Shown one piece after another: positions 1 through 64,000 of a DNA stretch of 64,000 nucleotides. The notes beneath the pieces are model-generated. The model worked only from the letters and a program-made list of their open reading frames with translations. It made no database searches and was not told where the DNA came from. The position numbers and the translations under genes are program-made. Numbering within the stretch: the stretch's first letter is position 1; each line of letters starts with the position of its first letter. Source of the stretch: Chiridota heheva (lineage: Eukaryota; Echinodermata; Holothuroidea; Apodida; Chiridotidae); contig JAIGNY010001437.1 of NCBI GenBank assembly GCA_020152595.1, positions 2,256,001 to 2,320,000 of the forward strand, given 5' to 3'.

Positions 1-735
1 AAGTTATGTAACATACTGAGCTTAGAAAAAAATGCAATCTATTTCTTTATATATACCTCAAGTTTTCGGAATCTTAGGAACAATGTGTTCTAATGCAGTT
101 ATGTATATAAGGATATGACATTTTGGAGTAATTGTGATCATGCTGAGTTAAAATGGTCAATGTACACAAAATTCCGATGCAAAATTGAGCAAATTAGCAG
201 CCTTCATGCTGTGGAATTGAGATGCTAGTAAAAGAATAACCGACTAGTGTTGGTACTTAATCAAGACTTTTATCTTCTATTATGTATAACTGTCTCTGAC
301 TTTGTGCGTCCTTTACCAACATAAAAGAATTACAAAAGTAGGATTGGAAAAAAGAAAAGCACTTGCAAATATTGTAATTATTCATCAACATCTCACAATG
401 AAAATAATAGTAAAGCCTCGAAATATAGCTTTTTCATCATTAAGAAATTCCTTGGTCTTGTTGTTTTATTTCAGTTGTTAGGTATTGTTTATCACATTGC
501 CACCTTGTTGAGTCATATGTGGTGTAAATGATCTGCTCCCAAAATAACATGATCAAAAGATCCAAGCGACCTGTTGGCCTAATGCCATACGTTTCGCAAG
601 TGAAGTGCAAGCTTTTTTGTCAAATGAGAAATTATGTTTTGAAAATTGCAATGTTTAGATGGCAACGGTCAACTGATCACAAATTCAGATGGACCTTAGT
701 GAAAGGTTTTATTGTTAGGGCCTACAGCTGACAAA

Positions 736-871
736 GCTCCCAGTGACGTAATTCCATGGCCCTGCCCGGCCAGAACCAGAGGCACCCTGTCTAAAGTCTA
801 AAATGACCCCGTGGGGCTCCCAGTGATGTAATTCCGTGGCCCTGCCCGGCCAGAATCAGGGGCACCCTGTT
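736..871. repeat. GC-rich tandem duplication, about 81 bp
   Basis: Two copies of a block starting gctcccagtga and ending ggcaccctgt (736-790 and 817-871), about 90 percent alike. The block is much richer in G+C than the surroundings and contains ccctgcccggccaga. Confidence 0.7.
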
Positions 872-1449
872 TAAAATGAACCCCGTGGGTGCCCACTGAC
901 TCAGAACCAGGCTGCCTATTTTTTTTTAAGGAAATTAAAAAATGACTTCTAAATAGCTACCAAAATGCCCAAATTCAAGAGCTTTCCCTGGCCCCTACTA
1001 AGGGCTTTGCCTTTTAATAAAATAAAATAAAAAAAAGTTTACAAAAATGACCTTTAGATAGCTACCAAAATTCCAAGAGCAGGGGCCTTAAGCACCCCAG
1101 ACTCCTGCATTTGGGAGCACCCCAAACTCCTGCATTAGGGGGAACCCCAAACTCCTGCCTTTGGGGGCACCCTCCCCCCCCTTAGTTTGGGCCAGGGGCA
1201 CCCTGTCCCAAACTTATGCCACTAAAGCACCCTTTTAGCTTATGGCACACATCATATTTTAAGATGCACCCCTTAATCCCTCAAAAACGCCCCCTCCCCC
1301 CCCTCGAATTTCAAATGCTGGTTACGGCCCTGGTCTTACATTAGCTTAGCATGTCATATTTGTAATAAATGAAAGCAGCTTCTTTCATGTTATTATGGAC
1401 TATATGTTTCTGTGGTGGAAACCTGAGCATTAGACATGCATTCAAAAAT

Positions 1450-1745
1450 TGTTCAATTATCAGTCCATAATTTTTTGTTTACATTATTGGGCGTTTTTAA
1501 TACATTATCGGTCGATAATTTTTTGTTACATTATCAGTCAAGAATTGTTAATTATCGGTCCGTAATTTTTTTGTTATGTAATTGGTCAAAATTTGTTACA
1601 TTATCGGTCAAGCGTTTTATTACACTATCGGTCATTTTTTATTACATTATCGGCGATTGTTACACTATCGGTAAAGAACTTGTTACACTATTAGCCGATG
1701 TTACATTAATGATCAGCACTTGTTACATTATCAGTCGCAACAGAC
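1450..1745 (+). repeat. Degenerate minisatellite, ttacattatcggtca-type
   Basis: About a dozen diverged copies of a motif close to ttacattatcggtca, spaced roughly 20-26 bp. The plus-strand ORF across it is a by-product of the repeat. Confidence 0.65.
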
Positions 1746-2007
1746 TCTAAATCTGGCTTAATTATGATGAGTATCAAAATAGGAGGGATTTACATAAGAT
1801 AAGTTCTATCTAAAGCATACATAACAAATTTTCATATTTGCATATTGATGCCTGAAATTCAAAAGCAATAAATTGTTGAATTTTTGCTACTTTTATGATT
1901 TATAATGGAATTTAAAGTGAATTAGCTGATGTTGCCTCTACATCCATGCACCTTCAACAGTGTGTACCATAGTTTCAGCATTTGTAAAGTAAAATAGAAC
2001 ACATTTA

Positions 2008-2073
2008 TGAGTACTAGAATGAGTACACACTTACTGATTCTGAGTACTAGAATGAGTACACACTTACTGATTC
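2008..2073 (-). repeat. Perfect 33-bp duplication of the exon 12 splice donor
   Basis: 2008-2040 and 2041-2073 are identical. Each copy, read on the minus strand, carries gaatcagtaagtgtg, that is CA|GTAAGT. Exon 12 therefore has two identical donors in tandem. Use of the distal one would include an in-frame TAA. Confidence 0.9.
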
Positions 2074-2276
2074 TGATTAAATTGCAAGGCAAAAACTTCC
2101 TTCTTCTCTAGGCTGGCTTGCAGTGAATGAGTGGGTAAGCTTTTGTTCTTTTTTAGGTCATAGATCAACAACTGACCACCTCCAGTGACCACAGCAAATA
2201 CCATTGGCCTGACTGGTGACCACTGAGCCTGAAAGAGGTAGCCAGCAGCTGTCTCAACTGAAAAAATGTGTCTGGG
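2068..2276 (-). CDS. DYNC2I2: DYNC2I2 exon 12
   Basis: 209 bp encoding a strand ending [14 protein letters not shown], then [12 protein letters not shown] and the start of the last blade (FALQFNQN). It ends CA|GTAAGTGTG in phase 2. Reading through the donor gives CAG TAA, an immediate stop. The donor is duplicated 33 bp further on. Confidence 0.9.
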
Positions 2277-5200
2277 CTGTAAGAAAAGCAGAATTAGAAA
2301 TTAATTATATGAACCAATCTACTAGAGCAGTAAAATAAAATTAAAATATTCTCCCAAAAATGACACTTGCAATTTGGGAGACTCTGCCCCAAACCCCACA
2401 GGCTGTTCATAGTTCATAGTGTTAGAAGAACCACCTAGGATGGTCTGGCTGAACCCCCCCCTTTCTTTCCTCATGGATGAACATGGCTTATGACAGGGTC
2501 GAAAGTGGATAAACACCAGGTTAACACCCAGCTCTTTTCAAGAAGTGTTCAGATAACCAGGCAGGGAGTGAATCTCATACCCTCCAGACCAATGGCTTTA
2601 CAATCCCTCTGAAGGACGGTGAGGGCCACCCAACCATTGGCAACTTCTCCCAAAGGTCCAGTGGGAGAGAAAGTGGGATGCAGAAGACAAACCTCTGCAC
2701 CTGATGTCAGTGTATCATTCTGCATATCTGTGAAAAAATTGCTGGTTGAATTGCCATTGGACTCAAACCTGTGACCTCCAACAACTCTTTTTCCTACATA
2801 CAGTAATCACTCAAACCAAACAGGACTTAACCGAACCACAGCAGGCATTGGAAACTACAATCTTGGACAAAATTTGTTGGAACACTTCGTGAAAATTAGT
2901 ACTGCTTTTATAAATGTACTTTTTTATTCTTTATTATTCAACATCCATAAATAGTATATTTTTTATCATTCAACATCTATCTATACATCATTAATAGTCT
3001 ATTCTTTATTATTCAACATCCATACATCATTAATAGTCTATTCTTTATTATTCAACATCCATACATCATTAATACTCTATTCTTTATTATTCAACATCCA
3101 TACATCATTAATACTCTATTCTTTATTATTCAACATCCATACATCATTAATAGTCTATTCTTTATCATTCAACATCCATACATCATTAATAGTCTATTCT
3201 TTATTATTCAACATCTATACATCATTAATAGTCTATTCTTTATTATTCAACATCTATTCTTTATTATTCAACATCCATACATCATTAATAGTCTATTCTT
3301 TATTATTCAACATCTATACATCATTAATACTCTATTCTTTATTATTCAACATCCATACATCATTAATACTCTATTCTTTATCATTCAACATCTATACATC
3401 ATTAATACTCTTTATTATTACTCTATTTTATTATTCAACATCCATACATCATTAATACTCTATTCTTTATTATTCAACATCCATACATCATTAATAGTCT
3501 ATTCTTTATCATTCAACATCCATACATCATTAATAGTCTATTCTTTATCATTCAACATCCATACATCATTAATAGTCTATTCTTTATCATTCAACATCCA
3601 TACATCATTAATAGTCTATTCTTTATTATTCAATATCCATCCACACCATTAATAGTCTATTCTTTATCATTCAACATCCATACATCATTAATAGTCTATT
3701 CTTTATCATTCAACATCCATACATCATTAATAGTCTATTCTTTATTATTTAATATCCACACACCATTAATAGTCTATTCTTTATTATTCAACATCCACAC
3801 ATCATTAATAGTCTATTCTTTATTATTCAACATCCATACATCATTAATAGTCTATTCTTTATTATTTATTCAATATCCACACACCATTAATAGTCTATTC
3901 TTTATCATTCAACATCCATACATCATTAATAGTCTATTCTTTATCATTCAACATCCATACATCATTAATAGTCTATTCTTTATTATTCAATATCAACACA
4001 TCATTAATAGTCTATTCTTTATTATTCAACATCCATACATAGTCTATTCTTTATCATTCAACATCCACACATCATTAATAGTCTATTCTTTATCATTCAA
4101 CATCCACACACCATTCATAGTCTATTCTTTATCATTCAACATCCATACATAGTCTATTCTTTATCATTCAACATCCATACATCATTAATAGTCTATTCTT
4201 TATTATTTAATATCCACACACCATTAATAGTCTATTCTTTATCATTCAACATCCACACATCATTAATAGTCTATTCTTTATTATTCAACATCCATACATC
4301 ATCAAATAGTCTATTCTTTATTATTCAACATCCACACATCATTAATAATCTATTCTTTATTATTCAAGACCCACACATCATTAATAGTCTATTCTTTATC
4401 ACTCAACATCCACACATAATTAATAGTCTATTCTTTATTATTCAATATCAACACATCATTAATAGTCTATTCTTTATTATTCAACATCCATACATAGTCT
4501 ATTCTTTATCATTCAACATCCACACATCATTAATAGTCTATTCTTTATCATTCAACATCCACACATCATTAATAGTCTATTCTTTATCATTCAACATCCA
4601 TACATAGTCTATTCTTTATTATTCAACATCCACACATCATTAATAATCTATTCTTTATTATTCAAGACCCACACATCATTAATAGTCTATTCTTTATCAT
4701 TCAACATCCACACATAATTAATAGTCTATTCTTTATTACTCAACATCCACACATCATTAATAATCTATTTTTCATTATTCAACATCCACACACCATTAAT
4801 AGTCTATTCTTTATTATTCAACATCCACACATTATTAATAGTCTATTCTTTATTATTCAACATCCACACATCATCAATAGTCTATTCTTTATTATTTCAA
4901 AATATTACATTATTAATAGTCTATTCTTTATTATTTAACATCCACACATCATTAATAGTCTATTCTTTATTATTCAACATCCACACATCATTAATAGTCT
5001 TTTCTTTATTATTCAACATCCACACATCATTATTAACAGCACTTTTGCTTAGTGGTTCTTCGATCTATTTTCTATAAAAAAAAAAATTAACATTGGAGGT
5101 GAAATGCATCACCGATTTAAGTGAGAAGGATTCCCATCAATTGATTTAAAGAAACAGGTATTTGCATGATACCACAACAGATACAAAGAACTGCAAAAGT

Positions 5201-8200
5201 TTTAGCAGAAAGTTAATATTATGCCCTATGATGCCCTTCTCCCCTCTTGACTTGTGGGTGAGCCCGACTTATATATTCATTTCTTAGATACAATGTCAGC
5301 TTTGTAGGCATGCACCTTAAGGTTTCCTTTTATCCAGGAATTCAATCAAAACAATGAAGAGCATGAATATCACTTGCTGCAGTGAGCTGCAAAGAGGAAA
5401 CAAACCTAGCTTCCCATGCATTTCAAAAGCTCAGTTTCTACTTGTAATACCAAATCTTTATTGTGACTTCATGTTGAAGGCTTGCTTTATTATTTGGTAC
5501 ATGAGTTTACGAGACTAGATTGAAGATTTATTTTGATTTTTTGACCACACTTGGTGTGTGCATTCCCCTTTACTAAGTCTATCCTGAAACCATGCAGTAT
5601 TATGAGCATACCATGCTCAGTCCATAATGACATCATACAATAATTATTTTGTTAAAAACAGTTACCAAAGTAATATTTGTCAGCTTACAATATAAAAAGT
5701 GCATAATTTCAAAAGCACTTGGATATTATGTGAAATTTTAAAGAGAAATAGCAGCTCTACAGATCATACTGTAATTCTAGATTAAGCACAGAAAAACTTT
5801 AAAAGCAAGATTAAATCTTAATCAATTTAAAAATGGTTTTTAAAAATCTTACTTCAAGCATGCTATAGATTCGAGCCGAGGTATCTGTTCCACATGACAG
5901 AAAAAGGTTCCGATGAAACGGAGAGCAAGAAACAGTATGAACTGGACCGTTATGTGGTTCAAAGGCAAAAGTCACTGGCGAGTATAAAGGTACTGAAGGC
6001 ATTGTTTCCACTGTAGAAAGAATTATAAATGACAAATATTCTTTAAAAATGTTTTTGAAAAAGAAAGTTCCTTTAAAAAAAAAAATTGATACTAATTAAT
6101 TTGACCCTCAACATTATTGAATAAATTCACATTTCTCTTTAAACTATCACAAATTTTGATGAGACAATTTTTCTCTTTTAATGCTGATGAACACTTCTCT
6201 TGTATGAATGTAATGTTGGTTGATGGTGTGACATTGAGACAATGCCAATCAACTACTCGTTAACTCTGATCATATGTTACTTATTTTGATGGGTTAATCT
6301 GAACCATTTGGGCACCTGAAATTTCTATATTGTAAAATGCTTTGGGCAGTATTAAAAGCTGAAATTTGTAGCTGGCTGTTTTGACATACTGTCCATATAT
6401 TAGGATGATAAGGATTAAGCACTTATTTTTCTTCTTAGAAATGTAACAAGTTTTTGCCCAAGAAACCTGTATGATATAAACTTAACTATATAAACTTAAC
6501 ATTGGGAGCTGCATGGGGAAATATGTTTGTTTGTTTGATGAGGGCTAAATGGCACCATGACAGCAAGGGTCAAATTGTGCCTGGGAGCTTAGATCATTCC
6601 AGAGGTAGGAAGAAACAAAAATAGGAGCCTGAGAGAAGTACGGAGGCTAAGAGCTATGAAGCTGGGATCAAAAGAAGAAGTGCATGGGTGTAAAAAAAAG
6701 GGGAAAAAGTAGGTAGTAGGGGTGGGAGAGGAGGGCTAAATATGGTTGTAGAGGGAGGCATGATGAAGGAAGGAGATAATTTTATCAGTATTTTTCTTTT
6801 TCTTTTCTAGAAGAGCTTGCCTATGGAGTTGTGATGGGTGAGGGAAGCTCTGGGGAAGTTGTACAGGGGGCAGGCAAGGGGATGTGGTGGACTGTGAGGA
6901 GGCAATGGCATTTGTTGCAGAGGAGGGGGGAGCCAGTATGGAGGTGGGAGTGAGTGAGGTGGGTGTGATCTATTCTAAGGCTGGTAATGTGGACGTTGTA
7001 GATACGGGAGAGATTGTGGATGGTGGGTTTGGTCCAAATGGTGTGCTAGATGTCATGGAGTTTGTTATCAATTTTGGAGTCCCATGCGGTATGCCAGGGA
7101 TAACGAACAAGGGAAGTGATTAGCAGTTTGATGTCAGAAAGGGTTTTGGAAAAGGGGTAGTAGGGGGAGGTTGAGGGCAAACTTAGTGGCTGTCATTGCC
7201 TGGGATGCCATCATAGCTGGGTATCCAGAAGAAAAGAATACTTTTCCTGCAGAGGAAGGGGGAGGAGTTTATGGGGGTGGGACTTGGGGTTATTCCACTT
7301 AAGGTTGAGTAAAGAAGTAAGGAAAGACTTGGAGTCTGAGAAGATGGCAAAGTGGCTGAGCGGGCAGTACTCAATATAGTTTTGGGCAAGCTGGATGGTC
7401 TTGGCATCAGCAGAGAAGATAGACGAGTAGTTGGGAAGCCTGTTACTCAGAGTGATGCCTTGAATAATGGCAGCAGCAGCTGTATTGTCGCCTTCCTTAG
7501 AGCCATCAGTATAGATGGAAGTGTAGTTTGAGAGTTGGTCTTTGATTTGGTTGTGGAGGTTGATGAAGAGGTTGAGGTGTTTGGTTTTTGTGATGAGTGG
7601 AGAGGTCCAGGTGGATGGAAGGGAGGGAGTGGCCCAGGGCGGAAAAGTGGGCCAGGAGAATGTGCCAAGAGTGGTGGGGTTGATGTTGAGATGGTGGAGG
7701 TCAGGTTTGATGCATAAGCTGAAGCTGAAGGGAGGGAAAAAGGTTTTAGTCCTATCAAAGAGGGTGGAGAAATTATGATACCTAATGAGGTTGTAGACAG
7801 GGTTTTGAATGTTGGTGAGTGCTCTAAAAGCATAGGAAAGGCTAAGCTTTCTACACCTTAGCAGAAAGGGGGGTTCGTTGGCTTCAATGTGAAGGCTGTT
7901 GATGGGGGAGGTCCTGTAGGCACCCAAACAAAGCCTAATGGCTTCATTTTGGATGGTGTTGATGTGGTTGAGGTAAGAGTTATAAGCGGCACAGCATTGA
8001 GCTTGGCACGAATGGAGAGCTTGAAGATTTTGAGGAGAGCATAAGGGTCCGCACCTAAAGTGGTTTGAAGAAGAGGCGGAGAATGTTGAGAGAGCTGTTG
8101 CATTTCTGTTTCAGTTTGGTGATGTGTTGCTTGTAGGAGAGCTTAGGTCTAGGGTTAGACCCAGAAACTTAGTGTGGTCAACTTTAGGGATGCGATTGCT

Positions 8201-11200
8201 GATGAGCACAAAGTTCGGGTTGGGGTGGAGGTTGTTGAAATGACAGAAGTGCATGCAGACTGTCTTTGGAAAATTTAAAGCATTATTGTTGCACCAGTCT
8301 TGCAGCCGACTGAGGCTGAGTTAGAGCCTATTTTCAACAAGAGAAAAGCTAGGGGAGGATCAGAAGATGGTGAAGTTGTCCACATTTGATGTTGGGGCCA
8401 AGTTTGTCCATGATGTTAATTAATACTCAGGTTGAAGAGAGTAGGGGAGAGGATGCTGCCTTGGGGATGCTCTCTTCTTGGGGGCACTGTTGGAGAGGCC
8501 GTGGCTAATATGAAGTTGGAACTGCCTGGGTGAGAGGAAGTTTTGAATTTTGGGAAGGTGACCTCTGAGGCGATGGTATGAAGCTTGCGGGTAATGCCGT
8601 ATTTCCAAGTAGTGTCGAAAGCTTTCTCGAGGTCAAAAAAGATGGCAATAAGGTGTTCCTTTTTTGCAAAGGATTCCCGAATAGGAGTGTTGAGCCTGAT
8701 TAACTGGCCCAAGGTATTGCAACGTTTCCGGAAGCCGCTTTAACAATTTTAAAACAATTTATTCATCAACATAATTGTAGGCCACCGGCCCCTAGTACAA
8801 TATAATCAGTGATACACACTTTGAAAATTAGCAAATTATAAAATATATACATGACTCAGCAACATCATATGTAAAATAAATACAATTTAATCAATAACAA
8901 CTTGCGGTTCACAACACTGAAATTAAACATTATTTAACAAATCTTGACATTTTTTAAAGGCAAGGAATATAAATCTACCTAAGTTAGTTTAAATGAAAGA
9001 ATTCTTTTTTTGCATCAAATTTCAAAACTTCTGTCTGTCAGGGAAACTTGTGAAATAAGCAGGCATAAAATTATTTCTATAATCTTTATAACAGGGACAA
9101 ACAAGAATAAAATGGAATTCATCTTTTACAAAACCTAAATCACAAAGCACAGAAATTCTTTCCTCAAATGGGGTATTATTTCATCGCCCAGTTTCAACTC
9201 TTAAATCAAGACTAGACAAAGAAATTTACAAAGACTTATGTTTATACTCATGAAGTGAGATGCGACTTAAATACTTTTCACAAATGAAATCAGCTTTAAA
9301 GGTACAATATGTTATCAATCTCCTACTTGAATTTATTTCCCAAGTCCAATTTTAAACATAAATGTTTTTAAGTCTTTGCTCAAAAAGTATTGTGAAAGCC
9401 CTTTGCTCCTGATTCCCTGGTTCAACCAAGCTTCCCCAAAACCCACAGAAAAAAATAAATTTTAAAGGTCCAACAAACAAAACCTCTCTTCTAAAGGAAG
9501 TTGTTCTTGGTATTAAAACTAGAGAACATAAACAATCCCCAGGTAAACTGCTCCTGGTAAGCTGGAGAACATAAATGATCGCCAACTAAACTGCTCCTGG
9601 TAAGCTAGAGAACATAAATGATCGCTGGGAAAACTGCTCCTGGTAAGCTAGAGAACATAAATGAACGCCAGGTAAACTGCTCCTAGTAAGCTAGAGAAGA
9701 TAAATGATCGCTGGATAAACTGCTCCTGGTAAGCTAAAAACATAAATAACACCAGGTAAACTGCTCCTGGTAAGCTAGAGAACATAAATGAACGCCAGGT
9801 AAACTGCTCCTTGTAAGCTTAAGAACATATATGATCGCCAAGTAAACTGCTCCTGGTAAGCTAGAGAACATGAATGATCGCCAGGTAAAGTGCTCCTGGT
9901 AAGCTAGAGAACATAAATGAATGCTGGGTAAACTGCTCCTGGTAAGCTAGAGAACATAAATGAACGCCAGGTAAACTGCTCCTGGTAAGCTAGAGAACAT
10001 AAATGAACGCGGGGTAAACTGCTCCTGGTAAGCTAGAGAACATAAATCAACGCCAGGTAAACTGCTCCTGGTAAGCTAGAGAACATAAATGATCGCCAGG
10101 TAAACTGCTCCTGGTAAGCTAGAGAACATAAATGATCGCCAAGTAAACTGCTCCTGGTAAGCTAGAGAATATAAAGGATCGCCAGATAAACTGCTCCTGG
10201 TAAGCTAGAGAACATAAATGATCGCTTGGAAAACTGCTCCTGGTAAGCTAGAGAACATAAATGAACGCCAGGTAAACTGCTCCTAGTAAGCTAGAGAACA
10301 TAAATGATCGCTGGGTAAACTGCTCCTGGTAAGCTAAAAACATAAATAATCGCCAAGTAAACTGCTCCTGGTAAGCTAGAGAACATAAATGAACGCCAGG
10401 TAAACTGCTCCTTGTAAGCTTAAGAACATATATGATCGCCAAGTAAACTGCTCCTGGTAAGCTAGAGAACATGAATGAACGCCAGGTAAACTGCTCCTGG
10501 TAAGCTAGAGAACATAAATGATCGCCAGGTAAACTGCTCCTAGTAAGCTAGAGAACATAAATGATCGCTGGGTAAACTGCTCCTGGTAAGCTAAAAAACA
10601 TAAATAATCGCCAAGTAAACTGCTCCTGGTAAGCTAGAGAACATAAATGAACGCCAGGTAAACTGCTCCTGGTAAGCTAGAGAAGATAAATGATCGCTGG
10701 GTAAACTGCTCCTGGTAAGCTAGAGAACATAAATGATCGCCAGGTAAAGTGCTCCTGGTAAGCTAGAGAACATAAATGAACGCCAGGTAAACTGCTCCTG
10801 GTAAGCTAGAGAACATAAATGAACGCCATGTAAACTGCTCCTGGTAAGCTAGAGAACATAAATGATTGCTGGGTAAACTGCTCCTGGTAAGCTAAAAAAC
10901 ATAAATGAACGCCAGGTAAACTGCTCCTGGTAAGCTAGAGAACATAAATGATCGCCAAGTAAACTGCTCCTGGTAAGCTAGAGAACATAAATGAACGCCA
11001 GGTAAACTGCTCCTGGTAAGCTAGAGAACATAAATGAACGCCAGGTAAACTGCTTCTTGTAAGCTAGAGAACATAAATGATCGCCAAGTAAACTGCTCCT
11101 GGTAAGCTAGAGAACATGACTGAACGCCAGGTAAACTGCTCCTGGTAAGCTAGAGAACATAAATGATCGCTGGGTAAACTGCTTCTGGTAAGCTAGAGAA

Positions 11201-14200
11201 CATAAATGAATGCCAGGTAAACTGCTCCTGGTAAGCTAGAGGACATAAATGAACGCGGGGTAAACTGCTCCTGGTAAGCTAGAGAACATAAATCAACGCC
11301 AGGTAAACTGCTCCTGGTAAGCTAGAGAACATAAATGATCGCCAGGTAAACTGCTCCTGGTAAGCTAGAGAACATAAATGATCGCCAAGTAAACTGCTCC
11401 TGGTAAGCTAGAGAATATAAAGGATCGCCAGATAAACTGCTCCTGGTAAGCTAGAGAACATAAATGATCGCTGGGAAAACTGCTCCTGGTAAGCTAGAGA
11501 ACATAAATGAACGCCAGGTAAACTGCTCCTAGTAAGCTAGAGAACATAAATGATCGCTGGGTAAACTGCTCCTGGTAAGCTAAAAAACATAAATAATCGC
11601 CAAGTAAACTGCTCCTGGTAAGCTAGAGAACATAAATGAACGCCAGGTAAACTGCTCCTTGTAAGCTTAAGAACATATATGATCGCCAAGTAAACTGCTC
11701 CTGGTAAGCTAGAGAACATGAATGAACGCCAGGTAAACTGCTCCTGGTAAGCTAGAGAACATAAATGATCGCCGGGTAAACTGCTCCTGGTAAGCTAGAG
11801 AACATAAATGATCGCTGGGAAAACTGCTCCTGGTAAGCTAGAGAACATAAATGAACGCCAGGTAAACTGCTCCTAGTAAGCTAGAGAACATAAATGATCG
11901 CTGGGTAAACTGCTCCTGGTAAGCTAAAAAACATAAATAATCGCCAAGTAAACTGCTCCTGGTAAGCTAGAGAACATAAATGAACGCCAGGTAAACTGCT
12001 CCTGGTAAGCTAGAGAACATAAATGATCGCCAAGTAAAATGCTCCTGGTAAGCTAGAGAACATAAATGAACGCCAGGTAAACTGCCCCTGGTAAGCTAGA
12101 GAACATAAATGAACGCCAGGTAAACTGCTCCTGGTAAGCTAGAGAACATAAATGAACGCTGGGTAAACTGCTCCTGGTAAGCTAGAGAACATAAATGAAC
12201 GCCAGGTAAACTGCTCCTGGTAAGCTAGAGAACATAAATGAACGCCAGGTAAACTGCCCCTGGTAAGCTAGAGAACATAAATGAACGCCAGGTAAACTGC
12301 TCCTGGTAAGCTAGAGAACATAAATGAACGCCAGGTAAAGTGCTCCTGGTAAGCTAGAGAACATAAATGAACGCCAGGTAAACTGCTCCTGGTAAGCTAG
12401 AGAACATAAATGAACGCCAGGTAAACTGCCCCTGGTAAGCTAGAGAACATAAATGAACGCCAGGTAAACTGCTCCTGGTAAGCTAGAGAACATAAATGAA
12501 CGCTGGGTAAACTGCTCCTGGTAAGCTAGAGAACATAAATGATCGCCAGGTAAACTGCTCCTGGTAAGCTAGAGAACATAAATGAACGCTGGGTAAACTG
12601 CTCCTGGTAAGCTAGAGAACATAAATGATCGCCAGGTAAACTGCTCCTGGTAAGCTAGAGAACATAAATGAACACCAGGTAAACTGCTCCTGGTAAGCTA
12701 GAGAACATAAATGATCACCAGGCAAACTGCTCCTAGTAAGCTAGAGAACATAAATGATCGCCAGGCAAACTGCTTCGGTAAGCTAGAGAACATAAATGAT
12801 CGCCAAGTAAACTGCTCCTGGTAAGCTAGAGAACATAAACAATCGCCAGGTAAACTGCTTCTGGTAAGCTAGAGAACATAAATGATCGCCAGGTAAACAA
12901 AAATTCTCAACCAATATTCTAAAACTGACATGGCTCTATTTACCTGCACAATTACTTGTACTAATAGGCAGCTTTGAACCATTTTACAAAACATGTGATG
13001 TATTTTTTCTATCTCACTAGCTTACTCGAGCCCCCATATTTTAGAGCCATAATGGAGAACAGGTTTCATTTTGTAGTTAAATAGTTTTAAGATAGTTTCA
13101 GTGGGAACATCACCAAAATTTCGAAGATCATTAAAGAACAAAATGGTTTGGTACTTTGATTTGCTAATCTACTGTTAGTTTAAGCCCAAGAACCAGAAAC
13201 AGAAAGAACCAAACTAAGATTTGTAATTAGTAATAACTTCCATTTTTTCACCACCAAACTGCCACTTCTCATTTCTTTTAAGAATTCTTCCCTTTTAAAA
13301 ACAACGACCTTAAGACTTATTAACATTAATTTGTAAAAAGAGGATTGACAAAATCGAGCGAGACCATCCAAGAGCCTCTGCAATCCTGTAATAGAACGGC
13401 TGAATAAAATAAAATCATCTGTGAACATAAGATGAGTGAGCGTTAAACTTCCCACTTGAACTCCATGAAAACCAAGTTGGTTCGTTTCTTCATTAATATC
13501 ATCTAAAAATACATTGAATGAAAGTGGGGACAATGGTGACCCTTGCTGTACACCTTTCTGGCATAGAAAGAAATTAGAATATTCACAATTACCTCTTACA
13601 CAAGACTGTAGTCCCTCAAACAAAGACACAAGAACATCAAATAAATTACAATGTAAGCCTTTACTATGAAGCTTCCGCAGTACTGTCTGCCTGTCTACAG
13701 AATCAAAACTTTACGAAAGTCAATAAATGCAGTATAAAAACGCCCTCTTTTCCTACCAAGATACTTGAATATAATTGTATGCAAGATAAACACATTGTCT
13801 ATTGCCCTATGTCCTTTTCTAAAGCCGCTCTGGTAAGGAGAAACAGGGTTTACGTTAACAGATCAGAACTGTAATCTACCAAGTAAGATATTGGAGAAAA
13901 CTTTACCTAAACCTGATATCAAACTAATACCTCGGTAGTTATAAGTATCACCAACTCTTCTACTTTTATGAATAGGTATAATAACACTCGATTTCCATCT
14001 GAGAGGGAAAAATCCTTTCGTAAACAATACAATAAAAAGCTTGTGTAAAACATCAATCACCTCAATAGAAGCATTCTTAACAAGTTCAGCGGGAATTCTG
14101 TCAGACCAGGTGCTTTACCCTCACGTAGAGCCTGTATATTTTGTTCAGCCCCCTCTTTGTGTATACATATATCAACACTTTCAATTATGTTCGTTTGATC

Positions 14201-17200
14201 ATTGTTCAAAGAAAAGCTTTTCAAAACATCAGTGTCATAAGTCCTACATACAGGATCATCACATAAAACATCTGAAAAGGTGACTGCCATTTATCTATAG
14301 GGATATTAACATACATGTCTTTCTTACTTTTAATCAAAGACCAAAACAAACCTGTATTTTTCTGTTCAATGGCATGCAATAACCGTTTCTGATTTTGTAA
14401 TACTCTCTTATTCTTTTTAAAACAAACCATAAAAGAGTAATCACGTCTTAGCTGTATGTACCTACCGCACGATTCAGAACTTCCATTCTTGCTTAACCTA
14501 TTTAATTCATGCCAAGTTCTTATCTTTAACTCTTTACACTGACAATCAAAGCAACTTTGCGAACTAATGTCGCCTTTCTTAATAGGCCTACTTTTCATAA
14601 TACTACCAACTGCACAGAATGACTTTGCAAACTAGTGTCGCCTTTCTTAATAAGCCCACTTTTCATAATAATACGAACTGCACAGAATGCCTTGTCAATA
14701 GAAGCTTTGGTGAAGGGAGAAGATTCTGTTGGTCTTAAGGAACCAGTTTAGTCTCTTGTTAATGATCCTTTCCATAGTTGGAGGGGGCGGTAGTTGGAGG
14801 GGTCGGTGCTGTCCATCCCCAGTTTGGGGGCGGAGGTGACGGTAGCCGTCCTCCAGATAGGGGGAAAGGAGTGTGAGGACCAACTGTGGTTGAGGATGGT
14901 GAGTAGGGTAGTGGTGGCCCTGTTGGAGAGGTGTTTTAGAAACTGGTAGGGGAGTTATATGGGCCCTTGGAGGTGCAGCCAGCATCGTGGATGGCTTGCT
15001 TTAATTCAGATAGGGTGAGAGGGGGTTGTAGCTCTTGGTGTTGTCGGATGGAAAGGTAATACCCTGGGTTTCATGGCAAGCTTTTTTGGTTTTAAAAGCA
15101 TTGGGGTAGTTGGCCGAGGATGAGATGTTGCTGAAAGAGGCGGCGAGGCGGTTAGCAATACCCTTTTTCCTGGTAAGAAGATTACCATTCCAGGAGAGAT
15201 GCATCCTGCTGTGAAAGCTGTTTACCATACTTCAAATCTTCTTAGTGGGGGTGTTGGTGGTGAGAGAAGAGATGAATTTGTTTTAAGTGTTGGTTTTACT
15301 GTCCTTGATAGTGCACCTGGCTTTAGCACGGCTGATGTGAAAGAGGTTAAGGTTGTCGTTGTGGGTGGTTGAGTTTGTTTTCAAATTTCTGAGGTTTTTT
15401 TTCCTTTTCTTGATGGCAGTTTTGCAGTCATCGTTGAACCAGGGGTTGAGGGGGTGGATAGGGGGTTTGGGAATAGAGCAGGTGGCGATGTTGATAAGGA
15501 TGTTACTAAAGATTGACATAGGATCCTCACCTCAAGGAGATGGGGGAGAGGTGAGAGTTGCAGAGGGTTTCGAAAAGGGGCCAGTTGGCTTTCTTAACCC
15601 TTACTCTACCAAGGCTTTGAAAAATGCGAGCCCAATTTTCGTATCATTTTTTTCATATGCATTTTTTGAGAACATTTTTTTCATTTTCTTTCATTACAAG
15701 TTTGGTTGGAATGGAAGCTTAGATATTTATCTTTTGAGTAATGAAAGCCACATTAGGAAATATTGGAGAAAAATATTATTTAGCAATTTTTGACTTATTT
15801 TGGTCAACAAATGGTTAATCTTTGCATAAGTATAACTTTTGTCAGTATTGAAAACAGATTTGTGTTACATATTTAGATTCTTTATAAATTTTTTCCAATG
15901 ATGCTAATCTAGAATTTTTAGAAACAAAGGAAAGATGAAAAATAACAAAAATGATTTTAGTCAAATGACCCCTGAAAACTGCAGCAGAAAAATTATAATG
16001 CCGTAGTTCGTGGGACTCAAACCTGGTGCGCTCGCGTGCTGGCCGCACTCATATCCACTACACCACAAGATCATTGAAAATGATGTGGTGAAATTGAATT
16101 ATTATAGGAAAGCGTTCAAATAGAGGAAGGTACAACTGTATGCCTGTATTTTTACATCAAATGAATGGAAATTGAAGCAATTTCGAACAGGGTTAAACGA
16201 AGCATTTGCTATGTGCGGTTTTGGTACACGATTTTTTGAGAGAAAAAAACGGGTCAATAATGGCAGAAATTTATGAAATTTTGAAGAGATTTTCCAAAAC
16301 AGAAGATTGCAGGTAGGGATCATAAAATTTAGACCAGAAATCAATGATATCATGTCTTAGAATTTGCGTGTTTGATTTTGAAGCAAACATGTGATCTTGA
16401 AATTATTGTAAGATTTAAAAGGTAAAAAAATCTATTTTTGCCAATTTTTGAGTTTTACCCCTTTTCAACAAATTTTCTCAAAATTCTATAATATGACCCT
16501 ATAAAAAAGTTACATTTTGTAAAAGAAATATCCGAGTACTTTAAATTGACACCAAGATTACTCTATAGGACTTTGGTAAAGTCCTAATTTTATTTTTAGA
16601 AAAAGGTAGTTTAAAAATGGGGATAATATCACTGCATGGTAGAGTAAGGGTTAAGGTACCAGTTGGGGGTGTGGTCTGTGGGGGTTTCAAGGTTGGAATA
16701 ATTTAGGAGAGAGTAATTGGTCACTACCACAGAGGTCAGCAGTGACCTTCCAGCTGATATCAAGGAGGAGATTGAGGGAACAGATAGACAGGTCAATACA
16801 GGTGAGGGAGCCTGTGGCAGGGTGAAGGTAGGTCGGGGAGTTAGTGTTAAGCAAGGAGAGGCTGTGCTGTCGAAGAGTGTTTTCAACAAGCTTGCCTCTG
16901 GCAGTGCGGGGGGTTGTGGGCGTTGAAGTCGCCAAGAAGGATAAAAGGCAAGGGGAGCTGAGAGATGATATTGTTAAGGCTGGTTGGCTGAATGTTGGCG
17001 TTGGGGGGGATATTGCAAAAAGTGAAGGTTTCGTGGAGGGAGATAGAGATATAGATGGCCTAAAGGTCGGTGTTCACATGAATAGGGCTGTGTGGGATAT
17101 CGTGTCTAACGAGAATGGAGACGCCCCCACAGGTCCTGTCGTCATCCTCTTGATGTTTATGGTAGCAAGAGAAGTTATTGAGGGAATAATGGTAAGTGGT

Positions 17201-20200
17201 TTTCAGGAAGGTTTCTTGTAGGCAGAAGATGACCAGGGTAAAGGTGGTGGCCAGAGGGTCAATTTCTTCCGAGTTGGCCTTAAGGCTCCTGATGGTCCAT
17301 TGTGTAATGTTGTGAGTGTTATGTTTGGGGAGGTTTAACAGCACCATAAAAGCTAGTTGTGCTAGGGTAAATTAGATGTCAGGGGAGAAGAAAAGGTTGA
17401 AAGGAGATGGTGAGGTAAGCAGGGTTAAGGAGGGAAAGATGAATTCAGATGGTGTTGTAGTATTTAATGTGATGCAGGAATGAGAGCATTTGAAAATGAA
17501 ATATAACCTGGCTCCCAAGAGGCTTTATCTTTAGTGATATTGTCAGAATGGGTGACATCCAAGAAAAACCCATTTTTTCCTCCAATTTTTATTACATTTT
17601 TTTGTTCCACATACCATCCCACCCTGTCCATCCTAATTCATTGTCTGTACACTGGCACGCTACATAATGATATACTCTAAAGCAACTAGATCTTCTACTG
17701 CACATCCTAAAGAAACTGATTATGACAATTTACTATTTCTGTCTCATATAACTTAATATTACACATTTTGAATTTTGGATAAAAACAAACAAACAATATC
17801 CTTACTTGTTGGGACTGAGCCTTTTGCATTCATGGAACATTTGAAGATACCTCCAGATTCAGAACCGATGATGAAGACATTTGGATCTTCCTTCACATAG
17901 GTAATACTGTTAACTTTGAAAGGAAGAGACAGAAATAAGGGTCAAATAACATAAATACTGCAACAGATTTCTTTTATTTCCTCTCTTTTCCAGCACATTC
18001 AAACAAACCACTTGCAGGTATCTTATACTGCATTATAGACTGTTTATATGCTTTATTTTGCATTTGCTTTAAAGGGCAGTTGGCCAAACAGTGAGGATTA
18101 ATTATTGGCAAATTTATGCAAATTTTGAAGTAACAGATTCTAATCTGTCCAAATTAGACACTCGCATTACTAAAAAAATACATGATAGTATTTATCCAAA
18201 ACAACAACGGTTGATATGAATATTCAATTGAAAGACAAACAGGACTTGCAGGAATAAAAATTTGCAAAGTTTAAACAAATTTTGCCCTCCTTTTTGGTTG
18301 AGTACTCACTTAACTTTAATTTTCCTGTTGTGAGCACTGCATTATGTCCTTGAGCGAGAAACAATACTCTACCTGCTTCAGTCCACTCAGCTGTAAAATG
18401 AGTACCAGCACTGCTGGGGAGTTAATCTGCAATGGACTGTCCAGGGGAGGGGGGTCATGTACTCTCATCCGCCATTAAAACCGGATATAAGCACCAACTC
18501 TATGAGCCTAATGTCCCTGATGGATTTAGCTTAACTCATTTAACTACTTTGTCCTATTATATACATTGGATTCAATTTTAGACACTTGAGGCAGCCTGCA
18601 GTACCTTACCTCCCATTTCCTTGTCTCCTCTGACCTTTGATCTTGATAACATGGCTGGCATACTGCTGGCGAGCAGCACAAAGCCTTCTCTCAGCTGCAA
18701 AGCTTTCTTCCTCTCCATGATGTCCCACATGAAGATCTTACCATCGCTGCTGGTCGATAAAACCTACAGATTTGATCACAAAAAAGGCAACATATAAATA
18801 TCTTAGATTTCTATATTTGTTGGACATTAAAGGTCTATGGACAAGTAGAGATGTTATATTCACCAGAAAAGTCTGAAAAAATTATGAACAGAAAGTCTTT
18901 AAATTTGGTTAAAAGCACCTGTAGCTTCCAAGTTCTGGCCAATCAAAGTTTAAAGAATGTTTAATGTATGCAAAAGCTGATGTATGAAAGAGGGGAAAGC
19001 TAAAAATCTTGAGTGTAATTTTTTCCATTTCAGTCACTGAAAATCATCAACTTTTTTCTCCTGCTAAACTTGATAAAAGGTATGATGCAGATTCAAATCT
19101 CTTGACCATGCAACTAACATTGATGAAGGAATATGCATAATTTAGGTTCGAAAATTCAAAATGCTATAAAATTGGCCAATTTTTTAACCCATTTTGATGA
19201 AACTGTTTGCTATTTTCAAGATTTATAGCATATTTCATGGTTTGTAGCATATTTCCATGATATATAGCATATTTCATGGTTTGTAGCATATTTCCATGAT
19301 ATATAGCATATTTCATGGTTTGTAAGCATATTTTCCTGGTTTGTAGCATATTTTCCTGGTTTGTAGCATATTTTCCTGGTTTGTAGCATATTTTCCTGGT
19401 TTGTAGCATAGTTTCATGGTTCAGTTGTAGCATATTTTCCTGGTTTGTAGCTTTTTTTCATGCTTTGTGGCGTATTTTCCTGGTTTGTGGCATCGTTTCC
19501 TGGTTTGTAGCATAGTTTCCTGGTTTGTAGCATTTTTTCCTGGTTTGTAGCATATTTTCATGGTTTGTAGCATATTTTTATGCTTTGAAGCGTATTTTCA
19601 TGCTTTGTAGCCATTTTCATGGTTTGTAGCATATTATCATGGTTTGTAGCATATTTTCATGCTTTGTAGCACATTTTCATGCTTTGTAGCATATTTTCAT
19701 GCTTTGTAGCATATTTTTATGGTTTTGTAACATATTTTCATGGTTTGTAGCATATTTTCATGGTTTGAAGCATATTTTTATGCTTTGTAGCATATTTTAA
19801 TGCTTTGTAGCATATTTTCATGCTTTGTAGCATATTTTCATGCTTTGTAGCATATTTTCATGCTTTGTAGCATATTCTGATGGTTTGTAGCATAATTTTA
19901 TGGTTTGTAGCATATTTTTATGGTTTGTAGCATAATTTTATGGTTTGTAGCATATTTTCATGGTTTGTAGCATATTTTCATGGTTTGTAGCATATTTTCA
20001 TGATTTGTAGCGTATTTTCATGGTTTGTAGCATATTTTCATGGTTTGTAGCATATTTTCATGCTTTGTAGCATATTTTTATAGTTTGTAGCATAATTTTA
20101 TGCTTTGTAGCATACTTTCATGGTTTGTAGCATACTTTCATGGTTTGTAGCATTTTTCATGGTTTGTTACGTATTTTCATGGTTTGTAGCATATGTTCAT

Positions 20201-23200
20201 GGTTTGTAGCCTATTTTCATGGTTTGTAGCACATTTTCAGGCTTTGTAGCACATTTTCATGCTTTGTAGCATATTTTCATGGTTTGAAGCACATTTTCGT
20301 GCTTTGTAGCACATTTTCATGCTTTGTAGCATATTTTCATGGTTTGTAGTGTATTTTCATGATTTGTAGCATATTTTCATGGTTTATAGCATATTTTCAT
20401 GGTTTATTGCATATTTTCTTCCAATTAAGCTCAAGTTGTTGCTACCTGTCCATAAATCTTTACTGTGCAGAAATATCACAGAATTTTGATATTTACATCA
20501 CCTTTGATTTTCTTAATTACTACTTTGAGATGAACCAAGTAGCAACAAGACTTATTCCAAAGTCATATTTTGCTCCTTATTCTAAAGTCATATTTTGCTC
20601 CTTAAAACAAGATAAGTACAAAGAAAAGTTACAAAGATAATTCATATACTTAAAGATATGCAAATTATCTAATCTTTTGCTCACTTAGTTTAATAAGTAT
20701 TTTATATTGCCCAGCTGTACACTCTGTTGTTGGAGTTAAAGAGGATCATCCTGGGGAACTTTTGTTTCAAATGTTGGCGCTAAAGTGGATCATCTTGGAA
20801 CTCTTCCCTTTCACCCAGCATTTTAGAAGAGAAAAAGTGCCACAACAATTTTTCTCCAAGATTGTAGACAACTCAAAATTAAGGAAGTTAAAATTGGAAC
20901 AACGTAAACCCATGTCTATAAGGGGTCCGAGAAAGAGTTAGATCTCTGTACAGCCGAAAAATGCAATCATGTGAGTTTGACCTGAATTTATAAGTGTGTA
21001 AAGGAGCTACTTAATTAAGCCTTTACCCTAAACCCTTTTAATCATAATGATCATGTTTTGATAACCTATTCCTCCCTCCGGGAAAGTAATGAAAATGAAA
21101 CTTTTAATAAGATCTGAAAAAGTATTCAAATTTCATTTTAAAGATGCTATTTCATGTTAACATGGAGATAATATAAATTACAATTCAATGTTTCTGATTG
21201 GTCGACATATTCAAACAGATACCGACAAGCCAATCAATAACCGCCAAGAAAGTGATGTCATTAGTATGTATCAGAATTATCGGCAATGATTCAAGTAGTT
21301 TTCTTGAGATGAGGTTCCCTCTTCAAAATGAGTATTTTGGAAAACATTCAGTTGATATTTAAACAGCACTGCCTCAAATCATAAAACAAAATTTTAAATG
21401 TGAAACCCTGACCACATATCTCTTGGGCTTTTCTGGATCTTCAAGCCACATGACCTGAGTGACTGGCTCACGATGAGAATCATCTCCAATCCCTGTTGAC
21501 GTGGCAACCAGCAGATCATCCTCTTGACTCAAGTCCCAAACAGATACCTGACCTGCCAGGAAAAAGGAAAGTGTAAAAGTTCTGGTACATACAACTTTAG
21601 ATCTTTTGCTTATGGGAAATCAGTTGCTTTTCTTCTCATTATTGCAGTAGAGAATTTCAAAACAACGGAATTAAATAAGAAAATGAAGAGCTTTTGCGTT
21701 GATGGCATCTAACATTTCATTTGATACAAAATTTTGAGAAATAAAATCAACTGATAATCAATTACCTCTTTCTATATTCTTGGAAAGAGTTTGTAAATAT
21801 TCCCACCACCCAGTCCCTTCTACAATCTTGCTTCGTAGTATCCATTTTCCAGCATTTGACATATGAAGAAAGCAGTTGTGTAGCTAGACTTTCTTGCATG
21901 AGGGGGGGAGGAGGGGAGGGTGGGGGTGGGAGGGGGTGGGAGGGGGTGGGAGGGGGGGGGAACCATACAAATCTGAAACCAAGCTACCCATCCCCCTCCA
22001 CCCTTAAAACAAACAAACAAACATAAAATTTGGATAAAGTTTTGAGGAAAACCTTTTAAGGAAAAAGTAAGATAGTTTGAGGAAACACTTCAGAAATTTT
22101 GGGGAAGATGTCGTATATGTTGGGAAAAGCTTTGGGAATTATTGAGGAAATACCTCTGATATTTTGAGGAAAAAAATCAGATATTTTGAGAATAAAATTA
22201 GATAGTTTGAGGAAAACCTTCCAAAATTTTTGAGAAAAAGTAAGATATTTTGATGAAAAACTTCAGGAATTTTAAGAAATAAGTCGGAAATTTGCTAATT
22301 CTAAACTGCTAAATATGCCTAAATTAAAAGATTCTTTTTCAGATATCTGTGAATATTTTTTCCAAGATGGCTGGTATAAAAGTGAAACAGCTAAAGGACC
22401 GATCACTTTCATCAGGATTACCAAAACAATCTACATGTAGCATACTGAATTTTATGTTGTGCAAATTGTCTAACTTTTTTTAAATTTCCAGCAATTGCCG
22501 GCTGTTGTCCCCCTGCCTCCCTTTAGCTACGCCACTGGAAGAAGGCTTCGTTCCCTAAAACTCACAAATCATTTACCAGAAGACTGCATATAGATTTGAT
22601 AGAGGTTTTCAAGATTATGAAAGAGTCAATACTCAAGTCTGGTTTGGTTTTAGTGACATTTTATCCACCAGAGGTCAAGACTGAAGGTACAGAGACCTTA
22701 TTTTTCAGTTAAGTTGTGTCTCAATAAAATGCCCATCCACAGTCTACTCTGTCATTGATGCTACCAGTAGTAATCAGTTCAAGGGGCGTTTGGACCGGCA
22801 TTTCAGGTGTAGGGGAGTTCCACGAGCTTTGCTCTCTCCCCCTTAATTCTTCCCACATTGTATACTGGTGAGATGTGGGACACAAGTGAATACTTCCCAC
22901 TTAACTCTAAAATAACATAACAAGATGATTGGCTAAGAAGGATGAATCACCCCATAAAAGCCCAAACTAACACCACAACCACCACAAAAAAATAAAATAA
23001 TAAAAGATGCCCAGAGTTAGTAAAGAACTTATCAATGTTGACTTTGAAATTGTGAACAGAATTGGAGCTAACTACCCACTCAGGCAAACCATTTCACTCA
23101 TTAGCAAGTCTTTGCGAAAAGCAAATGCTAACACTTGATCTTCCACTAACCGTGACCACTAATTTGCCACTCATCATGCGCATGAATATATCAATATGCT

Positions 23201-26200
23201 GAGGAGAGTTTGCAAAAATGATGAAACAAGGAAATATATCCTTACAGCACTAACCATTAAAACTGCCTCCAACAACCCAAGCAGGCCTTACAGGGTGGAA
23301 TGACACACACATCAGACAGCTCTATTGAGAGAGGAACATAGAAGTAACAGTGTTAGATGTAACGTGGCAACCACTTTAAAGTACATGTTAACACACTATC
23401 CGACATGTCATGCAAATTCATTCACTCGCAAATACTACAAGCTTAAACTGTCAATTTTCTACTAAAACAGTCAAATTTCAACTATCATAGTTTATATTTT
23501 CTTTAATATTCAACAAATTGTAAAAGTTACATTTCAACTTGTAGTGGTATCTTAAGCAAATCTAATGAATTTGTAAATGCAAAATCTGTAGCAATAAGGT
23601 TGGTTGGTTGCTGAGGTTTAACGGCATCACTCAGAGCTCAGCAATTAGTTGAAGGGGTTGTAGTAATTAAATGAATGTCTGGTGAACATATATGAAACTC
23701 ATACAGTACTGTTCCAGCAACTATCTACTGTATCCATTATGGAACTCCAAATGAAAAAAACTAAATAGCACCCCCTTTTTTCCAATCACTTTGATTAACT
23801 TGCTCAAAATACTGCCTTTCATTATTTGATGAACAAAATAAATTGCAGTTGCGGTACATGTGTTTGAAGAATCAATCAATTAACAGATATTGTGGCTTGT
23901 CTCACATGTATATTGTATATAGCTTCCCCTAGGGTATCTTACATATTCTTCATTGTAGTTTCCCTTAAACAACACTGTCCTCAAAAGGGGCGAATAGTAA
24001 GAAATTTGAAATAAACAGAATTAGGGGAAATTCACAAACCTATACTTCTTCATTTCTTGCAATAAAAACTAAAATAAAAATAAATAAAAAGGGCTCAAAA
24101 TTATGTTACAACTACTACTTTACAAATTTATGAAAAGAGCAGTTTAGGCCATCAGCGACATTTCTCTAGTTGACCCACCCCCATTCTGAAAAGCTGGCTA
24201 TGTTTCTACTTGCATTCCTTATGTGGAAAATAGGCCTACATTACATTACACTACATTACATTACATTACATTACATTACAATACTCTACATCTGAAACAT
24301 CTGAGATATACAGTTACATAAATGACTGATAGATTCATAGAAAAGAAGAAGAGGGTGCTGCTTCCCTCCCACTGCTACAATACAGTACTTCAAAATCAAC
24401 TTGCACTTACTGGGACATCAATGACCAAGTCAGCTTTATCTGAGTTGATGTTTCTGCGGTCTAGATTCCAAGTACAGAGGGCACCCTAATAAAAGAAGGT
24501 AACAATGAAATGGTAAAATACTTGAAGAATAAAAAAATAAAAAACTGGTATACAAAGTTGACACACTTTGTGACAGTATAACTTATACAAGGTGGTCCAA
24601 ATTTTGTCCACCCTTAAATTTAACAGAGTGCAGAGTGCAAAAGCCCAGTTGCTTAGGGTGTTGGTTTGGTACTCAAATGGTACCAGGATCAAATCTCAGG
24701 GTGCTATGCTGTGTCCTTGAGCAAGACCATTTATCCCATTTACTCCAGTTCACTAGCTGTGAAATGAGCAGCAGTTTCAGCTGGGGAAATAACCTTGATG
24801 AACTGGTGTCTCATCCAGGGGAGTGAAGTTCTCTTCTGCTCAGCACCATGGAAACCAGGTACAAGCACCGACTATATAAACCCTTGAGGCTTGATGGCAT
24901 TTAACTCAATTTGACATCATTCGTTTGATATTACCCACCTTAGCAAAGATTTAAAAACTGATCAGATAAAAACATTTTTCTTTACCAATTGTTAATTTGT
25001 CTCCATTTTAACCAAAAGATGCTTCTTACTTTGAAATGATTTAGTGAAATTTGTTTTTTGTAATAAAATGATTTATGTGCCAGTGAAATTTGTTTTTCAC
25101 CAGTAGTGGACCTTTTACGGTTTACTAGTAGTTAGTCCTATTTATCACAAAACTAAATTAGTTGCATTAGTCCTATTTATCACCAAACTAAATTAGTTGC
25201 AGATTTCCAATGAAGCTCATCACTTTTTTCAACAATGGGGTTAAATTAAGAAAATTTCACTTTTTATTTTAAATGGACACAATTCAGGCAATCCTGGCTA
25301 CTGTGTCTCACTACATGTGGTCTTATTTCAGTCTATACTATTTCAAGTTCCTTATTTCTTTAGTGTGTGCTTTACAGTTGTCTCCTACTTCAGTTTGAAT
25401 AACTTGTTTAACTTGTCATGTGATTTTAAAGTGACAAACATTTAAAAACACCTGAAAAAAGTACAAATATACAAATTTGATACTCTGCTTTTAGTCTATA
25501 CATCAGTCACTTTATACACAATTCTATGCATGCTGTAAATCAGAATGTTTCCTAAAGAAAATGTCTTAAAATATGTTCCTGATATATCCCTTTACACTAT
25601 CATAAGAACAGAATTGGCTGCATAACTTACCATTTTCATGTTTACCTTTCAGATTTTCTAAAAATATGGCTGTCTAATAACTAAAAGTAATAATCAGATT
25701 TCTTTGATAAATTTCCAGGGAATATTTCAACAAAAAACATTAAGGTGTCAAAATGGTAAATGGGCAAAATTATACATCTTCAGTCAAAACAAGACTTTCC
25801 ATGCTCAAAGAGTAATCCCAATTAGCTACATCAGTTTATTCAAAAGTAAGTAACGAGCTGGTTAATTGGATATGAAATCACAAACTTTCCTGCAGTTTAA
25901 TGAAAACCAAAGCCCCAGAGAATCAGTCTCATCAACCACTCAGCGAATAAACTAATTATTTTAAAACATAACCTTGGCGTGTCTAATTAAGTTTCGTTAT
26001 TCTCCTGTGAGTTTTGACACTTTGCCTTTTTGAAATCACTAAAGATACTCAAACATGTGTGACTCTTTTTGTTTGTATAAAGTTTCCAAAAAGGTAATGG
26101 GTTATTCAATTGAAACAGTCAATTTACAGCTCGTGGCGGAAAGAAAAATGTTTTTTTGTATTTTCTGAGTAGTTTATTTTATAAAATATTGGGAAAAATT

Positions 26201-29200
26201 CAAGGTCTGTGGCAATGTTGGGAAATTTGTCATTTAATTTTAAAAGGAAAAGTTCAAATTCAGAGTGAAAATGCAGTGAGATATTGCAATCTGTATCTGA
26301 GATGGTTTCTAAATAAAGTTTTTGAAAGATTGTTCAGTGGTCAAGCAACTACATCTTATCTAGTAGAACTTGAAGAAAAACAAAATGGTGAAGAAACTAC
26401 TTCAATATGTTATTCCGTTGAGGAGATATGTAATATTTTCTGTCCCATTTGAGCAGAAATTTCGGGTTTGGAAAGTTTACTGTAAAGGTTTATATAGGTC
26501 CTTCTAGATTTAAGGTCTTTTTTAATATGTATTTCAAAGGAATTAAAAAAAATTTTTTTATTGAATTTCATCTTCAAACTTTCTTCCGGTGGTCACTACC
26601 TTACTAGATTCTGTTTTATAGTAAACAGCTTCTATTTTCAAAATGGATTTATATTGTCAAAATGGACTGGATTAAACCTGCACATTACCATTATACTCCA
26701 TTTTTGGTACTTAATAAAGTCTGTACCAGAATAGCTAATAGAATTTTTGCTTGTTATTCTGGTACAGTTTTATAAAGTTTCAAAAAAGGAGTTTAATGGT
26801 AATGTGAAGGCTTTATCCAGTCCATTTTGAAAATAGAAATCCATTTTGAAAATAAAAGCTGTTACTACTTTTCTGACATATGCAATGGTTTGTAAATTAC
26901 AAAATCCCCAGGAATTTAATCCACTTAAATACATAAAGACTTTTGAGGAAAGTGAGGCTATGATGTCACAACTAGTCTAATTTGAGTTTTTCAATATACA
27001 TGAAACAGACCTTGAAGTTTGAATATCTCCTTACTAGAATAAGAATTTTGAATGCTTTCTTCAGCATTCTGGTTCAGATTTAATTGACTACTAAACTAAT
27101 ATTATAGAAAATATGTTTAACTTTCCTCCTATTAGTTCCACAGCATTTGTGTTTCTGTATCATTCCCATTTTGAAATCACGTTGAAAACTGTTCTACTAA
27201 ACATAAGCCACTTCTTCGAAAGACTGGATTGAGAGATTGGATAGTAAAGACTGTAAAAATTACCTTTTAAAAAACTTCAAATCAGTGAGTGAAGTACTAA
27301 CATCTAGTTTGTTAATTAAAGTTAGTGAAACGATTTAGAATTGATCAATATACAGTGGATGAAAAATCTCTAAAAGCTCAAAATGCTGTTCTGTAAATTT
27401 CTCAACTAAAACTTGAGCACTTCAAAGTATTAGATCTTGCTGTTATAAGCTCAGTGTTGATTGATGGTATTTTTATTTTTGTATAGCAAAAACCTTTTCC
27501 GGAATCCACAATTGAAGCAAAAGATTTAAAGAAATTATTTTCCATAAGAAAATAAAGAGGTTTCCCATTCATATTTCAAAAGTTTGCACAAAAAAATAAT
27601 TATCAAGACCTTGAAACTCCAAGGATTCATAAAATGGCTTACTTCAACTCTTACTCTACTACGCAGCAATATTATTGCTGTTTTGGGTGCCCTACCTTGG
27701 ACCCTGACTCCCAAGCACATTTTCAAAAATGCTGGTAGAGTAAGGGTTAATCAACCTGTGACAAGTGTGCCAACTCAAAAATATATGCAGCATGGTCCCG
27801 GTGGGCGGCCCATTGGGTCACTGAAGCAGAATGAGCCTGACTCTGCTGCTCAGAAGACAGAGGACCCTTCAATAATCAGCCTGTGCTTAACCCTTACTCT
27901 ACCACCCAGCAATATTATCGTTATTTTGGGTGCCCCACCTTCGACCCCACCTCCCAAGCGCTTTTCAAAAATAGTGTTGGTAGAGCAAGGGTTAACACAA
28001 AGGGGCTTTTTGCTACTTGCATGATTTTCAAGAGATTTTGAAACAACTTCTAAAATTTAGTACAAAATATGATTGTTATATTACTCATGAAATCATTCAT
28101 GATATATTCTTGAATAATTATTTCTCAAAATTTATTGAATTATAAATAGTGTTTCAACCACTTGTGATAGTATATTTAGCTAATCTAATAATTTCAAAGA
28201 ATTAAAAAAAACATTTGTCAATGTTTTAAACAACTTGAAATATCATGAATAATATTTTTTTGAACAATTATATCTCAAAATTTAGCACTTGAGGTACAAA
28301 AGTTATTTTACAACCACTTGTGATGGTATATCTATCTGATGATTTTAAAGAATTTAAAAACATTTCACAATTTCCTCAACAAATAACCCCATATAGATCA
28401 AAGCTAGAGGTGCATGAGTCAAGATAAACTGAGAATCATCAATCACATGACATTATTGTCCTAAATTAGATTCCCCATCATAACTTATTTAAGGGGGAAA
28501 TCTAATAAAAAAGGTATAGTCCCTCTATAAGTCAGTTCATGGTAACGATAATATGTATTGCGCAATGCAGGTCAATTGAGACTTACCATAAGCATCACTG
28601 ACACTCATTGAATAATACTGTTACTTTCTGATTTTTTTGTTTAATATTTGAGTGGATTCGGTGCCTTACATGTATGTATTTGTGCTTTTAAAATGGATGT
28701 TCCTTCTATTAGGGACATCGTGTGGGATACCATGTGGGACAACTGGGTTGGATGCCATGTGGGACAAGGTTGGGATGCTATTTGGGACATACATTAGTGT
28801 GGGATTCCATGTGGGACATAGATACAAACATAGAGTGGGGATGACATTTGAGACATATGGATGGAAGCCATGTAGAATATAAGGATATGCCATGTGGGTC
28901 ATAGGGAGGGATGTCATGTGGAACATAGCGAGAAACGCCATGTTTAACAAAGGGTGGGATATCATGTGAGACATAGATATGGATGCCATATGGAGCATCT
29001 AGGAGAACAGGATGCCATGTTAGAGATATGAAAAGCAAAATTTGTGACATAGGGAGGGATTACATGTGGGCCATAGGGAAGGACGCTATGTTTGACATAA
29101 GGAGGGATGACATGTGGGACATAGGGTGGGATGCCACATGTACATAACAATAATAAATTAAACTAGAACGATAAATACCATCACGGCTCGCATACTGATT

Positions 29201-32200
29201 CAAATTGACACACATATCACAAGTCCAATTATAAAAACATCAAACTATCCACCCCACCCATGTCCCATCTGACATCCCACCCTATATATATCTCACATGT
29301 CATCCCACTCCTGCTCCACATGACATCAATTTTTATGTCCCACATGGTATCGCTACCCATGTGCCACATGATCCTCCTTATGCCCCACATGGAATTCTTC
29401 CCATTGTTCCACATGACATCCCCCACCATGTCTCACCCTCCTATGTTCCACATGGCATCCATCTCTATGTCCCACATGGCGTCTCATCCTAAAGATGTAC
29501 CAAATGACACCCCACTCAGATGTCCCATATGTCATCACACTCTATGTACCACATAGTATTCCTTCCCTGTGCCCCACATGGTGGTATCCCTATATCCCAC
29601 ATGACATCCATCTCTGTCTCACATGACATCCCTACCCATGTGCCACATGTCATTCCCCATATGCCCTACATGGAATCCGTCCCTCTGTCCCACATGGCAT
29701 ACCTCTCCATGTCCCACCCTCCAATGTTCCACATGCCATCCATCTCTATGTCCCACATGGCATCTCATCCTAAAGATGTACCAAATGGCATCCCATGCAC
29801 TCATATGTCCCATATGCCATCCCACCCTATGTACCACACAGCATCCTTTCCTGTGCCCACATGGCATCCATCAATGACATCCATCTCTATGTCCCACATG
29901 GCATATCTACCCATGTGATACATGTCATTCCTCCATATGCCCACATGGAATCCCTCCCTCTGTCCCACATGGCATCCCTCTCCATGTCCTGCATTCATAT
30001 GTTCCACATGCCATCCATCCCTATGTCCCACATGGCATCCATCTCCAGGTCCCACATGGCATGTCACAAAGCCATCCTGTGGTGGAATTAACACAGAGAA
30101 AGCTTTGGTTTACATACTATTGGACCGTACCGCACTGATTGTTATTATCACTTGACCTGACACCACGATCAGTTCCGGCAATGCGCTTTTGTTTCCATGA
30201 ACTGACTCATTACCCTGACTATTACATGAACTGCCCATTTTGGTACAAATCTGATCTATTAGGAACTGTTGATACTTCCTATTTCCATGCCAATACTGCT
30301 TTGTACTGCGAATAAATCCTCTGAAACCAAAACCATTGCAATAAGGCTATCTTATCTATTTACTGTTTATAAATCTAGTTCCTTTCCTGAAAGTAAAACC
30401 ACTGCACTGCAAGTAACATCTTCTGCAGATCTTCAATCCTGGACAAAAGAACTTGTCACTTTTTCTCTTCCCCTTATAGCCCTCTTCAATGTTGCAGATA
30501 TATTACCACAAACCTTTCTTCCAAATTGCATACCAACATTAAATAGAGGTTGGAGGGGGAAAGTGCCAAGACTTTCATCCCTGATTTAAACTGTATTGAA
30601 GAACTACTTTCTTCTTACTGTACACCTAAATGTACGGTGCAAATTGAGTTACATTCAGTATTAAACTTTGTAGGTCAAATTAGCAACACTTTAATGATTT
30701 ACATTATGTTCTACTCAACTGTAGCTGCTACATATGTAATGTTACAGCAAAGAAAACTGTATAGATGACTGTTATACAAAAGTGCTCCAATCCTTCTCTA
30801 AATTTGTGGGTATTTTCATCCAGATTTTGGTTTTTATTCAGGCTGAGTTTTACCATATTGTTGTTATTAACATTTTTTCTACATATTTTTGATTTTGTTG
30901 TTTTGATTTAGTTTTCTCAATTGTTAAATTTTTGTTGTTGCTGGTTTGTGTGGTATATTAGCTCTATCCTATTACACACATTTTGTTGCTCTTGTTGTAA
31001 GCTAGGCCTAACAGTTTTTGTAATCTAGGCCTAACAGTTCTTGTAAGCTAGGCTTTGGTATTGTTGTGTTCGGCTTTAGTAGGCTTATGTGTTCAGTGTA
31101 GGTTAGTACATTGTGTGTTGAAGCTAAGGTATTTTTTAGGTATTGTTGGGCCTATTGTTAATCTTTTAGGTTGTTGCTTTGGTTTTCTGCTTCTGTTACT
31201 GTAATTATATTGTAAGGTTATGGAGAGTTTGATTTGCTGTGATGGCTGTCATGCCGCGTTAATCCCGTTACTCAAACTCCTCAAAATATCCGCCGATTGG
31301 CAGATATTTTCAACTATGAATTTTCTCCTCCCAAACCACAGGCACACAGCTCTTGATAAACTATCACACCACAGAGAAACCTAATCTGGCCGACTGATAA
31401 ACTATCTGACTGAAATAAACTTCCATCCATGTACTCATGCATGCACAGTCCACGTGCAAACAAAGCTCACCAGACCATATATTGTATTAATACCCCGTAT
31501 TCTTCTTTCAATAATACTAATAATTAGATGAAATGTAATATTTGTTAGTCTTATGAATAATGAGAAGATAAAATTAAAAAGCTTTGATGCTATTTTGGAG
31601 ATAAAAAATATGCAAGAAAGATTGAATGGAAAGGAATATTTCAGTTAATTTTATCACGTAGTATTATTAAACTTCACAAACTTTCTGCTGAAAGTTACCA
31701 CACCCAAAACGCCCAAAAAGAAGTTTCTTAATTTGACAATTGAAGGCATTCTTTATGAAGCCAAAAAGGCCCAACAAAGGGGGCTTGATGAATCGGACTA
31801 TATAGAAGACAAATTGTCTCACCTGAAAAATAACATCAACAAACGTGGTGTGAGACAGGGAAAGTTTCAAATTCATTTTGACAATCGTGGTAGACCAGAG
31901 CCTGTCAAACTAAATAAAGATAGTGCCTTGACAATAATTGCCCCACCCCCAGAAGGGAAGGAAACATACTATCCCATGTACTGTAAGTAGCAACAGAGCA
32001 TTGTCAAGAAAACTTAAGTCACTGGTGGCCAAACAATTGGGTTTAAAGGAAAGCTATACAGAAGTGGAAATTGAAAGAGAGATCTGGAATCATTTCCATG
32101 AAATGATTTTGTTACTTAAAAGTGAACCAGTTCCAGAGTTTCTCCCAGACAGAATTGAGGGATCTGTAGATCCTAATGATTATAAATGGGGCTAAACTGA

Positions 32201-35200
32201 TGATTAAAAAGAGGACTACATCAAACATGCAGTCTTTTTACCAACTGTTTGTTCTTAGGTTTTCGTATTAAAATTTCACCCCAAACATGATCAAATTTGT
32301 TGATTTAGACCATTTTTAATGAAGAACTTACCCTTCTCCATGGGGAGATATCAGTCTGAGGGAGGGGAAGATACCAATTATCTCCATAATTGTTTTTACT
32401 ATCAGCACACTACCAGACATGGGGGGTTGCAAAAGGTGGACCCAATTTTGTCTATATTCAGTAACTTGTGGAAAAACTTATCCTACTCGAACACTGAAAG
32501 TGACAATAGCGATAAGGAATGCCAAATTGGTCAAGATTTCAAACTGTATGTTAATCAACACTTGTGTGCCAAACAATTCAAAGATGGTGGCGAAGAACAA
32601 TCTTCCAAAAACACCAAAAAGCAGCAATATGCATCCAAAAATGTATAGAAAGTACAGATGCTTGTTCTCAGACCAAACATGTTTGGGTAAATCTTTGAGT
32701 GAACCTGCCTTGAAGCAAGAGCCAGTGAAACTAAAAACCTGACATTTGAGAATTATCATTTTGTCCTTTGTGGTGCTATTCCTTCAGATCGAGGCCAAAA
32801 GTACAATTAAACACTCATCTGCTCTCATCATGAGATGTACCTCCACTTTCCGTTTAGTATGCACTGCAACCGCCGATTTTGGCCAAAATCAACGGTTGTA
32901 CATCACACGCCTCGCCAGAGCAAGGGCAACCTAATATGATATCATTATTTGCTTGGCATGGCACAGCTACGATCTAATTACATTGCCAACACGCGCGACT
33001 GTCTAATATGATGCCTCTATCTGATGCACTTTGGGCATATTATTAATGCCCCTATGATAGCATACTGAAAGGAAAGAGCTTGCACACTTAATGATAAAGG
33101 AAGAGTAAGTGACACATTGCCCAATTGTAAATATAAATTTTCCTCCAAGAAATACACAGTCTTGACCAGTCACAAGATAACCGGACAGAAAAATGCATCA
33201 CAGCAAATCAAACATGCTGTTAGAAATAACCACCAAGTGTTATCTTTTGATTTTGTTTTTGACAGTATTTATACTGGAACTTTTCTTGGTGAAAGTGATT
33301 ACCAGATTGATTTGAATTTTTTTTCCCAGAATGTACCCAAGTCTGGAAGCTTAAACCAAAAAACATTTTTCTAAGAAGAAAACTATGACTTCCATGGTAA
33401 AAGGGAAACGAAAGGTTAGGTGGAAAGCTCAAAAGATAAGGATAGGAAATCCTGGCTTAAGGTATGCATGGCGAAGGTTGCGTGACGTTAAAAGTAAAAA
33501 GAAAATAATTTTAAGAAGGTCAGAATTTATATGGTGAAATGCTAAAAGAGTGGCAAAATCTACCTTCTGCTGAGAAAGAAAAGGAACATGCAGCTTGGAA
33601 AAGGGAAAGTGATGTCAAGATACAGTACCTGGAAAAGAAGAGAACAACATACCTGCCTACCTAAGATTCTTTAAAAACTAACTGAAAACATACAGTAATA
33701 CTTCAGGTTTAAATGTTCCAATTTTGTGTGTTCTAAGATGATTAAATAAAATTTTAAAGTGAATATTAGCACCCAATTAGCCATCTGAATTTTCATAAGG
33801 GAAAAATAGTAAGTTCACAAGACAAGTGGTCATGCCATATATCAAAGTTTAGTTGAATGTGTAGTTTTAATGGTTGTAAGCTGAACTTTGTTTGGGGAAG
33901 TTTTGTTGTCGTATTATGAAGGTCAAAATTGAACAACAACATGTATTTGTACAAACTGTGTTTGTAAATTTAGTTGAAAACTTACATTTCATTAACTTCT
34001 CTGTTGATATTTTTATTTGCTACAATTTTTATGTCCTTCCAACTAATTTGCCATGACCTAAGTTTGACTCACTGTTATTTAAGTTTTTTTACGCAAGTAC
34101 AAAATTTAGACAAAGTTTATAACAATTGGTGCCAAGCGGGGACCGACAAATAAATTTAGATGTAGATCTTTAATTTTACAATTTGTTCATGTTCATGAAT
34201 ATAGAGTAAAGAATATATTTTAACCCTGTTAACTGAATTTGTCTAAAAGTCTTTGCATAATAAGTAAGGTGGGGAAGCTAGCTTACAGTAGCATTTTTAA
34301 ATAAAAAATTTTTTTAGCATGCTCAGTCCAATGTTACCAAGAACATTTAAATATGAAATTTAAAAGAGTAAGAGTATGGTAGAACCAATGCAGTGTTTTT
34401 GGATGATACCAGAAGTACCCCTGTGTGAGTTGAAAAAACCCACAATTAATTTTTGAAGTTCTCATACTCCAAAAGTCCACCTAGGGGTGAGGTCTACATA
34501 GCAAAGTTGAAGACATATCAAAAACAGCTTTGTAATTAAAAAAAGAAAAGAAAAGAAAAGGAGTTTGTTGTAAATGCATCCAAAAATCATTTATTTTAGG
34601 CCACAGCTAGTGCAAGGGAAGGTGTAATCCAACACTGTGGTTTATGTATCTGCTCAGTCATGCATGCTTCTAATTGCATCAAGTGGAAGAGAGTTAAAAC
34701 AGTCTAATTTTCTGAAGTTGGTCAATTTTGTGTGCTATTTTAAACAGAAGTTTGTTGTAAGATTTGTTTTTCATTGTGTATGCAATTAAGACATGGCAAG
34801 GTAGATTTATTTTCGAAGAGGATTGACAAGAAATTTTCTTAAATTTTAGAAGTGTGGTCAGAGGTTTTTGTTGGGAGCCTTAAGACCACACTGAAAAGAA
34901 TATAAGTTGGATTTAAAGTTACATGTCTTTGAGGAGTTTGTTATAACATTTTTTTTTTGTGTGTGCAATAAGATATTACAGATGCAATTCTTAGTGTGTG
35001 CTCAGGTAGATTTATTTTGGAAGAGGATTGATAAGAAATCTTCTGAAATTTTACATGTGAGGTCAAAGAGGTTTTTTTTTTGTGTGTCTTACGACCATAC
35101 TGAATAGAATATACAGTAAGTAGGATTTTAAGTTTAAGACTTACAGAAGTTTGTAATAACATTTGTTTTTCATTGTGTATGCAATAAGATATTACAGATG

Positions 35201-38200
35201 CAATGCCAACTTGCCAAGTGGTGTACTCGGGTAGATTTATTTGAAAGAAGATTGATAAGAAATATCATAAATTTTACGTGTGTGGTCAGAGGTTTTTTGT
35301 TGGGAGCCTTAGGACCACACTGAAAAGAATATAAGTTGGATTTAAAGTTACATGACTTTGAGGAGTTTGTTATAAGATTTATTTTTCATTGTGTGTGCAA
35401 TAAGATATTACAGATGCAATTGTAAAATGTGTGCTCAGGTAGATTTATTTTGGAAGAGGATTGATCAGAAATTTTCTAAAATTTAACATGTGTGGTCAAA
35501 AAGTTTTTTTTTTTTTGTCTTACGACCACACTCAATAGAATATACAGTAAGTAGGATTTTAAGTTTAAGATTTGCAGAAATTTGTTATAACATTTGTTGT
35601 TCATTGTGTACGCAATAAGATATTACAGATGCAATGCCAACTTGCCAAGTAGTGTACTCAGGTAGATTTATTTGAAAGATAATTGATAAGAAATATCATA
35701 AATTTTACATGTGTGGTCAAAGAGAAATTTTGTTGTGAGTTTATATGACCATACTAAATAGAATATAATTAGGATTTTATGTTATACGACTTTCGGGAGA
35801 TATAAGATTTATTTTTCATTCATGCAATAAGATCTAACAGATGCAATGCCAAGTGGTGTACTGTGGTAGATTTATTTGAAAAAGGATTGATAATAAATTT
35901 TACATGTGGTCTAGAGGTTTTTCATTGGGAGCCTTAGGACCATACTGAAAGGAATACAAGTTGGATTTTAAGTTTAAGACTTACAGAAGTTTATTATAAC
36001 ATTTGTTTTTCATTGTGTATGCAATAAGATATTACAGATGCAATGCCAACTTGCCAAGAGGTGTGCTCAGCCTGGAAGAGGATTAATAAGAAATTTTATA
36101 ACTTTTACATGTGTGGTCAAAGGTTTTTTTGTTGGGATCAGGCTTTTATGACCACACTGAAGAGAATTTAAGTAGGATTCAAGTTTATGATTTTCAGAAA
36201 AGTTTGTTATAAGGTTTGTTTTTCATTGTGTATACAGATGCCACGTGTATGCTCAGGTAGATTTATTTGAAACAGGATTGATAATAATTTTTCTTGAATT
36301 TAAAGTGTATGGTCAAGAAGGTTTTTTTTTTTATTGTCTTTTACGACCACACTGAAGAGACTATCAGTGGGATTTAAAGTTTAACACTTTCTGAGATTTA
36401 TGATAAGATTTGTTTTTCAAGGGGTATACAGTACGATATTACAGATGCAATTCCAAAAGTGTGTGCACAAGTAATATATTTGGAAGAGGATCGATAAGAA
36501 ATAAATAAGTCTGACAGTATTTTATTGTTTTGTATATTTTATTTAAATGTTATGTCTTCGATTTGAGAAAGATTTAAACAAATATATATCTTATGTTCTC
36601 AGAACGTTCTCAATGAGAGACATGGCTATTGCCAGGAATCCTTGCACAACAAAAGGGCAGGAAGGGGGTACATTTCTGTTTGGAATGGCACATTACTGAT
36701 GAAAATGTCCCTGTGCATAAAAATCTTTAAGCAAAAAGATCACCAATTTGGCTGATATTTTTCCACAACATGACCAAAACTCATGCTTAACTGTTTTTAA
36801 AATGGGCAAATACATATAAATATTAAACGCAATTCAGAATCCAGGTTGGGCACATTTGGTCCACTTTTCCTTGTATATTTGAGGGCACCTCTTGTCCCTT
36901 GTGGTAAAATTTAAGGAAGAGGGGAAATCTCCCATGCTGCAGCAGACGTCCTTGGCCACTTTCTGGTATACTTGATTTAAGGGGGTGAAAAAACAAACAT
37001 GAACATCTTTAATTTTGTAGTTTGTTGATGACAGCATTTGTTTCTCAGGTGCATAGTTTTCCCTTGAAAGGAAGTTTTGATATAAAAATTCCAGAAACTA
37101 GATAGCCATTGGAAAAATGAACATGTCGGTTGGAAATTCAACCGTTCCTTCAGAGGCACCTTCACGAATTCACCCGGTTGGAATTTCAATGCCTGCACAC
37201 CCCCCTCACCCGATCAAAAGACTGTAGCAACGTCCTTGCTCGCAAGTTCATAATATGGGAACTTTTTGTACATCATGGCCGAAGGGTTAGTGAAAAGGTC
37301 CAAAACTAGTCAGAAAAAGGGTTAATCATTTTATTGTGGAGTGTTAATGTCCAAGGTATTAATTCAAAAATATTCCTTATATAAAAAAAATATTTGCTGA
37401 TTTTTTTTTTTTTTTTTTTGCTTTTGAATTTTTTCTAGGATTAATGTGATGCATAGAAATGGAAAAAAAGTTTAAATCTGGCCATCACCACCCCTCCCCA
37501 TGCAAATCGTTTTGTTTTTTTGGCCACACCCCTGCTAGTGAGTGGCGGGCATCTTTTGACTTTTAATACTTGCCTCCATTCCCGTCATATTTTCATTAAC
37601 AAATCCTTTGTCCATCCACTACTTCATATAGGCCTATCTTTCAAACTAAAATGCAATTTGAAATTCAATTGTCATTTTTCTTGTTACCTATTGTGTAAAT
37701 GAACATTGTTTATACGCCACCTTGGATAGTTTGGGAGGATCAAGGGGATCTGGAAAACCACATACCTTCCCAAACAGTTCCCATTTTTTCAGTTGCAGGA
37801 GTGAAGGGTCCTTTTATATGAAATAAAAAACGAACCCCTTTCAGAATCTGGGCTACGTGCATTAATCTTCCTACCTTCCAAGGTTTCAATCCTTGCCATA
37901 TTTTTCACCCTTGTACACTATGCTGTGTATGTTATATTAGTCTTACGATCTGTTATCTTTACATTCTGCATCAAAAATGCATCTACACACCTGATATTTT
38001 ATAATAAAATGGTCGGGTAGTCAAATTCATTTTATGTAGACTTGCCTTTCCAGTTGTTCATACAATCAAACATCCAAAATGCAATGCACCTATCCACTCC
38101 CCCCGCCCCCTCCCCCCACCAAAAAAAGTCATAAGTTTTCTGTATGAAATTCATGTGAAAACGGAATATATTCCTTTAATGAAGGGCAGCAAAACTGAGA

Positions 38201-41200
38201 GGGGGAAAGGTAAGGGCTTCATTAGTAACTGCACTTTTAGACATGTTACACAGAAATTATATAAAAAAAGAGTATTACTTAATAACATTTTGCACCACAA
38301 AAGAACTGAAGATGAAAAAAGCGCACAAAAACTTTGCAATTGATCATCAGCACAATCTCAAACAAAAAAAACTCATGAGACTTGAGTAGAGTACATTCAG
38401 TATTTATTTTTTTATAATTTGGAAGATTGGACTAAAACAACTCAATTTAAAACAAACTAAGAAACCATTTTCTTTCTTCCAGCTGTAAGAAATAAAAGGA
38501 TAATTATCAAAACACATACCGAATGTACTCTACTCTACTCAAATCTCATGAGTTTCTTTTCGTTTGATTATGTATATTAAAGCAAGAAGATGTAGGGAAA
38601 CTTAAAAAAATACACCAGCAACTTTCACTGTGAAGCCTTATGTATTGTTACAACTTTTTTTTTTAACATTGCGTGATGTACAGATTCCAACTATGATAGG
38701 CCTACATGTACTTGTCTGTAGCTTATGATACAGGTCCCTGCTGAAACTCATCTCTGCACATAAAACAAGACACACAGACATACAATAAACTTCCTTGTAT
38801 GTGCAGGGAAATAAACACCAAGGCCAAATCCAGAAATACTTTGAGACTATGGTGAGGCAGGGAGTTGGAATGTAATTATGTTGTTTTTGAAGCATGGGGC
38901 TATCATGTTGCAAGTAAAAGTGCTTGTCTATATTTATCTGTAATTGATGCAGTTTTTCTAGAATCTTTTTTTTTTAGCAAAGACCCTAATGGTGTTAACG
39001 CCTCATGTAATATGAGGAGTTCGGTGTGACATGTAGTTTTGATGAAGCATTGCATGGTTAATAGTTTTGTATTTGTTTGCTCAAAGGCTGGAGGCTTTGG
39101 AGTTCAGACTTTTTGGTTGTAGTTGTATCGCTTAAAAGGTTGATGCCAGTGTGCAGACTGAGTTTTGTGGCTTAGATGTGGGAAGTCAGACATGTGATGT
39201 TGGTAGTCAGACATGTGATGTTGGTAGTCAGGCATGTGATGTTGGTAGTCAGACATGTGATGTGGGTAGTCAGACATGTGATGTCGGTAGTCAGACATGT
39301 GATGTCGATAGTCAGACATGTGGTGTCGGTAGTCAGACATGTGATGTTGGTAGTCAAACATGTGATGTGGGTAGTCAGACATGTGATGTTGGTAGTCAGA
39401 CATGTGATGTCGGTAGTCAGACATGTGATGTTGGTAGTCAGACATATGATGTTGGTAGTCAGACATGTGATGTTGGTAGTCAGACATATGTTGGTAGTCA
39501 GACATGTGATGTTGGTAGTCAGACATATGATGTTGGTAGTCAAACATGTGATGTTGGTAGTCAGACATGTGATGTTGGTAGTCAGACATGTGATGTTGGT
39601 AGTCAGACATGTGATGTCGGTAGTCAGACATGTGATGTCGGTAGTCAGACATGTGATGTTGGTAGTCAGACATGTGATGTTGGTAGTCAGACATGTGATG
39701 TTGGTAGTCAGACATGTGATGTTGGTAGTCAGACATGTGATGTTGGTAGTCAGACATGTGATGTCGGTAGTCAGACAGGTGATGTTGGTGGTCAGACATG
39801 TGATGTTGATAGATCTTTAGGTGAGGAATTTTTATGGGGTTTCTGTTTGTGTAGATAGTCTTGGATCAGATTCTGTTGACAGGCCTGATGTAGGGCTGTC
39901 TGTAGTTGATGATTGTACAGGTACCATTGGTCGTGAGGTTGTTGATTGGTCTTGTACAATGCCTGTGGATTCTGCTAGGAATAAGGTGTTATGGATAAGG
40001 CATTCACTTGTAAGGTATGTTGACACAGAGTTTTGTGGCGTACATCGTAGTAGAAGAATTAGAGTGTCTTCCAGGGGCTAGGGTTGATGATGTTAGTTTT
40101 CGTGATGAGACTTTATGTAAGGGTGATGATACCGTCATAGTTTTCATTAGTACAATTGAAATTTTAAGGAGAAATGTTGATTCTGTTAGGCTTAGTTTCA
40201 TGGATTTGTTATTCAAGTTGAAGGACACAGGTTGTAGGCTTCTAGTTGTTGGTCTGTGGCCGCATAGGGGTAGTTCTTTCATGATAGATAAGATGTTTTC
40301 GATCAATAGTTAGTAGAGAGTAATTGTCATCTGTTTGAGTTCAATTTTGTAAATTTCTGGCATGAGTTTGAATCTTGGCTTGATTGGGTTCATGAGAGAT
40401 GGTTTGCATTTAACATGATGAAATAACCATCATTACGAGGGATGGTCCATCAATCATTCATGGGTTTTGCAGTCCTCCCAAGCATATAATGTATACTTTT
40501 ATTTAGGCTCCACCAAGGACGAATCTTATTTGCATCACTGAACAGCAGTTATGTGTCTGGAGCCCAAGATGAATGACCTATTGTGTACAGTGTAACAGTA
40601 GCTGGTTGCTAACAAGTGAACTGTGAATCGACTAAGAAGATGTTGTCAGTTAAGAAGGTATACATTACCTCTGTGTTGTGTATAGTGTAACAATAGCTGG
40701 ATGCTAGTCAATGAAGTGTGAAGAGTCTCTCGGGTTGAATGGTGTGATTACCCCTGATTTTGAGAAAATTGGGGTTGTCGGGTTGGAGGGGTGTCGGGTT
40801 GGAGGGGTGTCGGGTTGGAGGGGTGTAAGGGTTAAAAATTCTTAATGAGTAGGAAAGGTGCTTGTGTTCTTGCTAGGGTTGTCAATAGTGGTAGATTAAA
40901 TCTAGTCGTAGATTAAAGGTTATGTTTTCAAATGTTCATAGCATTTTGAATAAGCATGATGAGCTTCTGACTGAAGTTTCAATTAGTAGATCTGATATAA
41001 TTGGTATTACTGAGAGTTGGATTTATAGTAAAATTAGTGATTCAGAGATACATATTCCAGGACACTAAGTTTTCAGGCAAGACAGAATAGATACTCTCAA
41101 TGATAGAGGAGGTGGTGTTTTGTTGTTTGTGTAAGACAGTTTTAATTGTATAGATAGGACAGCTCAAATTTCTTTTGTTTTTCCAAATTGCCTATGGTGT

Positions 41201-44200
41201 GAGCTTATTGTTGATGGCGATGTTGGTAGTTCAGTGGTTGTTGGTGTTGTGTATAGATCACCAAATTCTAGTCCTGAGAACAATCAGAAATTGCTTGACT
41301 GCTTCAGGAAAGTTGCTTCTAGAAGGGTTATTGTCTTTGGGGACTTTAATTTTCTAGACATTGATTGGAATATTTGTACTACATGTAATGGTCCACATGG
41401 AAAAGATTTTCTGGAAGTTGTATCCGACTGCTTTTTCACCCAGCTTGTGTTGTTTTCCACGCGTGGTAGTAATTGTCTGGATTTGATTTTCAGTAGTGAA
41501 GAAAGTATGGTTAGAAATGTGCCAAGTAGCAGTAAGGTAGGGTGTAGTTATCATGACCTCATTGGTCTTGGTCTGTATTGTTTTACAAAGGTTTCTCCAG
41601 CTAATAAACTGCTTAGATTTTAAAAATGCTGACTTTGTTACACTTCAGGATAATTTGTCATTCGATTGCACTTCTTTGCCCTGTGACTTCGATCCTTCTA
41701 AAGCAAGGCATGTTTTCCAAATTTAAAGTTTTGGAGGATGTAAATAGGTTTGTCCCATTAAAGAAAGTCTGTAAGCAAAATCAACCAGTATGTATGTCTC
41801 GAGAGGTTTTGCGAGATGTTCGGAAAAAGAAGAAGTTGTGGTGTTCTTATAAACACAGTGGGTGTCCTGTGGAGCTTGCTAGGTATAAGGATCATGAACA
41901 GTTTAGAAAGGGTTTGATAGGAGATATAAAAGTGCTTTTTGAAAAATGTTTGTCCATAGAGGTTAAGATTAATCCTAAGTCATTTCATTCTTATGTTCTC
42001 TCAAAGTAAAAAAACAAGGAAGTTGTTGATCCCCTTCAGGGTAATGATGGTGTTACTATCAATAGTGGTAAGGATATGGCTGAGGTTTCGAATGACAACT
42101 TTGTGTCTGTTTTTAACTAAGGAGTCGTTTGCTGATGATGTAGATTATCTTAGTGTGCACTCTCTAGTATCCATTAGGGATGTTGATTTTTCGGTTGATA
42201 TTGTGTCTAAGAAGTTGAAGGGTTTGAATTCAAATAAATCACTCGGTCCAAATGGTATACATCCTGCTGTCTTACGTGAGTGTTCTGATGTTGTTTCTGT
42301 TCCCCGGAGTATTATCTTTTCAAAGTGCCTTGATGTTGGTGTTGTTCCTAGTGATTGAAGAATTGCTAATGTTACTCCTATCTTTAAAAAGGTGACCACA
42401 GTTTGCCCTGTTATTATAGGCCAGTGAGTCTTACTAGTGTTGAGTACAAGGTCATGGAGTCCAATGTTAAGGATGTTGTACTAGATCATTTACTGGTCAA
42501 TGGTTTGTTGAATTTGTCCCAGCATGGGTTCTTACCTGAGAGGTCTTGTGTTTCTAATTTATTGGAGCTTCTTGATGATGTCACTAAACTAGTTGATTCT
42601 TTTCGTAATGTGGATGTTATCTATTAAGATTTCCAAAAAGCATTTTATAAGGGTCCATTAGGCAGGCTCATGATGAAAACAAGAGCACTTGGTGTGAAGG
42701 GAGTGTGCCAGGTGGATAAATGGTGGTAAGTTGACAAGTCACGTAGAGATGCTGTTAATAGTGAAGTATCTCCTTGGAAGAAGGTTACAAGTGGTGTTCC
42801 TCAGTGTTCTGTATTGAGTCAGCTTCTGTTCTTAATCTTCATTGATGATATGATTTACCTTGGCTCCAGGATTTGTAAATTTGCTAAGCTGTGCAGGATT
42901 GTTGATGATGCTAGGGATTCTTCACTTTTGTAAAGTGATCTGGATAAGTTAGTTTCTTGGTCGCAGATGTGGCAGATGTCATTCAATGTTGATAAATGCG
43001 AAGTTATTCATTTTGGTCAGAGCAATTTGGCTTTTGATTACTGCATGAATGGTTCAAATCTTGGTTGTGTTGATCAAGAAAGGGATCAAGGTGTTGTCAT
43101 TTCTAGCAATCTAAAGCCTTCTTAACAGTGTGTTTTAGCAGCTGCAAGGACACATATGATACTTGGTTTGATTAGAAGAAATTTTGGTTTTCTTGATAGA
43201 GAGGTTGTTCTTGTTTTGTATAAGCAGTTAGTCAGGCCTCACCTTGAATATGCTATTCAGGCTTGGAGTCCCTTTTATGGGAAGGATAAGTTCATTTTGG
43301 AGCAGGTTCAGCAAAGAGCCACTAGACTTATTCCCGAAGTAAGGAATCTCTCTTATGAATCTAGGTTGCGAATTCTTGGTTTGACCACGCTTGAGTTGAG
43401 AAGAGTATGTGGTGATAAGATTAAAGTTTTAAATTCCTATCTTGTAGTGATGATTTGACTTCCTGTTATTTCTTGCATATTTCAGCTAATCTTCATGTGA
43501 TATGTGGTAACAGTTTGAAGTTGACCAAAGAGTTCTCATGGATAGATATTCGGCATTTTAGCTTTTCGCAAAGAGTTAATAATGAGTGGAATGGTTTGCC
43601 TGAGTGGATAGTTAGCTCCAATTCTGTTCACAATTTCAAAGTCAACATTAATAAGTTCTTTACTAACTCTGGGTGTCTTTGATTTTTGTTTCGTTTATGT
43701 GGTGGTGGTGGTGTTAGTTTGAGCTTTTTATGAGGTGACTAATCCTTCTTGTTCTTCTAGCCCATTGTCTTGTTATGTTATGTGAAAGGTGCATTTTCCT
43801 CCCGCCTCTATGTACAAAGAATTTATTCTAAAAGTTCTTGCTAAAATGCTCCATGTTAAAACAGGAGTGGTGCCAGTGGGATGACTATGCCTCATCTAGA
43901 ATAATAGATCAAACCTTTCAATTAGCAACTAGAGTTGTCACTGTTCATAGTGTAAATATATCACAATTATAAATAAGGGTTTCTGAAAAAAGGGGAAATA
44001 CATTAATGTTTTAAATATATAGACATTTGATGACTAAATGTCGTGGTTGGAAAGACTTAACTCTTTTCCCCAGTGTTTGTTTTAGCAAAGTTTTATAACT
44101 TCATAATAGACCTTCGCTAACATCAAAACAACCACAGTTGTTTTATCAGCAACTTGTGGAGACCCACTGGGGATCGAATCCAGAAAGCTAGATTAGAAAG

Positions 44201-47200
44201 CTAAAACATTAACGCACTGCCACAGAGGTCTCTGAGTTTTTTTTCATAAATAATTTCTCTCTTTCTACCAAGGGTCAAAGCAGAACAATTAATAAGTTTG
44301 AGGTAAACAGAGAACCCAAATCCAAAACAGTTGATGTCGCCAACTATTTACATGTTAAGCATAGTACTGTAGCTAAATGAAGCTGGTAACCCTAGTACCA
44401 ATAAGCATGAAAATACTCATATAAAAGCTTTCTTCACTTTTTGGTAAAAATGATTGGATTAATATCCCACCATAAATGGATGGGGTGCATGTGGCCAAGT
44501 CTTGCTCATATGTGAAAGGTACTGGGTTCGATTTCCGGTGCGAGCTCTACATTGTATCCTTCAGCAAGACATTTCACATTGCTTACAGTTTACTCAGCTG
44601 TAAAATGAGTACCAGCATTTCTGGGAGTTAACCTGTAATGGACTGGGGTCCCGTCCAGGAAAGTCACATAATCTCATCCACTTGCGCCATGGAAACCGGG
44701 GATAAACACCGGCCCTTCAGATGGCTTCACATTTTTAAGTAAAGCTTCTTAAATTAATTGGGTGAATAAATTGTTTTTCAAACGCACGGTTTACAACCAA
44801 GCATAACCTCACCTTGTGTGTGCACCAATCTTCATGATCCATGCGCCCATATGCCACAGCTAACGTAGATCCTGTCTTACTCCATGCCAATTCCATACAC
44901 TGAAGCTGTTTCTCAAACGCTTTGTGAGTAAATGTATGAAGACAGCTAACGCTGCTGGCATCTGTATCCCAATTGGCCTGGTATCCTGCATAAGAAAAGT
45001 AGAAGTTCTCTCAAAAATTGTACAATGATTTTGTTCTGCAAATATCTGGATAAGGAATGGCAGATACAAAGGAAGTAATAACAGACACTAAGGTACGTGT
45101 TGTTTAATATTTAAAGAATAGTGGGGTAGGGCAGAAATTTTACTTTTTAAGATCAAAAAGCAGGCAAATGTTTTAAGAAAACAAAAACAATACGTTGGCA
45201 AAAATGTTAATCTATTGTGAAGGCAATCATTTAAAGAAGGATGCCTGCACAACAGGGATGACTCCCCCCTGCCCTTCACTGCACAGGTTAAAAGGCAGAA
45301 GAAGCACTATCCACTGCACAGGGGCAAGGGGAATAAGTTTTCTTTTTAAAAGGATGTTATGTTATTCCTCTGACTTTAAATATGCAGGTTGGGATGCTCC
45401 AAACCTATTTATACTGTACATGAATTATTGATGGTACCATTGCTCTTTATTTTCACCCCAGCCAATTCTAAGTGCATGCGAACTCAATTGGTCATCACCA
45501 TGTTTACTAATGTGATGCAATACAAAGTGCCCTCTTCATGCGCTTTGCCCCCTTACCTTCTTTGCAGTCAGGTGTCCTAGCTTTAAAAAATAAAGACTAT
45601 AATACATTTCTTTGATTTCACAAAGGAAATTTCTCATAAGAAAGTTCAAAAATATTAAACACATAAATGTACCTTCAAATGCATGGCTCCTAGTATTCCT
45701 CTCCAATGCACTGCACACAAGTGGTGTAACTCTCTTCAGAAAGTCCACCAATCCCTGAGAGAAAAATCAGGTATTTCTTGAACTCAACTTCAAATCTTCT
45801 TTCATGTAATAATCACATTAAAGGTTTATACAGCAACATACTTGAATGATGACAAATTGATATTTGTATTCTTCTTTTAATGTTATAATTGAACAATATT
45901 ATGACAGGTTTGTTGGTTAACAACTTTTCTATCATGAAAACAATTTTATATTTGGATATATAAAGATAAATTTACACTAAATATATCATTTATTTCTGAT
46001 TCTTTAAAATTCCAAAATTAAGTCAAGAAAACAAAAGAAAATTCTCCTTTTACAACCGCACATCAGCAATTAAGCACAAAATATGTTTCTATTTACAGTA
46101 TATCATATACCTCAAACCAGCTTTGAGGTGTTATCCATTAATGACTATAATTTAAGTCATATTCTTTTGCAAAATTCATCTTATTTTTATAATTTATGTG
46201 AATTGTTGTCATTATATTGTGATCAATTTTGACAAAAAGGTAAAATCTTACTGGTGAATTATCTTCTTGCAACTGAAAGACCTTCGCTGCTTCTGTGTCT
46301 GTTTGTATCTGATTAAAAGAAAGAGATGGAGAGATAAAACAAAAAACCTGACTTAAACGACAAGTCTCCTCAACATGAACCATTCTTACTATTTCCTTCT
46401 TCAGCTTTCTTCCTTCATCTCAACACCCTCTGTCCATTTCCCCTTCTCATCACCTTGAACCTGTCCTTATTCCAACACTTTGTCCCTCCATCCCAGGCAA
46501 CCAGACTTGGAATTAATCATGAAATCTCCCACCTTTCTAAACAAAGGTGTCAAAAACCATGACAGAAATAAAATAAATGTAGGAAATACATCTATATATG
46601 CTCATACATGTTCCCTCTTTCACAATTAATTCCTCACACAATTAGGTGGGGTTTCTTAGAGCAATAAACTTGAGACATTATGGCCTTAACTTTTTAGCAA
46701 TTTTTTTTATATGAAAAAAAAAAATTTCTTCCTGCAAATATTTGTTTTCCAGTCTTTTCCCCACTGATCCCCATGAAGAATTTCATCTTCATGGTTGCAT
46801 CCTTTGTTCCCAATTAGGAGGTAAAATTGAAGAATTGGTCAAATAAGATTTACAAAATGGGAAAAATGGAAGGAAACCTCAAATGGTAAAATTAATAGAT
46901 TTTGGTAAGATTGCAGTTTTAGTACAGGTGCATGATATGTCTCAAATTAAAGAGTGTTTCGATTAAGCAGCACTGTTTGATGGAAAGTTAATTTACCAGT
47001 GCAATATTTCTGCCTGTAACCAGTCTGGAAATTTGGAGGGTTTTACCCCACCTAATAAGTTGACCCTTTTTATCTCCTGCCACCCACTTTCTAAAACCCT
47101 CAAACTCTCCATCAACCAAACTCTCTAAGCAACATTCCACATCAACTCTCTTTTCACATTCCTTCTACAGCATCAACCAAACATCTAGTGTGTCTACTTG

Positions 47201-50200
47201 CATGCACTTATATTCTATACTATGAGGAATGTCTACCTCTTTGTCTTCTTTTCCCAAGGACTGGTTCTCAGCATCTTTTGTGGTTATATCTTTGGTCTGG
47301 CAGCGGTTGGAGGTCAATGACCTGGAAAAAGTAAACAGAAATGCAGTACCTAATGAAATCTTTTACCTTTACACAATCTTTAAAGAGACTTTATTAATTC
47401 AAAATGGCTGTACAAGAAAAAGAAAACTAGAACATCAATGATGTAGTAGCTCAACATATATCTTGGTGTGGGTATACAGTAAGCCTGTTTTTGTGAGTGG
47501 TTTGTTAATTTGAGTGGGCTGAGGTTGTTAGGAATACATGTCAGCAGGTCAGTGCTGGGGCTAGGGAGAATCAGCCCCCCAATTAGTTGCAGACCTCTAA
47601 TAAAATTGATGCCGTATTTTCGCTTTCGTCATTGAAAATAAGCAAATTAATCAAACTGCTCCCACTCAGCCTGGTGACCCACCATACTGCCATAGAGGCA
47701 TTATGCACTAGCATCCAAAGGTGGTGGAAGCCAGGGACTCGTCCCACCACACCTACTATCATTATTATGTTGCAAAGTTTAAAAAGTGCCCTTTCAACTA
47801 TTGAAAAACTGCCTTTAGCTTAGCATACAGTAGCTGCCGTAGTACTTAAATTTCTTCAGGTCTTGGGTGGGTGGGGGCAGGAAGGGGAGAAGGGAGAGGA
47901 GGGGAAAAGACCCCAAAAAAATCCCACTTACAAGTGGAAAATTAAATTCCTATCAATGTCCAAGTTGTTCCTATAATCGGAAAATCTCAAGTTTCGGAAA
48001 ATACCCTTTAATTTTCGGAAAATTGTCTTTAATTCTCAGAAACTTTTCTTGATTTCCGATTAATTTTCTTTGATTTTCAGAACTAAGGTTGTGCGGGATC
48101 CCGCAGTCATGTAAGTTCCACCATATTCCGATCCCCGTATTGTGCAATCCCAACAATATAAGGATTCGTAACTATAACCGGGTATTCAGGAGTGATAAAA
48201 AGTGTTGAAAAAAAACCACATGATATTTTCCGGGTTTTTTTTAAGAAATATTAAAGGATTAGTTGAGGAGTCCATCAAAAAATAGTCAATCTGGAGAATA
48301 TCAAATATATAATACTTTTATTTATAAATTTGGTCCAACAACACCAATGAGCAGAAAAATTCCTTATGCCCACTGTCTTACAACAAGAGTTGTAGTTGCC
48401 AAGTACAGTAATATTTTATCATTTATGCTTATAAAAGGAACAAGTAACTCGAAAATGCTTTTCCACTATTTAAATGACACTAATTGTCTCAGAAGAGAAA
48501 GAGACATACCTCAGCGATGGGCTTAACTGCAAAAAAAAAAAAAACCTCTGTATATTGAGAATTCAAATATTTCTATGATTACCCATTTGGAACAACGTTT
48601 TGTATCAAGAAAGAATTCCAATCAATTTGAATAATAAACACGCTTCATACCAGAAAGTATAAGTCATGATATATCTCTCTTAAAAGAGCTTCTTCCATCC
48701 AAGTTTGAACCTTGTGGATTGTTTATCATTACTTGTCATCCTTGTCTTATACCACATGTTCAATGGATAATACAGTTATTAAGGGTAGAACAGTTCATGA
48801 CATTGCATAAAATGCCTGCAAGACTGGTTTGCATGCCCACGACTGATGATAACAGAAATGGAATTAGGTGGAAGTTCATGTCAACCCTTGAGGACTTTGA
48901 TTTTGCTGATGAAATCGCTCTACTTTCATCTACATATCAACACATGCAAACCAAAGTGACCAGACTTAATCAGTATGCTGCACAAACTTAAGAATTAATA
49001 AGGAAAAGACAGAGCTCATGGAAGTTAACATCAAATGTGCAAACAAAGTTTGTATCGATAACCAACAACTAAATGAAGTAAACAAGTTCAGATACCTTAG
49101 TGCAACAGTAAGCTTACAAGGTGGTGGTGAAGAAGATATCCAAAACAGAATTTCTAAAGCAAGAGTAGCATTTATAAAGTTAAATAAGATATAAAACTCA
49201 AGCATATTCTCAATATATACAAAATAAAACTGTTTAACTATCTTTTCAAGTCTGTACACTTGTATGGTTGCGAGACATGGAGAGTTAATGTGGCAGATAA
49301 TAAAAAGCTGGATACATGCATTAAAATGTCGATTGGGGTAAATTAGGTACGCCATGATGGAAAATAAAGGATTTAAGAAGTTGAAACTTTCATTTCTACT
49401 GTACTTTACTGGTCATGCTCCTCATGAAACAGATCTAATACCTACACGATTTAATGCAAATAAATAGAGGTGTGTATGACTTTTTAGAGGGGGGTTGGGG
49501 TATGAAAATATTGCAAGGTTAAAAGTGAAAAGAAAAAAAAACTAGCAAAAATACTGTAGAATCCAGGCAAGAAGAGCACACTGATTTATCTTAACTCTTT
49601 GATGTACCAATATCAAAAACTTAAATTATATAAACTTCCATCACAACCAGCTCAATTAGTTTATTTTTCTACAATTCAAACATCTAAAGTAAGCGCATCT
49701 GCTACTTCACGTATACTCCGGTTACAGAGCCCCTTATATTCTCCATCAGCTTCAGGAAATTCATGTCTTATTCAGAGAACGACACAGGATGGCACAATTT
49801 TTCAATTTTTCTTCCCGAGACATCCATGTGTCCATGAAGTAAATGTTCTGTAGGCGATTTATCTATACTGTCTGCAAAACAAAAAATGATATAATACCAT
49901 AAAGCATTATTACAAACCCATTATTACATAATCATCAAGCAATTTTTGAGCATTCGACTGAAAATATATTTTCCAACATAGAGTGTATAACCAAATCTGT
50001 GTATCTTCCGTTAATGATAAAATGACACGTTTAATTAATTGCAACAGAGAAAACATATGACTTGCTGTGTTTGGAATAGAATATAGAAACACTGTCAGAT
50101 AGATTACAGTATTTTTAGATGTTTCTAAGAATCAGCATGTTTGGATAAAAGATTGGTAAATACTATGTTGTTTAAAATTTCTCACACTAGTATTCGGACA

Positions 50201-53200
50201 CACAGTATTATTAGTGTTGGTAGTAAGTTTTGAAATTCAAACATGCAAAATAATTTTATAACATGAAATGACTTTAATCATGTCTTTAAATCAATTTGTA
50301 ATTTTCAAATTTGTAACATTTAATATACCGGTGTTGGTCAGTAGGAAGGGCAAAGGGATACCAAAATAATTGGGATTTACTGTACACTGTATATTGAAAG
50401 TAAAAATGGAAGTAAACGGTAACCTACTTGTTTTCAAGAATGGCTGAAAAGACTGTAGCATCACCTCTCATATGCCGCTGCATTGTCAGACTTATTCCAA
50501 GCACAGCGCAACACACTGAATTAAAATCTGAGTGAGCTGTAATGCAAACTTTATCATCGCTTATTTGGTCCAACAATGAATTAAGAGCTGTTATTTCCAA
50601 ACAACAAGACATTCTCTTAAAAGCTGGCATTGGTAAACATGCCCCGCAGTCACACCTAGTGTTGGCATTGGAAAACATGCACCACAGTCACACCTAGTGT
50701 TGGCATTGGTAAACAAGCACCACAGTCACACCTAGTGTTGGCATTGGTAAACATGCGGCGCAGTCACACCTAGTGTGGGCATTGGTAAAACATGCACCAC
50801 AGTCACACCTAGTGTTGGCATTGGTAAACATGCGGCGCAGTCACACCTAGTGTTGGCATTGGTAAACCTAGGGCGCAGTCACACCTAGTGTTGGCATTGG
50901 TAAACATGCGGCGCAGTCACACCTAGTGTGGCATAGGTAAACATCCCCTGCAGTCACACCTAGTGTTGGCATTGGTAAACATCCCCCGCAGTCACACCTA
51001 GTGTTGGCACTGGTAAACATGCACCACAGTCACACCTAGTGTTAGCATTGGTAAACATCCCCCGCAGTCACACCTAGTGTTGGCATTGGTAAACATGCAG
51101 CGCAGTCACACCTAGTTATTCAACACATCCTCCCATGGGCTCCACTATGTCTTTGGGAGTTTTTACGATCACTCACTGGGTTGTTGACTTTATACACTAG
51201 CCCTGGAAGAGATGCTTTTGCTAAAACAAAATAACATTTAATACCTTGAAAATTCCTAAATCCATTATCTAGTGTGTCCTTATAAACAAACAAAACTTTC
51301 TCAACAATTCAAGGTGCAAAAATAATCAAAGAAAGTTGCTGAAACAACAAGCAAAACGACATCGGCTAACATTAAATCAATGGTAAGTTAAATTTCCATA
51401 GTCTATGTATGGGTGGTAGTTGACTTTGTATGGCCGGCAAGAGAAATATGAGGCTTGAAACACAAGTATTGCAAAGTTGACTAAGTCACACCAGTCCACA
51501 TTAGAAAGTCTAACATTAGCTTCGGTATCATCACTTTCTGATTCAGTACTATAACGTTAGCATTACTGACACTGCCAGAACTGTCTTGTACTCGTCTCCG
51601 AACTGGTTCAAAATCGTAAGGTGTAGAACCTTCCGTCATTGGAAAATACCAACAAAAAGTGTCCGTCTTTGTAATGGAAGTGGCACATGAGATGAAACTT
51701 AAAATTATCAGACTACGAGTGTAATATTCCCTGCGCTCTTCAGGCAACTGCTATAATTACATGCTATTAGCATGGAGTACATGTACACAATGTCACCGTA
51801 ACAAATCGAGGTGGCTCGCCAACTTGCTGTAAAGTCCAATTCGATCAAAAAATCAGGATATGTTATTCTTTGATAACTAGGAATAATAAAACAAGAGCAC
51901 AAAATATGGTTTGGTTTGGTTTATTGATGTTTAACGGCACCACGACAGTAAGAGTCAAATGTGCCAAGAGGATGTTTAATAATAAATAATGGTGTAAGAG
52001 TTACAGTGGAATAGTGAGGAGATGGAAGCTTTGTAAGGGAGATAAAGGGGAAAGGTTGAATGTGGGAGAAAAATTTAGGTAAAAAAAAAAGGGGTGTGTA
52101 AGGTTAGGTGTAGAAGGGGAGGAGATTATATGTGGTGGAAGAGGTTATTGTTGCGAGTTGATGATGTTTGAGGAAGAATTGTTTTTGAATAGGTCCGAGA
52201 TTGAGGAGAGTGAGGTGAGAAGAGATCTGGAGCTCTGATATAGGGGACAGGTTAAGAAAATATGCTTGATCGAGAGATCGATGTTGCAAGTGAGGCAAAG
52301 AGGGGCAGGGGAGCCGGATAAGAGATGGGAGCGAGTAAGAGAGGAGTGGCCGAGGTGGATGCAGGTGACAACAGTGTCTTCCACGCAATTGCGACTATCC
52401 AGAGGAGTGTTGGTCCCATCTTTGGATTTAATGGTGTGAAGTTAATTACTGGTTTAGTGATTCCAGGATTTTTGCCAGGTTTTGTTGATGTAGTTGGAGA
52501 TGGAGAGATGGAGGTCTGAGTGTGGAATAGGAAAAGGAGAGATGTTATTTGATAGAACTTTGATGGCAGCTCTGTGGGCTCTCGTGTTGCCAGGGATGCC
52601 GATGTGGCTGGGAATCCAGAAAAAGATCATTTTCTTTCCTAGCAAGGAAAGAGTGTGGAGTCTGTTGAGGATTTGTAGAATGAGAGGGTTGGGCCAGAGC
52701 ATGTTGAGGATGCCAGTGAGGACAGATTTAGAGTCAGAGAAGATGATGAAATTGGCAGCGGGAAAAGAGTTTTATGAAGTTGAAGGCTAGGAGGATGGCC
52801 TTCACCTCGGCAGAGTAGATAGAGGTGCCGTGCCGCCAGGTGACCTTGAGGAGAGGGTAAGGCCAGGACAGGCGGTGGCGGCTGCAGAGGAGCTTCCCGT
52901 GTGGAGCCATAGGTGAAGAGGAAGGAGTAATTGCAGAAATGTCTACTGAGTTGACAGAATTTGGAGTGGATGAAGGCTGGGTTGCGGAGAGCTTTCAGCT
53001 GAAGGAAGAAAGACCAAGGTAAACCTTGAAGGGGGTGAAGGAGGGGGGAGGGAAGAAGTGAATTGTCCAGGTGGATGTAGGTGGGATGGTGTGTCTAACA
53101 CTTAAGAAAATGTTGATGTTGGCTTTGGAGAAGTGAGAGAGCATCCGAATTTCGAAAGGTGGGGGGATGCGGTTGTTGAGATTGAAGAGGTTGGAAAAGG

Positions 53201-56200
53201 AGGGAAAGCAGATGAAATGGAAGCAGGGGTTTCGTGGATCGGTGAGGATGCAGAAAGCAAAGGAGAGGCCGACCTCCGTGCACCGCAGGTCGAAGGGGAT
53301 TTCGTTGGCTTCGATGTGGAGACTGGTGATGGGGAGGTGTGAGTGGCACCAAGGCAAAGCCTTAGGGCAGTGTTCTCAGTGACCTCCAGGTGTTTCAAGT
53401 AAAATTTGTGGGCGGAGGCGAAGATGAAATTGTCACAGTCCAGCCTGGATCTGAGGAGGGAGCGGTATAAGGTGAGATGATTTGCTCCCTAGTCAGTGCT
53501 TGAGAGGACCTTGAGGAGATTGAGGATTTTGTGGTATTTGGCTTTGAGGGTGTTAATGTGGGGGAGATAGGAAAGTGTGGAGTTGAGAGTGATTTCGAGG
53601 AAGCGAGAACTGGGGATTATGGAATCTTTAAGATGGAGATTGGGGCGGAGGAGGAAGGAGTTGTTGTTGTTGAAATGGATGACAACAGTTTTGTCTTTTG
53701 AGGAGTTGAAACTGTTGGAGTCGCTTCAGTGAGCCAGACTGTCCAGACAGTGTTGTAGGTAATTTTGGAGAGTATGGAAGCATGGGAGGATGAGTAAATA
53801 GTGAAATCGTCAACATAGAGGGAGTTTTTAAAGTTGGGGGTGAGAGGTTTGGTGATGCTGAGAATTTTGAGGATATAAAAGAGAGTGGGGGACAGGATGC
53901 TGCTTTGGGGACACCAGTATGTTGGGTGTACATTTGGGAGTAGGTGTTTCCGATGCGTACTCTGAAGAGGCGGGAGTGGAGGAAGTTTTGGATGAAGGTG
54001 GGGAGGAGGCCTCTGAGGCTGGAGGAGTGAAGGTCTCTTGAGGACACCATCCCTTCAAGTAATGTCGAAGGCCTTTTCGATGTCGAAGAAGATTGAGATG
54101 GTATGATGATTTCTGACGAAGGCTTCATGGATGAAGGTGTCAAGTTTGAGGATGTGATCCAGGCAGTTTCGGTTTTTTTCTGAAACCATTTTGAGTGGGG
54201 GAGAGGATGAAGTTCCTCTTGAGGTACCAGCAAAGCCTGTACTTGCAAAAAATATGGCAAAAATTTACCCAGCGAAAAAGGTTGACATCACTGTCGTTTA
54301 GGAACTGTAAGTTACGGGAACTGTAAGTATCATTGGTGTTCACAACACATTGACTTTTCCAAAGATATGTTTGTTTGTTTGTTTGATGAGGTATTAACGG
54401 CACCATGACAACAAGGGTCAAATTGTGCCTGAGAGGTCAGATCATTCTAGAGGTAGGAAGGAAAGGAAACAGGGGGAAATTCAAGAACAAAGGTCAAAAA
54501 GCTGTGATCGAGAGAGGAGTTGCATGAGTGAAACAAAAACCAAGTAGAGAAGGGGTGGAAGAGGAGAATTGAATATGGTTGTGGAGGGAAGCATGATGAA
54601 GGAAGGAGATAATTTTATCCGGAGGAGTTTTTTGGAAGAGCTCGGCTACTGAGTTGTGGGCAGCGAGGGAAGCTCTGGGAAGATTGTACAGGGGGCAAGC
54701 AAAAAGAATGATTCTTTGAATAATAAAAAATATGTAAATGCTAAAAGGTATGTCTTTTCATAGTTTTTCGAGATATTCTAAATAATATCAAAAGTGAGCA
54801 ATGGGGATTTTCAATTGCAGGGGTCGAAATTTAAATTTTTGATTTTCATGTGACACGTGGTAACAGTTTGAAGTTGACCAAAGAGTTTGACCAAAGAGTT
54901 CTTACGGATTAATATTTGGCATTTTAGCTTTTCGCAAAGAGTTGTTAATGAGTGGAATGGTTTGCCTGAGTGGGTGCTTAGCTCCTACTTTGTTCACAAT
55001 TTCAATGTCAATATTGATAAATTCTTTACTAGCTCTGGGCATCTTTTTTTTTTTCTTTTTGTGGTGGTGGGGATGGTGTTAGTTTGGGCTTTTTATGGGG
55101 TGACTAACCCTACTTAGTCATCTTGTTATGTAATGTTATGTAAGCATCCTTGCATAGGCGTATTCATGAATCATAATTAATTGTCGTGATAATTGCAGGC
55201 AAGGTAGGAAAAACATTTTCTTACTGGAAGATATTGTTTTTAAGATAATCTTGTTTGACAACATGCAATTTTTTGAGCGGAAATGAAATTATTGATCATT
55301 GATGTCATGTGCTTATAAAACAACACTGTTCCACTGGAACAGTAGAATTTGAAAATGCACTGTTCACCTATTGAGCACAATACTGTTTCACTTTTCTCCA
55401 GATGTAATCGCTTATCATTAATGGGAAAATCAATTTTTTTACCTTTTTTGTGATTTTAAAAAAAGTACTGAAGAAAAATACAATTTCTACAAATATCAAT
55501 AAGACCAATGCCTAACACATCAGCCTAGCTACAAAAATAGAGTAACAACTTTTTCCCATCCCCTTCAAAAATATGAATTTTTGACTGGCAAAATGGCAGT
55601 CATTTTGAAGGAGTTCTACAACTTCGGCCTCAAAGTTCACGTATTATTTTTAACTTGATTTTAATGTTAATGCAGAGTTACACATGATAAATAATAACAT
55701 ATCAAGAAGTCATGCACTCTTTATCAGTAATTTTGAAATAAGAGACAAATTATTGCAAAAATATTGGATTTATTTTTGACTCCAATGACAAACGTCATAT
55801 CCTTTAAAAAAGTTTTCTAAAGATAAAGTGTCAATCCACAACTGTAGCTTTATGCAGGCTGATTTTCACAAGAATCATTTATTCTATTAACATGTTCAAC
55901 ATAGGCCATAGGCCTAATCTACTTGAGATTCATATATTTTTGAAAAATTATTTTGGAAAAATTGAAGGAAAAAAGCCAGCATGACTTGTCCTTCTCCTTA
56001 AAAAATTGTTCCAGTAAATCATAACCACAAACTTACTGTAGCAAATAGTGAGACCACTTTATCTTAATTTGGATAACCACACAATAAGGACTACATCCAT
56101 TGCTAGTATGATATTCAGCACCAACTTCCAGAACAACTGAGGTTTTCAGAATAAAGAAAATAAAGAGGAAAAATCTGACCCGGCCTGGTTATGTATCAGG

Positions 56201-59200
56201 TCGGGTCTAACTGTTTGAAACTTTAAGGAGCAGAACAGCTAATGGGGCTAATTGACTCCAATTATATATGGTTGTAAAGTGGAATTTCGGCAAATGGTAA
56301 TATTTTGGCAATTTTTTTATATGTATGAGTAGCTCTACTCAACAGAATCACATTTCAAGTCAAAATAAAGTGAATGAATATTACACAACAAAATTCAGGG
56401 TAAAATTGTAAATAATATTTCTCTTTTTCACTGGACAACTAGTAATACTACTGTAGATAAAAGAAATGGCACTTTCTTCTATGTTTACTATTGTTTCAAT
56501 GGACAGAGTTTTGTGTGGAGTTATTAAGGTACTCCTCCACACACACAAGCCAATGGAAACTAAGGAAAATAAAGAAAATTGTAATAAACCTGGGTGAGTG
56601 CAAAATGCAAAAGTGAGTACAAAAATGGAAAACAAACATAAAACAATTAAAATAGAAGAATATGTTCTCTGTCTTCTTTCACATTAATTCTGTCATAGTT
56701 CTTGTTATTTACATTTATTATACAGTAGGCCAGCAATTCTTAATAGGCGGCCCACGGGCCAAATCTGGCCAGCCAGACAATCCAATCTAGCCCGCGAACA
56801 ATAGTCATAGTGGAAGAAAAAAATAGTACGTCCCGATTGATCTGAATAAGATCAGTAAAAATCGCAAAATCCTCATTTATTTAGGATTTTTTTAGGCAGA
56901 CCAGCGCACTAGAACATCGTGGCTTATCAAATAAAATGTTATCCTTAGCTTCGCTAAAAATGGGCAGAATCGCGGCGTGTCAAAGAAAGGCGGATAAAAA
57001 AATTCCAGCATCTGGCGTACATCCTTATCACGTGTGCTCTCAGCTTGTTTGTATTTAGGGATTGTTTTGCCAGGTTTTGTTTGTCATGTAGCATAGCATA
57101 GCAAGGTTTAACGTTCCAAAAGCATCCAGTGCTGGACATTATATCAAGATGGCCATGGCCTTTGATAACCAATTGTGAACTCACTGACTGCAGACCCACC
57201 AGGGTTGCAGACCCACCTAGTTTTGCCATGCGATTGGCCAACGGCCTGAGGCTGTTGTCAAATGGTGGCCCTTAGAAAAAAAAATAATTAAGAAACCGTG
57301 CACTAGGCCTACACAGTTTGTAGCTATAAGTCATATCCCACAATACACTTTTTGACATACTGGTGGTGTGTACAGTGGGTTATTACACTTTCCCCACATA
57401 AAGGTAAAAGTGTGTTGAGCGTTAGGCTACCAAGCTTAGGCCCAAGGTCAATGGGGCGAAATTCGCTCCAAGCTTGCTATCTTACCATATTATGTACCTT
57501 TCTTGCTTTAATTCTTATACATAGTTCTTTGAAATTATTTTAGTACTCAAAAAGACAAAATTAGAAGACCCTTTATGCTTGCTTTGGCAAAATAGTTTTT
57601 CCCAATCAGACCTTTAAAGTATTTGTCACTCGTAATTGTTTATGTTTGACGTCATATTGCTTCTATGGTTGTCGTACAGCTGATTGGCTAACAACTCATG
57701 CACATTTAAATAGATTCACTAACAAGTAAAGATTTTTATCAAACTTGGACTTGATGAATAATCAACAAAATTTACTTCTGCTCTTAAAGTAATGGCTGAA
57801 TGTTTAATCACATCTCGAACAAGAAGACTCACAGAAAATTAATATATCTATAAATTCCATCATTTCCAAATAAGATTTTGTGGATAAATGATAAATCTGT
57901 TGTGAACCTAGTGATAAAGATTTTTAATATTTTAGTGATGAATATTTTCAGGGAAGTTGTATAAAGTTAAATAAACTTAAGACAATTTTTTTTTGTCTTT
58001 CATCTCCAATGGCGTGCATAGGAAAAAAGCATCACTTTCTGGGGACCAGATCAGTAAACAACAGCAATCACACAATGTCAGCATACAGAAACCGATTAAA
58101 GTAAAAGAAATTATGGCCAAACGATGGTAAATGATTCTATAACTACAGTTTGCATACTTATCACAAGTTTGTAGCATGAAATTGTACACTTGTGTTTTGA
58201 TTTAAAATAAGACTAACATAACTTTGATAAGTGACCCCTCCACAATGTGAAACCATATAGTGCCCTATAACAACCCCCTTATCTGTACGATAATCCCAAT
58301 GTCAATCATATGGAGGGTTTCATAAATCATGGGGATTGGAATATATCAAATTTTAGGCAAAATTATATAGGAATTAATTTCAAAATGTTTAATACTTCTT
58401 GGTACCCGATTTTCTTGAAACTTTCAGGATTTATAAAGGAAAAATTTTAAAATCTTAAAACATCTTTTTTAGTCAACAATCTAGGAATTTTGGGCCAAAA
58501 AACGGGTTTTTATTTCATTCCAATAAAATTTGGAGAAAAATTTGAGGCTTCTAGTTCAAGAAAATAATGTTTATTAGCCATTTTGAAAAATTTCTTACCT
58601 TCTTTCACCAATTTTACTGTTCTTTATTTTCCCATTATTCAAAAATAATTTCAAAATTATACCTTTTCGAGCAAATTTCTTTAAAAAAAGGATAGTAAAT
58701 CACGAGCTCACAAATGTTGCATTTTTGTCGACCATTTTGAACGAAGCTAAAGAAAAAATGCAGAACAACAGTGCAGAGGAATTTTAACAAAGTTAAAATC
58801 CTAAAACCTAATCCTAAAAACCTAATCCTAAACCCTAATCCTAAACTCTTATTCTAAAACCTAATCCTAAATCTAAAACTTAATCCTAAAACCTAATCCT
58901 AAAATCTAACCTGAAAATGAGAATTGACATTAATTATGCGCATGTTTTTTACATTTCATTTCACTTAAACTGCAAAACGGCTTGCAAACTCCACTCGTTA
59001 GTACAGTAGGCTAGTAGTAATATAGTTATTATGTACATCCCTAAGTACAGGTTGACATTGGGATTGTCGTATGAGGGTTATTAGAGATAAGATACAATTC
59101 CTATGTTATTTTTAATTCACACGTTGTAGAAAATTGATGATGATTGAAAAATAACTTCCTTTTTGGATATTCTTACATCAATTAGTCTAAATAATACATT

Positions 59201-61329
59201 TTTCCAAAAAGCTTTTCTTAAATATTTACCTATTTAGCACCACAACGGGATAAAGTTCTCCGAAATTCATATTTTGGTTGCCATTTTCTTAGTCACCACA
59301 TGTTTGTGATTTATTATTCAAGGTCCGCAAATAAGTTTTAGAATGTTCCATTAAACTGCAAGTGACTTTTCGCTAACAACATATTTTTTTTTTTTAATTT
59401 TATTGAATACAGTAGTTTCGGTAAAAAAAACTGTGTGCAAAAACAAAATAAATAAAACATCAAGAAATGTTTAGATTATATAAATGTACTTTAAAAGTAT
59501 TATCTTAATTTTTCCTCAAATAATCTAAAACATATTACCCCTGCTAAAATGCTATAGCCCCGATGGCCGTGTTTTAAACTTTGACCTATACTTTGGAGAA
59601 CTCATGAGACGATTTTTACGAAAAGAAGTCCACAATACTTTGATCAAAGTAACTAAAATCACCTTAAAAACAGTTACTGAAGACATGGATGAGCTTCAAA
59701 CATTGATTCTAATCATTGTGGGTAAAAAAAAAAAAAGGTAAAATGGTTTCGTTTTCATAAAGATCTTAAAACTGAAATTTTCCTATACTTTTAACACCTT
59801 GCTTAAAACAATACAGGAGGGTACAGGATTTTGTAGTACCCTTGGATGGTCAGCCATTACCAACGGCAGCCATACTAACACGGCTGGCATCAGTCCGACG
59901 GTACTACGGGGAGTACTAGTAGTAAAACACACTGAAGAGTAAAAGTTTTGATCGGAAAGCCAAAACGTAAGAAAGAATCTTCTTTTTTTAAACACGTTTG
60001 GCTTAGTTTCTACTTAAAAGACCCAAATCTGAAAAGAAACATTGTTAAAATACATAAATACAACGGAATAAAACCAAAATTAAAAAGAAAAAGCAAAAAT
60101 CTGTATATAGATATTTACCGCTATTGAGGTGGTCGGTTTGATGTGACCGTGTACGGGTTTAGTACGGTTTTGCCAAGTTGAAGGGGAAACTTTATCATAA
60201 CATTCTGAATCTGAATCTGAATCGGTTAAGTCGTCAAAAATCCTTCAAGAGGACATCAATGCCAACCGAGCGTAAAAAGTATGAGAAAAAAATATTTAAA
60301 AAGTATATAAAAAACTAGTTAGCAATACAAGTGCTAGTAAGTTTAGCTTTGAAACAGTTGAGACTTGGTGCATGTACAGTACAATGTCTGACAGTAAAGC
60401 ATTCAAATCTTTTAGTGTGTGAGGGGAGAAAGAGTGGTTATATACATTCTTTTTAGCATAGGGAACCTGGAAATTAAGGTCATGATTATTTCTTGTATTA
60501 GTTCTGACTATGGGGATAAGTTCATCTTCATTGATGGCGACAAGATTGTTATTGATTTTATATAGCATAGGTAGCCGGGTGTTGTATCTTCTTGTTTTAA
60601 GCAGGGGCCAAACTAATTTATGAAGCATGTTTTTTACACTAGATTTATTAAAGTAGTCTGCCATACAGAACCTGGCTGCTCTCCTTTGAATAGATTCAAT
60701 TTTATCCACATCGCACTGGTGATGGGGTCCCACACTGCTGATGCGTGCTCGGTACTGGCCTGACTAGAGCTTTATGAGCAGTGGATTTAACGTCGGTGGG
60801 ACAGTTTGAGAGGTTACGTTTTAATAGGCCAAGTACAGAGTTAGCTTTCTTGGTTATGTTATGTATATGTTTATCCCATCTAAGTTTATTATCAATTTCA
60901 TATGTTGGAAACTATTATCTAATACACAACATTTGTAAAGAAAAATACATTCTGTAGGCCTACAGTATTTGTTGAAAAATGGCAAAAAATAGGTTTTCCT
61001 CCCATTGACTGCAATGATATGTGACTGTTTGTTTTCCCCTTTGACTGAAGTTTGAGATCGTCAAAAAAGTATTGTTACGTCACCGTGCACCACAACATCT
61101 CCGGAAGTTCGACCTCCTCAATAGGAGTAGGCTTAGTCTACTAGTAGCACTAGGATTTTACCCAAACTGAATTTTATCGCGGAACTGGTATGCAATAATC
61201 GATTTATTTAGCTACGGTAAAATCAATTAAAAAAACCTTTTCCTACAAAAATGCAAGAGAAAAAAATTACCTTTCTTTTTTCCATGACGATTGATATTCA
61301 ACGCCATCTAACACCTCATCAGTAAACAT
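2068..61329 (-). CDS. DYNC2I2: DYNC2I2 / WDR34, dynein-2 intermediate chain (12 exons, C-terminus outside window)
   Basis: WD-repeat intermediate chain of the cytoplasmic dynein-2 motor, which drives retrograde intraflagellar transport in cilia. I joined twelve exons on GT-AG signals with matching phases: 61271-61329, 47237-47321, 46252-46308, 45673-45754, 44813-44985, 24411-24485, 23255-23321, 21413-21552, 18610-18763, 17806-17913, 5853-6010, 2068-2276. They give about 455 codons without a stop; human DYNC2I2 is about 536 aa. Diagnostic matches to the family: SHAFEG near residue 90, [60 protein letters not shown] and [11 protein letters not shown]. The N-terminus has two QT motifs (CQTK, IQTDTE), in the region that binds light chains in the family. 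The last exon, roughly 40 residues, is not found in bases 1-2067 and probably lies beyond the left edge. The gene spans over 59 kb because of repeat-filled introns. Identification is from recalled family sequence. Confidence 0.93.
2277..2924 (-). other. DYNC2I2 intron 11, unique part
   Basis: No gene, TIR or tandem structure recognised. The short minus-strand ORF at 2322-2516 has no recognisable motif. Confidence 0.5.
2925..5035. repeat. 39-bp satellite, about 54 copies
   Basis: Unit close to acatcattaatagtctatt followed by ctttattattcaacatccat, with a 39-bp period. Variation is mostly tta/tca and cata/caca swaps plus a few short deletions (for example units lacking tcattaa near 4040 and 4490). 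It lies wholly in DYNC2I2 intron 11. Confidence 0.95.
5036..5852 (-). other. DYNC2I2 intron 11 next to exon 11
   Basis: AT-rich unique sequence between the 39-bp satellite and exon 11. No gene or repeat recognised. Confidence 0.5.
5853..6010 (-). CDS. DYNC2I2: DYNC2I2 exon 11
   Basis: 158 bp encoding [19 protein letters not shown] and [20 protein letters not shown], then a GTD...IYSMLE strand. This is the most conserved block of the protein and the one that made the identification certain. Acceptor ttctacag, donor GTAAGA. Confidence 0.96.
6011..6526 (-). other. DYNC2I2 intron 10, 3' part
   Basis: Unique AT-rich sequence between exon 11 and the 3' end of LINE A. Nothing recognised. Confidence 0.5.
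6527..7927 (-). pseudogene. LINE A thumb, RNase H and 3' end
   Basis: Open from 7927 to 7211: [19 protein letters not shown] (thumb signature of I/R1-type RT), then RNase H motifs YTDGSK, an A/DAK equivalent and FSDSKS near residues 140-200. The frame then shifts. The 3' region (6527-6880) is about 80 percent like the LINE E 3' end at 54366-54705 and ends in a CAAA-type tail. Confidence 0.85.
7928..8745 (-). pseudogene. LINE A reverse transcriptase core
   Basis: Starts [16 protein letters not shown] at the junction with LINE B, then [14 protein letters not shown] (RT motif A with its catalytic Asp) and [11 protein letters not shown] (motif B). Around 8360-8390 the catalytic YVDD box reads NVDN and is followed by a stop, so activity is lost. 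Confidence 0.85.
8746..9504 (-). pseudogene. LINE B C-terminal region and 3' end
   Basis: Minus-strand reading contains a [15 protein letters not shown]-type block, LRVETGR, a CxxC pair (VLCDLG), [16 protein letters not shown] and a stop-rich tail. This HxxxxCPxY end is typical of LINE ORF2 C-termini. Several stops are present. Confidence 0.75.
9505..12895. repeat. 42-bp satellite inside LINE B, about 80 copies
   Basis: Unit close to aactgctcctggtaagctag followed by agaacataaatgatcgccaggt, 42 bp, so each unit is 14 codons. Long stretches stay open on the minus strand (repeat [14 protein letters not shown]). Variants recur in blocks: a gagaatataaagg variant at 10165 and 11411 (1,246 bp apart) and a taagaacatatatg variant at 9820, 10421 and 11668. 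Higher-order duplication within the array is therefore visible. The flanks on both sides are LINE B coding sequence. Confidence 0.95.
12896..14624 (-). pseudogene. LINE B reverse transcriptase
   Basis: From the 5' side: [16 protein letters not shown] linker, [19 protein letters not shown] (RT motif 1), [24 protein letters not shown], then [18 protein letters not shown] (motif B) and FTDDFILFS with the catalytic DD intact, then LHYGSKIWG and [10 protein letters not shown]. Frameshifts lie at about 13660-13860 and 14060. Confidence 0.85.
14557..14692. repeat. About 68-bp tandem duplication at the LINE B 5' boundary
   Basis: Two copies of a block containing gtcgcctttcttaata and tttcataata...gaactgcacagaatg, the second ending at the LINE A junction. 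It may mark the LINE B 5' end or an insertion-time duplication. Confidence 0.7.
14693..15593 (-). pseudogene. LINE A EN-RT linker and first RT block
   Basis: Contains, 5' to 3', [32 protein letters not shown] (linker signature), [37 protein letters not shown] and finally [14 protein letters not shown] (RT block 1) ending at SLHQS. Frames alternate because of indels. Confidence 0.85.
15594..16654. mobile_element. piggyBac-like TTAA element, 1,053 bp, non-autonomous
   Basis: Terminal inverted repeats CCCTTACTCTACCA (15598-) and TGGTAGAGTAAGGG (-16650), flanked on both sides by TTAA (15594-15597, 16651-16654). Removing the element plus one TTAA restores LINE A coding sequence across the junction (NWYLKKANW), so the ends are exact. 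No transposase ORF is present. Two about 100-bp elements with the same ends are at 27.6-28.0 kb. The piggyBac assignment rests on the TTAA site and CCC-start ends. Confidence 0.87.
16003..16072 (-). repeat. tRNA-like segment inside the TTAA element
   Basis: Minus strand reads gtggtgtagtggat (A-box-like) and, about 35 bases later, aggtttgagtccc (B-box-like). The acceptor ends do not pair well, so it is a tRNA-derived SINE head or decayed tRNA rather than a working gene. Confidence 0.45.
16655..17480 (-). pseudogene. LINE A APE-type endonuclease
   Basis: From 17347: [16 protein letters not shown] (first EN motif), FCLQETFLK with the catalytic Glu, then [14 protein letters not shown]. Around 16935-16690: [34 protein letters not shown] and GSDQ where the family has the catalytic GSDH. 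Several frameshifts; dead copy. The 5' UTR, if any, ends near 17480. Confidence 0.85.
17806..17913 (-). CDS. DYNC2I2: DYNC2I2 exon 10
   Basis: 108 bp encoding [20 protein letters not shown] and GGIFKCSMN, matching the human FILGTEGG...KCSL region. The acceptor has a pyrimidine tract ending ttcaaag; the donor is GTAAG. LINE A begins only about 300 bp into the following intron. Confidence 0.92.
18322..18550 (+). repeat. SINE copy 1 (head truncated)
   Basis: Shares with the copies at 24636 and 44462 the blocks tccttgagc, cactcagctgtaaaatgagt followed by accagca, ggagttaa, tggactg, tcca-gggg and aaaccgg.tataagcacc. The tRNA-like head is missing here. Confidence 0.7.
18610..18763 (-). CDS. DYNC2I2: DYNC2I2 exon 9
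   Basis: 154 bp encoding [14 protein letters not shown], then a linker with LREGF (human LTEGF) and the basic loop before the next blade. Acceptor ctgtag, donor GTAAGG. Confidence 0.92.
19195..20415. repeat. 20-bp satellite, about 60 copies
   Basis: Unit ttttcatggtttgtagcata, 20 bp, with mostly single-base variants (catgg/catgc, attttt/atttta). It lies in DYNC2I2 intron 8. ORFs across it on either strand have no meaning. Confidence 0.95.
20416..21412 (-). other. DYNC2I2 intron 8, unique part
   Basis: Unique AT-rich sequence between the 20-bp satellite and exon 8. No gene or element recognised. Confidence 0.5.
21413..21552 (-). CDS. DYNC2I2: DYNC2I2 exon 8
   Basis: 140 bp encoding the WD dipeptide strand QVSVWDLS, then [14 protein letters not shown] and PKRYV, matching the vertebrate GEVLVWDLS to DPVSQVVWL segment. 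Donor GTCAGG. Confidence 0.92.
21873..22537. mobile_element. hAT-like MITE, 665 bp, with 8-bp target duplication
   Basis: Ends are cagttgtgtagcta and (reversed) cagtggcgtagcta, the CAGNGGCGTAGC type end of hAT MITEs. Flanks gaagaaag (21865-21872) and gaagaagg (22538-22545) are an 8-bp target duplication with one mismatch. The interior has a G-rich run and diverged gaggaaaa...agatattttga repeats. No ORF of note. Confidence 0.8.
21899..21961 (+). repeat. G-rich tract, quadruplex-capable
   Basis: About 60 bases almost all G with regular single T or A (gggggtgggagggggtggga type), enough for several G4 registers. It lies inside the hAT-like element. Confidence 0.85.
22736..22855 (+). pseudogene. 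LINE C-terminal remnant
   Basis: Plus strand reads [15 protein letters not shown] then a short tail and stop. FKxRLDRH is a common end of CR1/L2-type ORF2. Too short to be certain. Confidence 0.3.
22915..23150 (-). mobile_element. CR1-like 3' fragment, LINE C family
   Basis: The reverse complement matches the 3' end of LINE C (43560-43780): cttttcgcaaag, atgagtg.aatggtttgcctga, gtggtg...gtgttagtttg and the cttgttatgtta tail. It is 5'-truncated, as usual for LINEs. Confidence 0.8.
23255..23321 (-). CDS. DYNC2I2: DYNC2I2 exon 7
   Basis: 67 bp encoding [19 protein letters not shown] and the start of the next strand, matching the vertebrate LCLAFHP...VAGG block. It ends in phase 1 before GTTAGT. 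Confidence 0.9.
23322..24410 (-). other. DYNC2I2 intron 6
   Basis: No gene recognised. It holds a (ttaca)n microsatellite at 24236-24283, about nine units. Confidence 0.6.
24411..24485 (-). CDS. DYNC2I2: DYNC2I2 exon 6
   Basis: 75 bp encoding exactly 25 codons beginning [12 protein letters not shown] and ending VIDVP. The CxWNLDRR motif is diagnostic. It is separated from exon 5 by a 20.3-kb repeat-filled intron. Acceptor attag, donor GTAAGT. Confidence 0.92.
24636..24915 (+). repeat. SINE copy 2 with tRNA-like head
   Basis: The head has cccagttgcttagggtg (A-box-like) and ggatcaaatctc (B-box-like). The body has gtccttgagcaaga, cagttcactagctgtgaaat, catccaggggag and ggaaaccaggtacaagcacc, shared with copies 1 and 3. 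Confidence 0.7.
24916..26619 (-). other. DYNC2I2 intron 5, unique part
   Basis: Mostly unique AT-rich sequence. A 35-bp tandem pair (ttatcac.aaactaaattag) lies at about 25134-25201. A 98-codon plus-strand ORF at 26156-26452 has no motif I recognise. Confidence 0.5.
26620..26867. mobile_element. Palindromic MITE / long hairpin, about 248 bp
   Basis: Arms of about 115 bases in inverted orientation: aacagctt.tattttcaaaa, tcaaaatggactggat.aa, cacattaccatta.actcc and ctgtaccagaata occur forward on the left and reversed on the right, around a short centre near 26745. Arms are about 85 percent alike. Confidence 0.85.
26868..27643 (-). other. DYNC2I2 intron 5, unique part
   Basis: AT-rich unique sequence; nothing recognised. 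Confidence 0.45.
27644..27750. mobile_element. Small TTAA MITE, copy 1 (about 99 bp)
   Basis: Ends ctcttactctact and tggtagagtaaggg with TTAA on the right and a decayed tcaa on the left. The interior matches copy 2 (cagcaatatta, ttttgggtgccc, ttttcaaaaat). Same ends as the 1,053-bp element in LINE A. Confidence 0.8.
27887..27995. mobile_element. Small TTAA MITE, copy 2 (101 bp)
   Basis: Perfect TTAA on both sides (27887-27890, 27992-27995). Ends are CCCTTACTCTACCA and TGGTAGAGCAAGGG. Only 136 bp from copy 1. Confidence 0.88.
27996..28700 (-). other. DYNC2I2 intron 5, unique part
   Basis: AT-rich unique sequence, with a loosely repeated segment (caaccacttgtgatggtatat near 28150 and 28310). 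No gene. Confidence 0.45.
28706..29145 (+). repeat. 24-bp array, forward arm
   Basis: Diverged units near catgtgggacatagggaggg followed by atgc, period about 24 bp, roughly 18 copies. The reverse complement of the same unit forms the next array. Confidence 0.85.
29252..30063 (-). repeat. 24-bp array, inverted arm with higher-order repeat
   Basis: Units near catggcatccatctctatgt followed by ccca, the reverse complement of the array at 28706-29145. A larger block (catgt.tcaccctcc.atgttcca to ctaaagatgtaccaaatg) recurs about 285 bp apart near 29430 and 29715, so there is a higher-order repeat. The arms are separated by about 106 bp of unique sequence. Confidence 0.85.
30064..31660 (-). other. 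DYNC2I2 intron 5, unique part
   Basis: No gene recognised. Short direct repeats of gtaagctaggcctaacagtt occur near 30995-31055. ORFs at 30269-30768 show no known motif. Confidence 0.45.
31672..32195 (+). pseudogene. Unrecognised coding-like relic
   Basis: Plus strand reads a well-composed protein: [20 protein letters not shown], then a charged helical stretch, [20 protein letters not shown], ending YYPMYC. After a frame change at about 31985 it continues [20 protein letters not shown] to a stop at 32195. TACT|GTAAGT at the break looks like a splice donor, so an exon boundary is an alternative to a frameshift. I do not recognise the family. It could be a transposon protein or a retrocopied host gene. 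Confidence 0.4.
33117..33664 (+). pseudogene. Unrecognised relic with BRCT-like segment
   Basis: Residues 10-70 of the plus-strand ORF ([39 protein letters not shown]) follow the pattern of the second half of a BRCT domain: a T-hydrophobic-T/S strand, then N..V.S.DF..DSI..G. After frame changes come a basic stretch and [20 protein letters not shown], weakly like an HMG box, ending in a stop near 33662; attaaataaa follows at 33741. It may be the 3' part of the relic at 31672. Function is not assigned. Confidence 0.3.
34127..34143 (+). other. Possible LTR primer-binding site
   Basis: tggtgccaagcggggac follows aacaat, resembling the TGG-start primer-binding site after a 5' LTR. No LTR pair or gag/pol is visible nearby, so at most a fragment. 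Confidence 0.15.
34745..36515 (+). repeat. Tandem array of about 210-bp units, nine copies
   Basis: Each unit has gtttgttataa.atttgttt, ttcattgtgtatgcaataag, atattacagatgcaat, aggtagatttattt, gattgataagaaat and gaccacactgaa.agaatat. Unit starts at about 34748, 34936, 35148, 35365, 35578, 35800, 35989, 36200 and 36400. Spacing is 188-222 bp because of indels. Confidence 0.85.
36516..38350 (-). other. DYNC2I2 intron 5, unique part
   Basis: No gene recognised. Contains a T-run near 37400 and C-rich tracts near 37490 and 38100. Confidence 0.45.
38358..38567. mobile_element. Palindrome-ended MITE, about 210 bp
   Basis: Left end tcaaacaaaaaaaactcatg, right end (reversed) tcaaacgaaaagaaactcat; both continue gaga.ttgagtagagtacatt, the right with an extra agagt. 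Arms of about 45 bases around a roughly 120-bp centre. No ORF. Confidence 0.75.
39100..40313 (+). pseudogene. LINE C ORF1 with heptapeptide repeat and esterase-like domain
   Basis: [13 protein letters not shown], then [18 protein letters not shown] leads into about 30 CDVGSQT repeats, open to 39858. After a frameshift: [20 protein letters not shown], where CR1 ORF1 normally has a GDSL-type block (here RHS replaces GDS). After another shift at about 40060: [19 protein letters not shown] (usual GTND box degenerate) and [10 protein letters not shown]. Stop at 40313. Confidence 0.7.
39170..39800 (+). repeat. 21-bp array in LINE C ORF1, about 30 copies
   Basis: Unit catgtgatgttggtagtcaga, 21 bp. 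In the ORF1 frame each unit reads CDVGSQT. Because 21 is a multiple of three, at least four frames over both strands are open for most of its length, so openness alone is no evidence of coding. Confidence 0.95.
40776..40829 (+). repeat. Three copies of an 18-bp repeat between ORF1 and EN
   Basis: gtcgggttggaggggt-type unit repeated three times, G-rich, in the LINE C inter-ORF spacer. Confidence 0.8.
40914..41623 (+). pseudogene. LINE C endonuclease
   Basis: [16 protein letters not shown] (motif 1), DIIGITESW with the catalytic Glu, [51 protein letters not shown] (the catalytic GDFN box), and SNCLDLIF. Interrupted by stops near 41068 and 41131; a late H box is displaced. Confidence 0.85.
41640..43682 (+). 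pseudogene. LINE C reverse transcriptase, catalytic DD lost
   Basis: [20 protein letters not shown] (motif 1), [56 protein letters not shown] (motif B), then at 42872-42900 [12 protein letters not shown] where the family has CKFADDxKL: nine bases carrying the catalytic Asp pair are missing in frame. Downstream: [40 protein letters not shown] and a C-terminal [15 protein letters not shown]. Confidence 0.88.
44159..44232 (-). repeat. tRNA-like sequence, 74 nt
   Basis: Minus strand: gagacct at one end and gggtctc at the other pair over seven bases (one G-U). B-box ggattcgatcccc is strong; the A-box region is tggcagtgcgttaatg. Length suits a tRNA, but the anticodon stem pairs poorly, so a tRNA pseudogene or SINE head is more likely than an active gene. 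Confidence 0.5.
44462..44745 (+). repeat. SINE copy 3 with tRNA-like head
   Basis: The head has tggccaagtcttgctcatat and B-box gggttcgatttcc. The body has cagctgtaaaatgagtacca, gggagttaacctgtaatgga, cccgtccagg and ggaaaccgg..ataaacaccgg. It is the least diverged of the three copies. Confidence 0.75.
44813..44985 (-). CDS. DYNC2I2: DYNC2I2 exon 5 (first WD blade)
   Basis: 173 bp, 57 codons. It includes the conserved VSCLHTF, the [13 protein letters not shown] strand pattern and GRMDHEDW, all recognisable in human WDR34. Acceptor tgcag, donor GTGAGG. Confidence 0.92.
45673..45754 (-). CDS. DYNC2I2: DYNC2I2 exon 4
   Basis: 82 bp encoding a helical segment that begins GLVDFLKRV and ends RSHAFE plus G. 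It corresponds to the LAAFLRRV to SHAFDG block just before the WD propeller. Donor GTACAT is weak. Confidence 0.9.
46252..46308 (-). CDS. DYNC2I2: DYNC2I2 exon 3
   Basis: 57 bp, 19 codons ([19 protein letters not shown]), phase 0 at both ends, acceptor tttaatcag and donor GTAAGA. IQTDTE corresponds to VQTEAP of the human protein, a candidate light-chain-binding QT motif. Confidence 0.85.
46641..47056. mobile_element. Candidate TA-flanked MITE, 416 bp
   Basis: Inverted ends attaggtggggt (46641) and accccacctaat (to 47056). If TA is the target duplication, the terminal repeat starts GGTGGGGT, as in some Tc1/mariner MITEs. Only about 10 bp of repeat; no ORF. Confidence 0.4.
47237..47321 (-). 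CDS. DYNC2I2: DYNC2I2 exon 2
   Basis: 85 bp after a ctttttccag acceptor. It encodes [10 protein letters not shown] followed by an acidic and polar stretch, and ends in phase 0 before GTAGAC. CQT aligns with the conserved CQT of vertebrate proteins. Confidence 0.85.
47322..48715 (-). other. DYNC2I2 intron 1, part next to exon 2
   Basis: No gene recognised. Diverged short repeats of ttttcggaaaatt..ctttaatt lie at about 47975-48085. Confidence 0.5.
48716..49345 (+). pseudogene. RTE-like reverse transcriptase remnant
   Basis: Plus strand: [20 protein letters not shown], with [10 protein letters not shown] in place of the usual FADDIALLS catalytic box, then [12 protein letters not shown] and, after a frame change, [24 protein letters not shown] and [15 protein letters not shown] core to thumb of an RTE-type LINE; catalytic Asp replaced, several frameshifts. 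Confidence 0.75.
49346..50423 (-). other. DYNC2I2 intron 1, unique part
   Basis: AT-rich unique sequence; nothing recognised. Confidence 0.45.
50424..50655 (-). CDS. P2X7-C-like gene, exon B
   Basis: 232 bp, open from the acceptor to TAG at 50426-50424. Cys/Met/Pro spacing [16 protein letters not shown] and VCC is kept without breaks. Confidence 0.7.
50424..51639 (-). CDS. P2X7-C-like Cys-rich domain gene, two exons, nested in DYNC2I2 intron 1
   Basis: Exon A 51639-51492 encodes [16 protein letters not shown], an acidic stretch and RLSNVDW. Exon B 50655-50424 encodes [10 protein letters not shown], then CC six residues on, [12 protein letters not shown] and a stop. Joining GACTG|GTGTGA to ctag|GTGTGAC gives W-C-D-C-G-A-C, the signature WCxCGxCxxMP...CC of the C-terminal ballast-like domain of P2X7, widespread as small stand-alone proteins in invertebrates. 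In P2X7 this domain binds zinc; no role is known to me for the stand-alone versions. About 125 aa. Exon A needs a one-base frame correction between SNAN and TESESDD, so the gene may be a recent pseudogene or the base may be an error. The 836-bp intron carries a 38-bp array made of copies of its own acceptor. Confidence 0.65.
50645..51116 (-). repeat. 38-bp array of acceptor plus exon-B start, 13 copies
   Basis: The minus-strand unit runs tag|GTGTGACTGCGG..CATG then tttaccaatgccaacac. cacacctag (plus strand) occurs 13 times between 50651 and 51114, at 37-40-bp spacing. The last unit in transcription order runs into the rest of exon B (atgccagctttt). Each unit keeps CDCGxCLPMPT coding potential, but 38 bp is not a multiple of three. 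Confidence 0.92.
51492..51639 (-). CDS. P2X7-C-like gene, exon A
   Basis: 148 bp from ATG (51639). PYDFEP, then Ser/Glu/Asp-rich residues and RLSNVDW are the usual N-terminal approach to the domain. One frameshift at about 51550. Donor TG|GTGTGA, phase 2. Confidence 0.6.
51640..51906 (-). other. Upstream flank of the P2X7-C-like gene
   Basis: Short stretch between the gene start and the LINE D 3' end. No promoter element I can support. Confidence 0.4.
51907..54260 (-). mobile_element. LINE D: I/R1-like element, 5'-truncated
   Basis: Minus strand: GFRK block with a frameshift (54180), [12 protein letters not shown] (RT motif A), [13 protein letters not shown]-like motif B in a shifted frame, [13 protein letters not shown] at about 53815-53775 (catalytic YVDD intact), thumb [11 protein letters not shown] (53350-53300), RNase H end [20 protein letters not shown] (52640-52580), and a CxxC...HxxxxC knuckle ([17 protein letters not shown]). 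3' end at 51907 with aaaccaaaccaaacca tail. Same group as LINE A; several frameshifts. Confidence 0.87.
54366..54705 (-). mobile_element. LINE E: 3' fragment of the LINE A family
   Basis: About 80 percent like 6527-6880: caccatgacaacaagggtca, ttgtgcctg.gag.t.agatca, ggagataattttatc, gggaagctctggg, tgtacagggggca. CAAA-type tail at 54366. It lies directly upstream of LINE D. Confidence 0.85.
54847..55146 (+). mobile_element. CR1-like 3' fragment, LINE C family
   Basis: Matches LINE C 43497-43790: ttgaagttgaccaaagagtt, ttttcgcaaagagtt, gtggaatggtttgcctgagt, tgtgttag-type spacer and the ttatgtaatgttatg tail. Reads [17 protein letters not shown] on the plus strand. Contains a small ttgaccaaagagt duplication. 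Confidence 0.88.
55147..56725 (-). other. DYNC2I2 intron 1, unique part
   Basis: AT-rich; no gene, TIR or array recognised. Confidence 0.45.
56726..57308. mobile_element. hAT-like MITE (approximate bounds)
   Basis: Left part cagcaattcttaataggcgg followed by cccacgggccaaatctggcc is the characteristic opening of many hAT MITEs. The right part ggtggccctta...taattaagaaacc is a weak inverted match. No clear 8-bp duplication could be fixed. Confidence 0.45.
57309..58255 (-). other. DYNC2I2 intron 1, unique part
   Basis: No gene or repeat structure recognised. Confidence 0.45.
58261..59092. mobile_element. Candidate TIR element containing telomere-like repeats
   Basis: ataacaaccc...ataatcccaatgtcaa at the left end (58267-58308) recurs inverted at 59050-59088 (ttgacattgggattgtc...gggttatta). 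The interior is AT-rich with a telomere-like tract. Ends are diverged and no target duplication was fixed. Confidence 0.35.
58796..58916. repeat. Telomere-like (cctaatcctaaa)n tract
   Basis: About ten diverged units of cctaatcctaaa or cctaaaccctaa type. Related in base pattern to TTAGGG/CCCTAA, but irregular; interstitial. Confidence 0.75.
59093..60185 (-). other. DYNC2I2 intron 1, unique part
   Basis: Nothing recognised. The minus ORF at 59783-59995 has no known motif. Confidence 0.45.
60186..60905 (-). mobile_element. LINE F: CR1/L2-like 3' fragment
   Basis: Minus strand reads [29 protein letters not shown], then after a frameshift [38 protein letters not shown] and [14 protein letters not shown], the thumb and C-terminal end of a CR1/L2-type ORF2. 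The 3' end has attcagattcagattcaga at about 60200. 5'-truncated in intron 1. Confidence 0.83.
60906..61270 (-). other. Start of DYNC2I2 intron 1
   Basis: No element recognised next to exon 1. Confidence 0.45.
61271..61329 (-). CDS. DYNC2I2: DYNC2I2 exon 1 (start codon)
   Basis: Encodes [19 protein letters not shown] plus two bases, then donor GTAATT. The SSW motif matches the SQW of the vertebrate N-terminus. ATG is at 61329-61327. The phase (AG|G) joins exactly to exon 2. Confidence 0.85.
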
Positions 61330-61399
61330 TATTTTCAGATACTTAAAGCAAAAAAAATTGTTGATCCACTGCCTGATGGCTGGCACTCAAACTTCTGAT

Positions 61400-61415
61400 G
61401 AACTTGGCAACGGAA
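61400..61415 (-). promoter_or_regulatory. Possible RFX half-site upstream of DYNC2I2
   Basis: GTTGCC on the minus strand, about 80 bp before the start codon. GTTGCC is one half of the RFX X-box found at many ciliary promoters. The second half is not recognisable, so this is suggestive only. Confidence 0.25.
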
Positions 61416-61819
61416 TGTTTGTGGGAGTAGACTGTCATTATGGATTCAAGGCAGAGTTGCCAGATGCGATAAGAGCTTTACCGCCAAACCATAGCATGGC
61501 TTACGGCTAAATCGGCTGAATTAAAATGTGTTTTAATGTACAACCAAATTTAGAACTAAGTGATATACAGATATATGGCATTCATCATCTATGAAATTCA
61601 ATGAACTATTCAGGTAAGTATTTAACTCTTGTAAAGATATGTATAAAAATTTTATGATTTGTCATAGGCCTAAAAATCACTGGTCCAAATTTCTTTTTAT
61701 TTTTGTTTTAATCGTACACAATCCATTTGCTTTACAAATATATCAACTTAAAAGTTTCCTTTAAATCTTTCTCTGTTGCAGTGTCGTTGTGGCAGGGGGC
61801 CAGGGAAGCTTTGCCCCGA

Positions 61820-62140
61820 TGAAGCTTTATGAGAGAGCGCCGAATGCTCACAGAGGCGCAAACTTGTCCTGAGAATATATTATTCATATACTTTTTATTC
61901 TCAACTTAAGCTTCTGCAAGTTGTATCATTTACAAAACAAACGGTGTAAATATTTTCTTTCGAATTGTCAAAGCTTTATTCCAGTGAAGCTTTATGAGAG
62001 CGCCGAATGCTCACAGGGGCGAAAAATTTGTCCTGAGAATATATTTTGATATACTTTTTATTCTCAACTTATGCAAGTTTTATCATTTTGCAGAAGATAC
62101 GATGTAAATGTTTTGTCTCTAAGCTTTATCACGCCAAAAA
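61820..62140. repeat. Tandem duplication, 167-bp offset
   Basis: gaagctttatgagag, cgccgaatgctcac, cttgtcctgagaatatatt, atatactttttattctcaac and aagtt.tatcattt occur in the same order at 61820 and 61986. A third start (aagctttatcacgcc) is at 62129. Confidence 0.85.
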
Positions 62141-63649
62141 ACGCTAAGCTTTCGTGGGCATCGCCCTCTCCTTCGCCCTCTACACTTACCATGACTCCGA
62201 CCCTGGAGCTGAGACAATAGACCTATAAAGCAATTTTTTGCTGTCAAAATTGCAGGAAATGCAGGACTTCGCCCATTGATACGTTTATACAGTCAGAAAG
62301 TGGCACGGCGTTGTGTGTGTAAAGTTGTATGTACATTGCATAACGTTATAACATTACGAGAAACTTATTTTCTTTCAACTTGTTTGTCAGAAAGAAAAAT
62401 TAAAAAGAAATATAGGATAATACTACAATAATAGTCACTATGCGAAAATTACGGTGAGAAAAAAAAGAACAATCAAGCAATTTGAGTCGAATTCTAAACA
62501 TTGTGTCCATTATGACGATTTCGTTCCTTAAATATATCCAAAACATGTTCTAAATTTTCTGATACTTCAGAAATCATTTAAAAAAAAAGCAAAATAGCAA
62601 AAACAGGCATTAGTAAATGATGCAAATTCATATTGGCAACCGCATATATGCAAATCAACCTACCACATTCCTTTCATATCAGTCAAACAAATGTATATCA
62701 TTTTTATATTATATAATGTCATTCCTCGCCCATGCATCGTACCCTGCATTCTTTCCATACTTTTAATTTACTTTGTGTCCACACGTTTTTATAAATCCTG
62801 ATGCATGTCTGATGGACAATGAGTAACCTTTACCTGACCTGACTGTATGCTCACACTCTGAAGAGCTGAACCCTTAGCATATTTGTTTAAAGATATTAAC
62901 AAATATTTGTTATTAATCATAAAACCAGGGTAGTCTTTGAATTATGAAAATAGCTCTTGCATTTTCCGATTTATGGCACAACACAGTTTAAATAGCTTTT
63001 CAATTCCATGCCTGTTTTCATGTAATTGGGAAGGGGGGGGTACGTTCCCCTATTTTTTGTGTGCCCGAGTACCCCTCCCCCATCCTCTCATCCCAATGGA
63101 AAAGCGCTAATAAAAAAATTCACAGATGACTTGATTTTAAACATTTTCCGTCCTTTTCTTCTACCATCATCAAATTAATAGTCCCTGATAATTAGCTATT
63201 TTACCATTAATAAAAGAAAACTTCAAATTTTGGTCCATGTTTCAATAATTCTCTTTAATAAAGTTTCATGTGAAATTTTACTTTCAGTTTTCACCATTTA
63301 TTGCGCAAAAACATATCAAAAATTACAGGGGCGCCGTGACTTTGTGGCTATTGCATGAACAGTATCAGTTGTTAGCCACGATTTTGGGGCATCAAAAACG
63401 AGGAATCATCAGAGGGTGCAGGGAGTTATTGGCTACGCGTGGGTACAACATTTTGAAGAGAGAAAATAGTGTTTTGACTAAATGTGATTCTCTTTTCTTG
63501 CACAATCTTGACAGATTTTCTTTAAATTTTTGCAAGAAAATTGATGGCAGCATATATGTAGGTGACATTTTGTTTTATTACTTTCTACGTTTTTGTGACC
63601 TTTTCAGAGCTTCTTAACTCAAATATCCAATAATAGTTTGGCTGAATTT

Positions 63650-63915
63650 TCAGAGAGTTGGATTTAAACGTTAGAATATAATATTTTCTTCTTTTCATCA
63701 ATCTAACTTTTGAACATTTGTGTTTGATTTCAAACCAAAAACAAGAAATCTTTAGAGCTTCCAGGGCTTCGCCTATGGACCCCACGTTTTGCCTAGATTT
63801 TCTCAAATTTCTGTTTCACCCAAATGATCTGAGACTGAGTTGATTTTGACGTTAAAGAATCTGAAATTTTCTTATTTTCATCACTTAATTTCTAAAGATC
63901 TGTATTTGATTTTAA
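63650..63915. repeat. Diverged tandem pair, about 190-bp offset
   Basis: gagttggatttaaacgttag... and gagttgattttgacgttaaa... continue in parallel through tttcttctttcatca and tgtatttgattt.aa.cca, about 70 percent alike. Confidence 0.5.
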
Positions 63916-64000
63916 GCCATTGTAACGCCGACCGAGTACCAGAGGCGGGGGAGGGGTCGAGATTGATAGTGGTTATGGTGCCCCTAATAAATACGCTAGG

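Follow-up and report, generated by a model that had tools for sequence, protein, structure and literature searches.

Thirteen times over, the minus strand of this locus repeats what resembles the end of an intron followed by the first codons of a zinc-motif exon, and the question is whether such an array serves splicing or marks the decay of a gene. The first-pass annotation had placed it in a small P2X7-C-like gene ending at 50424, and had considered a splicing slippage zone, a source of isoforms with motif duplications and, as a third option, a sign of decay. The locus was analysed within its window, the whole 64-kb stretch of DNA under study.

The 38-bp array and the gene that contains it

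In the tandem-repeat listing of the window, positions 50625-51116 form an array with a period of 38, 12.9 copies, 89% matches and a score of 758. A pattern search for CTAG followed by GTGTGACTG found 13 minus-strand sites within the array, each running on into zinc-motif-like codons, which bears out the 13 copies of TAG|GTGTGACTG described by the first-pass annotation. The first base after TAG lies, from unit 1 to unit 13, at 51111, 51073, 51035, 50997, 50959, 50922, 50884, 50846, 50808, 50769, 50731, 50693 and 50655. The spacing is 38 in ten of the twelve intervals, 37 once and 39 once, with no unit skipped. The longer string GTGTGACTGC is present in nine units and GTGTGACTGT in the remaining four.

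The piece upstream of the array, here called exon A, ends in GACTG at 51492 (minus strand). When GACTG is joined to the last unit (acceptor 13), the motif WCDCGAC is read, so that the motif claimed for the junction of exon A with the start of exon B was recovered with that unit. The last unit is in frame with a domain recognised by Pfam, and its first codons are repeated by the other twelve units; the array is therefore clearly beyond chance. The last unit continues into an open exon. The array was therefore formed from the beginning of a real coding exon, and it is gene sequence and not an inserted sequence.

Tandem arrays are common in the window, where the repeat listing gives 51 overlapping rows, including large arrays of 54, 79, 60 and 30 copies. 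These comprise a 39-bp unit repeated 54 times at 2941-5032, over which the long open frames stem from the repeat itself; a 43-bp unit repeated 78.7 times at 9519-12898, with AG|GTAAAC, G|GTAAG (plus strand) and a CCAGG...CCTGG palindrome in its consensus, so that donor-like signals are found in this array as well; a 20-bp unit repeated 60 times at 19211-20418; and a 21-bp unit repeated 30.5 times at 39175-39812. A 431-bp unit is also repeated 3.4 times at 34800-36231. The 21-bp array is open in several frames, with CDVGSQT repeats on the plus strand and HHMSDYQ repeats on the minus strand, and its Pfam match to a herpesvirus glycoprotein tail (E 1.4e-08) most likely reflects repeat composition. 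Eight open frames were sent to Pfam. Retroelement domains were found in three of them, a reverse transcriptase at 13180-13710 (minus strand, E 5.1e-14), an endonuclease at 41135-41623 (plus strand, E 1.6e-09) and a weak RNase H match, below the cut-off, at 52454-52771 (minus strand); four others had no match at E 0.01. With so many arrays and retroelement remnants nearby, a minisatellite close to a gene is unremarkable here, and it is the make-up of the array from zinc-motif codons of the gene itself that is remarkable. A 15-base pattern of the array matched 41 stretches in viral contigs, once in each, and these matches were taken as chance.

The gene model consists of three candidate pieces on the minus strand. 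Exon A (51492..51639, 148 nt) extends from an ATG at 51639 to GACTG. Exon B (50428..50655, 228 nt) runs from the last array unit to ILEN, has an open WCDC frame from acceptor 13 alone, and is followed by a donor-like CAA|GTAGGT. A putative ordinary intron (49872..50427) ends in a strong TTTTTTGTTTTGCAG with its last base at 49872, and leads to exon C (49727..49871, the 3' end being approximate), which carries the end of the domain, YR.xAYRxFxxW..IVPSCVV..IRxxFP...GEYKG, together with in-frame stops, as seen in the comparisons with PF20478 and the P2X7 chains. The gene end at 50424 was thus misplaced, since the sequence continues from the donor-like site after 50428 to exon C at 49871 to about 49727, a piece that the first-pass annotation had missed.

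The joined pieces matched the Pfam profile PF20478 (P2RX7_C) with E 1.1e-14 and 55.2 bits, above a cut-off of 23.5, and solved P2X7 receptor chains with E about 4e-08 (phmmer). The domain search on which the P2X7-C-like assignment could have failed thus upheld it. Exon C alone, read in one frame throughout with X at its stops, gave E 3.3e-11 and 43.9 bits against PF20478 and a best E of 8.2e-06 against the P2X7 chains. Exon B without exon C fell below the PF20478 cut-off (no match in one search, 6.5 bits in the other), even though it stays open for 76 codons; the family assignment thus depends chiefly on the third coding piece.

Vertebrate P2X7 proteins share the consensus clusters PxWCxCx2C, LCCRx3GxCITTS/T and (L/I/V)PSC(C/S)x3IRx2(F/Y)Px5Y(S/T)G, as given in the available text of PMC7016195. 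The pieces contain the conserved cysteines as WCDCGAC, SCC, CIT and VPSC...IR..FP.....Y.G. The full vertebrate strings are not matched, as the P ahead of W is missing, CC and CIT lie farther apart, V stands in place of C/S and K in place of S/T. In the phmmer alignment with P2X7, clusters 1 and 3 and CIT were lined up and CC was gapped. With the ATG at 51639 as the start, the motif would be preceded by about 49 codons, and the domain lies at the C-terminal end. The predicted layout from that ATG onward fits the stand-alone ZCD, or nanor-like, genes of animals, as far as these are described in the available part of PMC7016195. The locus resembles these genes (PTHR36981, PF20478) and the P2X7 ballast in its C-terminal domain, WCxCxxC, CC, CIT and VPSC...IRxxFP...Y.G, and departs from the stand-alone genes, as presented there, by a shifted frame, three stops, the putative insertion and the array.

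A tblastn search with five query pieces (E up to 1) found no second copy of the domain in the 64-kb window; it returned the locus itself, including array units, and one further match of 13 residues (E 0.87), taken as chance. Eleven stretches in viral contigs fitted a pattern from exon C and none encoded a relative, and no relatives were found in plasmids; neither is a promising source for an animal gene.

Reading frames and splice signals

The frame opened by the ATG at 51639 differs from the frame of WCDC (read as NVDWCDC). Exon A is in fact two pieces, 51639-51553 and 51550-51485, in different frames, the shift falling between 51553 and 51550, and stops directly upstream close the WCDC frame. 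The gene model was therefore not usable as first drawn, with its ATG in one frame and its motif in another. In exon C, positions worked out from the aligned piece 49870-49727 place in-frame stops at 49861-49859, 49804-49802 and 49774-49772. Because these stops sit in one continuous frame that matches the profile well, over aligned residues 2-48, they are attributed to base changes, unlike what sequencing indels would give.

The consequences of joining exon A to each acceptor are similar in either frame. In the WCDC frame acceptor 13 alone keeps exon B open, and the other twelve meet a stop 34-127 nt past the junction; in the ATG frame all 13 acceptors meet a stop 14-89 nt past it. Since early stops follow nearly all acceptors, the rotating frames of the array yield truncation and not families of motif-duplicated proteins. 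With exon C closed as well, neither splicing slippage nor isoforms with motif duplications found support, and a functional slippage zone was rejected on frames and stops.

Pyrimidines were counted at the 17 positions from -20 to -4 of each acceptor, and donors were scored at nine consensus positions. The donor consensus is the one generic for animals. The background comprised the 7527 AG dinucleotides on both strands of the window and its GT sites. Against it, the donor of exon A fits 6 of 9 positions, which 18% of the GT sites in the window equal or better under the generic consensus. Acceptor copy 1 has 6 of 17 pyrimidines, and 86% of AG sites are as good; the other twelve have 10 or 11 of 17, and 31% and 19% of AG sites, respectively, are as good. 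The donor after exon B fits 7 of 9 generic positions (reached by 5.4% of 6859 GT sites), and the acceptor of exon C has 13 of 17 pyrimidines (4.1% of AG sites are as good). By these scores the intron between exons B and C looks real, and that between exons A and B resembles the background. The thirteen acceptors, at 6 of 17 for copy 1 and 10-11 of 17 for the rest, are thus not thirteen good ones when set against the 13 of 17 at exon C.

An open reading frame through the PF20478 domain is lacking: exon A is frame-shifted and exon C contains three stops. These disablements in the DNA make a pseudogene the best reading of the locus, the remnant of a PF20478 member and not a working member. The third option of the first-pass annotation, a sign of decay, is the one that the frame shift and the three stops favour. 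The sequence comes from a single assembly, and other individuals may carry intact alleles.

The 371-bp stretch and the 9-bp direct repeat

Between exon A and the array lies a 371-bp stretch (51113..51483, minus strand, GC 35.6%), a putative insertion or intron body, bounded by two copies of the 9-bp direct repeat GGTGTGACT. The left copy (51484..51492, minus strand) holds the putative donor G|GT, and the right copy (51104..51112, minus strand) is also the start of array unit 1. There are 14 perfect copies of GGTGTGACT, 13 in the array and one at the end of exon A, and the exon homology runs 8 bases beyond the putative donor. Outside 50600-51120, GT followed by GTGACT occurs at 2 of 6759 GT sites on both strands with the putative donor included, and at 1 of the 6758 others. 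When the flanks are joined across the stretch and the array, the reading is unbroken.

This arrangement suggests that 371 bp inserted into an exon that had been continuous, duplicating 9 bp of the target site. The first-pass annotation had named an intronless ancestral gene with the array merely inserted as a possibility that would undo its proposal. One part of this gained ground, as the 9-bp repeat favours an uninterrupted exon that received an inserted stretch; the other did not, the array itself not being the inserted part. The sequence distinguishes a duplicated target from a chance match between the start of an old intron and exon B with less than certainty, and the exact GT...AG fit at the seam would also be expected of a spliced intron.

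At the ends of the 371-bp stretch is a 4-nt terminal inverted repeat, TAGT, which was reached by 0.5% of 5000 shuffles; the similarity of the 25-nt ends was not significant (0.20). A blastn search (E up to 1) found no second copy of the stretch in the window, and besides itself it had just 14-23 nt matches. That the insert is unique in the window, and that its inverted ends are not significant beyond 4 bp, counts against an insertion.

The stretch has some further features. The heptamer AGTCAAC occurs three times on one of its strands, the first copy starting at the second base, and six times in the whole window on both strands; these copies are possibly subterminal repeats of an element. An acceptor-like tract, TTATTTTGTTTTAG, with 11 of 17 pyrimidines, ends just before 51220 (minus strand). 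The stretch was also considered as a carried gene fragment, and this was dropped because its 62-aa open frame at 51120-51308 (minus strand) had no Pfam match. An origin from an RNA family or a tRNA was likewise set aside, since Rfam gave no match at gathering scores and the window contains no tRNA.

Among the array units, a 14-column core around TAG|GTGTGACTG, ACTAGGTGTGACTG, shows no variation across all 13. With two array-edge columns dropped, where unit 1 differs, 9 of the minimum of 15 distinct changes fall within a 7-base patch of the 37 columns. In 200000 random placements the clustering was reached in 1917 and the invariant run in 1899 (about 1% each). A raw letter count puts 24 of 32 changes in 7 of 39 columns (0 of 100000 placements), a figure that counts inherited changes many times. 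The clustering may reflect constraint on the acceptor, or it may reflect CpG-rich sequence in the variable patch. An array that is purely passive would not have to include such an invariant run, which counts against regarding the units as passive copies.

Origin of the array and its relation to known systems

We consider it probable that the locus is a decayed stand-alone P2X7-ballast-domain gene (ZCD, nanor-like), in a genome that most likely belongs to an animal, that took up an insertion with a 9-bp duplication, the seam of which was then amplified to a mirage-type array. The zinc-motif exon of the minus-strand gene would originally have been unbroken through the WCD codons. A stretch of about 371 bp would have inserted within these codons and duplicated the 9-bp target GGTGTGACT. 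The right-hand seam, composed of the last few bases of the insert and about 31 bp of coding sequence, would then have been multiplied to 13 x 38 bp by slippage or unequal exchange. The outcome would be a mirage-type minisatellite, its "acceptors" passive copies of one AG|GT, and no protein or isoform function would be expected of it today. The array, the domain, the frame shift, the three stops and the 9-bp repeat are established directly; from them we infer an insertion rather than an old intron, the order of events and the absence of function. ACTAG precedes GTGTGACTG in all 13 units, as it does where the insert ends on the right, which makes it probable that the insertion came before the array. 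The two bases before the shared seam of about 5 bases are TA in unit 1 and AC in the other twelve, and since just these 5 or so bases are common to unit 1 and the others, the order of events rests on little. The units are taken as passive copies because they rotate frames, meet stops and have acceptor tracts ordinary for the window.

The insert may have been spliceable at once, as an introner is, so that the gene lived on, the acceptor was multiplied and the gene died later of other causes; this is a special case of insertion, the confidences of the explanations thus overlapping, and we regard it as unlikely though plausible. Its donor G|GT would come from the target duplication, and its acceptor from the last A of the insert and the first G of the right duplication (the repeat starts G|GT and the insert ends CTA). 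Splicing from 51492 to 50655 would restore the reading with no gain or loss, and the published introners include some that have 3-9 bp duplications and draw their splice sites wholly or partly from them (PMC9860276, in its available text). Against this stand the missing second copy of the element in the window, the weak donor (6/9), the very poor tract of the first acceptor (6/17 pyrimidines) and the lack of an animal precedent in PMC9860276, from whose main text Metazoa, mollusc and nematode are absent. The full sequence, in which one transposon-type insertion made a perfectly spliceable new intron in the zinc-motif exon and the new 3' splice site was amplified to a 13-copy mirage, is slightly more doubtful still. 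A similarly modest likelihood attaches to an ancestral intron between the W and C codons, with the 9-bp match due to chance and the 3' boundary alone multiplied, as in the lancelet globin BflGb6. The GT...AG boundaries are in place for it, and the same layout of an intron end with the start of the next exon has been published (available portion of PMC3087553), but the match between the start of the donor and that of exon B recurs, outside the array region, at just 1 of the 6758 other GT sites. The vertebrate ballast domain is, moreover, encoded by a single exon, exon 13, according to the part of PMC7016195 available, which argues weakly against an ancient intron; the main text of that paper does not contain the word intron.

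It is rather improbable that a coding minisatellite came first, the exon expanding as a 38-bp array and the 371-bp stretch entering the first unit later, with the 9-bp repeat a product of periodicity. Exon A ends in ACTGGTGTGACT and the units read ACTAGGTGTGACT, one base apart, as such an expansion might leave them, but the right end of the insert would have had to fall in register with the unit start by chance. A live gene that uses the 13 acceptors variably and makes motif-duplicated isoforms is very improbable. The preservation of TAG|GT in all 13 units and the invariant core speak for it, and it is opposed by the stops after 12 of 13 acceptors in the WCDC frame and all 13 in the ATG frame, and by the three stops in exon C.

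Insertion followed by amplification of the seam, the preferred reading, would combine features of two described systems. Minisatellite-like tandem duplications of exon-intron boundaries, termed "mirages", are described in the lancelet genes Adh3, BflGb6 and BflGb9 (globins), troponin C and PGBD5 in the available text of PMC3087553 and PMC3902484. As reported in those portions, many of the lancelet repeats have AG/GT signals, unit lengths in Adh3 range from 10 to 72 bp, and the authors infer that regular splicing is undisturbed. The BflGb6 mirage comprises the 3' end of an intron and the 5' part of the next exon (PMC3087553, same portion). The present array is like these mirages in its tandem units over a candidate exon-intron boundary, with AG|GT in 13 of 13 units here, and unlike them, as they are described there, in lying in a broken gene of another family with a 9-bp repeat bracketing the putative intron.

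Introners are transposon-derived introns with 3-9 bp target duplications; in some families the duplication supplies the splice sites wholly or in part, and in most cases the mRNA length is unchanged after splicing (PMC9860276, in the text available). The introner-type pattern is present at this locus in the direct repeat at both ends, the GT inside the repeat and the AG at the seam, the use of these splice sites being putative. The locus resembles introners, so described, in this direct repeat, in the splice-site letters at the seam and in the reading restored by putative splicing, and differs from them in being a single copy in the 64-kb window and in having an array at its 3' seam. The statement of the first-pass annotation that no case was described holds for the P2RX7_C family, as none was found in the literature searched, so far as its text was available, and does not hold for the phenomenon, since the lancelet mirages are published. 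Boundary-spanning arrays were thus already known, and what may be new is the combination of an introner-like insertion with a mirage at the seam.

The sequence does not uphold a functional splicing device, which is worth knowing before an RNA-seq effort is made. If the inferred order of events holds, insertion, amplification of the seam and gene death are recorded at one locus. If the host is not a lancelet, the array would be a mirage-like array outside lancelet genes, the sole setting found described in the available text of the literature searched. The locus bears on the origin of new introns and of unstable splice sites. Should the combined introner and mirage reading be true, new introns would be born with unstable acceptors, and intron gain would be linked to mirage formation.
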